Shown here one piece after another: positions 1 to 64,000 of a stretch of 64,000 nucleotides of DNA. Under the pieces are notes generated by a model that had not been told where the DNA came from, made no database searches, and was given only the letters and a program-made list of their open reading frames with translations. Within the stretch, counting starts at the first letter, position 1. Each line of letters opens with the position of its first letter. Source of the stretch: Halisarca cf. caerulea (lineage: Eukaryota > Porifera > Demospongiae > Chondrillida > Halisarcidae); contig CAUJGJ010000003.1 of NCBI GenBank assembly GCA_963170055.1, forward strand, positions 1,486,569-1,550,568, in the 5' to 3' direction. A program made the position numbers and the translations under genes.

Positions 1-273
1 CCTGTCGACTCCAGAGATCGACTAAATCGCGTTCACCGGAGATGGCCGAGGTGCCTACAATGGCCGATTTTTGCCCCTGCAGTCGTGGTTGGAGACCAGC
101 GGGGTACCTGCATTCAGACCAGCTATCAGGTATAGTTGTTGTGTGATGTATTCCGTTAACTTATCGCTTATCACGTCCGAAGTGTTCTCGAACCATACGT
201 CTGTTCTTGTCACTGCACGCACTCCTGTTTCTTCTCTATTCGTGAAATATAGCAATCACGTTTCACGGTTTTA
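1..273. other. unassigned left flank
   Basis: I recognise no gene here. Short open frames exist on both strands, but none shows a domain or a clear splice border. The last bases lead into the 9-bp target duplication of the TIR element that starts at 283. Confidence 0.4.
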
Positions 274-282
274 GTGTTCCTT

Positions 283-1220
283 TAGTCTCGTACCCAGACC
301 CACTTCCGCCCGCCATTTTATTTGGGCGAGAAGGTGGGTCTGGTACTTATCTGCAGAATCCTTGGATGTTCGTGGGGTAAAAGTTGCGCAAGACCTCGTG
401 ACTTACATGTGATATGCATTCCAATCCTTCCATGATCGTAAGCGCGAAAGCCCCTGTAGTCCGAGATTGGAATCGGTGCACATTGCTGATTTAAGCTCTT
501 CCTTTTGTTCTACCACTACAAAGATTACAAGGTGTAATCTGTCCGCCCTCCAAAAATACAATTGTTTCGGCCTTTAGTCGAAGTGCATGGTTTCAAGAAT
601 CGGCAGAAATTTTCATTTTTATCTTTTGAAGAAACACTTTACATTTGCCGAGTGTGCCACCATGCCAAAAAACTCTGGATACAGCATCAAAGCGTTTCGA
701 ACTCTCACCGGGCCTCCTTGCTGGTCACCGAGGTTGATGGAATTCTCCTTTTAGACAAACGAGCTACCTGGTCGTCCATCAAGTTCACAAGCGGCGAAAG
801 TATCACGAAAATACTTTGCTGTTCTGAGGATAGACATAAGGTTTTCTTCAGTTTGTCTACTACCTTGGGAATCAATACAAAGCAACTTTCCACCTCCCGT
901 AGGTAGCGAGACAAACACGTCCTTTCCATTAAGAAACGCAGTTATTGCGTCTTTCTGTTCATCCTTCAAATCATTAAAACCTAAATCAGTAGCCGACTCT
1001 TAAAACATGCTCAAATGGAGCTCGAAAATTATACAGAGATATCAATCTCCATTTTGCCGTCTTGACCACACGTGACTTTCTTATTATATTCGCAACTCTG
1101 CAATCTGATTGGTTTCCGCGGATCCGCAGATTCACATCCAAGGATTCTGCAGATAAGTACCAGACCCACCTTCTCGCCCAAATAAAATGGCGGGCGGAAG
1201 TGGGTCTGGGTACGAGACTA
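283..1220. mobile_element. 938-bp TIR element, Mutator-like, carrying a RecQ fragment
   Basis: The first and last 88 bases (283-370 and 1133-1220) are inverted copies that match throughout as far as I can read; the ends read TAGTCTCGTACC. The element is flanked by a 9-bp direct repeat GTGTTCCTT at 274-282 and 1221-1229. Long TIRs with a 9-bp duplication fit the Mutator/MULE superfamily, though no transposase is present, so the class is inferred. Its only recognisable coding content is a damaged RecQ-type helicase segment on the minus strand. It landed in the left TSD of the retroelement that starts at 1235, so it is the younger of the two. Confidence 0.8.
700..969 (-). pseudogene. RecQ-type DEAD/DEAH helicase N-terminal fragment, frameshifted
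   Basis: Reading down the minus strand from 969, one frame gives KDEQKDAITAFLNGKDVFVS followed by the Walker-A-like LPTGGGK. After a frameshift near 875 a second frame continues with SIFVILSPLVNLMDDQVARL, the conserved motif Ia region of RecQ-like helicases (VVSPLIALMxDQV). Only motifs I and Ia are covered; the Walker B/DEAH box and helicase C-terminal domain are absent. This is therefore a remnant of a helicase that unwinds DNA, captured inside the TIR element. Whether the parent was a host RecQ gene or a transposon-borne helicase cannot be told from this fragment. Confidence 0.7.
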
Positions 1221-1323
1221 GTGTTCCTTCGAAGATGAGATGTGAAAAATGGCGGCCGAGTGATCCCTAGATTCATAGAGGACGGCCGAGTGATTCCTAG
1301 ATTCGTACAGAGAGTTATTGACA

Positions 1324-4300
1324 ATGCCTATTTGCTGCCGGTGCAACGGTAGTGGCAGATGCCGAAATTGCTCCTGCGTTTAATCAGGGAAAAGTTGTGT
1401 TGATTGCCTTCCACTGAATCAGAAAACGACGATGTGAAAACACGTGCACTGTTACCGTAAAGATCAAGAAAAATGCATGTACATGTAGAAGTCACTGTTC
1501 ATCCTTCAGTAGACCTTCTTCACTGTCCAAGACTTGCTCAATCCGTGCACACACACCCTGTAAAAGTGAAAAAAACGTAACCTAATAATTGCATCTGTGT
1601 CGGCGTCCTCGCCACAGCGATAAACTTCCTTAATACCATAACTGAAGGAAACTGCGTCACCTAAAACTACCACAGATGTCTTAAAATGCCTCCCTTTTGA
1701 GCTGTCTTCGTCATTGCTATGATGACAATGGAAGTCGCTAGCCATGTTGTTGAGACGCCCCCGCAAACTGTGGCACTGGTGTCGTCATGCGACGTCATTG
1801 CGAAATACGCCACAGAAAGTGGAAATTCCCGTGGGTCCGTTCTTAATACCTGATCCAAGACATATTCATACAGGACCAGGACCTAGAATTTGTTGAAACC
1901 GGCTCACTGAGATTTGAACAATGACACAACTGCCACCTTTCACAGTAGTTCAGGAACCCAATTTTAAATGGGGTGAGATTGAAGGGCATGCTTTCAGATG
2001 CAAAATCGATCTTGCTTATGCTGAGATTGTCCAATGGCGTAGAAATGTATTTAAGGTTCCATCTGGAAAAGTGTGTAAGGCGTTTGTTGCTGAGTTGGGT
2101 CGCCTGTTCCGTGCCTATGCTGAGAACTCCCCATTGGAGCAAGTTGCCCTAAAGTGTGTGATGACAATGCCTGCCCTTCTACTTCAGAGGCCACATCAAA
2201 AGGCTAAAACCAAAGAGTATGTGGCTTGCCTGGAGCGCCGTTTGGAATCATGGGGAAAAGGTGATATCGATATCCTTCTTCATGAATGCTGTACCATGCA
2301 TCCAGAGCCAACTCCCAAATTGTCCTTCTAGTGGCAGATCGGAATCACAGATAGCACAGACATTTGCTAAGTTCATGTTCGAGGGGAAAATTTGACAGGC
2401 CATTCGACTTCTGAATGATGATTGTGGGGGAGGAAGATTGGGACTAGACACTCCTGTCTCACACAATGCTGGTGAAACTAGAACTGTTCGAGACCTATTG
2501 ATGGAAAAGCACCCAGAAGCACAGCCCCTAAAGATGTCTGCTGTGACAGTTGAAGCCCAATCCACTTTAAATCCCCATCCAATTCTGTATGAGCAGATCA
2601 ATGGCTCTTTAATACACTCCATAGCCCTAAGGACTAATGGAGCAGCAGGTCCATCAGGGATTGACGCTGCTGGCTGAAGGCGTCTTCTGTCTTCATTTAA
2701 GAAGGAGTCTACTGACTTATGTGAAGCAGTTGCTATGGTGGCACGTCGTATTTGTCAACAATTTGTAGATCCTGTTGGACTTGATGCTTTCACTGCATGC
2801 AGACTAATTGCTTTGGACAAATGCCCGGGAGTATAAGGCCAATAGGAATCGGAGAAGTGGTCAGAAGGATCATTGGCAAGGCGATCTTGACTGTCACGGG
2901 TCAATTTGTTCAAGAGGTTACGGGAGCGCTGCAGGTGTGTGCAGGACAGCGTGCCGGAAATGAAGCAGCCGTTCACTCCATGAGGCGTATATTTGAAGAT
3001 ACTAACACTGAAGCAGTCCTATTGGTAGATGCTACAAACACATTTAACAGCTTAAACAGACAAGTCGCCCTGCGGAATGTCTTACATCTTTGCCCATCGA
3101 TTGCCCCTGCAATTGTGAGCACATATCGTGCAAATTCACAGTTGTTTGTAGACGGTGAGGTCATCTATTCTAGAGAGGGCACTACTCAGGGAGACCCCCT
3201 GGCTATGGCAATGTATGCCATTGCCACCATACCGCTCATCCACAAACTGAGTGAGTTGAGTCAAGTGCAGCAAGTCTGGTTTGCAGATGATGCCACTGCT
3301 GGTGGACAGCTTCATCGACTTAAGAAGTGGTGGGACTCACTGGAAGAGATTGGGCCTGACTTTGGGTATCATGCAAATGCCACAAAATCATGGCTCCACA
3401 GGATATTTATTTCAGCCCTCGGATATTACGGTAAAATGGCTGTCGCGAAACTTGACCAACTTTCATAGCAAATTATGCCTTCAATACGGATAAACATATA
3501 CGTTACACTTTATAAAATTAAACAAATGTTATTTGTAGGAACACCCGAAGAAGAAACAGTACGAAACAGAGAAGTTTGAGGCAACAACAAAGGAGCCATA
3601 AACTTTCGGTAAAAGACAGAAATTGCCATTTCCGGAGGAGAAGATGACACTGTAGCTGCACAAAATTTACTTCAGTCGCTAGCAAAATATCTGAACTATA
3701 TGAATTTGCTTGTTGTTCACTACTATAACCTTGTTAAAACCATTTATTTGGGAAAAAAAAAACACTTTTTTGGTGCCCAAATCGGCAAACAATGGAAACA
3801 AATACGGCATTTATTTTCGCTTACCTTATTATTATAATAATAATATTATTCAACAAGCAAAATCCTATAGCCAAGACTACATTAAATCGAAAAGTGAAAC
3901 AAACAGGAAAGTTGTAGGGCATTTTCTCCTCCGGAAAAGCTGATTTATGTTTGCCTGGTATAAAACGGCCATTTTTGATGACGTATCGTGATGCGGGGCT
4001 GTGACATCACTAATATCGGTATCTGCTTACATGGGGAACCTTCAGTGACGTCCTCTTTAGTGTGACGTAGTTTACAATTTGTGGTGACGTTGTTTACTGT
4101 TAGGGGTGACGTTGTTTATAAATTTTGTACGTGCACGCCCCAAATTCCAAGCAGCTGTGGGCTGATATAAATGCCCTGTGTCATTGTCAAGGAGGAACAT
4201 GCTGCTCAAGCTGCAGAACTATTTCAAGACACTGAAATATGTATTACTAAGGAAGGACGAAGACATCTAGGAGCAGCGCTGGGGTCTCAGACCTTTGTCG

Positions 4301-5618
4301 AGGCATATGTGTCGGGAAAGGTGGAGGAATGGATAAAAGAGATAAAACAGCTTGCAAAGATTGCCAGCAGCCAGCCACATGCTGCGTATGCCGCCCTGAC
4401 ACATGGCCTCACTAGTAAGTGGTCGTATCTGTCAAGAACTGTACCCCATATAGGTGATCTGTTTCTTCCATTAGAGAACGCCATTCGACATGATCTGTTG
4501 CCTGCTCTCACTGGAAGAAGTTGCTTTACTAACCAAGAGAGAGAGCTCTTTGCACTCCCCATTAAAATGGGTGGCCTCGGTATTCCAGATCCCACCAGAT
4601 CTTCAAACAACCTGTTCGAAAATTCTGAGCAAGTGACAGCACCGCTCACCGCACTCATTCTGCAGCAGGACCTGTCCTATCCATCAAGTGTTGAGCATGA
4701 ACAAGCTACGGCCATTAACAAGATCAAGGTTCAACGCCGCCATAACCTTTCTGAGGAAGCTGCCAAGCTACGTGAAAATATTCCCTCTGACTTACAGCAA
4801 TCAATGGCCTTTGCAAGTGAGAAGGGTGCATCCTGCTGGTTGGGGGTGCTTCCACTAACTGAACATGGTTTTGACTTGCATAAGGGGGCTTTCCGGGATG
4901 CATTGAGCCTATGTTATGGTTGGCAGTTAAGCCACTTACCATCTCACTGTGTCTGTGGGAAGAACTTCACAGTTGAGCATGCTTTTAGCTGCTCCTGTGG
5001 TGGATTTCCGTCCCTGAGACACAACGCTGTAAGAGACATCATAGCCAACCTATTCACTGAGGTGTGTCACAATGTTTCGGTTGAACCGGAACTCCAACCA
5101 TTATCTGGTGAACAATTACAATACAGGACTGCTAATACTGAGGATGGGGCACGACTTGATGTCCATGCACAGGGATTCTGGGGGGACAAGCATAAGGGTG
5201 CATTTTTTTGATATAATGGTGTTCAACCCCTGCGCACCCAGCAATCACAAATCCACCACTGAATCTGTGTACATGCAGAAGACATGAGAGGGAGAAGAGG
5301 CGCTGCTATGAATCGAGGGTGCTTGAAGTAGAACATGGATCCTTCACCCCACTGGTTTTCTCAGCAGCAGGTGGGATGGGGACAGCAGCAACTGTCACCT
5401 ACAGGAGACTGGCCTCCCTCCTAGCAGAGAAGCATGGACAGCCATACTCAAAGACCATGAACTGGATCAGATGTAATTTGAGTTTTTCGTTGCTGAGATC
5501 TGCCATCACTTGCATTCGTGGTTCCCGATCTTCAACCAAACGTGCCTGCCACATGTCAATCATCAGAGAAGGTCAACTTGATCTAGTGGCAAGTGAGGGA
5601 AGAATCCCTACTTGCTAA
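1324..5618 (+). pseudogene. reverse transcriptase/endonuclease polyprotein, multiply broken
   Basis: The frame opens with MPICCRCNGSG, matching the Cys-rich start of the protein at 57213, but hits a stop at about 1381. Later pieces show the same domain order: a conserved region at 1921-2290, RT core at 2797-3396 (LLVDATNTFNSLN, EGTTQGDPLAMAMYAI, catalytic box FADD), thumb/linker at 4181-4900, a CxC...H...C knuckle near 4950-5000 (HCVCGKNFTVEHAFSC), and a nuclease-like LEVEHGSFTPLVFS segment at 5319-5618. In-frame stops (for example near 2331, 2675 and 2835), frameshifts near 5211-5319 and a TIR-element insertion after residue ...ATKSW show that it is dead. Region 1440-1900 is poorly alignable with the intact copy. 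Confidence 0.85.
3397..4180. mobile_element. 784-bp non-coding TIR element (MITE-like)
   Basis: It interrupts the RT frame of copy 1. The ends are imperfect inverted repeats: the left end begins CACAGGATATTTATTTCAGC, and the right end, read as reverse complement, begins CACAGGGCATTTATATCAGC. Flanking octamers TCATGGCT and TCATTGTC could be a decayed 8-bp target duplication, which would suit a hAT-type element, but this is weak. Inside lies a second inverted pair, TCCGGAGGAGAA near 3635 and TTCTCCTCCGGA near 3925, plus repeated GTGACGTTGTTTA motifs near 4080-4125. No credible gene is present. Confidence 0.7.
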
Positions 5619-5734
5619 CTGTATGTAAACTACTATAATTATTAAATTTTATTATCCATTTGTACATGTGCAGTGTATTTTATTTAATTGAAGGAAAACC
5701 CTGTGATTAATTATAAAAAAGTGTTCCTTCGAAG

Positions 5735-6173
5735 GATGACCTGTTTGTACGCATGCGTATAAGCCCCGAAACAGCCTTGCAGTATTGAAATCCTGTACTT
5801 TTACTGATTTTGGTGTTGTCTAGTTAGTCCACTGTTTGGTTTCAGAGTGGTTGTGTTCTTTTGCTCACTCATGTAGTCTTAAAAGAACTACATTCTGTGG
5901 AGAAGGTAATCGAAGCAACAGATTGCAGACAACTCGGGAGCGTTCACAGATGGGAGTGGTGGATACTGTTGCCGTTAATTGTTATGTCCAAGCCACGAAG
6001 CTGTCGAATCAAAGCGATCACTGTCCTACAGAAGAGTGAGCTCCAGTGGGAAGATGGCATTATAAAGGACCTACTAAGTGAGTTCATGGGGATCACCTAT
6101 AATATCCGTGCAGAGGCCATTGTTAGATTGTGACGTCATATGACATCATCGTGACGTATTAGGTATGAATATA
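5735..6173. other. spacer with inverted-repeat arm
   Basis: Sequence between copy 1 and the Ngaro element. A 90-codon open frame at 5861-6133 has no domain I recognise. The segment 6091-6149 recurs in inverted orientation at 18230-18287. Confidence 0.4.
6091..6149. repeat. left arm of distant inverted repeat
   Basis: About 58 bases, starting GATCACCTATAATATCCGTG and ending near TGACGTCATATGACATCATC, recur as a near-exact reverse complement at 18230-18287. The Ngaro element, the Merlin-like gene and the first AACA-type MITE lie between the arms. Confidence 0.7.
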
Positions 6174-6385
6174 ATTAAATGGAGTTTAGACAAGGTTTAA
6201 ACGGAGTTAATGACCGAATGGCTGCCAATGGGTTATATGCTCGATTATGTAATGTGCCGCGAAAATGGCGACACCATTTGCTTCGTCTCTTGCTTGTGCA
6301 AATCGAGGACAACCTAAGGTTAGCAACGACACATTGTTATCAACCAGTCATTCTCAACACTTGACGCCGCTGAAGCAACTCCCCG
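6174..6385 (+). repeat. Ngaro split direct repeat A1
   Basis: It starts ATTAAATGGAGTTTAGACAA and matches 14500-14708 with scattered substitutions (I read roughly nine in ten bases identical). It sits just upstream of the first gag codon at 6407. Confidence 0.8.
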
Positions 6386-6406
6386 CTGTTTGAAGAGCAA
6401 ACTCCC

Positions 6407-6601
6407 ATGGCTGAACAAGTAACCCCGGCTACTTCTCCGTCCCCCGCTGCTATCGCCGACCTCGTCTCGGTCATTTCGGGGATGAAAACACAGCTCGACC
6501 AGCAACAGGCCACCCAAGCCTCTATCCTACACCAGCTTAGCGCTCTGCAGCAGCAGTCAGGCAGCTCAGGCTCCTCGGGTCCATCCGAAGTCACTGTGTA
6601 G
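6407..6601 (+). pseudogene. probable first coding exon of the Ngaro gag gene
   Basis: A 64-codon frame starting MAEQVTPATSPSPAAIADLV continues with a Gln-rich, coiled-coil-like stretch (GMKTQLDQQQATQASIL). It lies just inside A1, where gag should begin, but the rest of gag resumes only near 9366. I infer that a long intron, now full of minisatellite, separates the two, by analogy with the DIRS element at 42953-43661 where the splice is clear. Exact splice sites here are not resolved; a GT lies at the end of the frame, and TTTTGTAG near 9361 is a possible acceptor. Confidence 0.5.
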
Positions 6602-6604
6602 TTT

Positions 6605-9300
6605 CTGCAGTCAATGGGTTTTTGCTGTACTTGCCTCTACAGTGTAGATAATACAGAGATATCGGTACAAAGTCAAGTAATACAATGTACCAGGGCATCT
6701 TGCTGTAAGGTTTTACTGCTGTGCGGTGTACAGAGAGTGCAGGGTGGAAGTGTATCCTGTTGTTTCAGGTGCGGGTATGGTACCTTGCAGTATCTGCTGA
6801 GTTTCAACTAGCGGCATAGTAGTTGGTTCAGGATACGTCTCCTGTCTTCATAGGCAAGCGGTGCCTTGTGTCATAGATGAATGCTATTGTTCATCTATGG
6901 TTGTATAATACTTTTGGTTGCACCACTGAGTTCTCCTGGTAGTAGTTGGCCACAGTACATGATGTGTACTGCCATGCTATGGGTTCCCGGCAGTATTCTG
7001 AGTTCTTACTGTTAGATGGTAATAGTTATGTATCATGTGGGGTTATGCGAGTGGTACCTTCTACAGCACGCAGGTGTGACATGTGCACATGTGCAATGTT
7101 ACAAAAATGGCCGCCCTAAAGTCGGCTGAAATCAACCCCCACTTTTCTTGCGTTTAGTGTATTTATGGAATACAAGAAACATACAAAACATCGATATGAC
7201 TATTAAATGCAACAACAGTTCACTTAACTTTGTTATCAATACTTCGCAAAGCCGAAAAAACGACCACAGATTCGGACCTTAAACATAACTTTAGTGCAAA
7301 ACCCGGTCATGTAAACCATCGTTTAGAACAGCCATACTTTGTCAAGACCTTTCTAACATCAATATCTAAATTTTCACCGTTGTCGAAGTTACCATTCTCC
7401 TTCGTTCCTGAGATGTCCATCAAAATGTTCTTTTTGACACAGAGTGAAACCACAAACTTGTGCACATGTCGGGAATGGAGCATGCTATCAAAATCGACAG
7501 CGGTGAAAATTTAGTTTTACCTATCGTGATCAAACTCCCGCGACATGGCTCCTCTACACAACCGTTTAGATGACCGGGTTTTCGAAAGAAATTCACTCCT
7601 TGCAAAAGTCTCTCTCTCGCCGTTTGTCACAAGGCGGTCACGCAATATGATGACGTTACCAAGCAGCAGTAACGATCGGTGACATTGATATTTCTTCTAG
7701 CAAGAACGAATAACTATTAGAACGTTTTGAAAACACGAAATGTGCAGACTATTGCAATATTCGATACAATTCACTTCGGTTTGAGAAAGAGAAGGCCTAT
7801 ATTTCAAGTCGACTTCATAAACATTCACGTGACTAACGCATGTACATTAGTAAAACATGTAAATTTTGAATTAAATTCCTTTGTAAACCACACAACGCCC
7901 CTCTGTTTACAGAATATGCACATGTTATACCTGCGCATGGATGTACTGCTGAGTTTAGTAATGGGGATGGTACAGGATGTATCTCCTGTCGGAGGTGTTT
8001 GTGGTACCTTGCAGTATCATTATACTGCTATGTTTCCCCAGGTTGGATGGTACAGGATGTGTATCCTGTTTGAGTTGTGTGTGCATGGGGATGTACCTTG
8101 CAGAACGGTTATTCTGTTGTGGTTAACAATGGTCGATGGTACAGGACATGTTTCCTGTTGATTTTGTGCATGGGTCATTTGCAGTATGGAGATACTGCTG
8201 TGTTTACCAATGGTCGATGGTACAGGACACGTTTCCTGTTGAGTTTGTGCGTGGGTCCTTGCAGTATGGAGATACTGCTGTGTTTACCAATGGTCGATGG
8301 TACAGGACACGTTTCCTGCTGAGTTTGTGCATGGGTCTTTTGCAGTATGGAGATACTGCTGTGTTTACCAATGGTCGATGGTGCAGGACACGTTTCCTGT
8401 TGAGTTTGAGCGTGGGTCCTTTGCAGTATGGAGATGCTGCTGTGTTTACCAATGGTCGATGGTACAGGACACGTTTCCTGTTGAGTTTGTGCGTGGGTCC
8501 TTGCAGTATGGAGATACTGCTGTGTTTACCAATGGTCGATGGTACAGGACACGTTTCCTGTTGAGTTTGAGCGTGGGTCCTTTGCAGTATGGAGATACTG
8601 CTGTGTTTACCACTATTAATTGTAGAGGGTACAGGACGTGTTTCCTGTTGAGTTTGTGTGCAGGTCCTTTGCAGTATCAAGATACTGCTGTTTGACCAAT
8701 GGTGAATGGTACAGGACACGTATCCTGTTGTTTTACGGGAGGGGTACCTTGCGGTATGGATATACGTATGTATCACTGAGTCTCCTGCATGGTGGAGTTG
8801 ATACAGGTCAGGTATCCTGGGGTGTTATACAAGTGGTACCAGGCAGTACGGGTATACCACCACTGACTTTGTCTGGCACCGGTCGGCACAGGTTATGTGC
8901 CCTGTTGAGTGGGCATCGTATTTACCTGGTAATGGGCAGTACATTACTGCTGCTGCTGCAGTTACCAGGGTTACTTGGCATGGGAGGTCTGTCCCATGGG
9001 TTTTGGCATGAGTAATACCTCGCCATGGGTTGTTATAGTCGAGTCGATCAAGGTTAAATGGTATGGGTTGTGCCCTGTCGAGTTCCAGGAGTGGTTCATA
9101 GGTTACGCATGCGTGGTAGGAAGCCCTGCTGGTAGTGGTCCGCCGAATACGGCAGTGTTCTAGCAGCGGGCATGCAGGGTAAATATGTCCTGTTGTCTCT
9201 GAGAAGGTATGTGGCCATGGTCCTATACTGCTTGTAGGGGGTGCCTACTTTGGCTCGGCATCGTTCCTTGCAAATGGTAGGGTGGTTGGTGTCTCGATGC
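6605..9300 (+). repeat. 80-81-bp minisatellite and its decayed fringe
   Basis: The clean core (about 8127-8690) repeats a unit of 80-81 bases; TGGTCGATGG starts at 8211, 8291 and 8372. Each unit contains GTACAGGACACGTTTCCTGT and CAGTATGGAGATACTGCTG, both partly palindromic. Degenerate versions (TATCCTGT, CCTTGCAGTAT) run from about 6700 to 9000. Units create long open frames on both strands that I take to be artefacts. The TIR element at 7069-7935 interrupts the left part. Confidence 0.8.
7069..7935. mobile_element. CGCAGGT-family TIR element, 867 bp
   Basis: The left end reads CGCAGGTGTGACATGTGCAC; the right end is ...GTTATACCTGCG, its approximate inverse. Both sides are flanked by CA (7067-7068 and 7936-7937), read as a 2-bp target duplication. 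A subterminal GGGGCGTTGTGTGGTTTAC-like block, here inverted near 7880-7905, is shared with the family members at 13052, 23472 and 50780. No transposase is present. Confidence 0.75.
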
Positions 9301-9365
9301 TGTGCTGGACACGTTACAGGCTGTTGTTCATGATCAGCTTTGGCTATCTTTTTATTTTGTAGTGT

Positions 9366-9992
9366 CAGGTAATCCTGCTACTCTTTCTGGTGTGGAGCCA
9401 TCAGTGGGTGCTCAGGTCCCAAAAGAGGAACCAGGGCCCCAAATGGGTCTGGTCCTCGGGGGCGGGCTGCCATTCATTCCGGCAGACCTCCTTCAACGGA
9501 TCCGAAAAAAGCAATATAAGGGGCTGACGGAATTCCTCCCTGAACGAATCCAAGACTCCTTTTCTCTTTCCAGATGGGAAAAAGAGAAAGCTACAGCCTA
9601 TTGATAAGTTCCTGGACTGGGTGCTGGCGTTCTGTACGTACAGCCAGGCCCTAGCTGCTTCTAGCCCCCACCTCGCGGAGGACTTGTTGACATTCGTGGG
9701 AGCCCGGGCCAAGGCAGTTGCCAATCCGGAGTTCCAGTGGAACAAGCTGGACCAAGAGCTGTGGGTTTTGGCCACTGTCAAGGGTTTCCATGGCCATTCG
9801 CATGGCCCCACCCCGCACCCAGCCCCCTTCAAGGCCAAGAGATCCCGGGTTGAGGCATGTTTCAAGTGGAATGAAGGAAATTGCACATTCCGTACATGCA
9901 AATATAGCCGTGTTTGTTCACACTGCCTCTCCCACCAGCACAAGGTTGGGTCTTGCCCTACAGCTCCAACCAAAGTTAAAAAGACCAACTAA
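9366..9992 (+). pseudogene. Ngaro gag-like protein with Cys/His knuckle
   Basis: The first frame gives VPKEEPGPQMGLVLGGGLPF and a helical region up to about 9575. A one-base frameshift then moves to KLQPIDKFLDWVLAFCTYSQ, which runs to the stop at 9992. The C-terminus has Cys residues in CFKWNEGNCTFRTCKYSRVC followed by HCLSHQH and a basic tail, a CCCH/CCHC-like nucleic-acid-binding knuckle typical of DIRS-order gag proteins. It would coat element RNA. The frameshift makes it a pseudogene. Confidence 0.7.
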
Positions 9993-10490
9993 ACATGTTG
10001 TGTAACCCTGTACCTATTTAGGGTCTGTATCCCAGTATATGGCACACTTTTATCGTCGAGTTGTTTGTATTTGCTTCACTCCTATTCCTTTATCCTTGGT
10101 CCTTTCCGCTGTATGTAGTTTGTTTAACACCCTTTACTTACCCCTCCACATAATGCTTTAATCCATATATTATGTCATTTGCAATGGTAGTTATTGTAGT
10201 CAGTCACTTGGTAAACTCATAAATAGTTCTATTTACGGCCGCATATCTTACCCTCAGGTTTGGGGGCTTGGAAGCCTACTTGCTGGAAGGTGGCCCCTGT
10301 CCTGGCAACCAGGTTTTGTAGTCTACATCAGTTTGGTGTAGTACCGATGTCCATCCTGTCTCTCCCGCCCTCTGCAAAGGAGATCCACACTCCCCTTCAC
10401 ACAAAGTCCTGGTCTTGCTATCTTTCTCACCATCCTAACCAACCTTGGGTTAATTGCCTGTTGTCAGGCTTATGCAACGGAGTAAGGGTT
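9993..10490. other. gag-pol spacer of the Ngaro element
   Basis: About 500 bases between the gag stop and the recognisable RT region. The RT frame is open from about 10260, but residues before roughly 10500 show no conserved motif. Confidence 0.4.
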
Positions 10491-12031
10491 GGGTTCAATC
10501 CAGCAGTATCATGTAAAGCAGCTAGCTCCAATATGCGGTCTGCTGTGGAGCACCCTGAGGTGGTGGAAAGCTACCTGGAGGCTGAACTTGCTGCTGGTAA
10601 TCTGGCTGGCCCTTTCTCCCCAGAGGAGCTGCCTGGTGTTGTCTATAATCGCTTTGGTGTGATCCGTAAAGCAAACAAGCCGGGTAAATGGCGCTTAATA
10701 GTAGACCTCTCATACCCTGAGGGCCACAGCATCAATGATGGAATATCTGCTTCTGATGCCAGCATGATCTACTCATCCATCGACGATGCAGCTCGCCTTA
10801 TTCTTGACGCGGGTAAGGGTGCCCTTTTGGCCAAAATTGACATAGCCAGTGCCTTCCGTATAATTCCTGTACATCCCAGTGAGCGACACTTTTTAGGTAT
10901 GTTTTGGCAAGGTCGTGCCTACATTGACAAGCAGCTCCCTTTTGGCCTCAGGTCTGCTCCGGTCCTATTTAATGGCTATGTTGATGCGTTAGAGTGGATC
11001 TTGCGAGAACATGGAGTGAGCAGACTCATCCATTATTTGGATGATTTTCTGGTTGTCAGTTCCCCCGATTCTTCCCAATGTTCGGCATTCCTTTCAACAG
11101 TGCTTCAGGTGTGGGACACTTTGGCATCCTGTTAGCCCATGACAAGATTGAGGGTCCCACCTGCAGTCTGTCATTCCTTGGTATCTGCTTGGATAGCGGT
11201 TCCATGCAAGCTAGGCTTCCAGAAGATAAACTGGCTAGGTTGTGTACTGAATTGGAAGTCTGGCAAGGCAAGAAGTCCTGCACACGTAACGAGTTGGAAC
11301 ACTTGATTGGAGTGCTGCAATTTGCTTGTCGGGTAGTGCCACACGGGCGGCCTTTTGTTCGTAGGCTTATAAATCTATTGTGTGTAGGTTCAAAACCTTA
11401 TCACCATATCCGTTTGTCCAAAGAGAGTCGTTCTGACATCCTTTGGTGGTGTACTTTTGTCCAATCTTGGAATGGGTTGTCCCTCCTTAGTCTGTCACAC
11501 CTGGCTGTGCCCTCTGCCAACGTTTTCTCAGATGCCACTGGCAGTTGGGGTTGTGGTGCAGTATGGGGCACACTGTGGCCCCAATGCCAATGGCCCCAGG
11601 AGTGGGGGGAGCGCAACATAATGATCAAGGAACTGGTTCCAGTGGTCATCGCTGCTGCACTATGGGGTCGTCACTGGTCCCGCGGCCTTGTTCAGTTCCA
11701 CATTGACAACATGTCAGTCGTGCAAGTTATGTCCAAAGGTTCTTCCAAGGAACCATCCGGTTTAGTGATGCACTTGTTGCGGTGCCTTTCCTTCTTTTCT
11801 GCCTATTACCAATTTTCTTATGAGGCCATTCACATTCCAGGGGCTTGCAACACCTTGGCAGATGATATATCCAGGAACCGAACCTCTTCATTGTCCTCTC
11901 AGGTGCCATCCATCCATGCTTGCCCTACAGTCGTCCCTCCTGCTTTGTGGAGCCTACTGGTAGTGGAAACACCCGATTGGACCTCCTCAAGGTGGAGGGT
12001 GCTCTTCAGGGATTTTATGCAGATCGTTTAG
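10491..12031 (+). pseudogene. Ngaro reverse transcriptase and RNase H
   Basis: The first frame shows RT motifs GKWRLIVDLSYPEGHSINDG, LLAKIDIASAFRIIPVHPSE (catalytic Asp), LPFGLRSAPVLFNGYVDALE and the active-site box YLDDF near 11035. A one-base frameshift near 11117 moves to HDKIEGPTCSLSFLGICLDS, followed by the connection domain. The RNase H part has VFSDATGSWGCGAVWG, FHIDNMSVVQVM and HIPGACNTLADDISR. DIRS/Ngaro polymerases carry this RT-RNase H order and make cDNA from element RNA. The RT-RNase H pair is truncated only by the frameshift, not by missing domains. Confidence 0.85.
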
Positions 12032-12930
12032 CTACCTCAACCCAAAAGAGCTATTCTAGTGGTCAGAATCGTTACCTATCTTTCTGTAACAAGTTTAGTC
12101 TGCTTGCAATCCCTCCGTCAGAACATACACTCCTACTGTTCATATCCCAACTTGGTGTGGATGTACGGTCTCTCATTGGCTACCATCAAGAGCTATCTGT
12201 CATCAGTCCGTAGCCTACTTATCAACGCAGGGGTAAGTTCTCCTGTCATTTATACCCCTCGTGTGGAACTGGTTATAAGAGGAATTAAGCATGCCAAAGT
12301 TGGTCTTGGGTCTCCAGCTCGTTCCCGCCTACCTATCACCCCTAATCTTTTGCTGAAATTGAAAGGGGTCTGGAGTATCCCACCACTAACCATAGACAAG
12401 TTGATGCTATGGGCTGCAGTATGCATTGCGTTTTTTTGGGTTCCTGAGGTGCATGTGCTGAATTCACTGTTTCATCATTGGAGGCCTATGATCCCAACCG
12501 ACACCTTTCTTTTAATGACATCGTCCTCTTTCATCCCCCAAAGGTCACTCCAGTGGCTGTGAGCATCAAATGTTCAAAAACTGACCAGTTTGGTAAGGGG
12601 GTGCAAATATTTTTAAGCCGCACCAAAAGTTCCCTGTGTCCTGTGTCAGCTCTGCTGGATTATCTGACAGTGCGTGGCTCAAACAATGGCCCACTGTTTA
12701 TTCGGTCCACCGGTCAGCCACTCACACGAGCATTCTTGGTTGCCCAAGTACAGTCTGCACTGCAGTCCTTGGACATGCAAGTGGGTCAGTTCACCGGTCA
12801 CAGTTTCTGGATTGGGGCTGCAACAACGGCATTGAAGGCTGGCATTTCTGATGCCAAGATCAAAATGTTGGGCAGGTGGGAAAGCTTCGCATACCAGGGC
12901 TATCTTCATACACCCAGAGAGGAGTTATGA
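11920..12930 (+). pseudogene. Ngaro tyrosine recombinase (phage-integrase type), inactive
   Basis: The N-terminal SAM-like part (ALQGFYADRLATSTQKSYSS) overlaps the end of the RNase H frame. Frame changes occur near 12170 and 12440; the second disrupts the segment FFGFLRC, which holds the first catalytic Arg. The C-terminal frame has SIKCSKTDQFGKGVQIFL, then GHSFWIGAATTALKAG, where the usual HxxR Arg is replaced by Trp, and finally the probable nucleophile in AYQGYLHTP. The enzyme would integrate circular cDNA. Frameshifts plus loss of a catalytic Arg indicate that it is dead. Confidence 0.85.
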
Positions 12931-13049
12931 CACATCAGTTCCACACTGGCTAACACTCTTCACTAGTATTTGGACGGTATTACTTCAATTATCCACAATC
13001 CATGTACTCATTTTTATCCATTCTATCCTGAGTTCTTCTAATCTATGCT
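12931..13049. other. short spacer after the recombinase gene
   Basis: Non-coding sequence of the Ngaro element up to the TIR insertion. Confidence 0.4.
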
Positions 13050-13051
13050 CA

Positions 13052-13917
13052 CGCAGGTAGGTTATGTGCAAACTCAGCCAGAAAGGGGGCGTTTTGTGGT
13101 TTTAAAGGAATGTTATAAAAATTTGTCACATTTGCTAATTTTGCGTGGGTTGGTCATGTGCAGGCTGTGTGATCTCGGACTGGATAATTTGTCTTCTTCT
13201 TGTTTTGTTCTTTCTAAATCTTCTAAAAGCTTAAAATCGCCGGAATAAATAAGAAAATCGAAAGCCGAAGTGGGAAAAAGTTAGCTACCATTCGTAGGAA
13301 CCCTTCGAAGTAGAATGTCTTGCAACATCGTGAGCGAAGTCACCTGACATTGGTGTGACTTAGGTGGAAGATGACAAAAGTTCGAGGACCAATTTTCTTT
13401 GCAAAAGGCAGTCTACTCAGCGGTGCTTTGTAGCTCTGAAACTTGACAAGGTTGTTGACAAAAGGCAATACTAAGTTTCCACCGTATGGCTTATTGATAC
13501 ATTGTTCCGTTCGTTTTATGTGCACGTGTTTTTGTATTTGTGTCTTCTCGAAAACTATAAAAACGTGCACATAACAGGAAGAAAGGCGAATTTCAAGAAG
13601 CCATACGGTGAAAAGTTAGTTACCTTTCGTAGGAACCCTTCGATGTACAAATCGTAGCACAGTGCTGCCATTAAGTAGACTGCCTTTTGGAAAGAAGTTG
13701 TTTTCATATACTTTTGAATTTGCCAATTTATTCCTCGAAAAAGACCTTTGAGAACATTTTGAGTGCAGAAATCTACAATTATAATGTAAAAGTATTGTAC
13801 AGTACCTTCGTTTTGCTCACACAACGAAACAGGAAAGAAAAAAATGGGGTGTATTTACGGTGAAGATTATCGGCCGCCATTTTGTATTATGTGCAAAATG
13901 CACATAACTCACCTGCG
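13052..13917. mobile_element. CGCAGGT-family TIR element, 866 bp
   Basis: The left end is CGCAGGTAGGTTATGTGCAA and the right end ...GCACATAACTCACCTGCG, flanked by CA at 13050-13051 and 13918-13919. Internal inverted segments around CACCGTATGGCTT and AAGCCATACGGTG (13480 and 13597) make a large imperfect fold-back. No transposase is present. Its size is within one base of the copy at 7069. Confidence 0.8.
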
Positions 13918-14066
13918 CAGTATTCATTGTTTGGTCGGTTCAAGAGTTATTCACTTATAAGTGTTGTTTATTACTAATCATTGCTAATTGGTTCAGTTAA
14001 TCAGTGGTTGCATGAGTTCAGTGCTTTGGGGAGTTGTTCCCCACGGCTAGTCAGTCACAACTTGTG

Positions 14067-14504
14067 GCGGTATGTCCTCGTCAGTACATTCACCGAAGCA
14101 CTGGGGTAGTTCCAGGGGATGATGTCTAACAAGTGCCGCCTTCAGTGAAGGCATCTCTGCTATATGGGATAGTTCAGTATCGTAAGGTGCCAGCCATTTT
14201 ATTAATACTCTGCCGGCACATGTTCAGTTGTGTTACTACATATAGAATGTGAATCAATAAACAGGATGGATATGAAATCATCCCCTCTTGGCTTGGAAGC
14301 AAAATTAGAGGTTACAATACCGCATACCCAGGCCTTCCACCAGCTCAAAGCATTATTCAATGCTAGAGTGCAAGGTAAACTACACCCATCTCCTAACCTG
14401 GCCAGAGGTAGTAGTGCATGATAAGAATACAATACACCATCGTATGAGGTAAGAAACCTCTCAATCATAGGGCTGGTAAGGTCATTGCTAATGAGAGTCA
14501 TTAA
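14067..14504 (+). repeat. Ngaro split direct repeat B1
   Basis: It starts GCGGTATGTCCTCGTCAGTA and ends GAGAGTCATTAA. It matches 15021-15458 over its full length with about a dozen differences. Confidence 0.85.
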
Positions 14505-14708
14505 ATGGAGTTTAGACAAGGTTTAAATGGAGTTAATGACGGAATGGCTGTCAATGGGTTATATGCTCGATTACGTAATGTGCCACGAAAATGGCGGCAC
14601 CATTTGATTCGTCTCTTGCTTGTGCAAATTGAGGACGACTTGAGGGTAGCAACGATGCTTTGTTAGCAACTAGTCATTCTCAACACTTGACGCCGCTGAA
14701 GCAACTCC
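14500..14708 (+). repeat. Ngaro split direct repeat A2
   Basis: Copy of 6174-6385. It directly follows B1, sharing ATTAA at the joint. After it, 310 bases to 15020 are unique and hold an 87-codon open frame without a recognisable domain. Confidence 0.8.
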
Positions 14709-15020
14709 CTCCCACCCTACCCTTTGTAGTATGTTAGCATCATTATAAGGAGCTTAGTCTCACTTTCCCTCCCAGGTACATTTTTTCCTTTAAGAGTATG
14801 GGGTCAGCCAGTTATATAAGTGTACTTATCTTTCTCCAAAGGTACATATGGTACAGTTCTTGTACTTACTGCGTCTAGCTTTCGGTGTGTACGTGTGCTG
14901 CTTACTGTGCATCTGTCTTTTCTTCTACATTCACACAGGGCCCTCGAGTCATCCCCCTGGTCGGGTTGGGAGATGGCAAATTCTCCATCGCTAGTCGATG
15001 TGATCAGGCTATCTGGGTAT

Positions 15021-15458
15021 GCGGTATGTCCTCGTGAGTACATTCACCGAAGCACTGGGGTAGTTCGAGGGGATGATATCTAACAAGTGCCTCCTTCAGT
15101 GAAGGCATCTCTGCTATATGGGATAGTTCAGTATCGTAAGGTGCCGGCCATTTTACTAATACTCTGCCGGCACATGTTCAGTTGTGTTACTACATATAGA
15201 ATGTGAATCAATAAACAGGATGGATATGACATCATCCCTTCTTGGCTTGGCAGCAAAATTAGAGGTTACAATATCGCATACCCGGGCCTTCCACCAGCTC
15301 AAAGCATTATTCAATGCTAGAGTGCAAGGTAAACTACACCCATCTCCTAACCTGGCCAGAGGTAGTAGTGCATGATAAGAATACAATACACCATTGTATG
15401 AGGTAAGAAACCTCTCAATCATAGGGCTGGTAAGGTCATTGCTAATGAGAGTCATTAA
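15021..15458 (+). repeat. Ngaro split direct repeat B2
   Basis: Copy of B1, taken as the 3' terminus of the Ngaro element. The sequence that follows (CGTTCTTTACAC...) no longer matches the region after B1. Confidence 0.85.
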
Positions 15459-15699
15459 CGTTCTTTACACAAAAGAGCTATCTGCATTAAAAAATGAACA
15501 CATTATCAATGAATAAATTAAATAACGTGTGAAATTGGTATCAGTGCCCGATTTTCAGTGATTGCTAGAGCTTCTTCTCAGTGTGAGTACATCCATAGAA
15601 CTTGTTCTTATCACCAGCTAGCTTCCACCTCAGTTCCTTTCATAGTGCTTGGCAATTTGTTGCTAAGATGCCTTTGATGGTGGTGGCCCCATGCAATCA

Positions 15700-16600
15700 T
15701 CTTTGGACCCATTATGGGGTTGATCACCTTTTTACAACTGCAAGGCCTTTTTTCCAGCAGAAAGAATTGTCCACAGTGTTCCACCCCACAGTCCCCTGTA
15801 CCTATGACATTAACAGAGAGAGAGGACATCAGTGACAAGCACTATTGGAAGTGTGGCACTTGCAACAAGAGAATTAGTCTTAGAGATGGCAGTTTTTTCA
15901 GCAAATCCAAACTGACTCTTCAAAAATGGGCCATCCTCATGTATTGGTGGGCAAAACAATATCCCGTCACTGTTGCAGCCGATAAAGCACAGGTGACAGA
16001 GGCATCAGCATGTCAAGTTTATCAGTGGCTGCGTGAAGTGTGTGCAACCAAGCTCATAAACACTCCAATAGTTCTTGGTGGTCCCAATACAATTGTTCAG
16101 ATTGATGAATCCTTATTTAGGCATAAGCCTAAGTATCATAGAGGACGAGCACCACAGAGTGAGCAGTGGGTATTTGGGCTAGTTGACACCTCTCAGTCTC
16201 CAGCATTAAGTTTCATGGAGGTTGTGCCTCATAGGGATGCCCAAACACTATTACCAATCATTCAGGCTCACGTCCAACCTGGAACCACCATCCATTCAGA
16301 TGAATGGAGAGCATATAACACAGTTGGACAGCTTTCCGGAGTGTCAGGCTATTCCACTGTCATTCACAGCCTCCATTTTGTTGATCCAGTAACTGGAGTT
16401 CACACCCAGCATGTGCATGGAGAGTTACTGGGCTAGAGTGAAGTGGCGATTTAAGTCTATGAAAGGTGTGAGCTCCAATCAGTTGCCAGGATGCATGAAT
16501 TCATGTGGCGGGAAAGATGGAATAAACTGGAGAGGAGGTGTTCACAAGCATTATGGCAGAAATTGCTGCACAATATCCCGTGTAGCAAGCAAATTTGTGT
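15700..16600 (+). pseudogene. Merlin-like (IS1016/IS1595-type) transposase
   Basis: The frame from 15714 has an N-terminal zinc ribbon (CPQC near 15765, then YWKCGTCNKRISLRDGSFF), a helix-turn-helix-like region (ADKAQVTEASACQVYQWLRE) and the DDE fold: VQIDESLFRHKPKYHRGRAP (first Asp), WVFGLVDTSQS, TTIHSDEWRAYN (second Asp). The frame stops at 16436. A frameshift near 16425 restores YWARVKWRFKSMKGV, so the HVESYWARVK-like third acidic region is split between frames. Merlin elements cut and paste with 8-9-bp duplications; I could not find TIRs here. Decayed but readable. Confidence 0.8.
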
Positions 16601-16605
16601 CATAA

Positions 16606-17280
16606 GTCGTTGTAAGCGGCTACATTTTGTGTTCTGTCATACAGATTCTCAACCAATCTTTCATCCTTGATCATAGTCACATATGAAATTGTTTTGTACA
16701 TTTCACACCTTTATGTGTCAAATGAATCAAAGAAGAGCAGAGGCAGGGACTGTTTTTGGGTTATTTTTTATAATTTTTATAATTTGCTCTATCTAATTTA
16801 CTTAACTTAGGACACAGTGATATTCTTTATGGTGATAGCTACCAGATGATATAAATTTTAGCATCAGACCATACTTACAACATTGTCCATTCCACAATGA
16901 AATTTGTATGGTGAAGTATAGGGAAATTCACGTTTATGCAGAATTATGCAATTATGATTACCTGGAGACCTTAGCTCAGGGCACTTCCATATGGGTAAGC
17001 CCCTTCCCATTGAATTGAGCCCCTCCCCAATGAGGTGTCATTTCTGTTCGACCATCCAAAGATAGCAGAAGGATACCCCTTCTTGGCGATCATAATTGTT
17101 TGCGTCTATTGTAGTAATGCAAATGTGATGCGAGTGCCAGGGAATCAACACAATCGCATATCAAAGGGATCCAAATACCTGTGCCCAGCACGAATACCTA
17201 GAACATTTCCATATGTGATCCATACTACATCTTATTTTGATTCCAATAATCCTTGTAATAATCATTTGATTCCAATCCGC
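16606..17280. other. no gene seen
   Basis: A/T-rich sequence with one 105-codon open frame (17035-17352) that runs into the next repeat and has no recognisable domain. Confidence 0.4.
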
Positions 17281-17724
17281 AACAAATTATTTTTTATTGT
17301 GTCTAATTATTTTTTAAGGGTACCCAAAACACAGCTGATTTTGAGGCAATAACAACTTGAGGCCAACTAATTAGTTGGCTTCACCACAAGAGTCAACTAA
17401 TTTGTTGGCTCTATGGATGGGCCAATAGCAAAAATTTGCTCAAATATGGGACATTTCTGGGTGGCCAACATGTTATTGGTACACCAAAGAGAAAACTGCA
17501 GCTGAAATGAGGCAATCTTGACACCCTCTTGTTTTGCCTTACCTGAGATACATCCCATTTTTGGTTCCAAATCAGTGTAGCTCCAATGAAATGGCCCAAG
17601 ATTTGGCACAATAACAAGCTTTGTTTACAAATTCTCCAGAATTGTTATGAAAACAGTACAAAAGCCAGACTTAATGGAGACTACATATAAAATATTAATT
17701 GGACAGGATAAAAAATAACCTGTT
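17281..17724. mobile_element. 444-bp AACA-type MITE, copy 1
   Basis: It is nearly identical to 21603-22043. The ends are imperfect inverted repeats: the start reads AACAAATTATTTTTTATTGT and the inverted end AACAGGTTATTTTTTATCCT. A local inverted motif, CCAACTAATTAGTTGG, lies near 17362. It is non-coding on my reading. Confidence 0.75.
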
Positions 17725-17754
17725 CCACATACAATTTTAGCCTATCTTTCAATC

Positions 17755-17875
17755 TTGTTTTGATTTAAATTTGCATCCTCCTTTTCAGATCCATTTAATC
17801 CTTGTTTTGATTTAAATTTAAATCCTCCTTTTTAGATCCATTTCATCCTTGTTTTGATTTAAATTTGATCCATTC
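17755..17875. repeat. short tandem repeat, about 3 x 50 bp
   Basis: The phrase CTTGTTTTGATTTAAATTT recurs three times with TCCTCCTTTT-AGATCCATTT between copies. Confidence 0.7.
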
Positions 17876-18229
17876 TGTTCTCCCTTCACGAGAATCCACG
17901 CAATTAAGTATATAAACTATTACGATTTTGCACATTTTTAGTTTTCACTTTTAGCTGTTTCATCATCCTCAATACAATGATTTGAATCCATTATTCATGG
18001 TACAAAGGCCAGGCCCGGACTTCATATTTTTTGTGAATCCTTCGGACTATCCTTGATCAGCAATGTCTGAGCAGAAGGGTCCATTCGAGTCCTTGGGATC
18101 CATTTGGCAAATAACGAATATATATCCGTGATTATGCCCGATCACGTTCACGTGTAATCTGCAAGTATTTCTGCTCAAATTAAATATCGATATTTCTCTG
18201 TGTAAGTGGGATTGCACGATGCTGGTAAT

Positions 18230-18287
18230 GATGTCATATGACGTCACAGTCTAACAATGGCCTCTGCACGGATATTATAGGTGATCC
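18230..18287. repeat. right arm of distant inverted repeat
   Basis: Reverse complement of 6091-6149. It includes ATGACGTCAC and AACAATGGCCTCTGCACGGA. Confidence 0.7.
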
Positions 18288-18365
18288 GTTCATGTTCTAG
18301 TTTAATGTAGTGTACTTACTTCTCTGTGAACATGTTCTCTGCTGTTGTCATTTAACTCTTCACAT

Positions 18366-18560
18366 TTCTTGCAACCACCATACACACACAGGATGGTGGT
18401 TGACACACCTGTATACAACCTGGTCATACACACACAGGATGGGGGTTGTAGTGGGTTATGTACCCACCTGTATACAACCTGGTCACACACACAGGATGGT
18501 GGTTGTAGTGGGTTATGTACGTACCACCTGTATACAACCTGGTCAGGTGGGTTGGTTCTT
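18366..18560. repeat. minisatellite, about 60-bp unit
   Basis: Three units contain ACACACAGGATG, GGTTGTAGTGGGTTATGTAC and CACCTGTATACAACCTGGTC. Open frames across it are repeat artefacts. Confidence 0.7.
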
Positions 18561-19239
18561 TGCACTGAGTCCTACCACTTCAATGTACACATTGAACAAC
18601 AGTTGACTTGCAAGTCCTCTACACTAAGCCAGGGTTGTAGTGAGTGTGCTGATAACTTGTGTGAATGGTTAACTTGTGCTGCAAGAGAACATGTATAATC
18701 ATGGCTAGTGTCAGAACTAGACCACCTTTGCCTGTATAATGTCATTCTAATCCTCATTCATGATTTTACCATGTGAAAGAACATAGCAACATATAGCCAC
18801 CAGTTTAGAGCTCCTGTCCTGTCCAACATATTGCTAGACCTCTCTAATCTGACACTCTGTGGGGATTGAAAAGAACCTTAAATAAGGAGGTTGTCAGGTT
18901 ACAGAGTGACTCTTAGTATACTTCAATATGGTGACTGTACCTCATCAGATGGTCGGTTGGAGAGAATGTCGGATTACAGAGGTGTCAGATTACAGAGGTT
19001 TCACTGTATGTTGTGTTTGAGGCGTGGTGTTCTCTGAACTTTGCAACAGGATTCACTAGCATACTTGCCATGCATGCAGATCCACCTTCACCAATCCTAC
19101 AGGTGAAGTGGATCTCAGGGACAATCATAATGGATGCATTCTACAATGTATTCATGTGTGCTGGGTCCAATCTTGAGTTCATATATACTTGTAGATCACC
19201 AACCAAAGCATCTACAGATTCATACACTGCGGCCTCTCA
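18561..19239. other. unassigned; possible minus-strand exon remnant
   Basis: No firm gene. On the minus strand, about 19215-19020, a frame interrupted by one stop includes SIMIVPEIHFTC, which reminds me of exons encoding Cys-containing extracellular domains in sponge genes. This is an impression only, without splice support. Confidence 0.2.
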
Positions 19240-19645
19240 TTGTTTGAGATTGTGTTGTGTGAATACTGCTTGATGTGTTGTGTACTGTTTGATGTTGTGT
19301 TGTGTACTGTTTGAGGTTGTGTTGCGTACTGTTTGGTGTTGTGTTGTGTACTGTTTGATTTTGTGTTGTGTACTGTTTGAGGTTGTGTTGTGTACTGTTT
19401 GGTGTTGTGTTGTGTACTGTTTGATGTTGTGTTGTGTACTGTTTGATGTTGTGTTGTGTACTGTTTTATGTTGTGTTGTGTACAGTTTGGTGTTGTGTGC
19501 ATGAATACTGTTTGATGTTGTGTTGTTTACCGTTTGATGCTGTGTGAATACTGTTTGATTTTGTGTTGTGTACTGTTTGATGTTGTGTTGTGTACTGTTT
19601 GATGTTGTGTTGTGACCTATTTGATGTTGTGTTGTTTCTGATTGT
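19240..19645. repeat. minisatellite of GT-rich 21-23-bp units
   Basis: Repeats of TGTTGTGTTGTGTACTGTTTGA with small variations. The array ends about 12 bases before a predicted splice acceptor. Confidence 0.85.
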
Positions 19646-19657
19646 CAATAACTACAG

Positions 19658-19843
19658 TGTTGGTAAAACTATGTGAGATGGGGATACTAAATCATGAAGA
19701 GATTGAGGAAATGAAGAAAATGAAGGGATACTTGGACGACAGACTAGCAGTGATCCTCTGTAGTAAGGATTCAGATGTCATAACAAAGTCCGCAGAGATT
19801 GTGACAAAACATGGGTACACTATGCTTGGGAAGGCACTACTGA
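19658..19843 (+). CDS. host exon, 186 nt, phase 1-1, death-fold-like repeat
   Basis: It is bordered by AACTACAG at the 5' side and A|GTAAGT at the 3' side. It encodes VLVKLCEMGILNHEEIEEMK, then KMKGYLDDRLAVILCSKD and SDVITKSAEIVTKHGYTMLG, all predicted helical. Length and phase equal those of the exon at 27008-27193, and the second halves align (LAVILCSKDSDVITKSAEIV against LVSVAATKDSRTVKSIVSVM; KHGYTMLGKALL against IHGYSEKYKVLK). The helix pattern and the 'LL..GIL...E' start recall CARD/death-fold domains, but I do not claim a family. It probably belongs to a gene running rightwards to 49909. Confidence 0.6.
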
Positions 19844-21602
19844 GTAAGTTGTGTAGTATTGCCAATGTCTTATTACATGCCAATCTATCTGCCATCCCAT
19901 ACTTGATGCTGTGAAATGTAACTTTTGATGGAGACCATTACATGTACATGTACATGACTGATTGTGTGTGCTGCACTGTTGTGGTTGGTTCACGTGTGCA
20001 TTCACATTTCATGTGTACAGTATAAATCGTAAAAATCTGCACATTCTGCAAGCTAAACGTTTTTCAAGAAGTGGTGCTATTATGTACAGGCCTCCAGCAA
20101 ACCAGGGCATATTGTGCCATAACGTGCTTAGAACACCATCTTATGTCAACTGTTAAAATATTATTTATCAGGAATCTAACCAAAATGTGCAAATTTGTAC
20201 CCTCAATGGTACACCAGCTGCAACAGTTGGACATTCAGTCAATATATCAATGTTTTGTAAACAATCAATGATTGTTTTGTGTTTAGTTGTCCATTGTTTT
20301 CAAAACAATCCTTTGATGTTATCTTTGATCTTGCCAAGAGGTGCAAATTTGTACAATTTTGGCTGTTTTTCATAAAAAAATATTTTAATGGTTTACATAA
20401 GATAGTGTTTTAGTGTCAATTATGCACTATGCACACACCTTTGTATAAACGTATTCATAGAAGGGTCTTGCTACAAGATGTTGCCTGTCCACGGAGGATT
20501 CTTGCACTGCAGTGTCATTGAAAAGTTCCCACTTTGTAATCGTGATACCAATATCATTACGATATGCTTACAACTATGATATGATGAAGTTACTATGAAT
20601 CACGATACAAAGAGATAACAATTATTCTGTGTTTAGAATCAACCAAAATTACAATATCCTTAATAATAAGGATAAAGTGTTGGTGTGTGATATATGCATA
20701 AGGAGTTTTGCAATTTCTGTTTGTGATTGTGTGAGAGCCATTTAGGGCCAGGTTTGCAACAAGCATATAGTTTTGCATTTGCAGTGAGAGACTCCCAACA
20801 GACTCATCCATGGCAACTCCTCCTAGCAGTTGCTGTCAGCAATGAAGTATAAGAAAGTTAATAATTAATTTACAAGTAATTCTTGTAACTCGGTGAGAGC
20901 AGCTTAATCATCTACTCATGTCTGAGCTGCATATTTGACCTCGTCATTATAGCTTTCAACTGGTATACCAATCTTTTCTTCCTCTGATTGGAGTCTGTTC
21001 TTTCGTACTTCTTAGCAAAATATGCCGTTCCCACTCCTCGTGGTGCTCAGCTCTTTGAACTGAAGTTTCCTACAAATAGAGGATGCGTCTAAAACATTCT
21101 TAATTGTGTCATTGTCCACTTTGCTTAGTCACAATATATTTCTTCGTTATGCGAGCGTTAAATATTACTCAGGAAACCTCATGTCGCAGGTGAAAATATA
21201 GATATGCATATTTTCACAAATGACAATACAATACAATTTAGTCTCAATCATCATCTGGTCATTATACAATTATAAGTTTACCATCACAATTTTATATTGT
21301 GATGCAATGAAAGGTGATAACAATTGGGATATGATATGGGAGCTATTTCAGGACAAGTATACATAGTAGAACTTGCTATTCAGCAGATGTAACAGTTGTA
21401 GTGTTGTACCAAATCTTATCCCCCCTAAAAGTTGTCCGGTGTGGGCGCTTACCAAATACAAACTCTATACCGTCGAGGCGTAAGGGTTAGGGTTGGGTTA
21501 GGGTTTAGCATTGGTAAAACGATATAGGGGGACAACTTACGGCAGGGGACACACATCCTGGCCTTTAGTGAGGATGTCCATCTATTGGTAGTTTTTAGAT
21601 GT
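19844..21602. other. intron-like, no gene seen
   Basis: A/T-rich. It contains a short telomere-like run near 21484-21508 (GGGTTAGGGTTGGGTTAGGG). Short open frames only. Confidence 0.4.
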
Positions 21603-22043
21603 AACAAATTATTTTTGATTGTGTCCAATTATTTTTTAAGGGTACCCAAAACACAGCTGATTTTGAGGCAAAAACAACCTGAGGCCAACTAATTAGTTGA
21701 CTTCACCACAAGAGTCAACTAATTTGTTGGCTCTATGGATGGGCCAATAGCAAAAATTTGCTCAAATATGGGACATTTCTGGGTGGCTAACATGTTATTG
21801 GTACACCAAAGAGAAAACTGCAGCTGAAATGAGGCAATCTTGACACCCTCTTGTTTTGCCTTTCCTGAGATACATCCCATTTTTGGTTCCAAATCAGTGT
21901 AGCTCCAATGAAATGGCCCAAGATTTGGCACAATAACAAGCTTTGTTTACAAATTCTCCAGAATTGTTATGAAAACAGTAAAAAAGCCAGACTTAGTGGA
22001 GACTACATATAAAATAATTGGACAGGATAAAAAATAACCTGTT
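21603..22043. mobile_element. 441-bp AACA-type MITE, copy 2
   Basis: Near-identical copy of 17281-17724 in the same orientation, 4.3 kb apart. ATGT borders it on both sides (before 21603 and after 22043), a possible 4-bp target duplication not seen at copy 1. Confidence 0.75.
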
Positions 22044-23469
22044 ATGTTAACATCCTTGACTTTAATACATACTAACGATAACTAGCAAACCACGTTAGAA
22101 TATCTTGTCCCAAACAATGGTAGTAATTTGAAGGACTCATGCCTTATGCGGACAAAAAGAATAACACTGGATTCATAAACCGGAGAGGAACAAAGAACTT
22201 TAAATCTTATTCTACACCAGACCTAGCTCAGTAATGTGAATTCTGACATGGTCCCATTACTTTGTCCTACACATTAAATGTGCAAATTGAACTGAATCCT
22301 CAGACCTGTCTACACCAGGTCGTCTTGCTAAAATATGCCTGCATATCATCATTATCAATTATTTCTACTTAGTTGACAAGATTCTGCCCAGTTCTTCTTA
22401 CTGGATGAAAGAATAGATCTATATTTTCCGCGCATATTGATACTAAATTATAACTTATAACTATAGCGATTGTTTCTATTGTCTGAAGAAAGATAGCCAG
22501 CAAGGAATACATAGCAGTTTCAGACTAACTTTGCCTTGGCACCACATTTAGGTCCCTCTCAATTCACATGAAACAACACGGCAGAACAAGTGGTGAGATA
22601 TCCAAGAATCGTTCCAGGCTATATATATGTTATAATCTTCCATAAAAAAGTTATAACCGAAAAAAACCTGTTTTTTCACCCTTCAAATGGCCAAAATTAG
22701 CCTAAATGGTCAAATTGCGAGAAACTGCTTGATTGTAGCACTATGCCCGGAACGATTTTCACAAACCGAACTGTCTTAAGATTCCATCGAAGTAGGTTTT
22801 GGTGAAATTCAAAGGCATCTATAGAGATCAAGCGAAACGACTTTGTCTTCGCCCTCGACAAAACTGCCAAAAACTGTAGCAAGCTGTGCTGAAGGGGGGT
22901 GTAGCTGGGCCGAGGATGAGCCTGAGGTGAGACTAGGCTGAGGACAGGCCAAAAGTTGTGGAGAGGAGAGCACTGACCAGCGAGCCACCCTGAAGGTACC
23001 ACTCAGTGGTATGACGTCCGGAGGTAGTTGTGAAGCCGTATTACTGGCTCGAAGAGAAATCTGTCATCTGAGAGCATATTCAGTTAAAACGACCAGCATC
23101 GAGGGTCACCAATAAGGTTAAATGTGGATTCGATCACATGAGAGAGAACCGTAACCATTAGTTAATCAAATAATAGAGAACCAACACTACACGACACTGA
23201 GATAAGAGACAGGAGAACAGGGACACATGGATGATCTTTGTTGTGTGCATGCGCATTAAGTACAATCAATCGAACACAGAGTGATAAATACAAATCTAAT
23301 GGCCTAACTGTTGTCCACTACAGACTCTACTTCTGACTCTTCTTATATTAAAACTAATGCATTAAATACTGTATTTATTTACTAAGAGCACATGTGGCCT
23401 AATTTATGAGCTAAAAATTTAGTACCGATTGCATCACTCCTTTCCAGAAACAAGATGGCAGGCTAAGTT
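22044..23469. other. no gene seen
   Basis: Unique A/T-rich sequence. One 101-codon minus-strand frame (22697-23002) has no recognisable domain. Confidence 0.4.
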
Positions 23470-23471
23470 CA

Positions 23472-24702
23472 CGCAGGTAGGTTATGTACACATTGAACTT
23501 TAAAGGGGCGTTTCTGTGGTAATAAGGAATGTGATTACATTGTAACGCCTTTGCGAGCCAGATCATGCGCGATTTGCGTGACCAAAGGATGACCAGTTGT
23601 GACGTGTTGGTGAAGGCTCCTCTAAAAAAGGATCCGAACCACTGCTAGTGCTGAACGACGGGTAGGTTTTGTGTATTTATTGTGACTTGTCGGGTTAGGT
23701 ATCCTCTGCGTGGTTTTGTAGGAGCGAAGGCCCTTGAAATCGCTTGTTGCGTGGTACGGATTACTGATGAACTGAGTGAACTGCACATTGATATTGTGCG
23801 TACTAATAACTCAAATGTTTACAAATAGACTGTTCACTAGGCTTATCAGTATCAGTACCTTACAACAAGTGATCTCAAGGGCATCTTGAGGCATTATTTC
23901 GTACAAAACCTCGCAGGGGGTAACTAACCGACAATTCTTATCCTAACCTTCGATCAGCACTATCCAAATGCTTTGAACGGCAATAATAGTTGCCTGTTGA
24001 ATCGTTGGAGTCAGGCACAAGATATAGCTGCTATAAAAATTGAGAGATGAATACACACGTGTATTCTAAGCCAGCTTACAGCTTCCGTGAACAGTATACC
24101 TATTCGTGACGTATGTGCCAAAGTCAGCTGACATTGGCGTGACTAAGAGAAGAAGAAGGATATTTGCAGGAGCAAAATTTCTCCTCAAAACGCGCCGATG
24201 AAAACGACCCGCTGGAGCTTCGAGAATTTACAAGCTTGTTAACAAAGGGTAAGACTAACTTTTCACCGTAGCGCCTCTTAAAAGCTTGTTCCTTTCGTTT
24301 TATGTGCACGTGTTTGTGAAGTATTATCCCAAGAAGACCAGAAAAACTTGCACATCTTCGGAACGAAGTGGAATTTCTTAAGGCGCTACGGTGAAAAGTT
24401 AGCTACCGTTCCAAAGAACTCTTCGCCGTAGATAGCTTGTCTCCACAGAATCTTTAAATACGGCGCGTTTTGGGATGAAGTTAAAATCGTATACTTCAAA
24501 TCAGTTCAAAATTTCTCCTTCGATACGCTCTTTAGAAGTTAACAAAGTGGAGAAATGGAGAGTTAAAGAGTTCAAATAGAGTCTTTTACCTTCGCCTTTT
24601 CATATTATTCATTGCGAAAGAAGAAAAAGGGGGTGTATTTGTGACAAACTTTTGCGGCGGCCATTTTGAATTTTCCCTCAAAGTGCACATAACTCACCTG
24701 CG
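23472..24702. mobile_element. CGCAGGT-family TIR element, 1231 bp
   Basis: The left end is CGCAGGTAGGTTATGTACAC and the right end ...GCACATAACTCACCTGCG, flanked by CA (23470-23471 and 24703-24704). The subterminal AAAGGGGCGTTTCTGTGGTA block matches other members. Internal inverted copies around CACCGTAGCGCC and GGCGCTACGGTG (24267 and 24381) resemble those of the 13052 element. Non-coding. Confidence 0.8.
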
Positions 24703-24872
24703 CATTGCACCATGCTGCGTCTATTATTTGGACTGAGTGGAATATTAATGCCTTCCTTGTTGAAGAATAGAGCAAGCTGACATCTGTGGTACATAATACC
24801 AGAACACATTTGATCCTTGTGAGCAGTTCAAGTCAGTTATGAAGACTACTGCCATGATAAAGAGTATAATGT

Positions 24873-25247
24873 CAGGGGCGGATCTAGGAAAATTCCAAGG
24901 GGGGGGGGGGGCTCAACTGGGGTTTCTGTATCATACTTCATACCTATACATTATATCATGATACAATTCATGCAAATATTGGTTGGATTCTCTTCGCCAT
25001 ATTTTCATTGCCACGTGTCATTGAATCAATGATTATCAATTATAGGCTATTGATATCAATAATTTACACTTAATTTGTTCATTGTAATTGCATACATTGG
25101 CAGTTGTTCTATTTTTAGTAAGAGCAATAACATGGCGGCCCATCATGAGTTAACTAAAATTATCATGCGTTTTTCTTAGCAGGAGGACCAGTATGGGCCA
25201 GTCAAGGTTCTTGTTTTCGTTTGGACTTTCGGTGTGTAACGCTCGTC

Positions 25248-25285
<38 letters not shown>

Positions 25286-25701
25286 GATTTGAAGAAAAGT
25301 CTTATAAAAGACAATTTATATAATAATAATAGAGAAGTCTGAATTTATACAGGAATGAGTTATAGGAATTGTTTTAAAAACAATTGCCAAATATAGCAAT
25401 TGTTTTCAAAACAACTGTCCAGTTACAATGAACAGTATGTTCAATGAATGTTCAGCTGTGCACTTACACTCCAATGCTTTGCAAGTGATTCGAGTGCATG
25501 GGGCGGTAGCCCCCACGAGTTTTTAACTCTAATTACTTGTTGCTATCAAAAGGATTATTCTTAGGATTATATCCTTGGATTATCAATCTGCCCCCCAAAT
25601 TGTGGTTTATTGTAATGCTTATAGATAGATAATGTTATACTAGCTTTCCTCTCAAATTCTTGAAGGTTTAACTGAAGGTTTAACTGAAGGATCCGCCACT
25701 G
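24873..25701. mobile_element. 829-bp non-autonomous hAT-like element
   Basis: The ends are CAGGGGCGGATCTAGG and, inverted, CAGTGGCGGATCC, a familiar hAT-type terminus. AATGT lies on both sides (24868-24872 and 25702-25706), a 5-bp target duplication. It contains a G run just inside the left end and a (TA)n microsatellite at about 25251-25280. No gene. Confidence 0.75.
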
Positions 25702-25706
25702 AATGT

Positions 25707-26645
25707 GTGTCTGGTGTTTCAGGTTCTTTCTTCCCCCCAAATCCATGCACCCCTTCTTATTGTGTTAGCTGAAACTTGCAACTGTCAATGAAAGAGATTG
25801 AGAGTAAAGCGCTTAAGTCAGACTTAAATAAGAATTAGTGCATATAGCTTCTAGATAAAGTATTCATTGATTTGCATATACAGACCGTATAATCCATAGC
25901 TTAAGACAATGTCGAAACAAGACTTGTACAACTATGCCTACATATTAATGTGATATCACTTGTGTGACCGCTGACCATTCACCATTGAGCGACCGTGGAT
26001 CGATTAAAGAGTGAGAGAGGGTGAGTCGTAAAAATATTATGAAGAGTATACTGTACATTTAATGTCCGACACCATCAGTGGGAGGCGTGTGTGTGTATGG
26101 ATATGAACAGTTGACTATACATTCCTGCAATATACATCAGTTTGATTTGGTCTCTCTGAATGCAAACAACCATTCTGTACATCCTGACAGCATACAAGGT
26201 TCAGAGGATTATGTTTACATAACATACAGCATTGTAATTGGTTCCATAGGGTATACAGTTTTACAAAAGTACTTGCAGTTTTGTACATTGTTTGTATTTG
26301 TCCCTTCCATGTTTGTATCCATGCTATCTATAGTGTATGTCCATAGTTCTGAACTGACATCAGAGACACACTACCTCTGTATAGCAAGCCATGTTTGTCT
26401 ATCTGTTGTGGCCACTCAACACTTGTCATATAGTACACTGTGTACTAGGAACATTGTGTGGTATCAGTATTGGTCCAGGTAGTAATGAAAGACTGCTTAT
26501 TATGCAGCTATACATACTGAGTATGTATGGTTGGATGTGTGAGGAACACTGCAGTTCCTTCCTGTACTCAAAACAGCATTTCTGTTACATGACAGCAAAA
26601 TATGAGCTCTGTCCTTTACCAGTGTGATATACTAGGTGTAAATGT
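25707..26645. other. intron-like, no gene seen
   Basis: One 134-codon frame (26078-26482) has no recognisable domain. The 39-base segment at 26196-26234 recurs at 29366-29404. Confidence 0.4.
26196..26234 (+). repeat. 39-bp direct repeat, copy 1
   Basis: It begins AAGGTTCAGAGGATTATGTT and is identical to 29366-29404. The two copies bracket the 27008 exon and the 27-29-kb LINE. Confidence 0.8.
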
Positions 26646-26667
26646 ATCTTCATCAGCTAGTAATGTT

Positions 26668-26686
26668 TGTGTGTGTGTATGTGTGT

Positions 26687-26761
<75 letters not shown>

Positions 26762-26815
26762 CATACATGCGTGCGTGTGTGCGTGCATGCGTACTTGTGT
26801 GTGTATAGGTATTTG
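26668..26815. repeat. (GT)n microsatellite
   Basis: A long GT run with a degenerate tail (GCGTGCATACATGCGTGC...). Open frames across it are artefacts. Confidence 0.9.
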
Positions 26816-27007
26816 TGTATTTGTCCATGCATGTATGTGTTTGAGTGTAGGGGGAAGAATTGGTACGTAGACACATCAGATTTTCCAATGATGGCCACTA
26901 GATCTTCTCCATTTCTTTCAGTGAAGCTAGTCTATTGTTTGTGTTCTGTACATACATGTACATTACATCTACCCACATCTTGACCTGCTGTTTCTCTTGT
27001 CTTCTAG

Positions 27008-27193
27008 TTATGGCTGACCTGAGAAGATTGGACTACTTATCAGTTGAGGAAACCATAGCAGTTTGGAAGGACTACAGGAGGTGGGAAGCCAACCTAGTGT
27101 CTGTGGCTGCCACCAAAGACAGCAGAACAGTGAAGAGCATTGTATCTGTAATGGATATACATGGGTATTCAGAGAAGTATAAAGTACTGAAAG
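27008..27193 (+). CDS. host exon, 186 nt, phase 1-1
   Basis: The 5' border is TTGTCTTCTAG and the 3' border AAAG|GTATGTG. It encodes VMADLRRLDYLSVEETIAVW, KDYRRWEANLVSVAATKDSR and TVKSIVSVMDIHGYSEKYKV. Same length and splice phase as 19658-19843, with an alignable C-terminal half, so the two probably arose by exon duplication. It is mostly helical with no transmembrane stretch. Function unknown; a death-fold-like adaptor or scaffold repeat is one possibility. Confidence 0.65.
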
Positions 27194-27581
27194 GTATGTG
27201 AAAGGAGGGAGGACTGTAAGTATTGTGATGTTTCGATGTTTGTATCAATCATGAGTTAACATATTCAACTACACCAAACATACAGTACTTCTTATAGAAA
27301 ACCGTCCAGATTATGGGCAATGACCACATGACTGACTGATTACCTGACCGTTCGAGCAATAATTAAACGACCGTGTGTCTGGCAGTGACGTTTCGCAAGA
27401 GATCAGAACACCCACTTTTTTTCTCTAAAGACTCTTCAAATTTGAGAAAAAAGTCTGAGTCGTCCACCTCCATTGGCAGTTTATCTCCTCTCTCATGTCT
27501 ATATTCGCACCCCAATAAGCAAGAAAAGTTCTGTCGATTGCGGCTCTCCATCCTCTAAAGACTCACTCATGGCCAAGAAAC

Positions 27582-28633
27582 ATGCTCCTGTGCTGTGGTG
27601 GTGTGGAAGAAAACCCTGGACCACCAACTGCTGCTGTGAACAAGCCTGACAAGATGCAGCTTAGCATGATCCATGTGAATGCTCACAGCTTCCTTTGTCA
27701 TCTCGAAGACGTACCAGCTTATGACGAAGCACCCGCACACCCTTGCCTTGTCGGAGACCTGACTAGATTATTGGGTTGCTGATTGTGAGGTTTACTTTCC
27801 TGGTGTGTTGGTGACGTTGCTGTTTATTGTGCTGAAAATTCTCCTTATTCCCTCTTGTGTGGTGGTACCTCTTCAAATGGTGATGAGTTCTTATGGATTT
27901 CCATGAAGTCTACTAGCTTGTTTCAATCCCCTTGCTTTTGGTTGTTTTATCGCCCTCCTGCTGTGGTATCCCAGTCCACAGTTGAAGTGTGTGACAGTAT
28001 TGAGAATATGATGTTGTCTCACGAGTACGTGATGGCATGTGGCCACTTCAACATAGACATGCTAGTCCTGAGCAAATGTCACTCCAAAACCCTGTATAAT
28101 TTCATTACGTCCCACTCTCTTATCCAGCCTATCTCTTGTCCAACTTATTACTCCTGTTCTTCAGCTTCAGAATCTATTCTCGATCTCCTTGTTGCTCCTC
28201 CCGATGTTCCCTTTGCTAACTCTTCTCTACTTGGCACTGCATTCTCTGACCATCTCCCCATCGTCCTATGCATCAACTCATCCCTCCCCCGTCCCCAACC
28301 AACCCTCATCACACATCATTACAATTATGAAAAAGCCTTCACTGTTGATCAACAAGACACTAAGGAAAGAGATATAGATACTATTAGTAGAGATAGACTG
28401 TTCAGATTCTACTGTCGGAATTCCTAACCTGCATCATGGGACATCTACAAGCTCAGGGTAATTGTGTTGTATGGCTCCAGAGAAAGGCTGAAATAGGCTA
28501 CTTTCAACAGCTTCTACTTACGAAACCCTATCAATCCAGAACATTCTCAACATTGCAGCTTGGTCTTCTTTGTCCATTGACAACTGGTCTTTGTTTGCTT
28601 CTGATCATAACTACAAACACTTTGCTTCTCTGA
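27582..28633 (+). pseudogene. LINE ORF2 fragment: 2A-like peptide plus EEP endonuclease
   Basis: The frame begins MLLCCGGVEENPGPP, matching the ribosome-skipping 2A consensus (DxExNPGP) except that the Asp is Gly. It continues with MQLSMIHVNAHSF, the start of an exonuclease-endonuclease-phosphatase (EEP) domain. After frame breaks near 27780 and 27855, the later endonuclease motifs are readable: CGHFNIDML (GDFN-like) and TAFSDHLPIVL (SDHxPV). The downstream piece DRLFRFYCRNS, then WDIYKLRVIVLYG in a shifted frame, matches the linker of the 37852 LINE. 2A-like signals are known from CR1/L2-type LINEs of marine invertebrates. Stops and frameshifts kill this copy. Confidence 0.75.
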
Positions 28634-28926
28634 ATTCCTCTTTTCCTCCGATGAATTCGTATCTATTAACTTGTTGTACGCCAATCACACCATGTGATGT
28701 AATGCATGTTATGACCAATAATATTATATAGTGTAAAGAAAAATGGCAATCGTGATATTAGTTATCATTCCACTGTGGAAGGCCCTATTGCCTTCTAACG
28801 TGCATCAAACATGCATAGCCTGGACAGCACTTTACTGAATTATATGCGGCATTTACACAAAAGATGAGAATAGGCTAAAAACTAATAAAAAATCTTTGAA
28901 GCAATTTGATCCTCACGCTAATTGTT

Positions 28927-28936
28927 CTTGTATATA

Positions 28937-29022
<86 letters not shown>

Positions 29023-29023
29023 C
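28927..29023. repeat. (TA)n and (GATA)n microsatellites
   Basis: A TATATA run is followed by about 14 tandem GATA units. Confidence 0.9.
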
Positions 29024-29365
29024 AGATTCAGCTTTTGAGTTGTATACCATTGCTTTGTTGTGTGTGCCGCTGCTTTGCCGAGAGGACACTATCATTGTTT
29101 ATTTCAAGCTTTCTGCCGTTGTTCTCGCTTTCCTTTGAACTATCTTGCTTCCTTCACACATGGGGAAGCTTTTTGCACCTGTTAGTAAACATTAATTCGG
29201 CCATGAGGCGTTTGCGTGACATATTAAATATGGTGCATAATCGGGTAATCATTTGCATTTACATTCTCCTTTTTGTTTCTCTTTTGTTTACTGGGTACCT
29301 GTTGGAATAGCCAGTGGTTGAAGGCTCCCCGTCAAAATAAGACACCCTGATACTCTGATACCCTG

Positions 29366-29404
29366 AAGGTTCAGAGGATTATGTTTACATAACATACAGC
29401 ATTG
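29366..29404 (+). repeat. 39-bp direct repeat, copy 2
   Basis: Identical to 26196-26234. It directly follows the LINE 3' tail. Confidence 0.8.
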
Positions 29405-29591
29405 GTTCCATGTAGCACAAGATATCAATGGAGTCTTTCCTTTTCTAATAGTAAGCTTAGAGGCTTCCCAGCTAGTCAGGAGATCAGAGCATTGGAAAGA
29501 GGATGGACTGATGAGGAGTGAGTTCTGAGCTAGTCAACAGTTGATGATCGATGTCTCCCAATGACCACATTGTGTTTACAATGATCCACAG

Positions 29592-29699
29592 CTGTTCTTG
29601 CTCTGTATTGGACACTGCTGTACGGCGAGGATGACCGGATTAGGGAGCTGGAGGGAAGTGAGAGAATGACTGATGACACTCTAGTTAACAAGCTCCAAG
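29592..29699 (+). CDS. host exon, 108 nt, phase 1-1
   Basis: The borders are GATCCACAG on the left and CAAG|GTACTG on the right. It encodes (A)VLALYWTLLYGEDDRIREL and EGSERMTDDTLVNKLQ. Splice phase agrees with the preceding exon at 27008-27193 and the following one at 29788. No known domain recognised. A further exon-like stretch at about 29455-29518 is in an incompatible phase and is not called. Confidence 0.55.
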
Positions 29700-29787
29700 G
29701 TACTGAGTCTGTGATGGTTTCTTAAGATGTACATGTCTTGTCCTTGACCTGCACTTTATGTGCATGTTTTCTTACATGTGTATACAG

Positions 29788-29967
29788 TTGTGGGGAGTCT
29801 GGTTATGAGGCTACTTGAGGACCCGCTTTACCAGAACATTAAGCCTGACCTCTTTGTACTCAAGGGTGTACCAAGGGCTGAGTGGTACTTTGAGCTGAAT
29901 GCCATCATTGAATATCTGCTGAAGCCATACAATGCTAGAGGTCCTGGAGTAGCAGACAAATTGAGAG
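29788..29967 (+). CDS. host exon, 180 nt, phase 1-1
   Basis: The borders are GTATACAG and AGAG|GTTTGT. It encodes VVGSLVMRLLEDPLYQNIKP, DLFVLKGVPRAEWYFELNAI and IEYLLKPYNARGPGVADKLR, a helical, coding-like sequence. It is only 88 bases after the previous exon. The next exon in frame is 19.8 kb away at 49728; the intervening intron contains the nest of transposons. Family not recognised. Confidence 0.6.
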
Positions 29968-30238
29968 GTTTGTACTATGTCCACTACAACATTACATCAT
30001 TGTATTGGAGCTAGGTCATGTGTTATTATGCTCATCAATAACACTGCTAGTGAGGACAGGTTAACATGGAGGATGTAGGGAGACCCACTCAGAGTTGTCG
30101 TAATATTTAGTTACTAGATGCGAACTAAGAGCTTCCAGATTCTTGTCCATAGTAAATTCTGAATGACCATCATGACCAAACTGACAAATATATATTGTTT
30201 GTGAATGAGTTCATGTGTGCATGTGTACATGTGTGTAC

Positions 30239-30239
<1 letters not shown>

Positions 30240-30290
<51 letters not shown>

Positions 30291-30296
30291 GTATGT
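30240..30296. repeat. (GT)n microsatellite
   Basis: Uninterrupted GT units with a short TGTATG tail. Confidence 0.9.
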
Positions 30297-30385
30297 TACC
30301 TCACTTATCCACACCTTTGGTATCCAGTTCCCTCACCTTCCACAGTAGTTTTTTGGAAGAAATCTGCAGTAATTCTATACTACAC

Positions 30386-30715
30386 ACTGTACTTAGTTTA
30401 CTGCTCCCTCTCTATACTGTACACTATACTACTGCTCCCTCTCTATACTGTACACTATACTACTGCTCCCTCTCTATACTGTACACTATACTACTGCTCC
30501 CTCTCTGTACTGTCCACTATACTACTGCTCCCTCTCTATAGTGTACACTATACTATACTGCTCCCTCTCTATACTGTACACTATACTACTGCTCCCACTC
30601 TATACTGTACACTACTTCTCCCTCTCTACACTGTACATTATACTATAATGCTCCCTCTTTATACTGTACACTATACTACTGCTCCCTCTCTATACTGTAC
30701 ACTATACTACTGCCT
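30386..30715. repeat. 31-bp minisatellite, left block
   Basis: Repeats of ACTGTACACTATACTACTGC-TCCCTCTCTAT. The same unit reappears at 35776-35792, 41155-41176, 48529-48560 and 49097-49553, so one array has been split by successive insertions. Long open frames here are repeat artefacts. Confidence 0.9.
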
Positions 30716-31352
30716 TATGGGGTGCCGTTTGTAAAAATATTTCGATAAAAAGTGATATATGATAGATCAAACGATGTATACATAGATCACATGATATATG
30801 TATATATCAAAGAGATATATGCATATATCAAAATGCTCTACACATATATCAATCGATATATGTATACATCACTCGATATATGCATAGATCACTCGATGTA
30901 TGCATAGATCACTCGATATATGCATAGATCACTCGATGTATGCATAGATCACTCGATGTATGCATAGATCACTCGATGTATGCATAGATCACTCGATGTA
31001 TGCATAGATCACTCGATGTATGCATAGATCACTCGATGTATGCATAGATCACTCGATGTATGCATAGATCACTCGATGTATGCATAGATCACTCGATGTA
31101 TGCATAGATCACTCGATGTATGCATAGATCACTCGATGTATGCATAGATCACTCGATGTATGCATAGATCACTCGATGTATGCATAGATCACTCGATGTA
31201 TGCATAGATCATATATTCTCCAAGCATTTCTGTATTTGGTGACAGCCGTGACAGTCACATGATGAGAATGCGCTGATCACATGAATTGCTTATGATATAA
31301 TGTCTTCTGAAAAATACAATGACATAAGTGTTACTAGCTGATGACCACATGA
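30716..31352 (+). repeat. left TIR with 20-bp satellite (about 17 units)
   Basis: The unit GATGTATGCATAGATCACTC is repeated almost perfectly from about 30880 to 31210. The flanking unique parts, including the segment with ACAGCCGTGACAGTCACATG, match the right TIR in inverse orientation. Confidence 0.9.
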
Positions 31353-31404
31353 TCTTTGATAAAATGTCTGCTTGAAGCACAGTTGCAAGGTTCTTCTAGT
31401 TGTG

Positions 31405-32574
31405 ATGGCACAATCCTTAAATACCAGTCAGGCAGGAAGGCCTACTATAGATATTGATTCGGAAGAGGTACATTTCCTACTATCCAAAGGATTTTCAAAG
31501 ACAGATGTGGCAAAAATGCTTGGAATTAGTCGCCAAACTCTGTACAATAAAAGTCACTCGTGGGCACAGACTGATTTCTGTAAGTATACCCCAATATCTA
31601 ATGCAGACCTGGATCTCAAGATACAAGATATAAAATCCAGTCATCCGAATGATGGTGAAGTTATGCTCATTGGACATCTTCGATCCCAAGGAATAAGGGT
31701 CCCTAGAGCCAAACTTCGCACCAGCATCCAACGTGTCGATCCAGATGGAACAGCTGAGAGAAGAAGTAAGGCTGTAAAGAGGAGGATTTACCAGGTGAAT
31801 GCCGCCAATGAAGTTTGGCATATTGATGAACATCACAAACTTATTCGGTGGCGAATGGTTGTCCATGGTGGCATTGATGGCTACTCGCGTCTAATTCCTT
31901 TTCTTAGATGCCATACTGACAACACCTCCTCTAGCGTTTTATCAGTGTTCTTGAATGGAGTGAGCAAATATGGCCTACCAAAGAAAGTACGGACAGATCA
32001 TGGTGGCGAAAACATAGATGTATGGCGCCATATGATGCATGAATACTCTTCAGAGCGATGTGTTATAACAGGAAGTTCCACACATAATGAGCGGATTGAA
32101 AGGCTCTGGCGAGATGTTCATCGTTCTGTGGTTGCCAACTTTGCTACTATATTTCGCGAGCTAGAAGCTCAAAACCACCTAGATCCTTTAAATGAAGTTG
32201 ATATGTACTGCCTGCACAGTACATACATTCCCGAAGTGAATGCATCACTGGACGCATTTGTTGCTGCATGGAACAATCATCCCATTTCCACAGAACGAAA
32301 CCGCACACCCGAGCAGCTTTTTTTTACCAGTATGTCTGCAAATGTTTGTGATACAGAGGACAGCGAAGATTCTGATATGGACTCGAGCAGTTTGCCATCT
32401 GCTGAGCCTGTGCCAGTGCCTCGATGTGTCTTCAAGCCCTGTACACAGCTGTTGCAAAGTATAGATGATGAATTGCAGAGGTGTGTTAGCCAAGCCAAGC
32501 CACAGTACCTAGCAAGAATTGATGCATGTGGTCGCCATTTAATGAACAATTGTATTAATTGTAATGCAGAATAA
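31405..32574 (+). CDS. rve-type DDE transposase/integrase, 389 aa
   Basis: The first ATG is at 31405 and the frame runs to a TAA at 32574. The N-terminus carries a helix-turn-helix (LSKGFSKTDVAKMLGISRQT, about residues 27-46), suited to binding the TIRs. The catalytic core has NEVWHIDEHHKL (first Asp, about residue 140), GGIDGYSRLIPFL, RTDHGGEN (second Asp, about 199) and THNERIERLWRDV (Glu, about 231), so all three acidic residues of a DDE enzyme are present. The C-terminus is acidic and Ser-rich. The enzyme would cut the TIR ends and join them to a 6-bp staggered target. It resembles integrase-core proteins found widely in fish, cnidarians and sponges. Confidence 0.88.
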   Translation: MAQSLNTSQAGRPTIDIDSEEVHFLLSKGFSKTDVAKMLGISRQTLYNKSHSWAQTDFCKYTPISNADLDLKIQDIKSSHPNDGEVMLIGHLRSQGIRVPRAKLRTSIQRVDPDGTAERRSKAVKRRIYQVNAANEVWHIDEHHKLIRWRMVVHGGIDGYSRLIPFLRCHTDNTSSSVLSVFLNGVSKYGLPKKVRTDHGGENIDVWRHMMHEYSSERCVITGSSTHNERIERLWRDVHRSVVANFATIFRELEAQNHLDPLNEVDMYCLHSTYIPEVNASLDAFVAAWNNHPISTERNRTPEQLFFTSMSANVCDTEDSEDSDMDSSSLPSAEPVPVPRCVFKPCTQLLQSIDDELQRCVSQAKPQYLARIDACGRHLMNNCINCNAE

Positions 32575-32710
32575 CTAACAGACATAGTGTTCCAAATTAC
32601 CAACTACCGACAAGAGTATGTAGACATATTAGCATGAAGTACATGTATGTAGTATGGACATATCACTGTTAATGTTCTCAGCTTATTAACGAAGTTACTA
32701 ATTAGTAGCC

Positions 32711-35303
32711 TCAAACAGTCCCAAAGCCTTGACATCCACGAAGTGCCAGGTCGAATGCTTCTTTGAAATCCCCATAGTGTTCCAGATGCATAGGTATGCG
32801 GAGCACATTGCTGCATGTTGATGCTGTTGGCAGGCCTTCCACAAATGTAAAGACAATCCTTGGTCTTGGCTGAAATCCTACTGGAGGGATTGTCGATGCA
32901 CCTGTTGTGAATGCCAATACATCGCCACATGAAACATTTAACAGGCCATCTTCACACTCCTCGAGGAAAGTGCTGAAGTGGTGCATCAATGTTTCTTCCT
33001 TGGAGCGGTGATTGGATCCCATTTCGGAATAGTTGACATTGAATAGATCTAGGAGCATATCCATGGTCAGCTTCTTCTCTGAAAAAGAAAGCAATGTCAG
33101 AATGATGGATGGATTGTTGTCCATCAATGCTGCAAAATTTAAGACACCTCGCATCCCTTCACGTAGCTGGCACAGTTCAGCATGAATAAGAAAATGTGTC
33201 AAATGAAGCCAAACCGTCTCTAGGATAGAATGGCGACTGTCCATTGTGACACGAAATGTGTATCCACTGTCATAAACGAATGAATAATCATCTTGTGTGA
33301 GACAATCCTGAAGCCCACTGTCATTGTTTACTGTCATCATCTGCAGAAAGGAGATATAAAATCAATTCAATGCAGCCCAAAATTAAACGAATACATTTCG
33401 GCAGCAAAGAAAGAAATAATGTCAACAATACTACACATGTATGGGCAACAGTCTACACATACCATTTCTACTTTTCTCTTGATCTCAGCATCAGGGATAC
33501 CTTGCATCATTTGGGCTTCTGTGCGTTTTGCTGTTGACCCATACACTAGAAAGTGTGCTGTGTCAGGAGTGAAACACATTGGACTCTGGGCACCATGAAC
33601 AATGCCAGCTGCAATAATTTCACCACATCTTTTGAATGCCTGTTTTCCCAGGGCTAAAACATTATGTACTGGCTGTATCCCATTAGCCACAGTTTGAAAC
33701 AGACTTGATGTTGACAGTGACAGCACAAACAGGCGAAAAAATTCCCTCAAGGGACCACCGTCATCAACCGCAGGTTCTCCGATGAATCGCACCTTCAAAG
33801 ACTTCGTGCAATCAAAGGTATACCGGGAGAATGCAGCAATTGCATCTTGTAGAAGATGTGATCGGCGCACATTAATGCGTTGGATGTCATCAGCATGGAT
33901 GGATAGTACGACATCTCTGTGCTCTTGCAGCTTGCCCTTTATCTCAGAGTCAGACACAGATTCTTCAGTGTTGGCACTATACAGAATAATTATAACAATT
34001 GTTAATATTGTGTGTTATCAACGAGCAATATGTATTATTTGATAAACTTTATACTGGCATACATTTGCTCCATGTCTTGTAGACTTCTTCCAATGGCTTG
34101 CTGAATAGCTCCTTCCTCAAAATCATCTGAGAAATCCGACAAATCTTGCACCTCAAGGTTACAATACCCACTGCCAAAGAGGCAAGATAAATGTCTATTA
34201 AAATATACCAGCATAGTGCTACAATCATATAAATCACCTGTATCCAAGCCATTGAACTTCGTCATCATTCATCGTATTGGCAGTCTCTGGATGTTGAGAT
34301 GAGGCAGTTGGTGTGGACTGGCGGTGATCAGACAGGGACTGGCTCACATTAGGATTAGATGTGCTGTGAAAGTCCAGTGTGCAAAAACATATGACTAGTC
34401 ATGTATGCATTTATGTATGATGATTGCAGCCATATAGCTACTCCTCACCTTTTTGTCTCCTCAAGATTGATAACATCTTCGGATAGGCTGATGACATTTT
34501 CTGGCAGGACAAGATCATCTTTAGCCAAGATGTAAATCGTATTGGAACTAGCGAGTCAACGAGATTCTTTCTCACTATAAATCACAGCACTTAGCATCAA
34601 GAAAACTACAACACGTGGTAACAATCTAGAATTAACACTACAACTGTAACACTACAAAGTCCATGTGACTAATGAATAAAGTTAACATAACACAAATCAT
34701 GTTCTGGTTAGAGTGCAATCTATAACTATTCCAACAAATCGCCCCACGTCCGGCAGATTGAACAACATCCTTTGCAGACCATGCAAACGATGCACTAGTC
34801 TGTGGATCAAACAGAGATCTGCAGCCCCCTCCAACAGGCTGAAGGAACTTGAATGCAAATGATGGCTTGTGTCCCATGCTGTCCTTGAAAACTGACCGTA
34901 CTTCCTCCTGTACTTCCCCAAAGTCCATGGAAGAACAAAGTGACACTTTGCCAACCAGACCAAGTCTGGCTAATTCAATACGCCTGCTTCCTCTAGGTAT
35001 TACAATATCCTCCTTCTCACTCTCATATTCATTAGGGAGACAGATAATATCTTTTGTCCACACCTTTGTGATCTTTTCTTTGAGAGTTGGCTGCATTTTC
35101 TTTTTTAAAAACTTTGATGGCATAAAACTGCCAGTAGTGGTATGTTTTCTTGAAGAGGAAGCGGAAGAGGAGGGGGGAGGGTTCCCTCTTGTATCAGACT
35201 GGGTACTGGCATTTGGTAGTGTTCGTGAAAGAACTTCGCCAACCACAGTTGAAACTGCATTGCTGATACTCTGCTGTAAATCATTCACAGTTTGATCAGC
35301 CAT
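32711..35303 (-). CDS. HECT-type E3 ubiquitin ligase, multi-exon, transposon-borne
   Basis: The gene starts at MADQTVNDLQQSISNAVSTV (ATG at 35303). Exon 1 runs to about 34740 and contains SFMPSKFLKKKMQPTLKEKI and a conserved region (FAFKFLQPVGGGCRSLFDPQ). Middle exons lie near 34535-34451 (DDLVLPENVISLSEDVINLE), 34363-34243 and 34170-34050; the last has a ubiquitin-interacting-like helix, EEGAIQQAIGRSLQDM. HECT exons lie near 33965-33455 (VDDGGPLREFFRLF) and 33340-32711. The first HECT exon ends GTAGAAATG|GTATGTG and the last begins after TTTCTGCAG. The catalytic loop LPTASTCSNVLRIP has the thioester Cys (codon at 32813-32815). HECT ligases pass ubiquitin from E2 to substrate. Middle exon borders are approximate. 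Similar host-annotated 'G2/M-phase E3 ligase-like' genes may be transposon copies. Confidence 0.8.
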
Positions 35304-35309
35304 TTTACT

Positions 35310-35775
35310 TACAGACCATGTGGTCATCAGCTAGTAACGCTTATGTCAGAAGACATTACATCATAATCAATTCATGTGATCAGCACATTCTCACCTGTGA
35401 CTGTCACGGCTGTCACCAAATACAGAAATGCTTGGAGAATATATGATCTATGCATACATCGAGTGATCTATGCATACATCGAGTGATCTATGCATACATC
35501 GAGTGATCTATGCATACATCGAGTGATCTATGCATACATCGAGTGATCTATGCATACATCGAGTGATCTATGCATACATCGAGTGATCTATGCATACATC
35601 GAGTGATCTATGCATATATCGAGTGATGTATACATATATCGATTGATATATGTGTAGAGCATTTTGATATATGCATATATCTCTTTGATATATACATATA
35701 TCATGTGATCTATGTATACATCGTTTGATCTATCATCACTTTTTATCGAAATATTTTTACAAACGGCACCCCATA
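35310..35775 (-). repeat. right TIR with 20-bp satellite (about 9 units)
   Basis: Inverse of 30716-31352 but with fewer satellite units (about 35448-35630), so the two TIRs differ in length only by satellite copy number. Confidence 0.9.
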
Positions 35776-37851
35776 CTGCCTCCTCTCTATACCATAGGTG
35801 TAGGAACCGGGGGGGGGGGGGGGCATTGTCCCCCCCCCCCCCCCCCACCTCATAGCCTACATCTTCATTTCAAAATAATCACATAATCTGCTATATAGCC
35901 TGAAGATCACATTGAAAAACTTTAAATATATTATCTTCCACCACAAAGTAAGTTTTTTGTAAAAATCATCTACAAAGAGGAAGTTCTAAACAATAAAATT
36001 GGCATCAACGCTACCATTGGAGCCGCCATTTGCACGCATTGCGCAATCTCTAACACATGTTGTGTAATGGTTTTGCCGTTGTTCGCCGGTAAGATGAAGC
36101 GACAAGTAAATTTGTTTGCTTGCTGGCCTGGCTCTTCAAAACGAGTAGATACCGACGATTCTTACAGATTGAGTGATTCACAGGATTTTGCCGCTGAAGA
36201 AGTGACTTCTTCACCCATTTCTCCAGAGTCAGAAGAAACGATATGCGTATCCTCGCAATCGAGTAGCAACATGTCGGTATCATGCACCGCTGTGTGCTGT
36301 GCTGATCCAGTATCTCCTGCTCGACCATCGGACCGTGCATTCGTAGATAGCACGAAACTGCAAATAGGGCAAAGAAGTGAGTTTCGCTGCCTAAACCCAC
36401 AATGGTACAAAGATTTCCTCTAGCTACATGCATGCCAATCACGCAAAAAGCTATTTTGTTTTTACTGTATGATGGCACATAAAAAGGGCTCATTTCCTTC
36501 TGGCCACTTTGAAACAGCATTTGTTGTAGAAGGGTTCCAAAATTGGAAGAAAGGTGTGGAGCGTTTTCGTTCACATGAAACATCTGATCTTCATAAGGAA
36601 GTGATGCTCAAACACAAGAGTCTTCAGGCACCTTCAATTGTGGACCAGCTGAGTATCTCTGCTAGCAGGGAGCATGCACAAAATAGAGAAATGCTTTCAA
36701 GGTCATGTCAAGCCTTCAATTTTTATTGAAGCAAGGTCTTCCAGTCAGGGGTCATGCAAGTAGTGTTGGTAATTTAGTACAACTCCTTAAGCTGCGTAGT
36801 GAAGACTGCCCTCCTCTATCTAGGTGGCTTCAGAATCAACAGTACATGTCACTGAAAATTATAAACGAGCTAATTAAGCTTTTGGGCAATGAATTATTGC
36901 GCCAGCTTTTGGTAAAGATCCGAAATGCTACATGGTTTGCAATTCTGGCTGATGAAACAGTAGATATAGCTAACCTTGAATAACTTTCACTATCCATTCG
37001 CTGGGTTACAAAAGATTATGAAATTCACGAAGATTTTATAGGTTTGGTCCATGTTCCAACAATCACATCCAAAGCAATTACATCAGCTATTAAAGACGTC
37101 CTTATTCGTTGTTCGCTGCCCCTTTCTTTGTGCAGAGGTCAAGGGTATGATGGAGCAGCCAATATGATGGGCCATTTAAATGGAGTTGCAAAGCAGATAC
37201 AGGACAAGGCAGCTATTGCAATCACTGTTCACTGTTTTGCTCACTGCCTAAATCTTTGTTTGCAGGATGTGTCTAAGAAATCTATTCCAGTAAGAAGTGC
37301 ACTTGACCTGGTATGGGAAATATGTAAGCTCATCAGCTATTCTCCTAAACGATCTCTGATCTTCGAGCAATGCAGAGATGCAATGTCTGTTTCAGGAACT
37401 GGTCTGCGGCCTCTGTGTGCAACTCGCTGGACTGTCCGCACAACTTCTATTGACGCAGTTTTAAGAAATTATCTTGCACTTCAACAAGCACTTGCTCAAA
37501 TCTCTGAGCAATCATATGATGACTATGGGAGGCGAGCACATGGCATATTATCACAACTTGAGCGCTTTGACACTTATTTTGGACGGAAGCTATCCTTTCT
37601 AGTATTCAGTGCCACTGAGCAAGCTTCCAAGGCACTACAGTACAAGAATACAACTGTGGCTGAAGCATTGAGTGCAGCCAAAATGGCACAGAATTTTTTA
37701 ACTAGACAGAGGAGTGATGCATCCTTTGAATCTTTCTATTCACTTACAATTGAAGATGCTTCGCAGATCACAAATGAGCCTGTTCTACCTCGCTACAAAC
37801 GACCCCCAAAGCAAGTAGATAGTGGCAGCTCTCCCCACCGTTTTGCTAATG

Positions 37852-40422
37852 TACTGTTTTTTAAATTCCCGCCTTCTCCATCAATCGATTTCTGAGCCAA
37901 CACACTTTTCTGACGCTTCTAATGCCATTTTAGACCTTTTTATCTCATCATCAGACCTTCAGATTGCGAAATCCCTAGTTCTTCAGTCCTCCTTCTCTGA
38001 CCACCTACCTATCCTCCTTCAACTTAAACTTTTAGTTCCTAAACCTCCTCTGACCTTGATTACTCGCCGTTCCTTCAAAACTTTTTCACAACAAGAGTTA
38101 TTAGATGATCTGAAAGTAGTACCATGGCATGTGATGGACCTTTTTGATGACCCTGATGAAAAGGTAGACACGTTTAATAAGCTATTCTCTGAAGTTCTTG
38201 ACATGCACGCGCCTCTCAAAACAGTAAGAGTAAAAAAGAACCCGACACGATGGATTACTAAATCTATTCAAGATGAAATGGATAGACGTGATAGGCTTTT
38301 TCGTTTCCACCGCCGAAACCCATCCCCTGCTTTCAAAGGTATTTTTAGGGCACAACGTAACCATGCAGTCTGGCTTCAGCGTAAAGCAAAATATGATTAC
38401 TTTTATAAACTTTTCAGCAATTTGGAATACTCTTAATCTTGCCACATCCTCATCTTCTCCTTCTGGTGCATGGTCATCCTTTAACACTGATCCTTTAACG
38501 ATAGCAAATTCACTTAACAATCACTTTGCTTCTGTTAGCTCTTCCAATTTTGTTCCAAGTTTTGATTCTCTTCCCCCTTCAGAGCCGTTCACCTCTCAAA
38601 TCCTCAGTCTCTCTACAACCACACCAGATTTGGTAAAGGAGAGTCTTGCGACTCTTTAAACGTAAGTGTGCTACCGGTATTGATAAAATTCCTTCTTCTG
38701 CCCTTATTGATGCTCGCTCTGTCATCTGTGATCCTCTTTGCTCGATTATAAATTCTTCCATTACTTCTTCAACCTTCCCAACAGCTTGGAAATGAGCTTC
38801 TGTCTTTCCTTTACATAAATCTGGTGTTCAAACCACTCCTTCAAACTATCGTCCTATCTCTCTTCTCCCTGTCGCCAGTAAACTTCTCAAAAGACATGTC
38901 CAGCAACAACTTTCTTCGCATTTAAACCAAAGCAATCTTTTGTTCCCATTTCAATCTGGCTTTCGTCAAAACCACTCTACGCAATCACTCCTTCTTTATT
39001 GCCTTGACCAATGGTATAAAGCATTTGATGACAAGAAATATGTAGGAGTAGTGTTTTTAGATATTTCCAAGGCTTTTGACACTGTTAATCATAACCTGCT
39101 TCTATTGCAACTTTCTCACCTAGGTCTGTCTCCTTCCACAATTGCCTGGTTTAAGTGTTATCTCTCTAACCGTTGTCATCAAACGCGCATTGAAAATACG
39201 TATTCCTCTCTTTGTTTTCCTACTAATGGGGTTCCGCAAGGCTCCACTCTAGGCCCAACCCTTTTTCCTGCTTTTATAAATGACCTACCCTCTGTCCTCC
39301 CTTCCAACTCCACAGTACTTTTTGCTGATGACACAACCATTTTTTAATCTAGCAAATGTATGGTTACAAAAAATGGCCTCAAACTAAATATCTCCAAGAC
39401 CATGCTGATCCACTCCGCTAGAAAAAAGGTTAGTGACAGATTAGCCCTCAGCGTAGAAAATGTTGACATAGAACAGGTTCAAAAGTTCAAATTTCTAGGA
39501 GTAATAGTTAATGACACATTATCTTGGGGTGATCACATTGATTTTGTTTGTAACATCGTCACTCGTAGTCTTAGCCTTCTACGTCGCCTCTCTTGGTTTC
39601 TCCCCCGACCTCTTCTTCTTCTCTATCTCAAATCGTACATTCTTCCTCTATTTGACTACTGTGATAATGTGTGGTCTGTTTGCACCAAACAGGATAGTCA
39701 TCGGTTAGAAACGCTTTTAAACTTCGCTTGTAGAACCGTCCTTCGTAAACGTAGAGATTATTCTGCCTCTTCTGCCCGTAAAGAATTAGGTATTTCAACT
39801 CTTAGTGCTAGACAAAAAGTACACTTGGCCCAAACTGTTTATAAGTGCCTATCTCTACAATCACCTACTTATCTTAACAACCTTTTTCCACACCAGCCTC
39901 TCATTATAATACTCGAGCATTTTCTACTTCACAATTAAACCTTCCACATTTTCGTACTTCCCTTGGCCAGAAGGCATTTAGTTTTGTTGGCACATCATTA
40001 TGGCGATCACTACCAAATAACATCCAATGCTGTGCGGACTTTCGGGTGTTCACTAAACTATGTGAAAATCACTTTTTAAATGAATAACTCATTGACAATA
40101 TGATCTTGTACATATGATCAATCAGACACTATTTCATACTCATGCACCAATAATCTTATCTCATTACAGATTGAATTTATTCCATTCACTAATGTCTCTC
40201 TCACTAAATTTAGAATTTTTACTCATCTTTTCATTCTATTATCTTTTCATCATAATGCAAACCTCAAACTCTTTTTGTTGAATCTTTGTACACCCCCTTT
40301 GTTGTTTTTGTTTTTGCCTTTTGTCCCTTTTCTTTTCTGGGTGCCACTTACAGTAGCCTCTGGCTAAAGGTTCCCCAGGTTAAATAAGAATACCCTATAC
40401 CCTATACCCCATACCCTATACC
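37852..40422 (+). mobile_element. 5'-truncated LINE inserted in the hAT gene
   Basis: CTAATG occurs on both sides (37846-37851 and 40423-40428), a 6-bp target duplication; removing the insert rejoins the hAT frame exactly (RFA-N-AKDYYR). The 3' end has the sequence GGCTAAAGGTTCCCCAGGTT and a tail of ATACCCT repeats, a CR1/L2-like type of ending. The 5' part, including most of the endonuclease, is missing. Confidence 0.88.
37885..39935 (+). pseudogene. LINE endonuclease C-terminus and reverse transcriptase
   Basis: The first piece (to 38436) has the end of an EEP endonuclease (SSFSDHLPILLQLKL) and the linker ITKSIQDEMDRRDRLFRFHR. RT motifs follow: FQSGFRQNHSTQSLLLYCLD, VVFLDISKAFDTVNHNLLLL (catalytic Asp), NGVPQGSTLGPTLFPAFIND and the active-site box FADDTTIF near 39325. 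The thumb and C-terminal part (LKLNISKTMLIHSA, KFKFLGVIVNDTL) follow after a stop at 39347. Frame changes near 38436 and 38660 make it inactive. The linker matches the LINE at 27582, so both belong to one broad family. Confidence 0.85.
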
Positions 40423-41154
40423 CTAATGCCAAAGACTACTACAGGATGCAATACTTTCAAGTATTAGATCTTATTACAGGGGAAATCTCTAGGAGATTTA
40501 ACCAGAAAACATTAGCATTGCCGCTAGCTGTGGAAGAGGTACTCATTTCAGCAGCCAACAAGTCGGATGATGCAACTGTTGAAGTGCCTGCAGAAGTAGC
40601 CAAAGCCTATGCTAATGATGTAAATGTCAGCAAGCTCAAGCATCAATTGCAAATGTTACCAGATTTGGCTTCAGCTTACAAACAAACTGAAAATCTGAAG
40701 CTTCTAAAGATATCTACAATTAGAACAATTGCTGACATGCTACAAAAGGTACCAATGGCAAATGAGATGTTTGGTGAAGTTGACAAACTCGTGAGACTGT
40801 ACTTCACCATTCCGGTGACCACAGCAACTGCGGAACGCACTTTTTCAGCCCTATACATCGAGTGAAGACCTATCTTCGTTCTACTATGACAGAAGAGAGA
40901 TTGAATAATGTGATGCTATTGCATACACATAAGGATCTAGCTACAAAACTTGATCTCATTAAAGTTGCAAGTATTTTTGTTTCAGTTAATTGACGTAGGC
41001 AAGCTTTTTTTGGACGTTTTACTTAATATATTTTCATGTAATGTATTATGCATTTTATTGTGTTGCATATACTTAATGATACTGTTTGTAAGTCATGTTA
41101 CAAGATGTTCAAACTCCCCCCCCCCCACTTCAAAACATCTTCCTATGCCTATGT

Positions 41155-41176
41155 ATACTGTACACTGCACTACTGG
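41155..41176. repeat. 31-bp minisatellite, island
   Basis: TATACTGTACACTGCACTAC between the hAT and Gypsy elements is a remnant of the split array. Confidence 0.75.
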
Positions 41177-41282
41177 TGGTGTCCTGAGACAGATTGATTC
41201 TTGTTCATTGTTCATTCTTGTCAGAACAGCTTTTGATGATGTTCAGTTGTGTACTGATGCTTGTTTGACTGCTCAATAACAG

Positions 41283-42751
41283 ATCAGATAAAAGAAGTAT
41301 ACTCTCAGATTGAGAAGGAAGGCCTTGCTTGTGTGTTTGGAGTGAAATGCTTCCACCAGTACTTGTTTGGTCATCACTTTACTCTAGTTACAGATCACAA
41401 GCCATTGGTGACCTTATTCCACGAATCACATGCCATTCCTATTCAAGCTTCAGCTAGAATTAAGTGATGGGCTTTGATGCTCGTAGCTTATGAGTACACT
41501 GTACAATACAGATGCTCTTCTGCACATGCGAATGCTGATACTTTCAGTTGGTTTCCACTGCCCGAGTGCCCGTGTGAATTTCCTACCCCTCCTGAGACTG
41601 TCCTGTTGTTGGAGAATCTACAGTCCTCCCCTGTCAATGCATCCATGATTAAAGCTGAAACTGCAACTCATCCAGTGTTGTCAAAGGTACTTCAGTTTGT
41701 GCAGAATGGGTGGCCTAGTTCCTGTGAAGATGAAGATCTGAAGCCAGTCTGGCATCGCAGATTGTAGCTGTCAGCACAGCAAGGTTGTATACTGTAGGGA
41801 ATTTGGATTGTGGTGCCACCAACTTTACAAGCCAGCGTTTTACACCAGCTTCAGGATGCGCATCCTGGAATTGTGCAAGTGAAGTCCTTAGGACGTCAGT
41901 TTGTTTGGTGGCTGGAATTTAATACAGATTTGGAAGGTGCATGTGTTTCGTAGATGTGAGATATGCCAAAGTCAGCGTGCTTCACCTCCAAAGGCACCGC
42001 TTCATACGTGCTTGTGGCATCCATGACCATGGTCCCGTATCCACATCGGTTATGCAGGTCCATTCTTAGGATCCTATTTCTTGGTGATCGTTAATGCTCA
42101 TTCAAAATGGATTGAAGCTATCCCGATGAAATCCATTGCTTCTACTTCAACGATTGAGAAATTAAGATGGGTTTTCTCGCACTTTGGGATTCCAGACATA
42201 GTCTCTGATAATGGCTCAAATTTTACGAATGGTGAGTTTGGTGACTTCTGCATGTAAGCATAATGGAATGAAGCATATCACTTCATCTCTGTATCATCCA
42301 TCCTCGAATGGTCTTGCGGAGTGTGCTGTTAGAACAGTCAAAGAAGGTCTTGTGAAGATGAAAGAGGGTTCCATAGTGGACAGACTCTCTCGGTTTCTGC
42401 TTTCTTACAGGAACATTCCTCAGTAACTGACTGGATGCTCGCCTGCGGAGCTGCTATTTGGAAGACGCCTTCGTTCCTCACTGGACTTGCTCAAACCAGA
42501 CTTGGAAAGCAGAGTACAGCAACGTCAAGACAAATTGAAAGCTTATCATGATGTGATATCTAAAGAACACGAGTTCCAGGAAGGTGATACTGTATTTGCA
42601 AAAAAATTTGGTTGTGGTGATAAGTGGTTGCCAACTGTCGTTGAAGCTACCACTGGACCAGTGTCAGCAAAAGTCCAAGTTAAAGATTCCGATATTACCT
42701 GGCGCAGACACTTTGATCACATTCGTTCAATAGAGCCAAATTGTACCAATT
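41283..42751 (+). pseudogene. Gypsy pol: RNase H end and integrase, first part
   Basis: The RNase H part reads [20 protein letters not shown] and, after a stop near 41466, VAYEYTVQYRCSSAHANADT. The integrase follows: CEICQSQRASPPKAP (zinc knuckle), then RIHIGYAGPFLGSYFLVIVN, where the first catalytic Asp is Gly (codon near 42043); the second Asp is in IVSDNGSNF and the Glu in HPSSNGLAECAVRTVKEGL. A chromo-like C-terminal stretch HFDHIRSIEPN ends at the DIRS insertion. Several stops (about 41466, 41767, 41953 and 42424) and the lost Asp show inactivity. Confidence 0.85.
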
Positions 42752-42783
42752 GTATTTCGGAGGCTCCGGAATACCTTTCACCA

Positions 42784-42897
42784 ACATAGTCAGTTAACTA
42801 CATGGTATTACCCAATTTTCCTTACTCAACAGCAGAGTTCAAAGTCTAATTTTACATATTAAAACGTCATTGTCACATGATTAGCCCGCCTTTTTGT
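42784..42897 (+). repeat. DIRS left inverted terminal repeat
   Basis: Begins ACATAGTCAGTTAACTACAT and ends GATTAGCCCGCCTTTTTGT. Confidence 0.92.
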
Positions 42898-42952
42898 CCT
42901 GCTCAACAGCGAGACCTCGTGCGCTCTGGAGAGATATATTTTTCATCCATTT

Positions 42953-44652
42953 ATGTCGACCGAAGAGATTATCAAGGATCTCCCGCGTACAGAAGACGCG
43001 CGGAAGCTAGTCCTCGAGTGGCTGGCCAGGGATAGAAACGACGAAGTTCACCCTCCAGCGAGCAACGCGGACGAGTTGTCTGAGTCCCAACACGGTGAGT
43101 CGAAGTACTCTACGGGTCTTCGCGTTTCATGATCAGACACGGCCAGCCAGCAGTACGTCTAATTCGGTGGTTGCTTACCCCGAGATTCAGGGGTGCAGTC
43201 TGTGGGACAATATAACCCTGTGTACACTCAACAGGGGTTCACAGGTTGGCAACATAGTTTTCTCCCCTTTGTACACTCACGGAGGTACATGGGTTGAGGT
43301 TGCAACGCAGTTATCTCCTCGTTGTACACTCACAGAGGTACATGGGTTGAGGTTGCAACACATTTAGCTCCCCTGTCTTACACTCCCAGAGGTACACAGG
43401 TGGAGTCTGCAGCACAGTCAACTCCTTACCATATACTCTCACAGAGGTATGTAGGAGGGTGCGGCGTTACATTTAACTCCCTAGTACACTCACTGAGGTA
43501 CACAGGTGGAGTCTGCTACTCAGTTAGCTCGTGTTTCAACTTTTTGAGGGACATAGGTAGAGCTGAGGCACTACTTACCCTGAAGGGGAAGGAACCCGCA
43601 TTAGCCCACAACATGGCTGTAGGATTTACCGCTTTCATTTCCCCTTCTTAACATACACAGATCCGGATCAGGCAAGTGTGTCTGAGACGATGTCAAGGAA
43701 GCGGCCATCTGACCCTTCATCTTCAGGAGAGCAGAGTGCAGCCAAGCAATCAAAACTTGGTGATTCCCTAGGGAGCCCCGTGGCAACAGTGGACTTCGAC
43801 CCTTCTGCGTTAGTAAGTGCAAAGGAAGGGACCATTGCAGTTCCAAGCCCTGTGAGGGTGTACCTGGAAAAGTATCTCCGACGCTGCCTCACCAAAGAGG
43901 AACGTGGAGCCCTGTTCAAGGAACATCCGAGACCCGACCTGGATGTCACCTCAGTCCCTAAAGTAGACAAGTATATGGTGGATTTCCTGGGAACCAAGTT
44001 CCCCAAAGACCAGGATACAGACCTCTCAAAGATCCAAGCTACAGTACTCGCCTGTATTCGCCCCCTAACCTCAGCATGGCAAGAGCTCTTGGAGGCAGAG
44101 CCCGACAACGAGGAGCCTGTGATGGTACCTGCTTCACAAGTAGTTGCAATGATCCAGCGGACACTATGTTTGCTAGGGAATGCTTCAGAGTTCATTTCCC
44201 AAACCCGTCGTTCCAAGATTTTGGAGGTTATTGACAAATCCTGGGGGAAGTTTGGGACAGAAAAATTTCAAGCTACGGGTTCCCTGTTTGGTGAAGAGTT
44301 TCAAACAAACCTCCCAACCAAGGTAGAGAAGGACGTGGCACTGTCCAAAGCAGTATCCATCCTGAAACGTAACAGGAAGGGTAAGGAGACCGCGGGTCCT
44401 TCTAGTCATCGCGAGGGGCAATCACGCCGTCAGTTTTTTCGCTGGGGCCCTCCGACCAAGTACGGGGGTGGGCAGGGCCGAAACCAGTCACCGTACGCCC
44501 CACAAGGACACAAGTTCCGGGAACAACCAAAGGGACCAGGGAAGGGGCACCCACCTTTCCATCAGATCCGGAACCAGAGATTTCACGAGCCAAGACTCCC
44601 ACCAATGGAAGCCAGTGCGCAAATGCACAAAAAGAAGTTCGGAGACTCTTAG
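42953..44652 (+). CDS. DIRS gag-like protein, two exons
   Basis: Exon 1 is 42953-43094 (MSTEEIIKDLPRTEDARKLV, then LEWLARDRNDEVHPP), ending CACG|GTGAGT. Exon 2 starts at 43661 after ACATACACAG and joins in frame: H, D split by the intron, then PDQASVSETMSRKRPSD. The protein has a helical middle region (VRVYLEKYLRRCLTKEERGA; YMVDFLGTKFPKDQDTDL) and a basic, Gly/Arg/Gln-rich tail (KYGGGQGRNQSPYAPQGHKF) likely to bind nucleic acid. No Cys/His knuckle is seen, unlike the Ngaro gag here. It should form the element's RNA particle. The stop is at 44650-44652. Confidence 0.8.
43095..43660 (+). repeat. DIRS gag intron filled with a 53-54-bp minisatellite
   Basis: A GTGAGT donor and a TACACAG acceptor border the intron. 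From about 43195 to 43560 a unit with CACTCACAGAGGTACATGGG and TTGAGGTTGCAACGCAGTTA is repeated about seven times with drift. Confidence 0.8.
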
Positions 44653-46520
44653 ACTCCTTACCACCCTCCAAACTCCAGAATGTGGGCATCTGTCTGGACC
44701 CAGCTCTGGCTCAGGAAGAAGCAATGCGTCCGGTAGGTGGTCGTCTCCGGTTCTTCTATCGAAATTGGGAGAAAATCTCACACGACCCTTGGATCTTAGA
44801 CACAGTCCTAGGTTGCAAAGTAGATCTCTCATCCAACCCTCACCAAAACAGAGAGCCACATGCACCCAGCCTGGAGGCAGACAAAGCAGAAGCCCTCAAC
44901 ATGGAATTAGAGAAGCTTCAGGACAAAGAAGCCATCGAACCAACGTCACAGGGACCTCTCACCTATGTCAGCCCGATGTTTGTCGTACCCAAATCAGACG
45001 GGTCATGGAGACCAGTCATAAATCTCCAGCATCTGAACAAACACGTACGAACCGAACACTTCAAGATGGAGTCAATTCGGTCAGCGAAGGGTCTCATACA
45101 GAGAGGGGATTGGATGGCGAAACTAGACCTGAAGGATGCCTACCTGGCTGTTCCCCTTCTCCCTGCTCACCGAAGCCTCTTCAGCTTCAACTGGAAGGGC
45201 AAACTATGGAGGTTCACAACTCTACCCTTTGGTCTCAGCAGTGCTCCTCTAATCTTCACCAAGCTCATGAAGCCAGTTGTGGCTTTGATGAGGAAGCTAG
45301 CCATCCGGGTCATTCTATACCTGGACGATATGCTCATCATGGCCCAGAGGGAGGCGGAGATCAAGGGGTGCCTAGCAACAGCATTGGAAATTCTGACTGC
45401 TCTAGGTTTCGTAATCAACCTCCCCAAGAGTGTGACTACTCCCACTCAAGAGATGGAGTTCTTAGGTTTCCAACTGGATTCAAGGGCAATGGTCATCTCA
45501 CTTCCACAGAGGAAAATGAAATCCTTGAGGCAGGCAGCCTTACAGCTGAAAAATCAGAAACAGGTTTCGGTGCGAGCCTTGGCCAGACTGTTAGGCATGA
45601 TGGTAGCTGCCCACCCTGCAGTCTTGCCAGCCCCCCTATATTACAGACATCTGGAGAGGGCACGGTCATTGGCACTCCAGCAGGGCCTTACATACGAATC
45701 AATCATAGAAGTGAACCAAGAGATGGAACCAGATCTGGACTGGTGGATCCACCAAGCACAGCTTCACAATGGCAGACCCCTTCAGATACTACATTGGGAT
45801 CTGACCATCGAAACGGACGCATCCAAAGTGGGATGGGGAGCTTGCTGCAACCAAATAAAAACAGGTGGTCCCTGGACACTGGAGGAAAAACAGAAGCACA
45901 TCAACTTCCTAGAACTACTGGCAGTATTCCTAGCCATCAAGAGCTTTGTTTCAGACCAACGGCAGATAAACATCCTTCTGAGGATAGACAACATCACTGC
46001 TATTGCTTTCCTGAACCGGATGGGGGGTTCCCATTCCCTTCCTCTGTCCGAACTAGCCATAGCAATTTGGCAATGGTGCCTGGAACGAGAGATAACTCTG
46101 CATGCAGAACATCTCCCAGGCTCAGAGAATGTCAGAGCCGACTGGGAATCCAGGCATGTCCAGGACTCCAGCGATTGGATGCTCCACAAGGGAGTGTTTC
46201 AACAGCTGCACAATCAACTGGGTCCTTTCACCATCGATTTATTTGCCTCGAGGACCAATGCACAGCTTCCAGTGTACTGCAGCTGGCGCCCCGATCCGGC
46301 AGCCTTCACAGTGGATGCTCTGTCCCTGTCATGGAAAGGACATCTTCCTTATCTTTTTCCTCCCTTTGCCCTAATTACCCGGTGTATTCAGAAGATACAG
46401 GAGGAGGAATCCAACGCAGTACTGATAGCACCAGTTTGGCACAATCAGTTGTGGTACCCGTTATTCTGGAATGTCTCAGCGATTACCCAATCCTTCTACC
46501 CCCCATCCCGAAGATTCTGA
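44653..46520 (+). CDS. DIRS reverse transcriptase-RNase H
   Basis: The frame is open from before 44580 and overlaps the gag end in another frame. There is no early ATG (the first is MRPVGGRLRFF near 44724), so expression may rely on frameshifting or reinitiation. RT motifs are SPMFVVPKSDGSWRPVINLQ, WMAKLDLKDAYLAVPLLPAH (catalytic Asp), LPFGLSSAPLIFTKLMKPVV and YLDDM near 45320. RNase H motifs are LTIETDASKVGWGACCN, INFLELLAVFLAIKSF, LRIDNITAIAFLNRMG and HLPGSENVRADWESR. All catalytic acidic residues expected are present. The start coordinate given is simply the base after the gag stop. Confidence 0.88.
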
Positions 46521-47562
46521 CGGGCCCAGTTGGCGAGGATCACCCAATGGTACTAGAGGGCCATCTTCCTTTAGCTGCCTGGCCCATCTCAGGCGATCCT
46601 TTGTTGCAGAAGGGCTTTCAGAGGGGGTTATCAACCTCATCAGCAGCTCATGGCGGTCCTCAACTGAGGCATCCTATTCATCAGCCTGGAGGACTTGGGA
46701 TAGCTGGTGCATTAGACGGGGTGTCAATTCCCTTTCTGCTCCTTTGAGTGACATTCTGGAATTCCTACTTGTCCAATTTCAAGCAGGGAAACAATATCGT
46801 ACTATTAATACCTTCAGATCTGCTATCTCCATGACACACAACGAAATCGACAGCAAGAAGGTGGGCCAACACCCTCTGGTTACCCGTTTCTTGAGGGGAG
46901 TTTTCAATAGCAGACCGCCAGCACCGCGATACACGTGCACTTGGGATGTGGACATAGTACTTTCATTTTTGGAAAATGCACCTTCCAATGACCAATTGTC
47001 TTTCAGTTTTCTCTCACACAAGGTGGCCATGTTGTTTGCTCTAGCAAATGCTGACAGATGTTCAGATTTGGCAGCGTTGGATCTCCGACACAGATCATTT
47101 CAGGTCGATGGAGTCAAGTTTGTTATCCCTGGCTTAACAAAAACCCGAAGGTCTGGCCCTCCCATTGAGGTTTTTTACCCTTCTTTCACAGTGAACTCTA
47201 AACTGTGTCCTGTCCAAGCATTGAGAGAATATGAACGACAATCCAAGGACAAACGCCAGTCCAACAAAAGCCAATTGTTTATTTCGGTTCGGAAGCCACA
47301 TGCTCCAGTGAAACCTTGCACCATCGGAAAATGGCTGAAGGCAGTAATGACAGATGCGGGTATTGACACCAATATTTTTACTGCTCACTCTACTCGCGGT
47401 GCTTCAACCTCTAAAGCAAAAGCATTAGGTGTATCCTCACAGGACATTCTAAAGACAGCAAATTGGTCCTCGGAATCCACCTTTTGTCGTTTTTACCGCC
47501 GCCCAATTGCCTCATCCAATTATGGGCAGGTAGTGCTGGGATGCCGATTACCAAAAACATGA
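46471..47562 (+). CDS. DIRS tyrosine recombinase, 363 aa
   Basis: ATG at 46471, overlapping the RT frame by 50 bases. The N-terminal arm-binding domain contains WRSSTEASYSSAWRTWDSWC. Catalytic residues of the tyrosine-recombinase family are visible: Arg in ALANADRCSDLAALD (about residue 197), a Lys in VIPGLTKTRRSG, the HSTRG box (His and Arg, about 305-308), a Trp in ILKTANWSSE and the nucleophile Tyr in FCRFYRRP (about 341). The protein would insert double-stranded circular cDNA without a target duplication. It appears intact, in contrast with the Ngaro copy near 12 kb. Confidence 0.9.
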   Translation: MSQRLPNPSTPHPEDSDGPSWRGSPNGTRGPSSFSCLAHLRRSFVAEGLSEGVINLISSSWRSSTEASYSSAWRTWDSWCIRRGVNSLSAPLSDILEFLLVQFQAGKQYRTINTFRSAISMTHNEIDSKKVGQHPLVTRFLRGVFNSRPPAPRYTCTWDVDIVLSFLENAPSNDQLSFSFLSHKVAMLFALANADRCSDLAALDLRHRSFQVDGVKFVIPGLTKTRRSGPPIEVFYPSFTVNSKLCPVQALREYERQSKDKRQSNKSQLFISVRKPHAPVKPCTIGKWLKAVMTDAGIDTNIFTAHSTRGASTSKAKALGVSSQDILKTANWSSESTFCRFYRRPIASSNYGQVVLGCRLPKT

Positions 47563-47583
47563 AACTGGGTGAGCTTTAAACGA

Positions 47584-47733
47584 TACCATGTAGTTAACTG
47601 ACTATGTTGGTGAAAGGTATTCCGGAGCCTCCGAAATACAATTTCAGATTCCTCAAGGATTCGTAGAATCTGATGAGGAGGATGAATTTTATGAGGAGGT
47701 GAAGGATATACCTGGAAACTACATAGTCAGTTA
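47584..47733 (+). repeat. DIRS internal complementary region
   Basis: 47584-47639 is the reverse complement of the left end (42752-42807), and 47640-47733 that of the right end (about 48105-48198), with one mismatch seen. The joint ...GAAATAC|AATTTCAG... thus marks both outer ends of the element and mirrors the junction of the circular intermediate. Confidence 0.9.
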
Positions 47734-48003
47734 CCCACCCATGTTTTCCCACCCTTACAGATACTTTGTCTACTTCAATAGAATGGGACCTCAAGACTTT
47801 AATGCAAGCCCCATGCAAGAACACTCATACCAACTCTATTTAGTTTGAGTTTTTGTTGTCATTGTAATACCTGAGTAACCATAGCTACATATTTGCAGAT
47901 ATTTAATTAGAGCACTTTTGTTACAATGAAACTGTGACTGCAGGAACTAATGCCTCAATCCTTCATATACACAAAACACCTCGGATAAAGTTGTACTCGC
48001 ATT
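47734..48003. other. DIRS 3' non-coding region
   Basis: Non-coding sequence between the internal complementary region and the right ITR. No further gene. Confidence 0.5.
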
Positions 48004-48117
48004 ACAAAAAGGCGGGCTAATCATGTGACAATGACGTTTTAATATGTAAAATTAGACTTTGAACTCTGCTGTTGAGTAAGGAAAATTGGGTAATACCATG
48101 TAGTTAACTGACTATGT
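48004..48117 (-). repeat. DIRS right inverted terminal repeat
   Basis: I read it as the exact inverse of 42784-42897. Confidence 0.92.
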
Positions 48118-48198
48118 AGTTTCCAGGTATATCCTTCACCTCCTCATACAATTCATCCTCCTCATCAGATTCTACGAATCCTTGAGGAATCTGAAATT

Positions 48199-48307
48199 CA
48201 GCAATGCCATTGCCTACAGAAGAGGACATGCACATGCAAGAGATATCCAAGTAGAGACAGGAAACCTCCAGTTAGATTGACTTACAATAAAAGAGGAGAA
48301 GATGTGG
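48199..48307 (+). pseudogene. Gypsy pol C-terminal end, after the DIRS insertion
   Basis: The frame gives KRYPSRDRKPPVRLTYNKRG and a stop at the LTR edge, the basic tail typical of Gypsy integrases. It completes the frame broken at 42751. Confidence 0.75.
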
Positions 48308-48528
48308 TGTCCTGAGAAAGATTGATTCTTGTTTATTGTTCATTCTTGTCAAAACAGCTTTTGATGATGTTCAGTTGTATACTGATGCTCGTTTGCCGGA
48401 CTGCTCAATAGCAGATGTTTATGTGTCGTACTTTCATATTTATTATAAGTGGCTATGGTTTTGCTGCATTCAGTTGGTTGAATGATGCCAGGATTACAGT
48501 GCTGACCCGAGTCTATTCATAACATACA
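48308..48528 (+). repeat. Gypsy right LTR
   Basis: The first roughly 105 bases match 41180-41285 (TGTCCTGAG ... GCTCAATARCAGAT). The right border at about 48528 is inferred from the return of the minisatellite. Confidence 0.6.
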
Positions 48529-48560
48529 CTATATACTACAGCTCCCTCTCTATAATGTAC
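48529..48560. repeat. 31-bp minisatellite, island
   Basis: A diverged unit ACTACAGCTCCCTCTCTATA between the Gypsy element and the next insertion. Confidence 0.6.
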
Positions 48561-49096
48561 CAGGGAAGTGCCCACAGTGGTCGGCAGTGGTCGGGCCCAA
48601 CCAGCACTCATTTTAATCAACCAGGACTAAGAGAGTCCCAACCACTACCAAATTATGCAGTATACAATAACTAAAACTTGAATACACTTACTAAAACTTA
48701 AGTTGTATGCTAAGTAGGGTAAGGCTGGTTAGGCTTAAGCCAGACCAATATTCCCCAGTTACCTCAAAAACTGTTTTGTAGCCTTTAAAGTGAAGGTTTA
48801 GGCTTCTAAGAATCTAAGACAGCTCAAGAAATAACTCAGGCCGTCGCTACGTGAATTGGGCCATATGATCATTGCCTAATATTGCATGAGAGGTAATTGC
48901 AGAGGCTGTTGTGTAGCTTCAACACTGCCCTTTGAATTAGGATTGGCTGAAATTTCAATTCGTGCTCATCAATGGCCTCCTCTAGTACTGCAAGCTACTT
49001 GCAGTGCTAGAGGAGGCCATTGATTCTGTTGGTCATACCAGCTTGTTCTAGGCATTCTACAGATAATAGCTCTCGAAAGCTCTGAACGTCAAAATC
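48561..49096. other. unclassified 536-bp insertion with a hairpin
   Basis: Non-repeat DNA inside the minisatellite. It begins CAGGGAAGTGCCC, but I found no matching inverted end. A 26-bp inverted repeat lies at 48969-49023 (arm TCAATGGCCTCCTCTAGTAC). Confidence 0.5.
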
Positions 49097-49553
49097 TACG
49101 TATACTATATACTACTGCTCCCTCTCTATACTGTACACTACTGCTCCCTCTCTGTACTGTACACTATACTACTGCTCCCTCTCTATACTGTACACAGTAC
49201 TACTGCTCCCTCTCTATACTGTACACCATGCTACCACTCCCTCTCTGTACTGTACACTATACTACTGCTCCCTCTCCATACTGTACACTATAGTACTGCT
49301 CCCACTCTATACTGTACACTGTACTACTGCCTCCTCTCTACACTGTACACTATACTTCTGCTCCCTCTCCATACTGTACACTGTACTACTGCTCCCTCTC
49401 TATACTGTACCCTATACTACTGCTCCCTCTCTATACTGTACCCTATACTACTGCTCCCTCTCTGTACTGTACACTATACTACTGCTCCCTCTCTATACTG
49501 TACACTATATTACTGCTCCCTCTCTGTACTGTACACTATATTACTGCTCCCTC
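49097..49553. repeat. 31-bp minisatellite, right block
   Basis: The same unit as 30386-30715, about 15 copies with point changes. Confidence 0.9.
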
Positions 49554-49727
49554 GTTGAACTACTTAAACCTTATCTGCAATTTCAGTGAATTGTACTGTG
49601 TGTTCTGTAGTGATGAGGTGAAGCCATACAGATACTTGTGCTCTTTGTTACACTCAGTGTTTATGTAACCTCCAGTTCAGAACTTGAACATGCTCCTATG
49701 TCACAGTTGTATCCACCTCTTTTGTAG

Positions 49728-49909
49728 TTCTCATCTTGTGCCACTGGAGTGGGTTGATGTCTGCTGAAGAGTGTGAAATAGTGTCCTCACTGGATGATCC
49801 TGAGTGGTGGATTCAGCTTGACGCCTTGCAGAATGAGGACATCAATCTTGTATTACATGGGGGGTGGAGGGAGTACTGGGGAAGACAAGAGTACAAGGTA
49901 CTGATATAA
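49728..49909 (+). CDS. host exon, possibly terminal
   Basis: The acceptor is CTCTTTTGTAG. It encodes VLILCHWSGLMSAEECEIVS, SLDDPEWWIQLDALQNEDIN and LVLHGGWREYWGRQEYK. It enters in phase 1 like the exons at 27008-29967. AAG|GTACTG at 49897 could be a donor in phase 0; reading through gives VLI and a stop at 49907, making this the last exon. The ending EYKVLI resembles KYKVLK at the end of the 27008 exon, so the stop may also reflect a repeat whose donor was lost. Confidence 0.55.
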
Positions 49910-49939
49910 TATGCTAGACCAGTCAATTTGTCTTGTCAG

Positions 49940-50215
49940 TGTAACTACACAGGTAGATGGTGTGAGGTGGTGTTACTACACAGGTGGATGGTGTGATGGG
50001 GTGTTACTACACAGGTGGATGGTGTGAGGTGGTGTTACTACACAGGTGGATGGTGTGAGGTGGTGTTACTACACAGATGGATGGTGTGAGGTGGTGTTAC
50101 TACACAGGTGGATGTTATGAAGTGGTGTTATTACACAGGTGGATGTTGTGAGGTGGTGTCACTACACAGGTGGATAGTGTGATGTGGTGTTACTACACAC
50201 GTGGATGGTGTGAGG
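49940..50215. repeat. 31-bp minisatellite of another type
   Basis: Unit GTTACTACACAGGTGGATGG-TGTGAGGTGGT, about nine copies. Confidence 0.9.
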
Positions 50216-50432
50216 TGGACGTTGAACTGTACAGCTACAAATGCTTTGCAAAGTGAACCCACTTTGAAGTCTTATAACTGATATAGCATCTTGCTCTCTT
50301 CCTTTTCCACTGAAACTGTTTTGGTATATTATTGTAATGAACATTGAACTGTACAGCTACCACATAGAGTTCTCAGAGAAAGTAGCATTGTATTGTGTAA
50401 GTGTTGTAAGGAAAGTTTATATGGTATTATCT

Positions 50433-50502
50433 GGTGATGTACTGAATGCAGACAAGAATGATGGGACACCTCATCATTCTTGTCTGCATTCAGTACATCA
50501 CC
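50433..50502. repeat. perfect 31-bp hairpin
   Basis: Arms 50433-50463 and 50472-50502 are exact inverses around the 8-base loop GGACACCT. The arm begins GGTGATGTACTGAATGCAGA. Confidence 0.9.
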
Positions 50503-50779
50503 TTTTGAACCGACAGCCATTTTATCTTCAGTTTGAAAGACTAGTGTACATAACATATCTGACCTATCACATTTTGATCCAAACAATGTACACAGTTAAG
50601 TTCAGTATTGGTGTTGAGGTATGTTATTTGAGGGAAAGCACTATAGCACCCACATTGTGGAGAACATGCTTACATGAGTGTCTTGGTCCTCAAGCTGTTG
50701 GGGTGATGTGAGGTATACATGTACATGGTTGTGAAGTGGAATGTTTCAACTTAGTTCGAGTGGATTTGATTGGCTAGCA

Positions 50780-52847
50780 CGCAGGTATAACATGTGCCTT
50801 TTCAGTAAACAGAGGGGCGTTGTGTGGTTTACAAGGGAATTTGATGTAATATTTACACGTTTTACTGATGTACACGCTTTAGTCAGGTGTAAGTGTATAT
50901 GAAGTTGTCTGCAAGATAATAGTATAGGCCTTTTTGCTCTCAAATCGAAGAATGATATATTGAATAATCGCATGTGGAACATGTCCACGGACACTTGTAT
51001 GACTTCAGGGATCAGAAAATTTATCGTCACTTTTTAGTTTTATTTCTTGCTACAAATACGCAACTAGTACCATTGTGTAGATGGCTGCATTACCTTTCGT
51101 TCGATGTCAAACTTGAAAGAATTTTCTATGTTCCTTGAAATGTATGCACATTCTCCTTAAACATATAAAAGCACGAAAAACGGCTGGGCGGCAGTGCAGC
51201 TTCAAAGCTAAGGGCACAAATGTTGGTATACAGGTTCCTTACCTAAGTATCTAAAACTTCCATGTTGGGGATTTAAATATCTCTAAGAGTTTTAGAGAAA
51301 AACGGTAAAAACCACAAATTCAAACCATGGTAGCTCACCTTTTCGCCTGTAACGTCTGAATCAGGCAATGAATCAAAATCCCCAACATGGAAGTTCTTCA
51401 TTATCCTATAATACAGCCAATAAATGTAAAAAAGTATGCCAATAGGCTTTTTCCCACTGCCGCCCAGCCATTAAAGTTTTTACTAGCCTAGAACTAGCTG
51501 GTAGCCATTTTGTCACATGACCGTCGCATGATATTGAAAGTGACGTCACCTAAAAGTCGAGTCAAGTAGCAAGTGAAGTGGAATACAGACGAAGTCTCTT
51601 TTATTTTTGTACCTTTGATCTTTGATACATAACCTTTCGCCATCGGATAGCTCTTTAAATTCTGCTTTGGTCGCACTTGTAGACGACTTCTATACGAACC
51701 GAATCGCTTTCGAAGATGTTTTTCGGAAGGAGAAAAGATCGATCGAAGAAACTCAAGCTAGGTAAGCCAGACCAGAAAGTTACTGACATGTTCAAATTTG
51801 ATTGAAGGCTTAAGATTCACTTAGTTTCGCATAGCAAGCCTCTTTTTCCTTGATGTTGTTAGAAATTTTGTAGAATGTTTATAATGTCGTCAATGGAAAG
51901 GGGCTGGAGACGCGAGACTAGGATTCACTGTAGCCGAAGGCCGTTTGACTGAAATAATTGTCTATCTTGCAGTTTTAACATCATGTAAGGCTGTTTTGGA
52001 ATCTTTACGTGCACAACAACATTTTCCTAAGTCACGGGCTGGTCACATGACATCTCGTCACGAAGCCATCTAAAGTCGTAAAATTCTTTCTAATTGGCGC
52101 CTCCACTGAGATTTCAAGTTTATGGATATGTCCCACATGCGATGTGTAATAGTCTACACATAAGGTGTTTTTAAGACATTCTAATGGCTATTTGCTTGTG
52201 TTGGGAAAAGTATCGATTTCACTGATTGTTACTTTTGGTTGGTGACGTCATCATATCGCATGACACCCTTGTGATGAACGGCAAAAGAGACACTTCTTCA
52301 ATGACTGAGATTCTTTCAAAAACCCGGTCATCTAAACGGTTGTGTAGAGGAGCCATATCGCAGGAGTTAGATCATGATAAGTGAAGCTAAATTTTCACTG
52401 TTGGAGATTTTAATAACATGCCCCATTCCCGACATGTGCACAGGTTTGTGGTTTTACTTTGTGTGTAAAACAACATTTCGGTGAACATCTCAGGAACGAA
52501 GAGGAATGGTAAGTTCTCCAACAGTGAAAATTTAGATATTGTTGCTAAAAGGTTCTTGACAAAGTATGCATGGCTACATAAAACCGTCGTTTACATGACC
52601 GTGTTTTGTACTAAACCTGTTTTTCAAGTCCTGTGGATCCAAGGATCTGTGGTCGTTTTTTCGGCTTTGCTAAGCAGTGACAACAAAGTTAAGTGAACTG
52701 TTATAGCGTTAAATAGTTGAACTAATGTTTTGTATGCTTTTTGTACTCCACAAATAAACTAAACAGAAGAAAAGTGGCGGTTACTTTCTGCCGACTTTCG
52801 GGCGACTATTTTGGGTACTGTTCACATGTGCACATGTCACACCTGCG
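50780..52847. mobile_element. CGCAGGT-family TIR element with a nested insertion
   Basis: The left end is CGCAGGTATAACATGTGCCT and the right end ...CACATGTCACACCTGCG, flanked by CA (50778-50779 and 52848-52849). Removing the nested element leaves about 0.89 kb. The inner part at 52320-52830 is a reverse-complement relative of 7090-7590 (for example GTGTAGAGGAGCCATATCGC), linking it to the copy at 7069. Non-coding. Confidence 0.8.
50969..52141. mobile_element. CGCATGTG-family TIR element, 1173 bp, nested
   Basis: The left end is CGCATGTGGAACATGTCCAC and the right end ...GGATATGTCCCACATGCG, flanked by AT (50967-50968 and 52142-52143). It contains inverted segments around CCAACATGGAAGTTC and CTTCCATGTTGGGG. 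No transposase is present. Same family as 61933-63121. Confidence 0.75.
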
Positions 52848-53031
52848 CAGTGGCTTGGTGGAATAATGATGTGCATATTAAACTATGAGGCGCCCTTTGT
52901 GTAAAAAGTATACAGAAACTAGGATATATAAATATTGTGGATGTATATACATCAGGATGTACATTCCTATACATCCTGATCATGATCTATACTATGCGTC
53001 CAGATCGATACTATACATCTGGATCTATACT
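52848..53031. repeat. 19-bp minisatellite, left block
   Basis: Units such as TCTATACTATACATCCGGA and variants (CATCTGGATC, CATCCTGATC) from about 52915. The array continues at 55780, beyond the hAT/Harbinger insertion. Confidence 0.75.
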
Positions 53032-53463
53032 CCGGGGCGTAGCTCCATTGTTTCCTGGTTGCCAGGAAACCCCCCTCATTAGAAATCCCTTTAATCTGAA
53101 GCCACCAGTATGCTAATCAATCATGCAATTAATCCCAACGCTTCTCTCCAATTGTCACCTAGCATGTACCTGCGCACATGGTTTCACTGTGAGTACATAG
53201 CTAATGCTGTACTGCCTTCATGCAAGCTTTGTGTTCTTTTAGTCGTTTCTAGCTTGTTTGACACACTAGTTTTCAAACTACCATTACAAATTTAAATGTG
53301 GTGTTCCCTTGCATGCATGTGGACACAGTGTTGTTACCACATGATAGAGTAAGTAAAGGCTATTACGGAGCTTTAGCACAACGTTTTTACGTAACGCTAT
53401 AGATTAGTGTTAACGTTCACACCAATACCAGAAAAGATCTTTAGCATAGTGTTGTGTAAGAAA

Positions 53464-54570
53464 ATGGCGGCTTTGACTGGAGACAAAGAAATGCTTCTAG
53501 CCTCTCTTGATTCAGACAGTGATTATGATTTAGAAGAATTCATTCTCCTTTCCACACTACAAAGGCAGACCGAAAAGAGGGAATTGGAGAGTCTGAGGCG
53601 GGAACGGCACGGAACACGGCTGGATTTTGACAAACTCACGAACGACCAGTGTAAGTTGTTGTTTCGCTTTGAGAAAAGCAACATTCCAGGTCTCTGTGTA
53701 GCACTTGGCAAACCTGAGGACATAGTGGCCCCTAACAGAACGCGCTGTAGTGGCTTAGAGGGACTCTACATTCTTTTAAGAAGACTAGCTTATCCGAACC
53801 GTTTAGAAGATTTGGAGAGTATTTTTGGACGAGGTGTCGCTGAACTTAGCATCATTTTCTCATCAATCTAGTTCTCGACATTCTGTACACCAAATTGCAC
53901 CATCTCTTAGACAGTTTACCTGCTGCATGGCTAACCAATGCTCGTCTTGCACAGGGTGCAGATGCTGTGCACAAGTTGTGCCCCTTGCCATATGTGTGGG
54001 GCTTCATTGATGGAGCAGCCAGGCCTATTCCAAGACCAATACATGGCCAAAGGCTTTTTACAGTGGTCACAAACATGTGCATGCCTTAAAATTCCAGATG
54101 GTGATGTCTCCGTACGGTATCATGGCGCATTTCTTTGGTCCGCTTGAAGGTCGGAGGCATGATGCTGCAATGCTGCAAGAGAGTGGGTTGCTTACTCAAG
54201 TGGAGCAGCACATGAAACGTGGCTCTAGTAGTGGAAACTACTGGATCATGTATGGTGATCCAGCATACCCCAACCGTCCGCAAATTGTGCGGCCATTTCA
54301 AGGAGCACGTTTGTCTCCCTCGGAAGCTGATTTTAATCAACTTATGAGTGGGTGTCGAGTTTGCGTGGAGTGGGGATTTGGAAACATCGTTCGCCTATGG
54401 GCTTTAAATTTGTTGATTTTAAGAAGAACACAAAGATTCTGCTGCAGCCTGTAGCCATGTATTACATTGTAGCCACTATACTTACTAACTGTTATGCATG
54501 CTTATACGGGAACAACATTTCCACACACTTTGGATTGCAACCACCATCACTACAAGAATATTTACAGTAA
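53464..54570 (+). pseudogene. PIF/Harbinger DDE transposase, frameshifted
   Basis: The N-terminal helical region (RCSGLEGLYILLRRLAYPNR) ends at a stop at 53871. A second frame continues LPYVWGFIDGAARPIPRPIH (first catalytic Asp), a third HALKFQMVMSPYGIMAHFFG and RRHDAAMLQESGLL, then YWIMYGDPAYPNRPQIV (second Asp) and RVCVEWGFGNIVRLW (Glu). The last frame ends STHFGLQPPSLQEYLQ. Three frame changes are needed to read it, so it is dead, but every catalytic residue is still visible. The enzyme cuts TIRs and targets TNA-type sites. Confidence 0.85.
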
Positions 54571-55388
54571 CCAATAATTTATACACATGACTCTCATTCT
54601 TTTGTCTTTGCTAATAATGTAATAATATTGCCCATCTGTTCCATTTGCTGCTGCATCATTGTTAGCATTCTCATAATTTGTTCTAGACTTTGCTGCTGAA
54701 TGGCCTCTTGCTGATTGGCCTTCTTCTCGTCCAATGCAAGTTCTTTCTCTCGTAGGCTGATTTCCCTCTCTCTCAGCTTTAAGCTCAGTAGATTTTTGCT
54801 CCCGTCTGTCCTCCAAAACCTGCTCTAAATCAATTTTTGTCTTCTTCTTCTGGGGCACATCCTCTTGCCTGTTTCTTTTGTCTTTCAAGGCCAGCAGTGC
54901 ATCTCCTCGTATCTGCTCCCCCCTCTCGCGATCTTCCTTCTCTTTTTGTTTGGCACTCAAAGAAGCCTGCTTCTGGGAATACCTTTTCGCGAACTTCTCT
55001 CTTAGGGACTCCATTAACTCTTCCTTCTCTTTGAATTCCTCCTCGGTGCCACTCTGCTTGCGTTGCTTTGTGTCAGCCTTCAGGAATGCTTCCATTAAAT
55101 TTGTTGCTCTTTCTCTCAAAAAAACAGGCTGTTATCTTGCCGAATTTCTCTGGAAACTCTTCCATTAAGTTAGTCGCAATATATAGCTTCCCAGCAACTG
55201 GCTCCACGAATGAAAGGGCTCTCCACCACTGCAAGCTCCCTTAGAAGCAAAACATCATCTCTGGCTTGAAATCGTACCCGAGACTGCTTTCCTTGGGCTG
55301 ACGATGGGGTATCCGTGAGATCCACCAAATTGTTGAGGGTAGTAGAGGTGGAGACAAAAGCGCTAGCACTGACAGAATCCATTATCAA
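54570..55388 (-). pseudogene. Harbinger partner protein, Myb/SANT-like, with coiled coil
   Basis: From ATG near 55382, the N-terminal frame has RVRFQARDDVLLLRELAVVE and GASCWEAI, the Trp-containing helices of a SANT/trihelix-like DNA-binding domain. It stops near 55170. Small indels later, a long charged coiled-coil frame follows (ERATNLMEAFLKADTKQRKQ to about 54570, rich in Glu, Lys and Gln). Harbinger transposases need such a partner for nuclear import and TIR binding. Frame breaks lie near 55170-55185 and in a T run near 55119. Confidence 0.75.
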
Positions 55389-55779
55389 ACAGCTAAAGGA
55401 AAACTCGGCTAAAAAGCGAAGGAGAAGACAACAATGGACGTAGCTTGACGAATCTTGACCACAGAAACAATAACTGGGCTAAAATCACGCCTTAAATCCA
55501 AGTTGGTAGCTTCCTTAGAGTAGAAAAACGGCTCCATCTCAATCTTCACTTTACCGTGCTAACTCGACGTTATTAGCACCCCTATAGCGTTCGAAACCTT
55601 ATCAAAACCGCTAAATTTTTAAACCCGCAACGTTATTAGCCAATAGCGTAACGTTTAACGCTATGCTAAAGCTCTCTATTATAGTACAATGTGTCCATGA
55701 TACCACTATTCTTGTACACCGTGGGCTCATGTTCATGGTTTTTAGAAACCCCCTTATTTTTCTTCTGGCTACGCCCCTG

Positions 55780-56232
55780 ATGCTATACATCCTGATCCAT
55801 ACCATACATCCGGATCTATACTATACATCCGGATCTATACTATACATCCTGATCAATACTATACATCCGGATCTATACTATACATCCTGATCTATACTAT
55901 ACATCCTGATCTATGCATCCAGATCTATACAGTAACTATACATCCCGATCTATACTATACATCCAGATCTATACTATACATCCTGATCCATACCATACAT
56001 CCTGATCTATACTATACATCCGGATCTATACTATACATCCAGATCTATACTATACATCCTGATCCATACCATACATCCGGATCTATACTATACATCCGGA
56101 TCTATACTATACATCCTGATCCATACCATACATCCTGATCTATACTATACATCTGGATATATACTATACATCCTGATCTATACTATACATCCGGATCTAT
56201 ATTATACATCCGGATCTATACGTCAGAATCTA
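55780..56232. repeat. 19-bp minisatellite, right block
   Basis: About 23 units alternating CATCCGGATC, CATCCTGATC and CATCCAGATC with CTATACTATA. Confidence 0.9.
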
Positions 56233-57118
56233 TACATCTGTACCTATGTATGTAACATACATTTGGAAGACTATTGAGCAATGCACATGTAGTAATATCT
56301 TGTTGTCATGTGATATCATGTGATAGTGTATAACGGTAGGGCTACTTGAAAATTAGTGAGGAAGTGATATAAGGGTAACTTCTTGAGCAAGAGAGTCACT
56401 ATGACAAAAGTTACAGTACATAGTGAGCACATGTTCCTAGACATTGATCCTAGACAACCTCATTGCAGGAGCGTATCAATATTTCCTTCATCCTACAATT
56501 CGCGAAAAAGATCAAAGACAACCAGTACAGAACATGCACATCTCTCCATAATCTTTCTATTCGCTAATTGTGGGTAGACCTATATACTGACAGTTATGTC
56601 CAAGGTTATACACAAGAAACACACCTCTTTAGGCACAAAACGCTGGACATAAAATGAATGGAGCAACGTACGAAGATTCATTTTTCGATTCTGGGGGTTT
56701 GGTCCTTTAAGAACAATCTGTGAAAGTTTCAATACTAAAATCAAAAATTTTTCCGACCGGAATTTCGATTGAAATATTCTTGTGGAGTCATCTTCCTTCT
56801 TCGTCGAATATCACATGCAGTCACGTGGTTTGATTACGTCATACAAAACTAGCCTTTGCGTATGTACCAGCAGATAAGTCGCCGAGTTGGTTCTTTCGAC
56901 GAACGAAATTGTCTCTGAAGTAGATTAACGAAATTAGCAATGAAAGAGGCCTTTGGAAAGGTTATCGTCTGATTTAACTTTTGTTTCGAGGCGTTTAGTC
57001 GGCGATTTCATGTGACCCTTGCGTGAAATTCCTTCTAATGTAAACAAAGTAATTGTTATGTAAACAATCGTGTTGTACGTAAACAATCCTCCCTGTTTTT
57101 GGACATAACATACCTGCG
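56233..57118. other. no gene seen
   Basis: Unique sequence ending in GGACATAACATACCTGCG, which resembles the right end of a CGCAGGT-family element; no left partner was found. A 64-codon frame at 56383-56577 has no known domain. Confidence 0.4.
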
Positions 57119-57212
57119 AACGTCATCAAACACTTAAGAAAAGATGGCGGATTGAAGATGCATTTCATTGATTTGAATGTGTTAGTGTGTTTTTGAACGT
57201 TTATCCTTGGGG

Positions 57213-60200
57213 ATGCCTCAGTGTTGTCGGTGCAACGGCAGATCTACTTGTTTTAATTGTGTTTGCAGGAAAGCGGGTAAAAAATGCACTGATTGTCTCC
57301 CTTGTAAAAGGAATCGTTGTCAAAACAGCTGCAAACGCATCCAGGAAGATTTCAATTCTCCCACGGAAAATTTGCCTTCGATAACTGCTACTACATCATC
57401 CTTAGCTAATGATCAAGGTCAGTTGTCAGATTTGTCCACTCTACCAGCTACAGATTCAAACCTTCTACCAGTACCTGTACCAGTACCATCTGAGTTGCCC
57501 GCATCTATTGATTCAAGTCCTTCACCAGTTTTATCTACTGATTCGCGTCCTTCAACAGTTTTATTAAACGATTCAAGTCCTTCAACAGTTTTAGCTATCG
57601 ATTCAAATCCTTCAACAGTTTTATCTACCGACTCAAATCCTTCGTCAGTTTTATCTATCGATTCAAGTCCTTCAACGGTTTTATCTACGGTCTCAAATCC
57701 TCCAACAGTTTTATCTACCGATTCAAGTCCTTCAACAGTTTTAGTTATCGATTCAAATCCTCCTGTTTTATCAGAATTAGCGATTACCAATGATCAGTCT
57801 TTACACTCTGAAATATTACCAGATAAGTCAAGTTCACCTAGCATGCAGAATGTTGCAAGTCTACCAGATTTTAATCAAACATCTGAAAACAGCAACATTG
57901 TTTGGAATGAAGCTTTAGAGCAAGATATAAGCACAGCATTATCATCTGCATATATGGAGATTGTTCACTGGAAACCAAATCTTTTTATGGTCCCTTCTGG
58001 AATACAGGGGAAAGCATTTGTGAATGAGCTTGCTAGAATGTTCAATGCTTTTACTAATGAATCAGCATTAGAATCTATTGCAATCACTGCTGCAATGTCC
58101 ATGCCAGCTTTATTGCTGCAAAAGCCACATGTGAAATCAAAAACAAAGGATCACATTTGTTGTCTCCGACGTCGGCTTGAACTCTGGAAACACGGACAGA
58201 TCACTGACCTCCTCAATGAGAGCCGTACAATTCAAGCTCGATTACAATCTAAAGTGAATAGGAAATATTCTGATGTTTCAGTGCCCCGCCTTTTTGCAAA
58301 GAATATGATGAATGGGAAAGTGAAGACAGCACTGAAAATGTTATCTAGCCAGATCAAAGCCGGTGTTCTCAATCTTGAGGATACAATTCAACAACAGCAA
58401 CACACAACTACTGTCCGTCAAGTTCTTAAAGAGAAACATCCAAAGCCTAGTGAAATTTGTGTAGATGCAATTGTACCTCCAACGGAAAGTAACACTGCAC
58501 TTCACATCATTTTTGAGAGCATCAATGCAGATGAGATACGAAAATCAGCTCTTAAAACTGAAGGATCTGCAGGACCTTCTGGTGCTGATGCAATGTGCTG
58601 GAGAAGATGGTGCACAGCATTTGGTGATAGCTCCAATGATCTTTGTCAAGCCTTGTCAAATGTTGCAAAACGTCTTTGTACCACATATGTCAATCCAAAG
58701 TTCATTACTGCCTACACAGCTTGCCGACTCATTCCTTTGGACAAGAACCCCGGTGTCAGACCCATTGGGGTTGGAGAAGTTGTCAGAAGAATTATTGGGA
58801 AGACTATCATGATGATTACCAAAAGTGATCTCCAAGAGTCTGTAGGCCAATCTCAGCTTTGTGCAGGATTTGAAGCAGGCTGCGAAACAGCCTTTCACAC
58901 TATGTCACATATCTTCTCATTACCTGAGACAGAAGCTGCACTTTTTGTTGATGCTTCCAACGCCTTTAACTCACTAAACCGCCGTATGACTCTCTTGAAT
59001 GCTCAATCAATATGCCCAATTTTAGCTCCTGTTTTGATCAATACCTACCGTGAATCATCTTACTTATTTGTTGATGGTGAATACATTTTTTCAGAAGAAG
59101 GTACCACTCAAGGTGACCCTTTAGCAATGGCAATGTATGCCATAGGCATACAACCCCTGGTTCAGAAACTCGAGGCCTGTTCACCCCAAGTCTGGTATGC
59201 AGATGATTCAGCTGCAGGCTCATCCGTTGAGCAACTTAGACAATGGTGGGATGTGCTGCAGGAAGAAGGACCGAAGTATGGCTATTGCACCAACAGTCGC
59301 AAAACGAAGCTTCTCATCAAAGAGAACAACACTGAAACAGCTTCAAGATTTTTCAATGACACTGGGATTACGATTGTGACTGATGGAGTGACATATCTAG
59401 GAGGAGCTATTGGAAAGAAATCATTCATTGAAGATAATGCTCGTACAACAATTGAGGGATGGATGGAAGAGCTTTGTGAACTTGTAGCTATAGCTGAAAC
59501 AGAACCACACTCTGCTTATGCTGCTTACACCCATGGAGTACAATCAAAATTCAACTACTTTTTTCGCATCACTGACTGGGACAGTTTGAATTTATCACAT
59601 CTACTCATACCTATAGAAGAAATATTGAGCTCCAAGCTGATTCCGGTGTTATCTGGTCACCTTCAACCTGGCAAGAGTATTCGAGAATTGCTATCCCTTC
59701 CTGTTCGCCTTGGCGGTCTTGGGATCCCCAACCCAATTTCCATTTCAGGGGATGCATTCAAGGCTTCACAACTCATCACAGCCCCACTATTGCAGAGTGT
59801 CTTAAATGGCACATCAGCCACAACTGCACAGGCAGCTCAGAAAAGAGCAAAGAATGACCTGAGTAAGGATAAACACAAGCAACAAGACGAGCAAGCAAAA
59901 TTGCTGAAGCAGGATTTAACTCCAACACTGAAACGCTGTGTCGACCTTGCTCAGGAAAAAGGGGCATCTACTTGGCTATCAGCTCTACCCTTGACATCCC
60001 ATGGTTTTGCATTGCACAAGTCTGCTTTTAAGGATGCACTTGCACTTAGATATGGCTGGCCACTGCAGAACACTCCGTCTCATTGTGCATGTGGCAAGGC
60101 CTTCAGTGTGGACCATGCTCTATCCTGTTCCACAGGTGGCTTTCCTACAATACGACACAATGAAGTCAGAGACCTCACTGCACGCTTACTCTCGGAAGTG

Positions 60201-60737
60201 TGTCATAATGTCACAACTGAGCCACACCTACAACCGCTAACTGGTGAGAGCATGCGCCATCGATCTGCCATCACGACAGACAATGCAAGACTTGATGTTT
60301 CCATGTGCGGGTTTTGGGGAGGGAGATTTGAGAAGGCATTTATAGATGTAAGGGTATTTAACCCTAGCGCCGCATCAAATCGTTCTTCCTCTCTAACTGC
60401 CACATACAAGCGACATGAGCAAGACAAGAAGCGAGATTACGAGCAGCGCATTCTTGAGGTGGAACACGCAAGTTTTACCCCTCTCGTGATGTCTTGCACT
60501 GGTGGTATGGGTTCCACTGCCACAACATTCTACAAGAGGCTGGCTGCCATGATTAGTGAGAAAAGAGACACCCCTTACTCTCAAGTAGTCCATCTCATCC
60601 GGGCTAAGCTCAGTTTTGCCCTTCTGAGATCTTCTATCATGTGCATCAGAGGTGCTCGATCAAAGCGTCAATGTTACATCTCAGAAGCTGGGCACAACCT
60701 TGATCTTCAGTTATCTGAGGGACACTTTACCATTTAG
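57213..60737 (+). CDS. 1174-aa polyprotein: CXC-like domain, RT, zinc knuckle, nuclease-like domain
   Basis: The first ATG begins MPQCCRCNGRSTCFNCVCRK, a Cys-rich module (about residues 1-45) resembling CXC DNA-binding domains. Residues about 97-190 are a Ser/Thr/Pro repeat. The RT core spans roughly 430-720: RPIGVGEVVRRIIGK, LFVDASNAFNSLNRR (catalytic Asp), EGTTQGDPLAMAMYAIGIQP and VWYADDSAAG (about 661). A C-terminal knuckle HCACGKAFSVDHALSC (about 957) precedes a nuclease-like region ARLDVSMCGFWGG...AFIDVRVFNPSA (about 1025-1050), whose Asp...Asp-Val-Arg pattern is compatible with the PD-(D/E)XK fold of site-selective LINEs. No N-terminal EEP endonuclease is present. Related proteins are common, usually unnamed, in cnidarian genomes. 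Confidence 0.88.
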   Translation: MPQCCRCNGRSTCFNCVCRKAGKKCTDCLPCKRNRCQNSCKRIQEDFNSPTENLPSITATTSSLANDQGQLSDLSTLPATDSNLLPVPVPVPSELPASIDSSPSPVLSTDSRPSTVLLNDSSPSTVLAIDSNPSTVLSTDSNPSSVLSIDSSPSTVLSTVSNPPTVLSTDSSPSTVLVIDSNPPVLSELAITNDQSLHSEILPDKSSSPSMQNVASLPDFNQTSENSNIVWNEALEQDISTALSSAYMEIVHWKPNLFMVPSGIQGKAFVNELARMFNAFTNESALESIAITAAMSMPALLLQKPHVKSKTKDHICCLRRRLELWKHGQITDLLNESRTIQARLQSKVNRKYSDVSVPRLFAKNMMNGKVKTALKMLSSQIKAGVLNLEDTIQQQQHTTTVRQVLKEKHPKPSEICVDAIVPPTESNTALHIIFESINADEIRKSALKTEGSAGPSGADAMCWRRWCTAFGDSSNDLCQALSNVAKRLCTTYVNPKFITAYTACRLIPLDKNPGVRPIGVGEVVRRIIGKTIMMITKSDLQESVGQSQLCAGFEAGCETAFHTMSHIFSLPETEAALFVDASNAFNSLNRRMTLLNAQSICPILAPVLINTYRESSYLFVDGEYIFSEEGTTQGDPLAMAMYAIGIQPLVQKLEACSPQVWYADDSAAGSSVEQLRQWWDVLQEEGPKYGYCTNSRKTKLLIKENNTETASRFFNDTGITIVTDGVTYLGGAIGKKSFIEDNARTTIEGWMEELCELVAIAETEPHSAYAAYTHGVQSKFNYFFRITDWDSLNLSHLLIPIEEILSSKLIPVLSGHLQPGKSIRELLSLPVRLGGLGIPNPISISGDAFKASQLITAPLLQSVLNGTSATTAQAAQKRAKNDLSKDKHKQQDEQAKLLKQDLTPTLKRCVDLAQEKGASTWLSALPLTSHGFALHKSAFKDALALRYGWPLQNTPSHCACGKAFSVDHALSCSTGGFPTIRHNEVRDLTARLLSEVCHNVTTEPHLQPLTGESMRHRSAITTDNARLDVSMCGFWGGRFEKAFIDVRVFNPSAASNRSSSLTATYKRHEQDKKRDYEQRILEVEHASFTPLVMSCTGGMGSTATTFYKRLAAMISEKRDTPYSQVVHLIRAKLSFALLRSSIMCIRGARSKRQCYISEAGHNLDLQLSEGHFTI
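57505..57775 (+). repeat. in-frame 30-bp tandem repeat (10-aa unit)
   Basis: About nine copies of a 30-base unit encode variants of STDSNPSTVL. They lie between the Cys-rich and RT parts of the polyprotein. Confidence 0.85.
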
Positions 60738-60872
60738 ATGCATGCTTCAAACTTTAATTTACATAGTATTTGTATTAGTTATTTTGTGCTAGTTTATTAT
60801 CTGTATGAGGCAGTGCGCATGTGTGCCTATATATATATAACAATTTTTAGAATCTGTAACGTCATCAAACAC

Positions 60873-61932
60873 AGATTCGATATTCGTAATATGCCCAAAT
60901 ATCAGCTCAAATCACTGATAAATGCGTGACTAATAACTTAAAGGCAGAAAAATAACATTTTATCACTATGCAAACTGGGAAGCTCTATCATAACAAATTT
61001 GGACATGTCTCACATGCATACTTCGTTGTATTTCCAAGGAAAAGGACAATCTCTGCGCACATGTCTCAATTTGTATATCATAACTCACCTATAGTTTCAC
61101 TTATGGCCCTGAAACTTGGCTGTTGGCATCCTTTGTATGCCAACAGCCCGAGTACCTGTGTCTTGGCTGCCAATAATAAAATCGACCCTATCATACCCTC
61201 AGCCCTCAAGTGTAAACCAGTACTTACAACTACTTACCTAACCTGTACAGGGACAGTGGTACCAGTGTGGCTGGTCCGGTATGGTCTGAACCACTTTTTA
61301 GCTTACTTGTGTCCTTTTTAAGTTTGTCTAAATCTCCAGAGAAATTGCACCTTAACTTTATAATAGTCTCACTGTACACCCAAGACGTCCTGTTGACACC
61401 CGCGTCGACGTATTAATTCCACCATTTTTACCACATGTGTGATAGTGCCTGAAAATGTCCATTCATGGAGTTTTAACAGGCTAGCTAGGGTGCCACAGTA
61501 TGGGCCCTTCAATGCCCTAAAAGGGCTCTCAGAGAATAGTCATAAGACAAAGGTGTAGTATTCTCTGCAGAGCCAGGATAGTCTTACTTATTTCCATAAG
61601 CGAGAATTTAGAAAATCCAACCTTGTTCTCCCTTTCACCATACTCGGTTACAATCAGGCCGTGGCTTCCGTACAATGCAATCACACCTTGACAATGTGTG
61701 TGTTCAACGATGACTCAAGAGAGATTAAGAAGTCATCGCTAAATTACCTAACGTATAACAAGTGAATTTGTTAGCCAAAGCCCACATGCGGGCCAGCTGC
61801 AGTTTTTTGGCGAATTTTGAGGACAACTGTGTATTGACAATGTGTGATTCATTATTACATTGCTTGCATACTGTAAGTGTACTTTATACATCACATGGTG
61901 GATATGTACATCACATGGTGGATATGAGTGAT
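60873..61932. other. no gene seen
   Basis: The 117-codon frame at 60968-61321 has no recognisable domain. The motif GGACATGTCTCACATGC at 61001 resembles a right end of the CGCATGTG family, but its partner is missing. Confidence 0.4.
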
Positions 61933-63121
61933 CGCATGTGTGACATGTCCATTTGCACTTCAATGGCTTCCCAAAGTAGGCGAGTACTGTTTGCAAATCC
62001 CTTCATTTCTTTGCAATATATTGTACAGAATGGCCAAGAAATGGTTTAGCATGAGGGAGTACGAACATATCTAAGGTACACATGTAGCTCCTTTTCGTCC
62101 ACATTTCCTTCTCGATCGTTTCATATTCGGCAATTTACCAGGTAGGTGAGTTAAGCAGTTTTTGGACGCGAGTAAATCAGAAAGTGGGCCTACGGACACA
62201 GGACAATGACTGAATGGTTCCTAATAAAAATATCTAACTTTCTACCGATGGGGGTTTTGGGGTAATTGAATAGTTTTTGAGATATTCTGCAAATACTTTC
62301 AGGATGATAAAGGATTTGTCAATAACACTACTCTAAAAACGAGTACATCTAAACCCCCATCGGTGAAAAGTTGAAGCTTTCAATACTGATCACAATGAAA
62401 CACTGGGAAGGTTCTTACATTGCTCTTCTGATTTACTTGGTGGCATGGCATTATGCAAGAAAGATCTCTTTCGCAAGGGGCTTGTTTCCACATGATAGTC
62501 ATGTGATATGTGATGTGACGTCATCAAAGTCTTCGTACCATTTGAAAGTGATGGCCATTTCGAAGTTTAGATAGCATGCTAAGGTTTGATACGTCACAAG
62601 CGAGAACTATATCGAATTAAGGCAGGCCATTATTCAAAGAATTCGAAGGCAGTTTACCGAAAAAAGTCAGCAATTGAGAAAATTTAAAGCGAATGAGTCA
62701 TTCGGTGCTGATCGCCGATATCGAAGAAAAATGTGCTAAATCATAGTTAACAACCTTACATCTGCATAGCAAAGGCTATTTTACTAGCCTAAATACCGTA
62801 GAGTACAATGAACCGACTTTATGCAGCCTTCCAAAAAGCCTTGAACGTACCTTTGGTTGTACCTGATAATCAATCGAATTTAGTAAGTGCTGCAGTCGGC
62901 GATCATGTCTAACAAGCTTAGGTAGTACTTATCCTCGGATTAAGGCTTACAAAGCACTAAATATACAATGAACTGCCACGCAGCACAATTGACTTGGCTT
63001 GCTCCTAAGCAAAAATGTCACAGAATATCATGCAAATGTCACATGATTTGAAGTCATCCAAGTCAAAAATTCCAGTCAATTAGCATGCAGTGTATGAGAT
63101 TTTGGACATGTCCCACATGCG
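61933..63121. mobile_element. CGCATGTG-family TIR element, 1189 bp
   Basis: The left end is CGCATGTGTGACATGTCCAT and the right end ...GGACATGTCCCACATGCG, flanked by AT (61931-61932 and 63122-63123). Inner inverted blocks ACCGATGGGGGTTT (62244) and AAACCCCCATCGGT (62351) form a large fold-back. Non-coding. Size and ends match 50969-52141. Confidence 0.75.
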
Positions 63122-64000
63122 ATTGCATCAAAGGAAATTTTGATAGACTATATATAGCCTGACCACCTTTAAAGAGCCAGTTCCACCTCTGATGTATGTA
63201 ATTAACTATAATTTGGAGGTATCAATCCACGTGTATGGTATTCGGATGGATATGTTTAGTTTCTGTATTTATTTGTAGTGGTCACGCAAGAAGGGCTTGT
63301 CTGCATATTGAGGAAAACTATATGTGACATGCGCAGCGAAAAGGTCCCCAAACCGATTTTGTTTTAATCGCGTTTTGTTACTATATTAAGCTACAATGAT
63401 GCATCAGTCATGTGCAGGTATGTTATTGCAGAATATGGCCAAGACATGGGCGCTTTGTTGGCTTCATGGTATGAATTTCATTATCACTTAATTGCATGGG
63501 TTAGTCATGTGCTGTTACGTGAATCAGCTACGCGGCAAGCAAGTAAAAGCTTCAGACCCTAGCCAACTTACACAGCACGTTTCACTCTCGTAATTCTAAG
63601 CATTGGTTTGGATATTACCACTTTCTTTGGAAGGTTTGCAAAGAATGAATGCCAATTTGAGTACTAACTATATCTTGGAAGGGCCGGTAGGATCCGATGA
63701 TGAGAGAAGTTCACAATCTTTTAACTCCTTTGTTTAGAACAACAGGGCTATATAATGTAAGAACGTATCATGCTGGAAGTTTAGTGGACTAGTATAAGAA
63801 GATCGATCGTGGATACTAGCGATTCAATCGACTTTCTTGGCATTTGTTGCTCAGTTACAACACAAGCTACAAGCAACCTTCCAAAGACGAAGAAGGAAAA
63901 GATACAAATAACGAAGTGTGCTGGGTGTAGTTAATGAGGTTTGACAAACTAGAGTTTTTACCTCATAAACCGAAGATTATAAAGGGCTTGTGCTAATTGT
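63122..64000. other. no gene seen
   Basis: Unique A/T-rich sequence. TGTGCAGGTATGTTATTGCAGA near 63413 followed by GGGCGCTTTGTTGGC suggests another CGCAGGT-type left end running out of the window. Confidence 0.35.

Follow-up and report, generated by a model that had tools for sequence, protein, structure and literature searches.

A HECT ubiquitin ligase gene is a recurrent component of a DNA transposon family in the sponge Halisarca cf. caerulea, in old as well as young copies. One copy was analysed within a window of 64,000 nt, to which all coordinates below refer unless a contig is named. We consider it probable (roughly 0.6) that the family is an IS3EU/GingerRoot-type lineage in which the ligase is a long-standing second gene that helps the element to spread.

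The copy in the window spans positions 30716-35775 (5060 bp), with TA..TA termini and exact ends, and is flanked by a 6-bp target site duplication (TSD), CTGCCT, at 30710-30715 and 35776-35781. The left terminal inverted repeat (TIR; 30716-31355, plus strand) starts with TATGGGGTGCCGTTTGT and is matched by a right TIR on the minus strand (35312-35775); the inner limits of both are approximate and were set by eye. Subterminal 20-bp tandem repeats lie within both TIRs, the array on the right being shorter, and a 293-nt stretch (30759-31051 and 35444-35736) is 100% complementary. The sharply bounded element with long TIRs described in a first-pass annotation was thus recovered. In the genome the TIR-end pattern occurred 60 + 59 times and a reversed control 0 + 0 times, which excludes a chance origin of the ends. 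The window copy and the complete copies examined start with TATGGGG and end with CCCCATA, and one further copy (L066) starts with TATGAGG. TSDs of 6 bp were also found at other copies (GGAGAC at C172, TGTTAC at L040, TTTGAC at L042, GTCTAC at L043) and at copies lacking the HECT gene (TGTACC at L060, CGAGAC at L061, GTATCG at L062); at the flanks of L063 no TSD was found. Between the TIRs the element almost certainly carries two convergent genes.

The first of these, on the plus strand (31405-32574), is a single exon encoding an IS3EU-type DDE transposase of 389 aa with an N-terminal HTH, and its frame is open in the window copy. It matched Pfam rva_4 (E 1.8e-73) and an HTH, and a profile comparison with the PDB retrieved the retroviral integrase core (1.4e-4). 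Residues D141, D198 and E232, which would correspond to the catalytic triad of integrases, are invariant in 14/14 aligned rows (the window and 13 chosen from 120 matches listed), in agreement with the three acidic residues noted earlier. Directly after the first catalytic Asp, Glu replaces Gly. Judged by its termini, TSD and transposase type, the element fits the IS3EU/GingerRoot group, for which TA..TA termini, a TSD of usually 6 bp and an integrase-like DDE transposase have been described (Kojima and Bao 2023, PMC10045372).

The HECT gene lies on the minus strand and is spliced. Exon 1 (34449-35303) encodes an N-terminal domain, whose fold was examined on exon 1 of the C172 copy. It is followed by exon 2 (34238-34363), exon 3 (34063-34170), exon 4 with the N-lobe (33463-33976) and exon 5 including the stop (32711-33340), which encodes the C-lobe. 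Exons 2-5 form a single uninterrupted frame over GT-AG introns, ending with the catalytic Cys loop LPTASTCSN. Exon 5 matched Pfam HECT (E 4.9e-12), and the Cys of the loop aligns with that of LPTAHTCFN in AREL1. The convergent, spliced HECT gene with its Cys loop was borne out. The catalytic Cys is kept in 8/8 exon-5 rows, chosen from 38 HECT places in the genome. The ubiquitin-interacting-like helix reported earlier fared less clearly: by eye, DDFEEGAIQQAIGRSLQDMEQ in exon 3 agrees with the UIM consensus, but Pfam returned 0 families at E <= 1 for the segments scanned, exon 1 up to the LTR described below and exon 3. With G2E3-like HECT E3 ligases the gene shares the HECT domain and the catalytic Cys loop in the C-lobe; it differs in being encoded inside a transposon and in the absence of a Pfam match to these two segments. 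Vertebrate G2E3 carries N-terminal PHD/RING-type fingers.

The ligase gene of the window copy is not plainly intact, contrary to the first-pass annotation. A 197-bp insert with TG..TA ends (34540-34736, minus strand), flanked by the TSD CGATT (34737-34741 and 34535-34539), splits exon 1, and two derivatives, L042 and L043, show the empty site at its position. Among the relatives of this insert are three pairs with a spacing of about 4.18 kb; the insert was therefore read as a solo LTR, and a reading as a MITE was dropped. Unless the LTR is spliced out, the exon-1 frame ends within it, but 50 GT-AG choices spanning it preserve the frame up to the exon-1 end, some with little loss. Hence we call the gene interrupted rather than dead, and splicing across the LTR could preserve its frame. 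With its HECT gene interrupted and yet its transposase frame open, the copy in the window seems to be beyond its most active stage.

Matching the genome with the HECT exon gave the 38 places mentioned above. In 29 of them a transposase lies tail to tail with the HECT sequence at a gap of 114-1803 bp, which rules out capture in a single copy, and three more are deletion derivatives with a transposase fragment on the opposite strand. At the remaining six no transposase was seen nearby, which counts against our reading; stops are present in four of these. Among the ends listed (100 of 119), all 16 paired TIR-bounded copies of at least 3.7 kb contain HECT sequence. The two genes do occur together in other copies with the same TIRs. 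HECT identities within this association reach down to about 31%. At the young end, copies at C172:1384749-1389432 and C369:4072931-4077566 are 98.4% identical over 4693 columns and have different flanks; both hold a transposase frame of 423 aa, and in both the spliced HECT frame can be read open over about 640-650 aa. Its presence beside the transposase in copies that have diverged, with the convergent arrangement retained, supports the view that the HECT gene is part of the element. Copies without a HECT gene, together with a conserved host locus for this one, had been named beforehand as evidence against this view. Such TIR-bounded derivatives exist (L060-L065) and do count against it, but they are short, and an unbroken transposase was found in 0/6 of those fetched.

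Very probably the ligase has been selected as part of the element. Between the window and its nearest copy, L039, dN/dS was 0.16 for the transposase, 0.31 for HECT exon 4 and 0.18 for exon 5. The two HECT exons gave 0.17 and 0.13 for L031 and L032, and 0.17 and 0.17 for L012 and L013. Constraint on the HECT frame between copies holds for these pairs (0.13-0.31) and not for others, which speak against selection: HECT values were 1.00 and 1.41 for L038/L052, exon 4 gave 1.19 for L035/L047, and exon 5 gave 1.01 for L031/L034 and 1.04 for the recent pair L029/L030, the latter on about 7 changes. Over 22 copies, HECT and transposase distances were correlated (Mantel r 0.59; 0/5000 permutations as high). 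However, the correlation dropped to 0.24 among the 222 pairs with a HECT distance above 0.3.

If the ligase helps the element to spread, it would be made from the element and take ubiquitin on its catalytic Cys, and its N-terminal part would pick the protein to be tagged. The likeliest target would be a host protein limiting transposition, for example one acting in chromatin silencing or in the cell cycle or repair; the transposase comes second, and we name a host factor only tentatively. A ligase that controls its own transposase, through turnover or release from DNA, may instead have a self-limiting or step-control role. The close linkage of the genes and their correlated divergence would suit such a cis partner, and we regard this as unlikely but worth weighing. 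Somewhat less likely is a passenger, a host G2E3-like HECT gene captured once and carried neutrally, with the purifying signal stemming from mixed lineages or dating from a past period. The interrupted gene in the window, the frame-shifted or stopped HECT genes of L039, L040 and L041, the pairs with dN/dS near 1 and the HECT-less derivatives are in its favour; the span of the association down to about 31% identity, the universally kept Cys among the aligned rows, the low dN/dS of several pairs and the recent pair with both genes open argue against it. That a G2E3-like activity might move cells into a phase favouring integration is improbable, G2E3-like being a name by similarity only.

A second gene beside an IS3EU transposase has a parallel in fungi. 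TET+ IS3EU elements there carry an alpha-kinase gene opposite in orientation to the transposase, and a Pucciniales set has a 6-bp TSD and termini TAYGG..CCRTA (PMC12730594). The second gene opposite the transposase and the TSD length are shared with our element; in fungi a kinase and a TET/JBP dioxygenase stand where our element has a ligase. In the available text of PMC10045372, whose elements share termini, TSD length and transposase type with ours, HECT and ubiquitin are absent, in contrast to the 16/16 pairs above, and a full-text literature search for HECT together with IS3EU found no paper. It is conceivable, though we advance it with reserve, that HECT-bearing IS3EU elements are animal-wide, that many 'G2E3-like' HECT expansions of fish and invertebrates are their genes, and that the ligase is an effector disarming a host barrier by ubiquitylation, the counterpart of the fungal TET and kinase genes. 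Transposons with a selected non-transposase enzyme reveal how mobile DNA manipulates its host, and a stably inherited E3 ligase, if true, would be a direct handle, its ubiquitylation target revealing what restrains the element. Before a HECT gene close to an integrase gene is assigned to the host, its surroundings should be inspected for TIRs. An unclassified repeat candidate of Cottus, for which the available text reports no adjacent transposase, has a blastx match to G2E3, a similarity that it shares with our HECT gene (PMC5638112).

The element at 30716-35775 is sharply bounded, as the first-pass annotation had described it. CTGCCT is present on both sides and the termini read TATGGGG..CCCCATA. 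The terminal inverted repeats (TIRs) extend over several hundred bases. They include 20-bp subterminal tandem arrays, the left array having more repeat units than the right one; a 31-bp minisatellite forms the element's left flank. A transposase of 389 amino acids with an N-terminal HTH is encoded on the plus strand (31405-32574; Pfam rva_4, 1.8e-73). Its three acidic residues are invariant in an alignment of 14 rows. The residue adjoining the first catalytic Asp is Glu in the window copy, against Gly in 12 of the 13 remaining rows and Thr in the last. Termini, target-site duplication (TSD) and transposase agree with the features of IS3EU/GingerRoot transposons as given in PMC10045372.

The convergent HECT gene on the minus strand can be read by GT-AG rules as five exons (34449-35303, 34238-34363, 34063-34170, 33463-33976 and 32711-33340), with one frame running through exons 2-5. 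The HECT domain is encoded by exons 4-5: exon 4 with its flanking bases matched UBE3A in the PDB (3.1e-5), and exon 5 matched Pfam HECT (4.9e-12). An eight-row exon-5 profile aligns the Cys of LPTASTC with the catalytic loop in AREL1 and NEDD4L. No Pfam match was obtained for exon 1 as far as the LTR insert. A structure model of exon 1 from the copy on contig C172 (mean pLDDT 71.9, pTM 0.57) weakly resembles ubiquitin-like folds.

In the genome that contains the window (194 Mb, 454 contigs), 38 places matched the HECT N-lobe exon, at 100% to 31% identity, and transposases were sought there with profiles built from the matches. The two genes indeed recur together: an opposite-strand transposase, tail to tail and 114-1803 bp away, was found at 29 of the 38. 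Three places (C369:7712633, C369:10660569 and C182:1049953) are deletion derivatives keeping an opposite-strand transposase fragment. No transposase was seen at six (C369:4569646, 5277223, 5280625, 6858882 and 8345566; C188:2724) within the stretch inspected, which varied between places, covered 1.5 kb on each side at many loci and lay near the contig start on C188. Four of these six matches contain stops. The DNA at 8345566 and 5280625 is 94-98% identical to copies with a transposase, and the C188 place is 88% identical to one such copy. Five HECT-element places form a local cluster of ~30 kb (C369:7701911-7730203).

Copies were also defined by their ends. The TIR-end pattern TATGGGGYGCCSTTTGT, with at most one mismatch, occurs at 60 forward and 59 reverse places in the genome; its reversed control occurs at none. 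From 100 places listed, 30 elements were paired. Among these listed ends, HECT sequence is present in all 16 pairs of at least 3.7 kb. Fifteen hold one of the 38 HECT-exon places, each with a transposase match, and in the sixteenth (L066) the HECT gene is partly deleted and the transposase frame-shifted. Eight pairs measure 1.9-3 kb; two of these are among the deletion derivatives described above, and the remaining six (L060-L065) gave no HECT match. Profiles detected transposase pieces in five of the six, and tblastn an N-terminal piece in the sixth; in no case is the transposase frame unbroken. The last six of the 30 pairs are shorter than 1.3 kb, and the sequence reading covered the pairs of 1.9 kb and longer. 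HECT-less copies exist, and those seen are derivatives. The flanking bases read are common to L064 (C253:5583-7541) and L065 (C29:409170-411065), which may be one insertion on haplotype contigs or in a segmental duplicate. The window also contains relics of another IS3EU copy that resembles the C172/C369 type, namely a TIR end (52884) and a short transposase piece (~56469-56598) on the minus strand, with no HECT match in 51001-58000.

An alignment of the copies C172:1384749-1389432 and C369:4072931-4077566 (4693 columns) shows 98.4% identity, and their flanks differ. The former has the TSD GGAGAC and the latter sits in a TA repeat. Both contain a 423-aa transposase frame, and in both GT-AG junctions allow the HECT gene to be read without interruption over ~640-650 aa, by 24 and 32 alternative splice solutions. 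Judged by sequence comparison, this pair is a case of recent activity of the element with both genes.

In the window copy, HECT exon 1 carries a 197-bp insert (34540-34736) with TG..TA ends and a CGATT duplication; the site is empty in copies L042 and L043. The insert has 11 matches in the genome. On C352 and C369, six of them are arranged as three pairs with a spacing of ~4.18 kb, as two LTRs would be, and we therefore read the insert as a solo LTR. The HECT frame closes when the insert is read straight through, but 50 GT-AG choices across it keep the frame, some costing only a few residues. Therefore, neither intactness, as the first-pass annotation had it, nor death of the window ligase is shown.

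Selection was assessed in 16 pairs (15 distinct, one being entered under two locus names) by the Nei-Gojobori method, which is not a branch test. It was applied to pieces of exons, and some of these come from copies with frame shifts. For the HECT frame, dN/dS was low in window/L039 (exon 4 0.31, exon 5 0.18; transposase 0.16), L012/L013 (0.17 and 0.17; transposase 0.83 on 12 changes), L024/L026 (0.16 and 0.31) and L031/L032 (0.17 and 0.13), and near or above 1 in L038/L052 (1.00 and 1.41), exon 4 of L035/L047 (1.19; exon 5 0.28) and exon 5 of L031/L034 (1.01) and L029/L030 (1.04 on ~7 changes). Middling values were obtained for L033/L037 (0.38 and 0.30), L018/L019 (0.48 and 0.60) and L040/L041 (0.26 and 0.57; transposase 0.87). 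The other compared pairs gave 0.11 to 0.58 or were saturated. HECT and transposase protein distances correlated across 22 copies, many with partial transposases (r 0.59, 0 of 5000 permutations as high). Without close pairs r dropped to 0.24, and deep congruence of the two proteins is thus weak.

The protein database held 1392 transposase relatives at E <= 0.001, of which 120 were listed, and 9 relatives of exon 1 and 20 of exon 5. For five of the 20 exon-5 matches, the longest contig (8133556, 1198508, 9485673, 1498947 and 101723 in length) equals in size that of one of the 120 listed transposase matches, and so it does for two of the nine exon-1 matches (lengths 788941 and 9485673). Equal sizes suggest the same contig, at whatever distance along it, and some matches may belong to a different assembly of the same species. 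The exon-5 relative P0134 is 56% identical to the window and probably derives from another species, because no genome locus compared matches at such identity over the whole exon. As fungal IS3EU elements with TET genes carry an alpha-kinase gene opposite the transposase, according to PMC12730594, members of the superfamily may by analogy tend to carry an additional opposed gene. The ligase would most likely act on the element's behalf by tagging a protein, a host barrier being the first guess and the transposase the second.

Other transposon-like frames are present in the window. Reverse transcriptase frames (Pfam RVT_1) lie at 2785-3465, 10227-11132 and 57186-60734, the last within a 1183-aa open frame. 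An ISXO2/IS1595-like transposase domain (15678-16433; 6.4e-13) belongs to what we take, by affinity, to be a Merlin-like transposon, and a DUF4371 frame (36984-37892; 1.6e-10) is presumably hAT-related. Three further open frames, all long (361, 793 and 377 aa), lie at 43567-47559; the 377-aa frame has a phage-integrase (tyrosine recombinase) match of 2.8e-5, under the Pfam cut-off.
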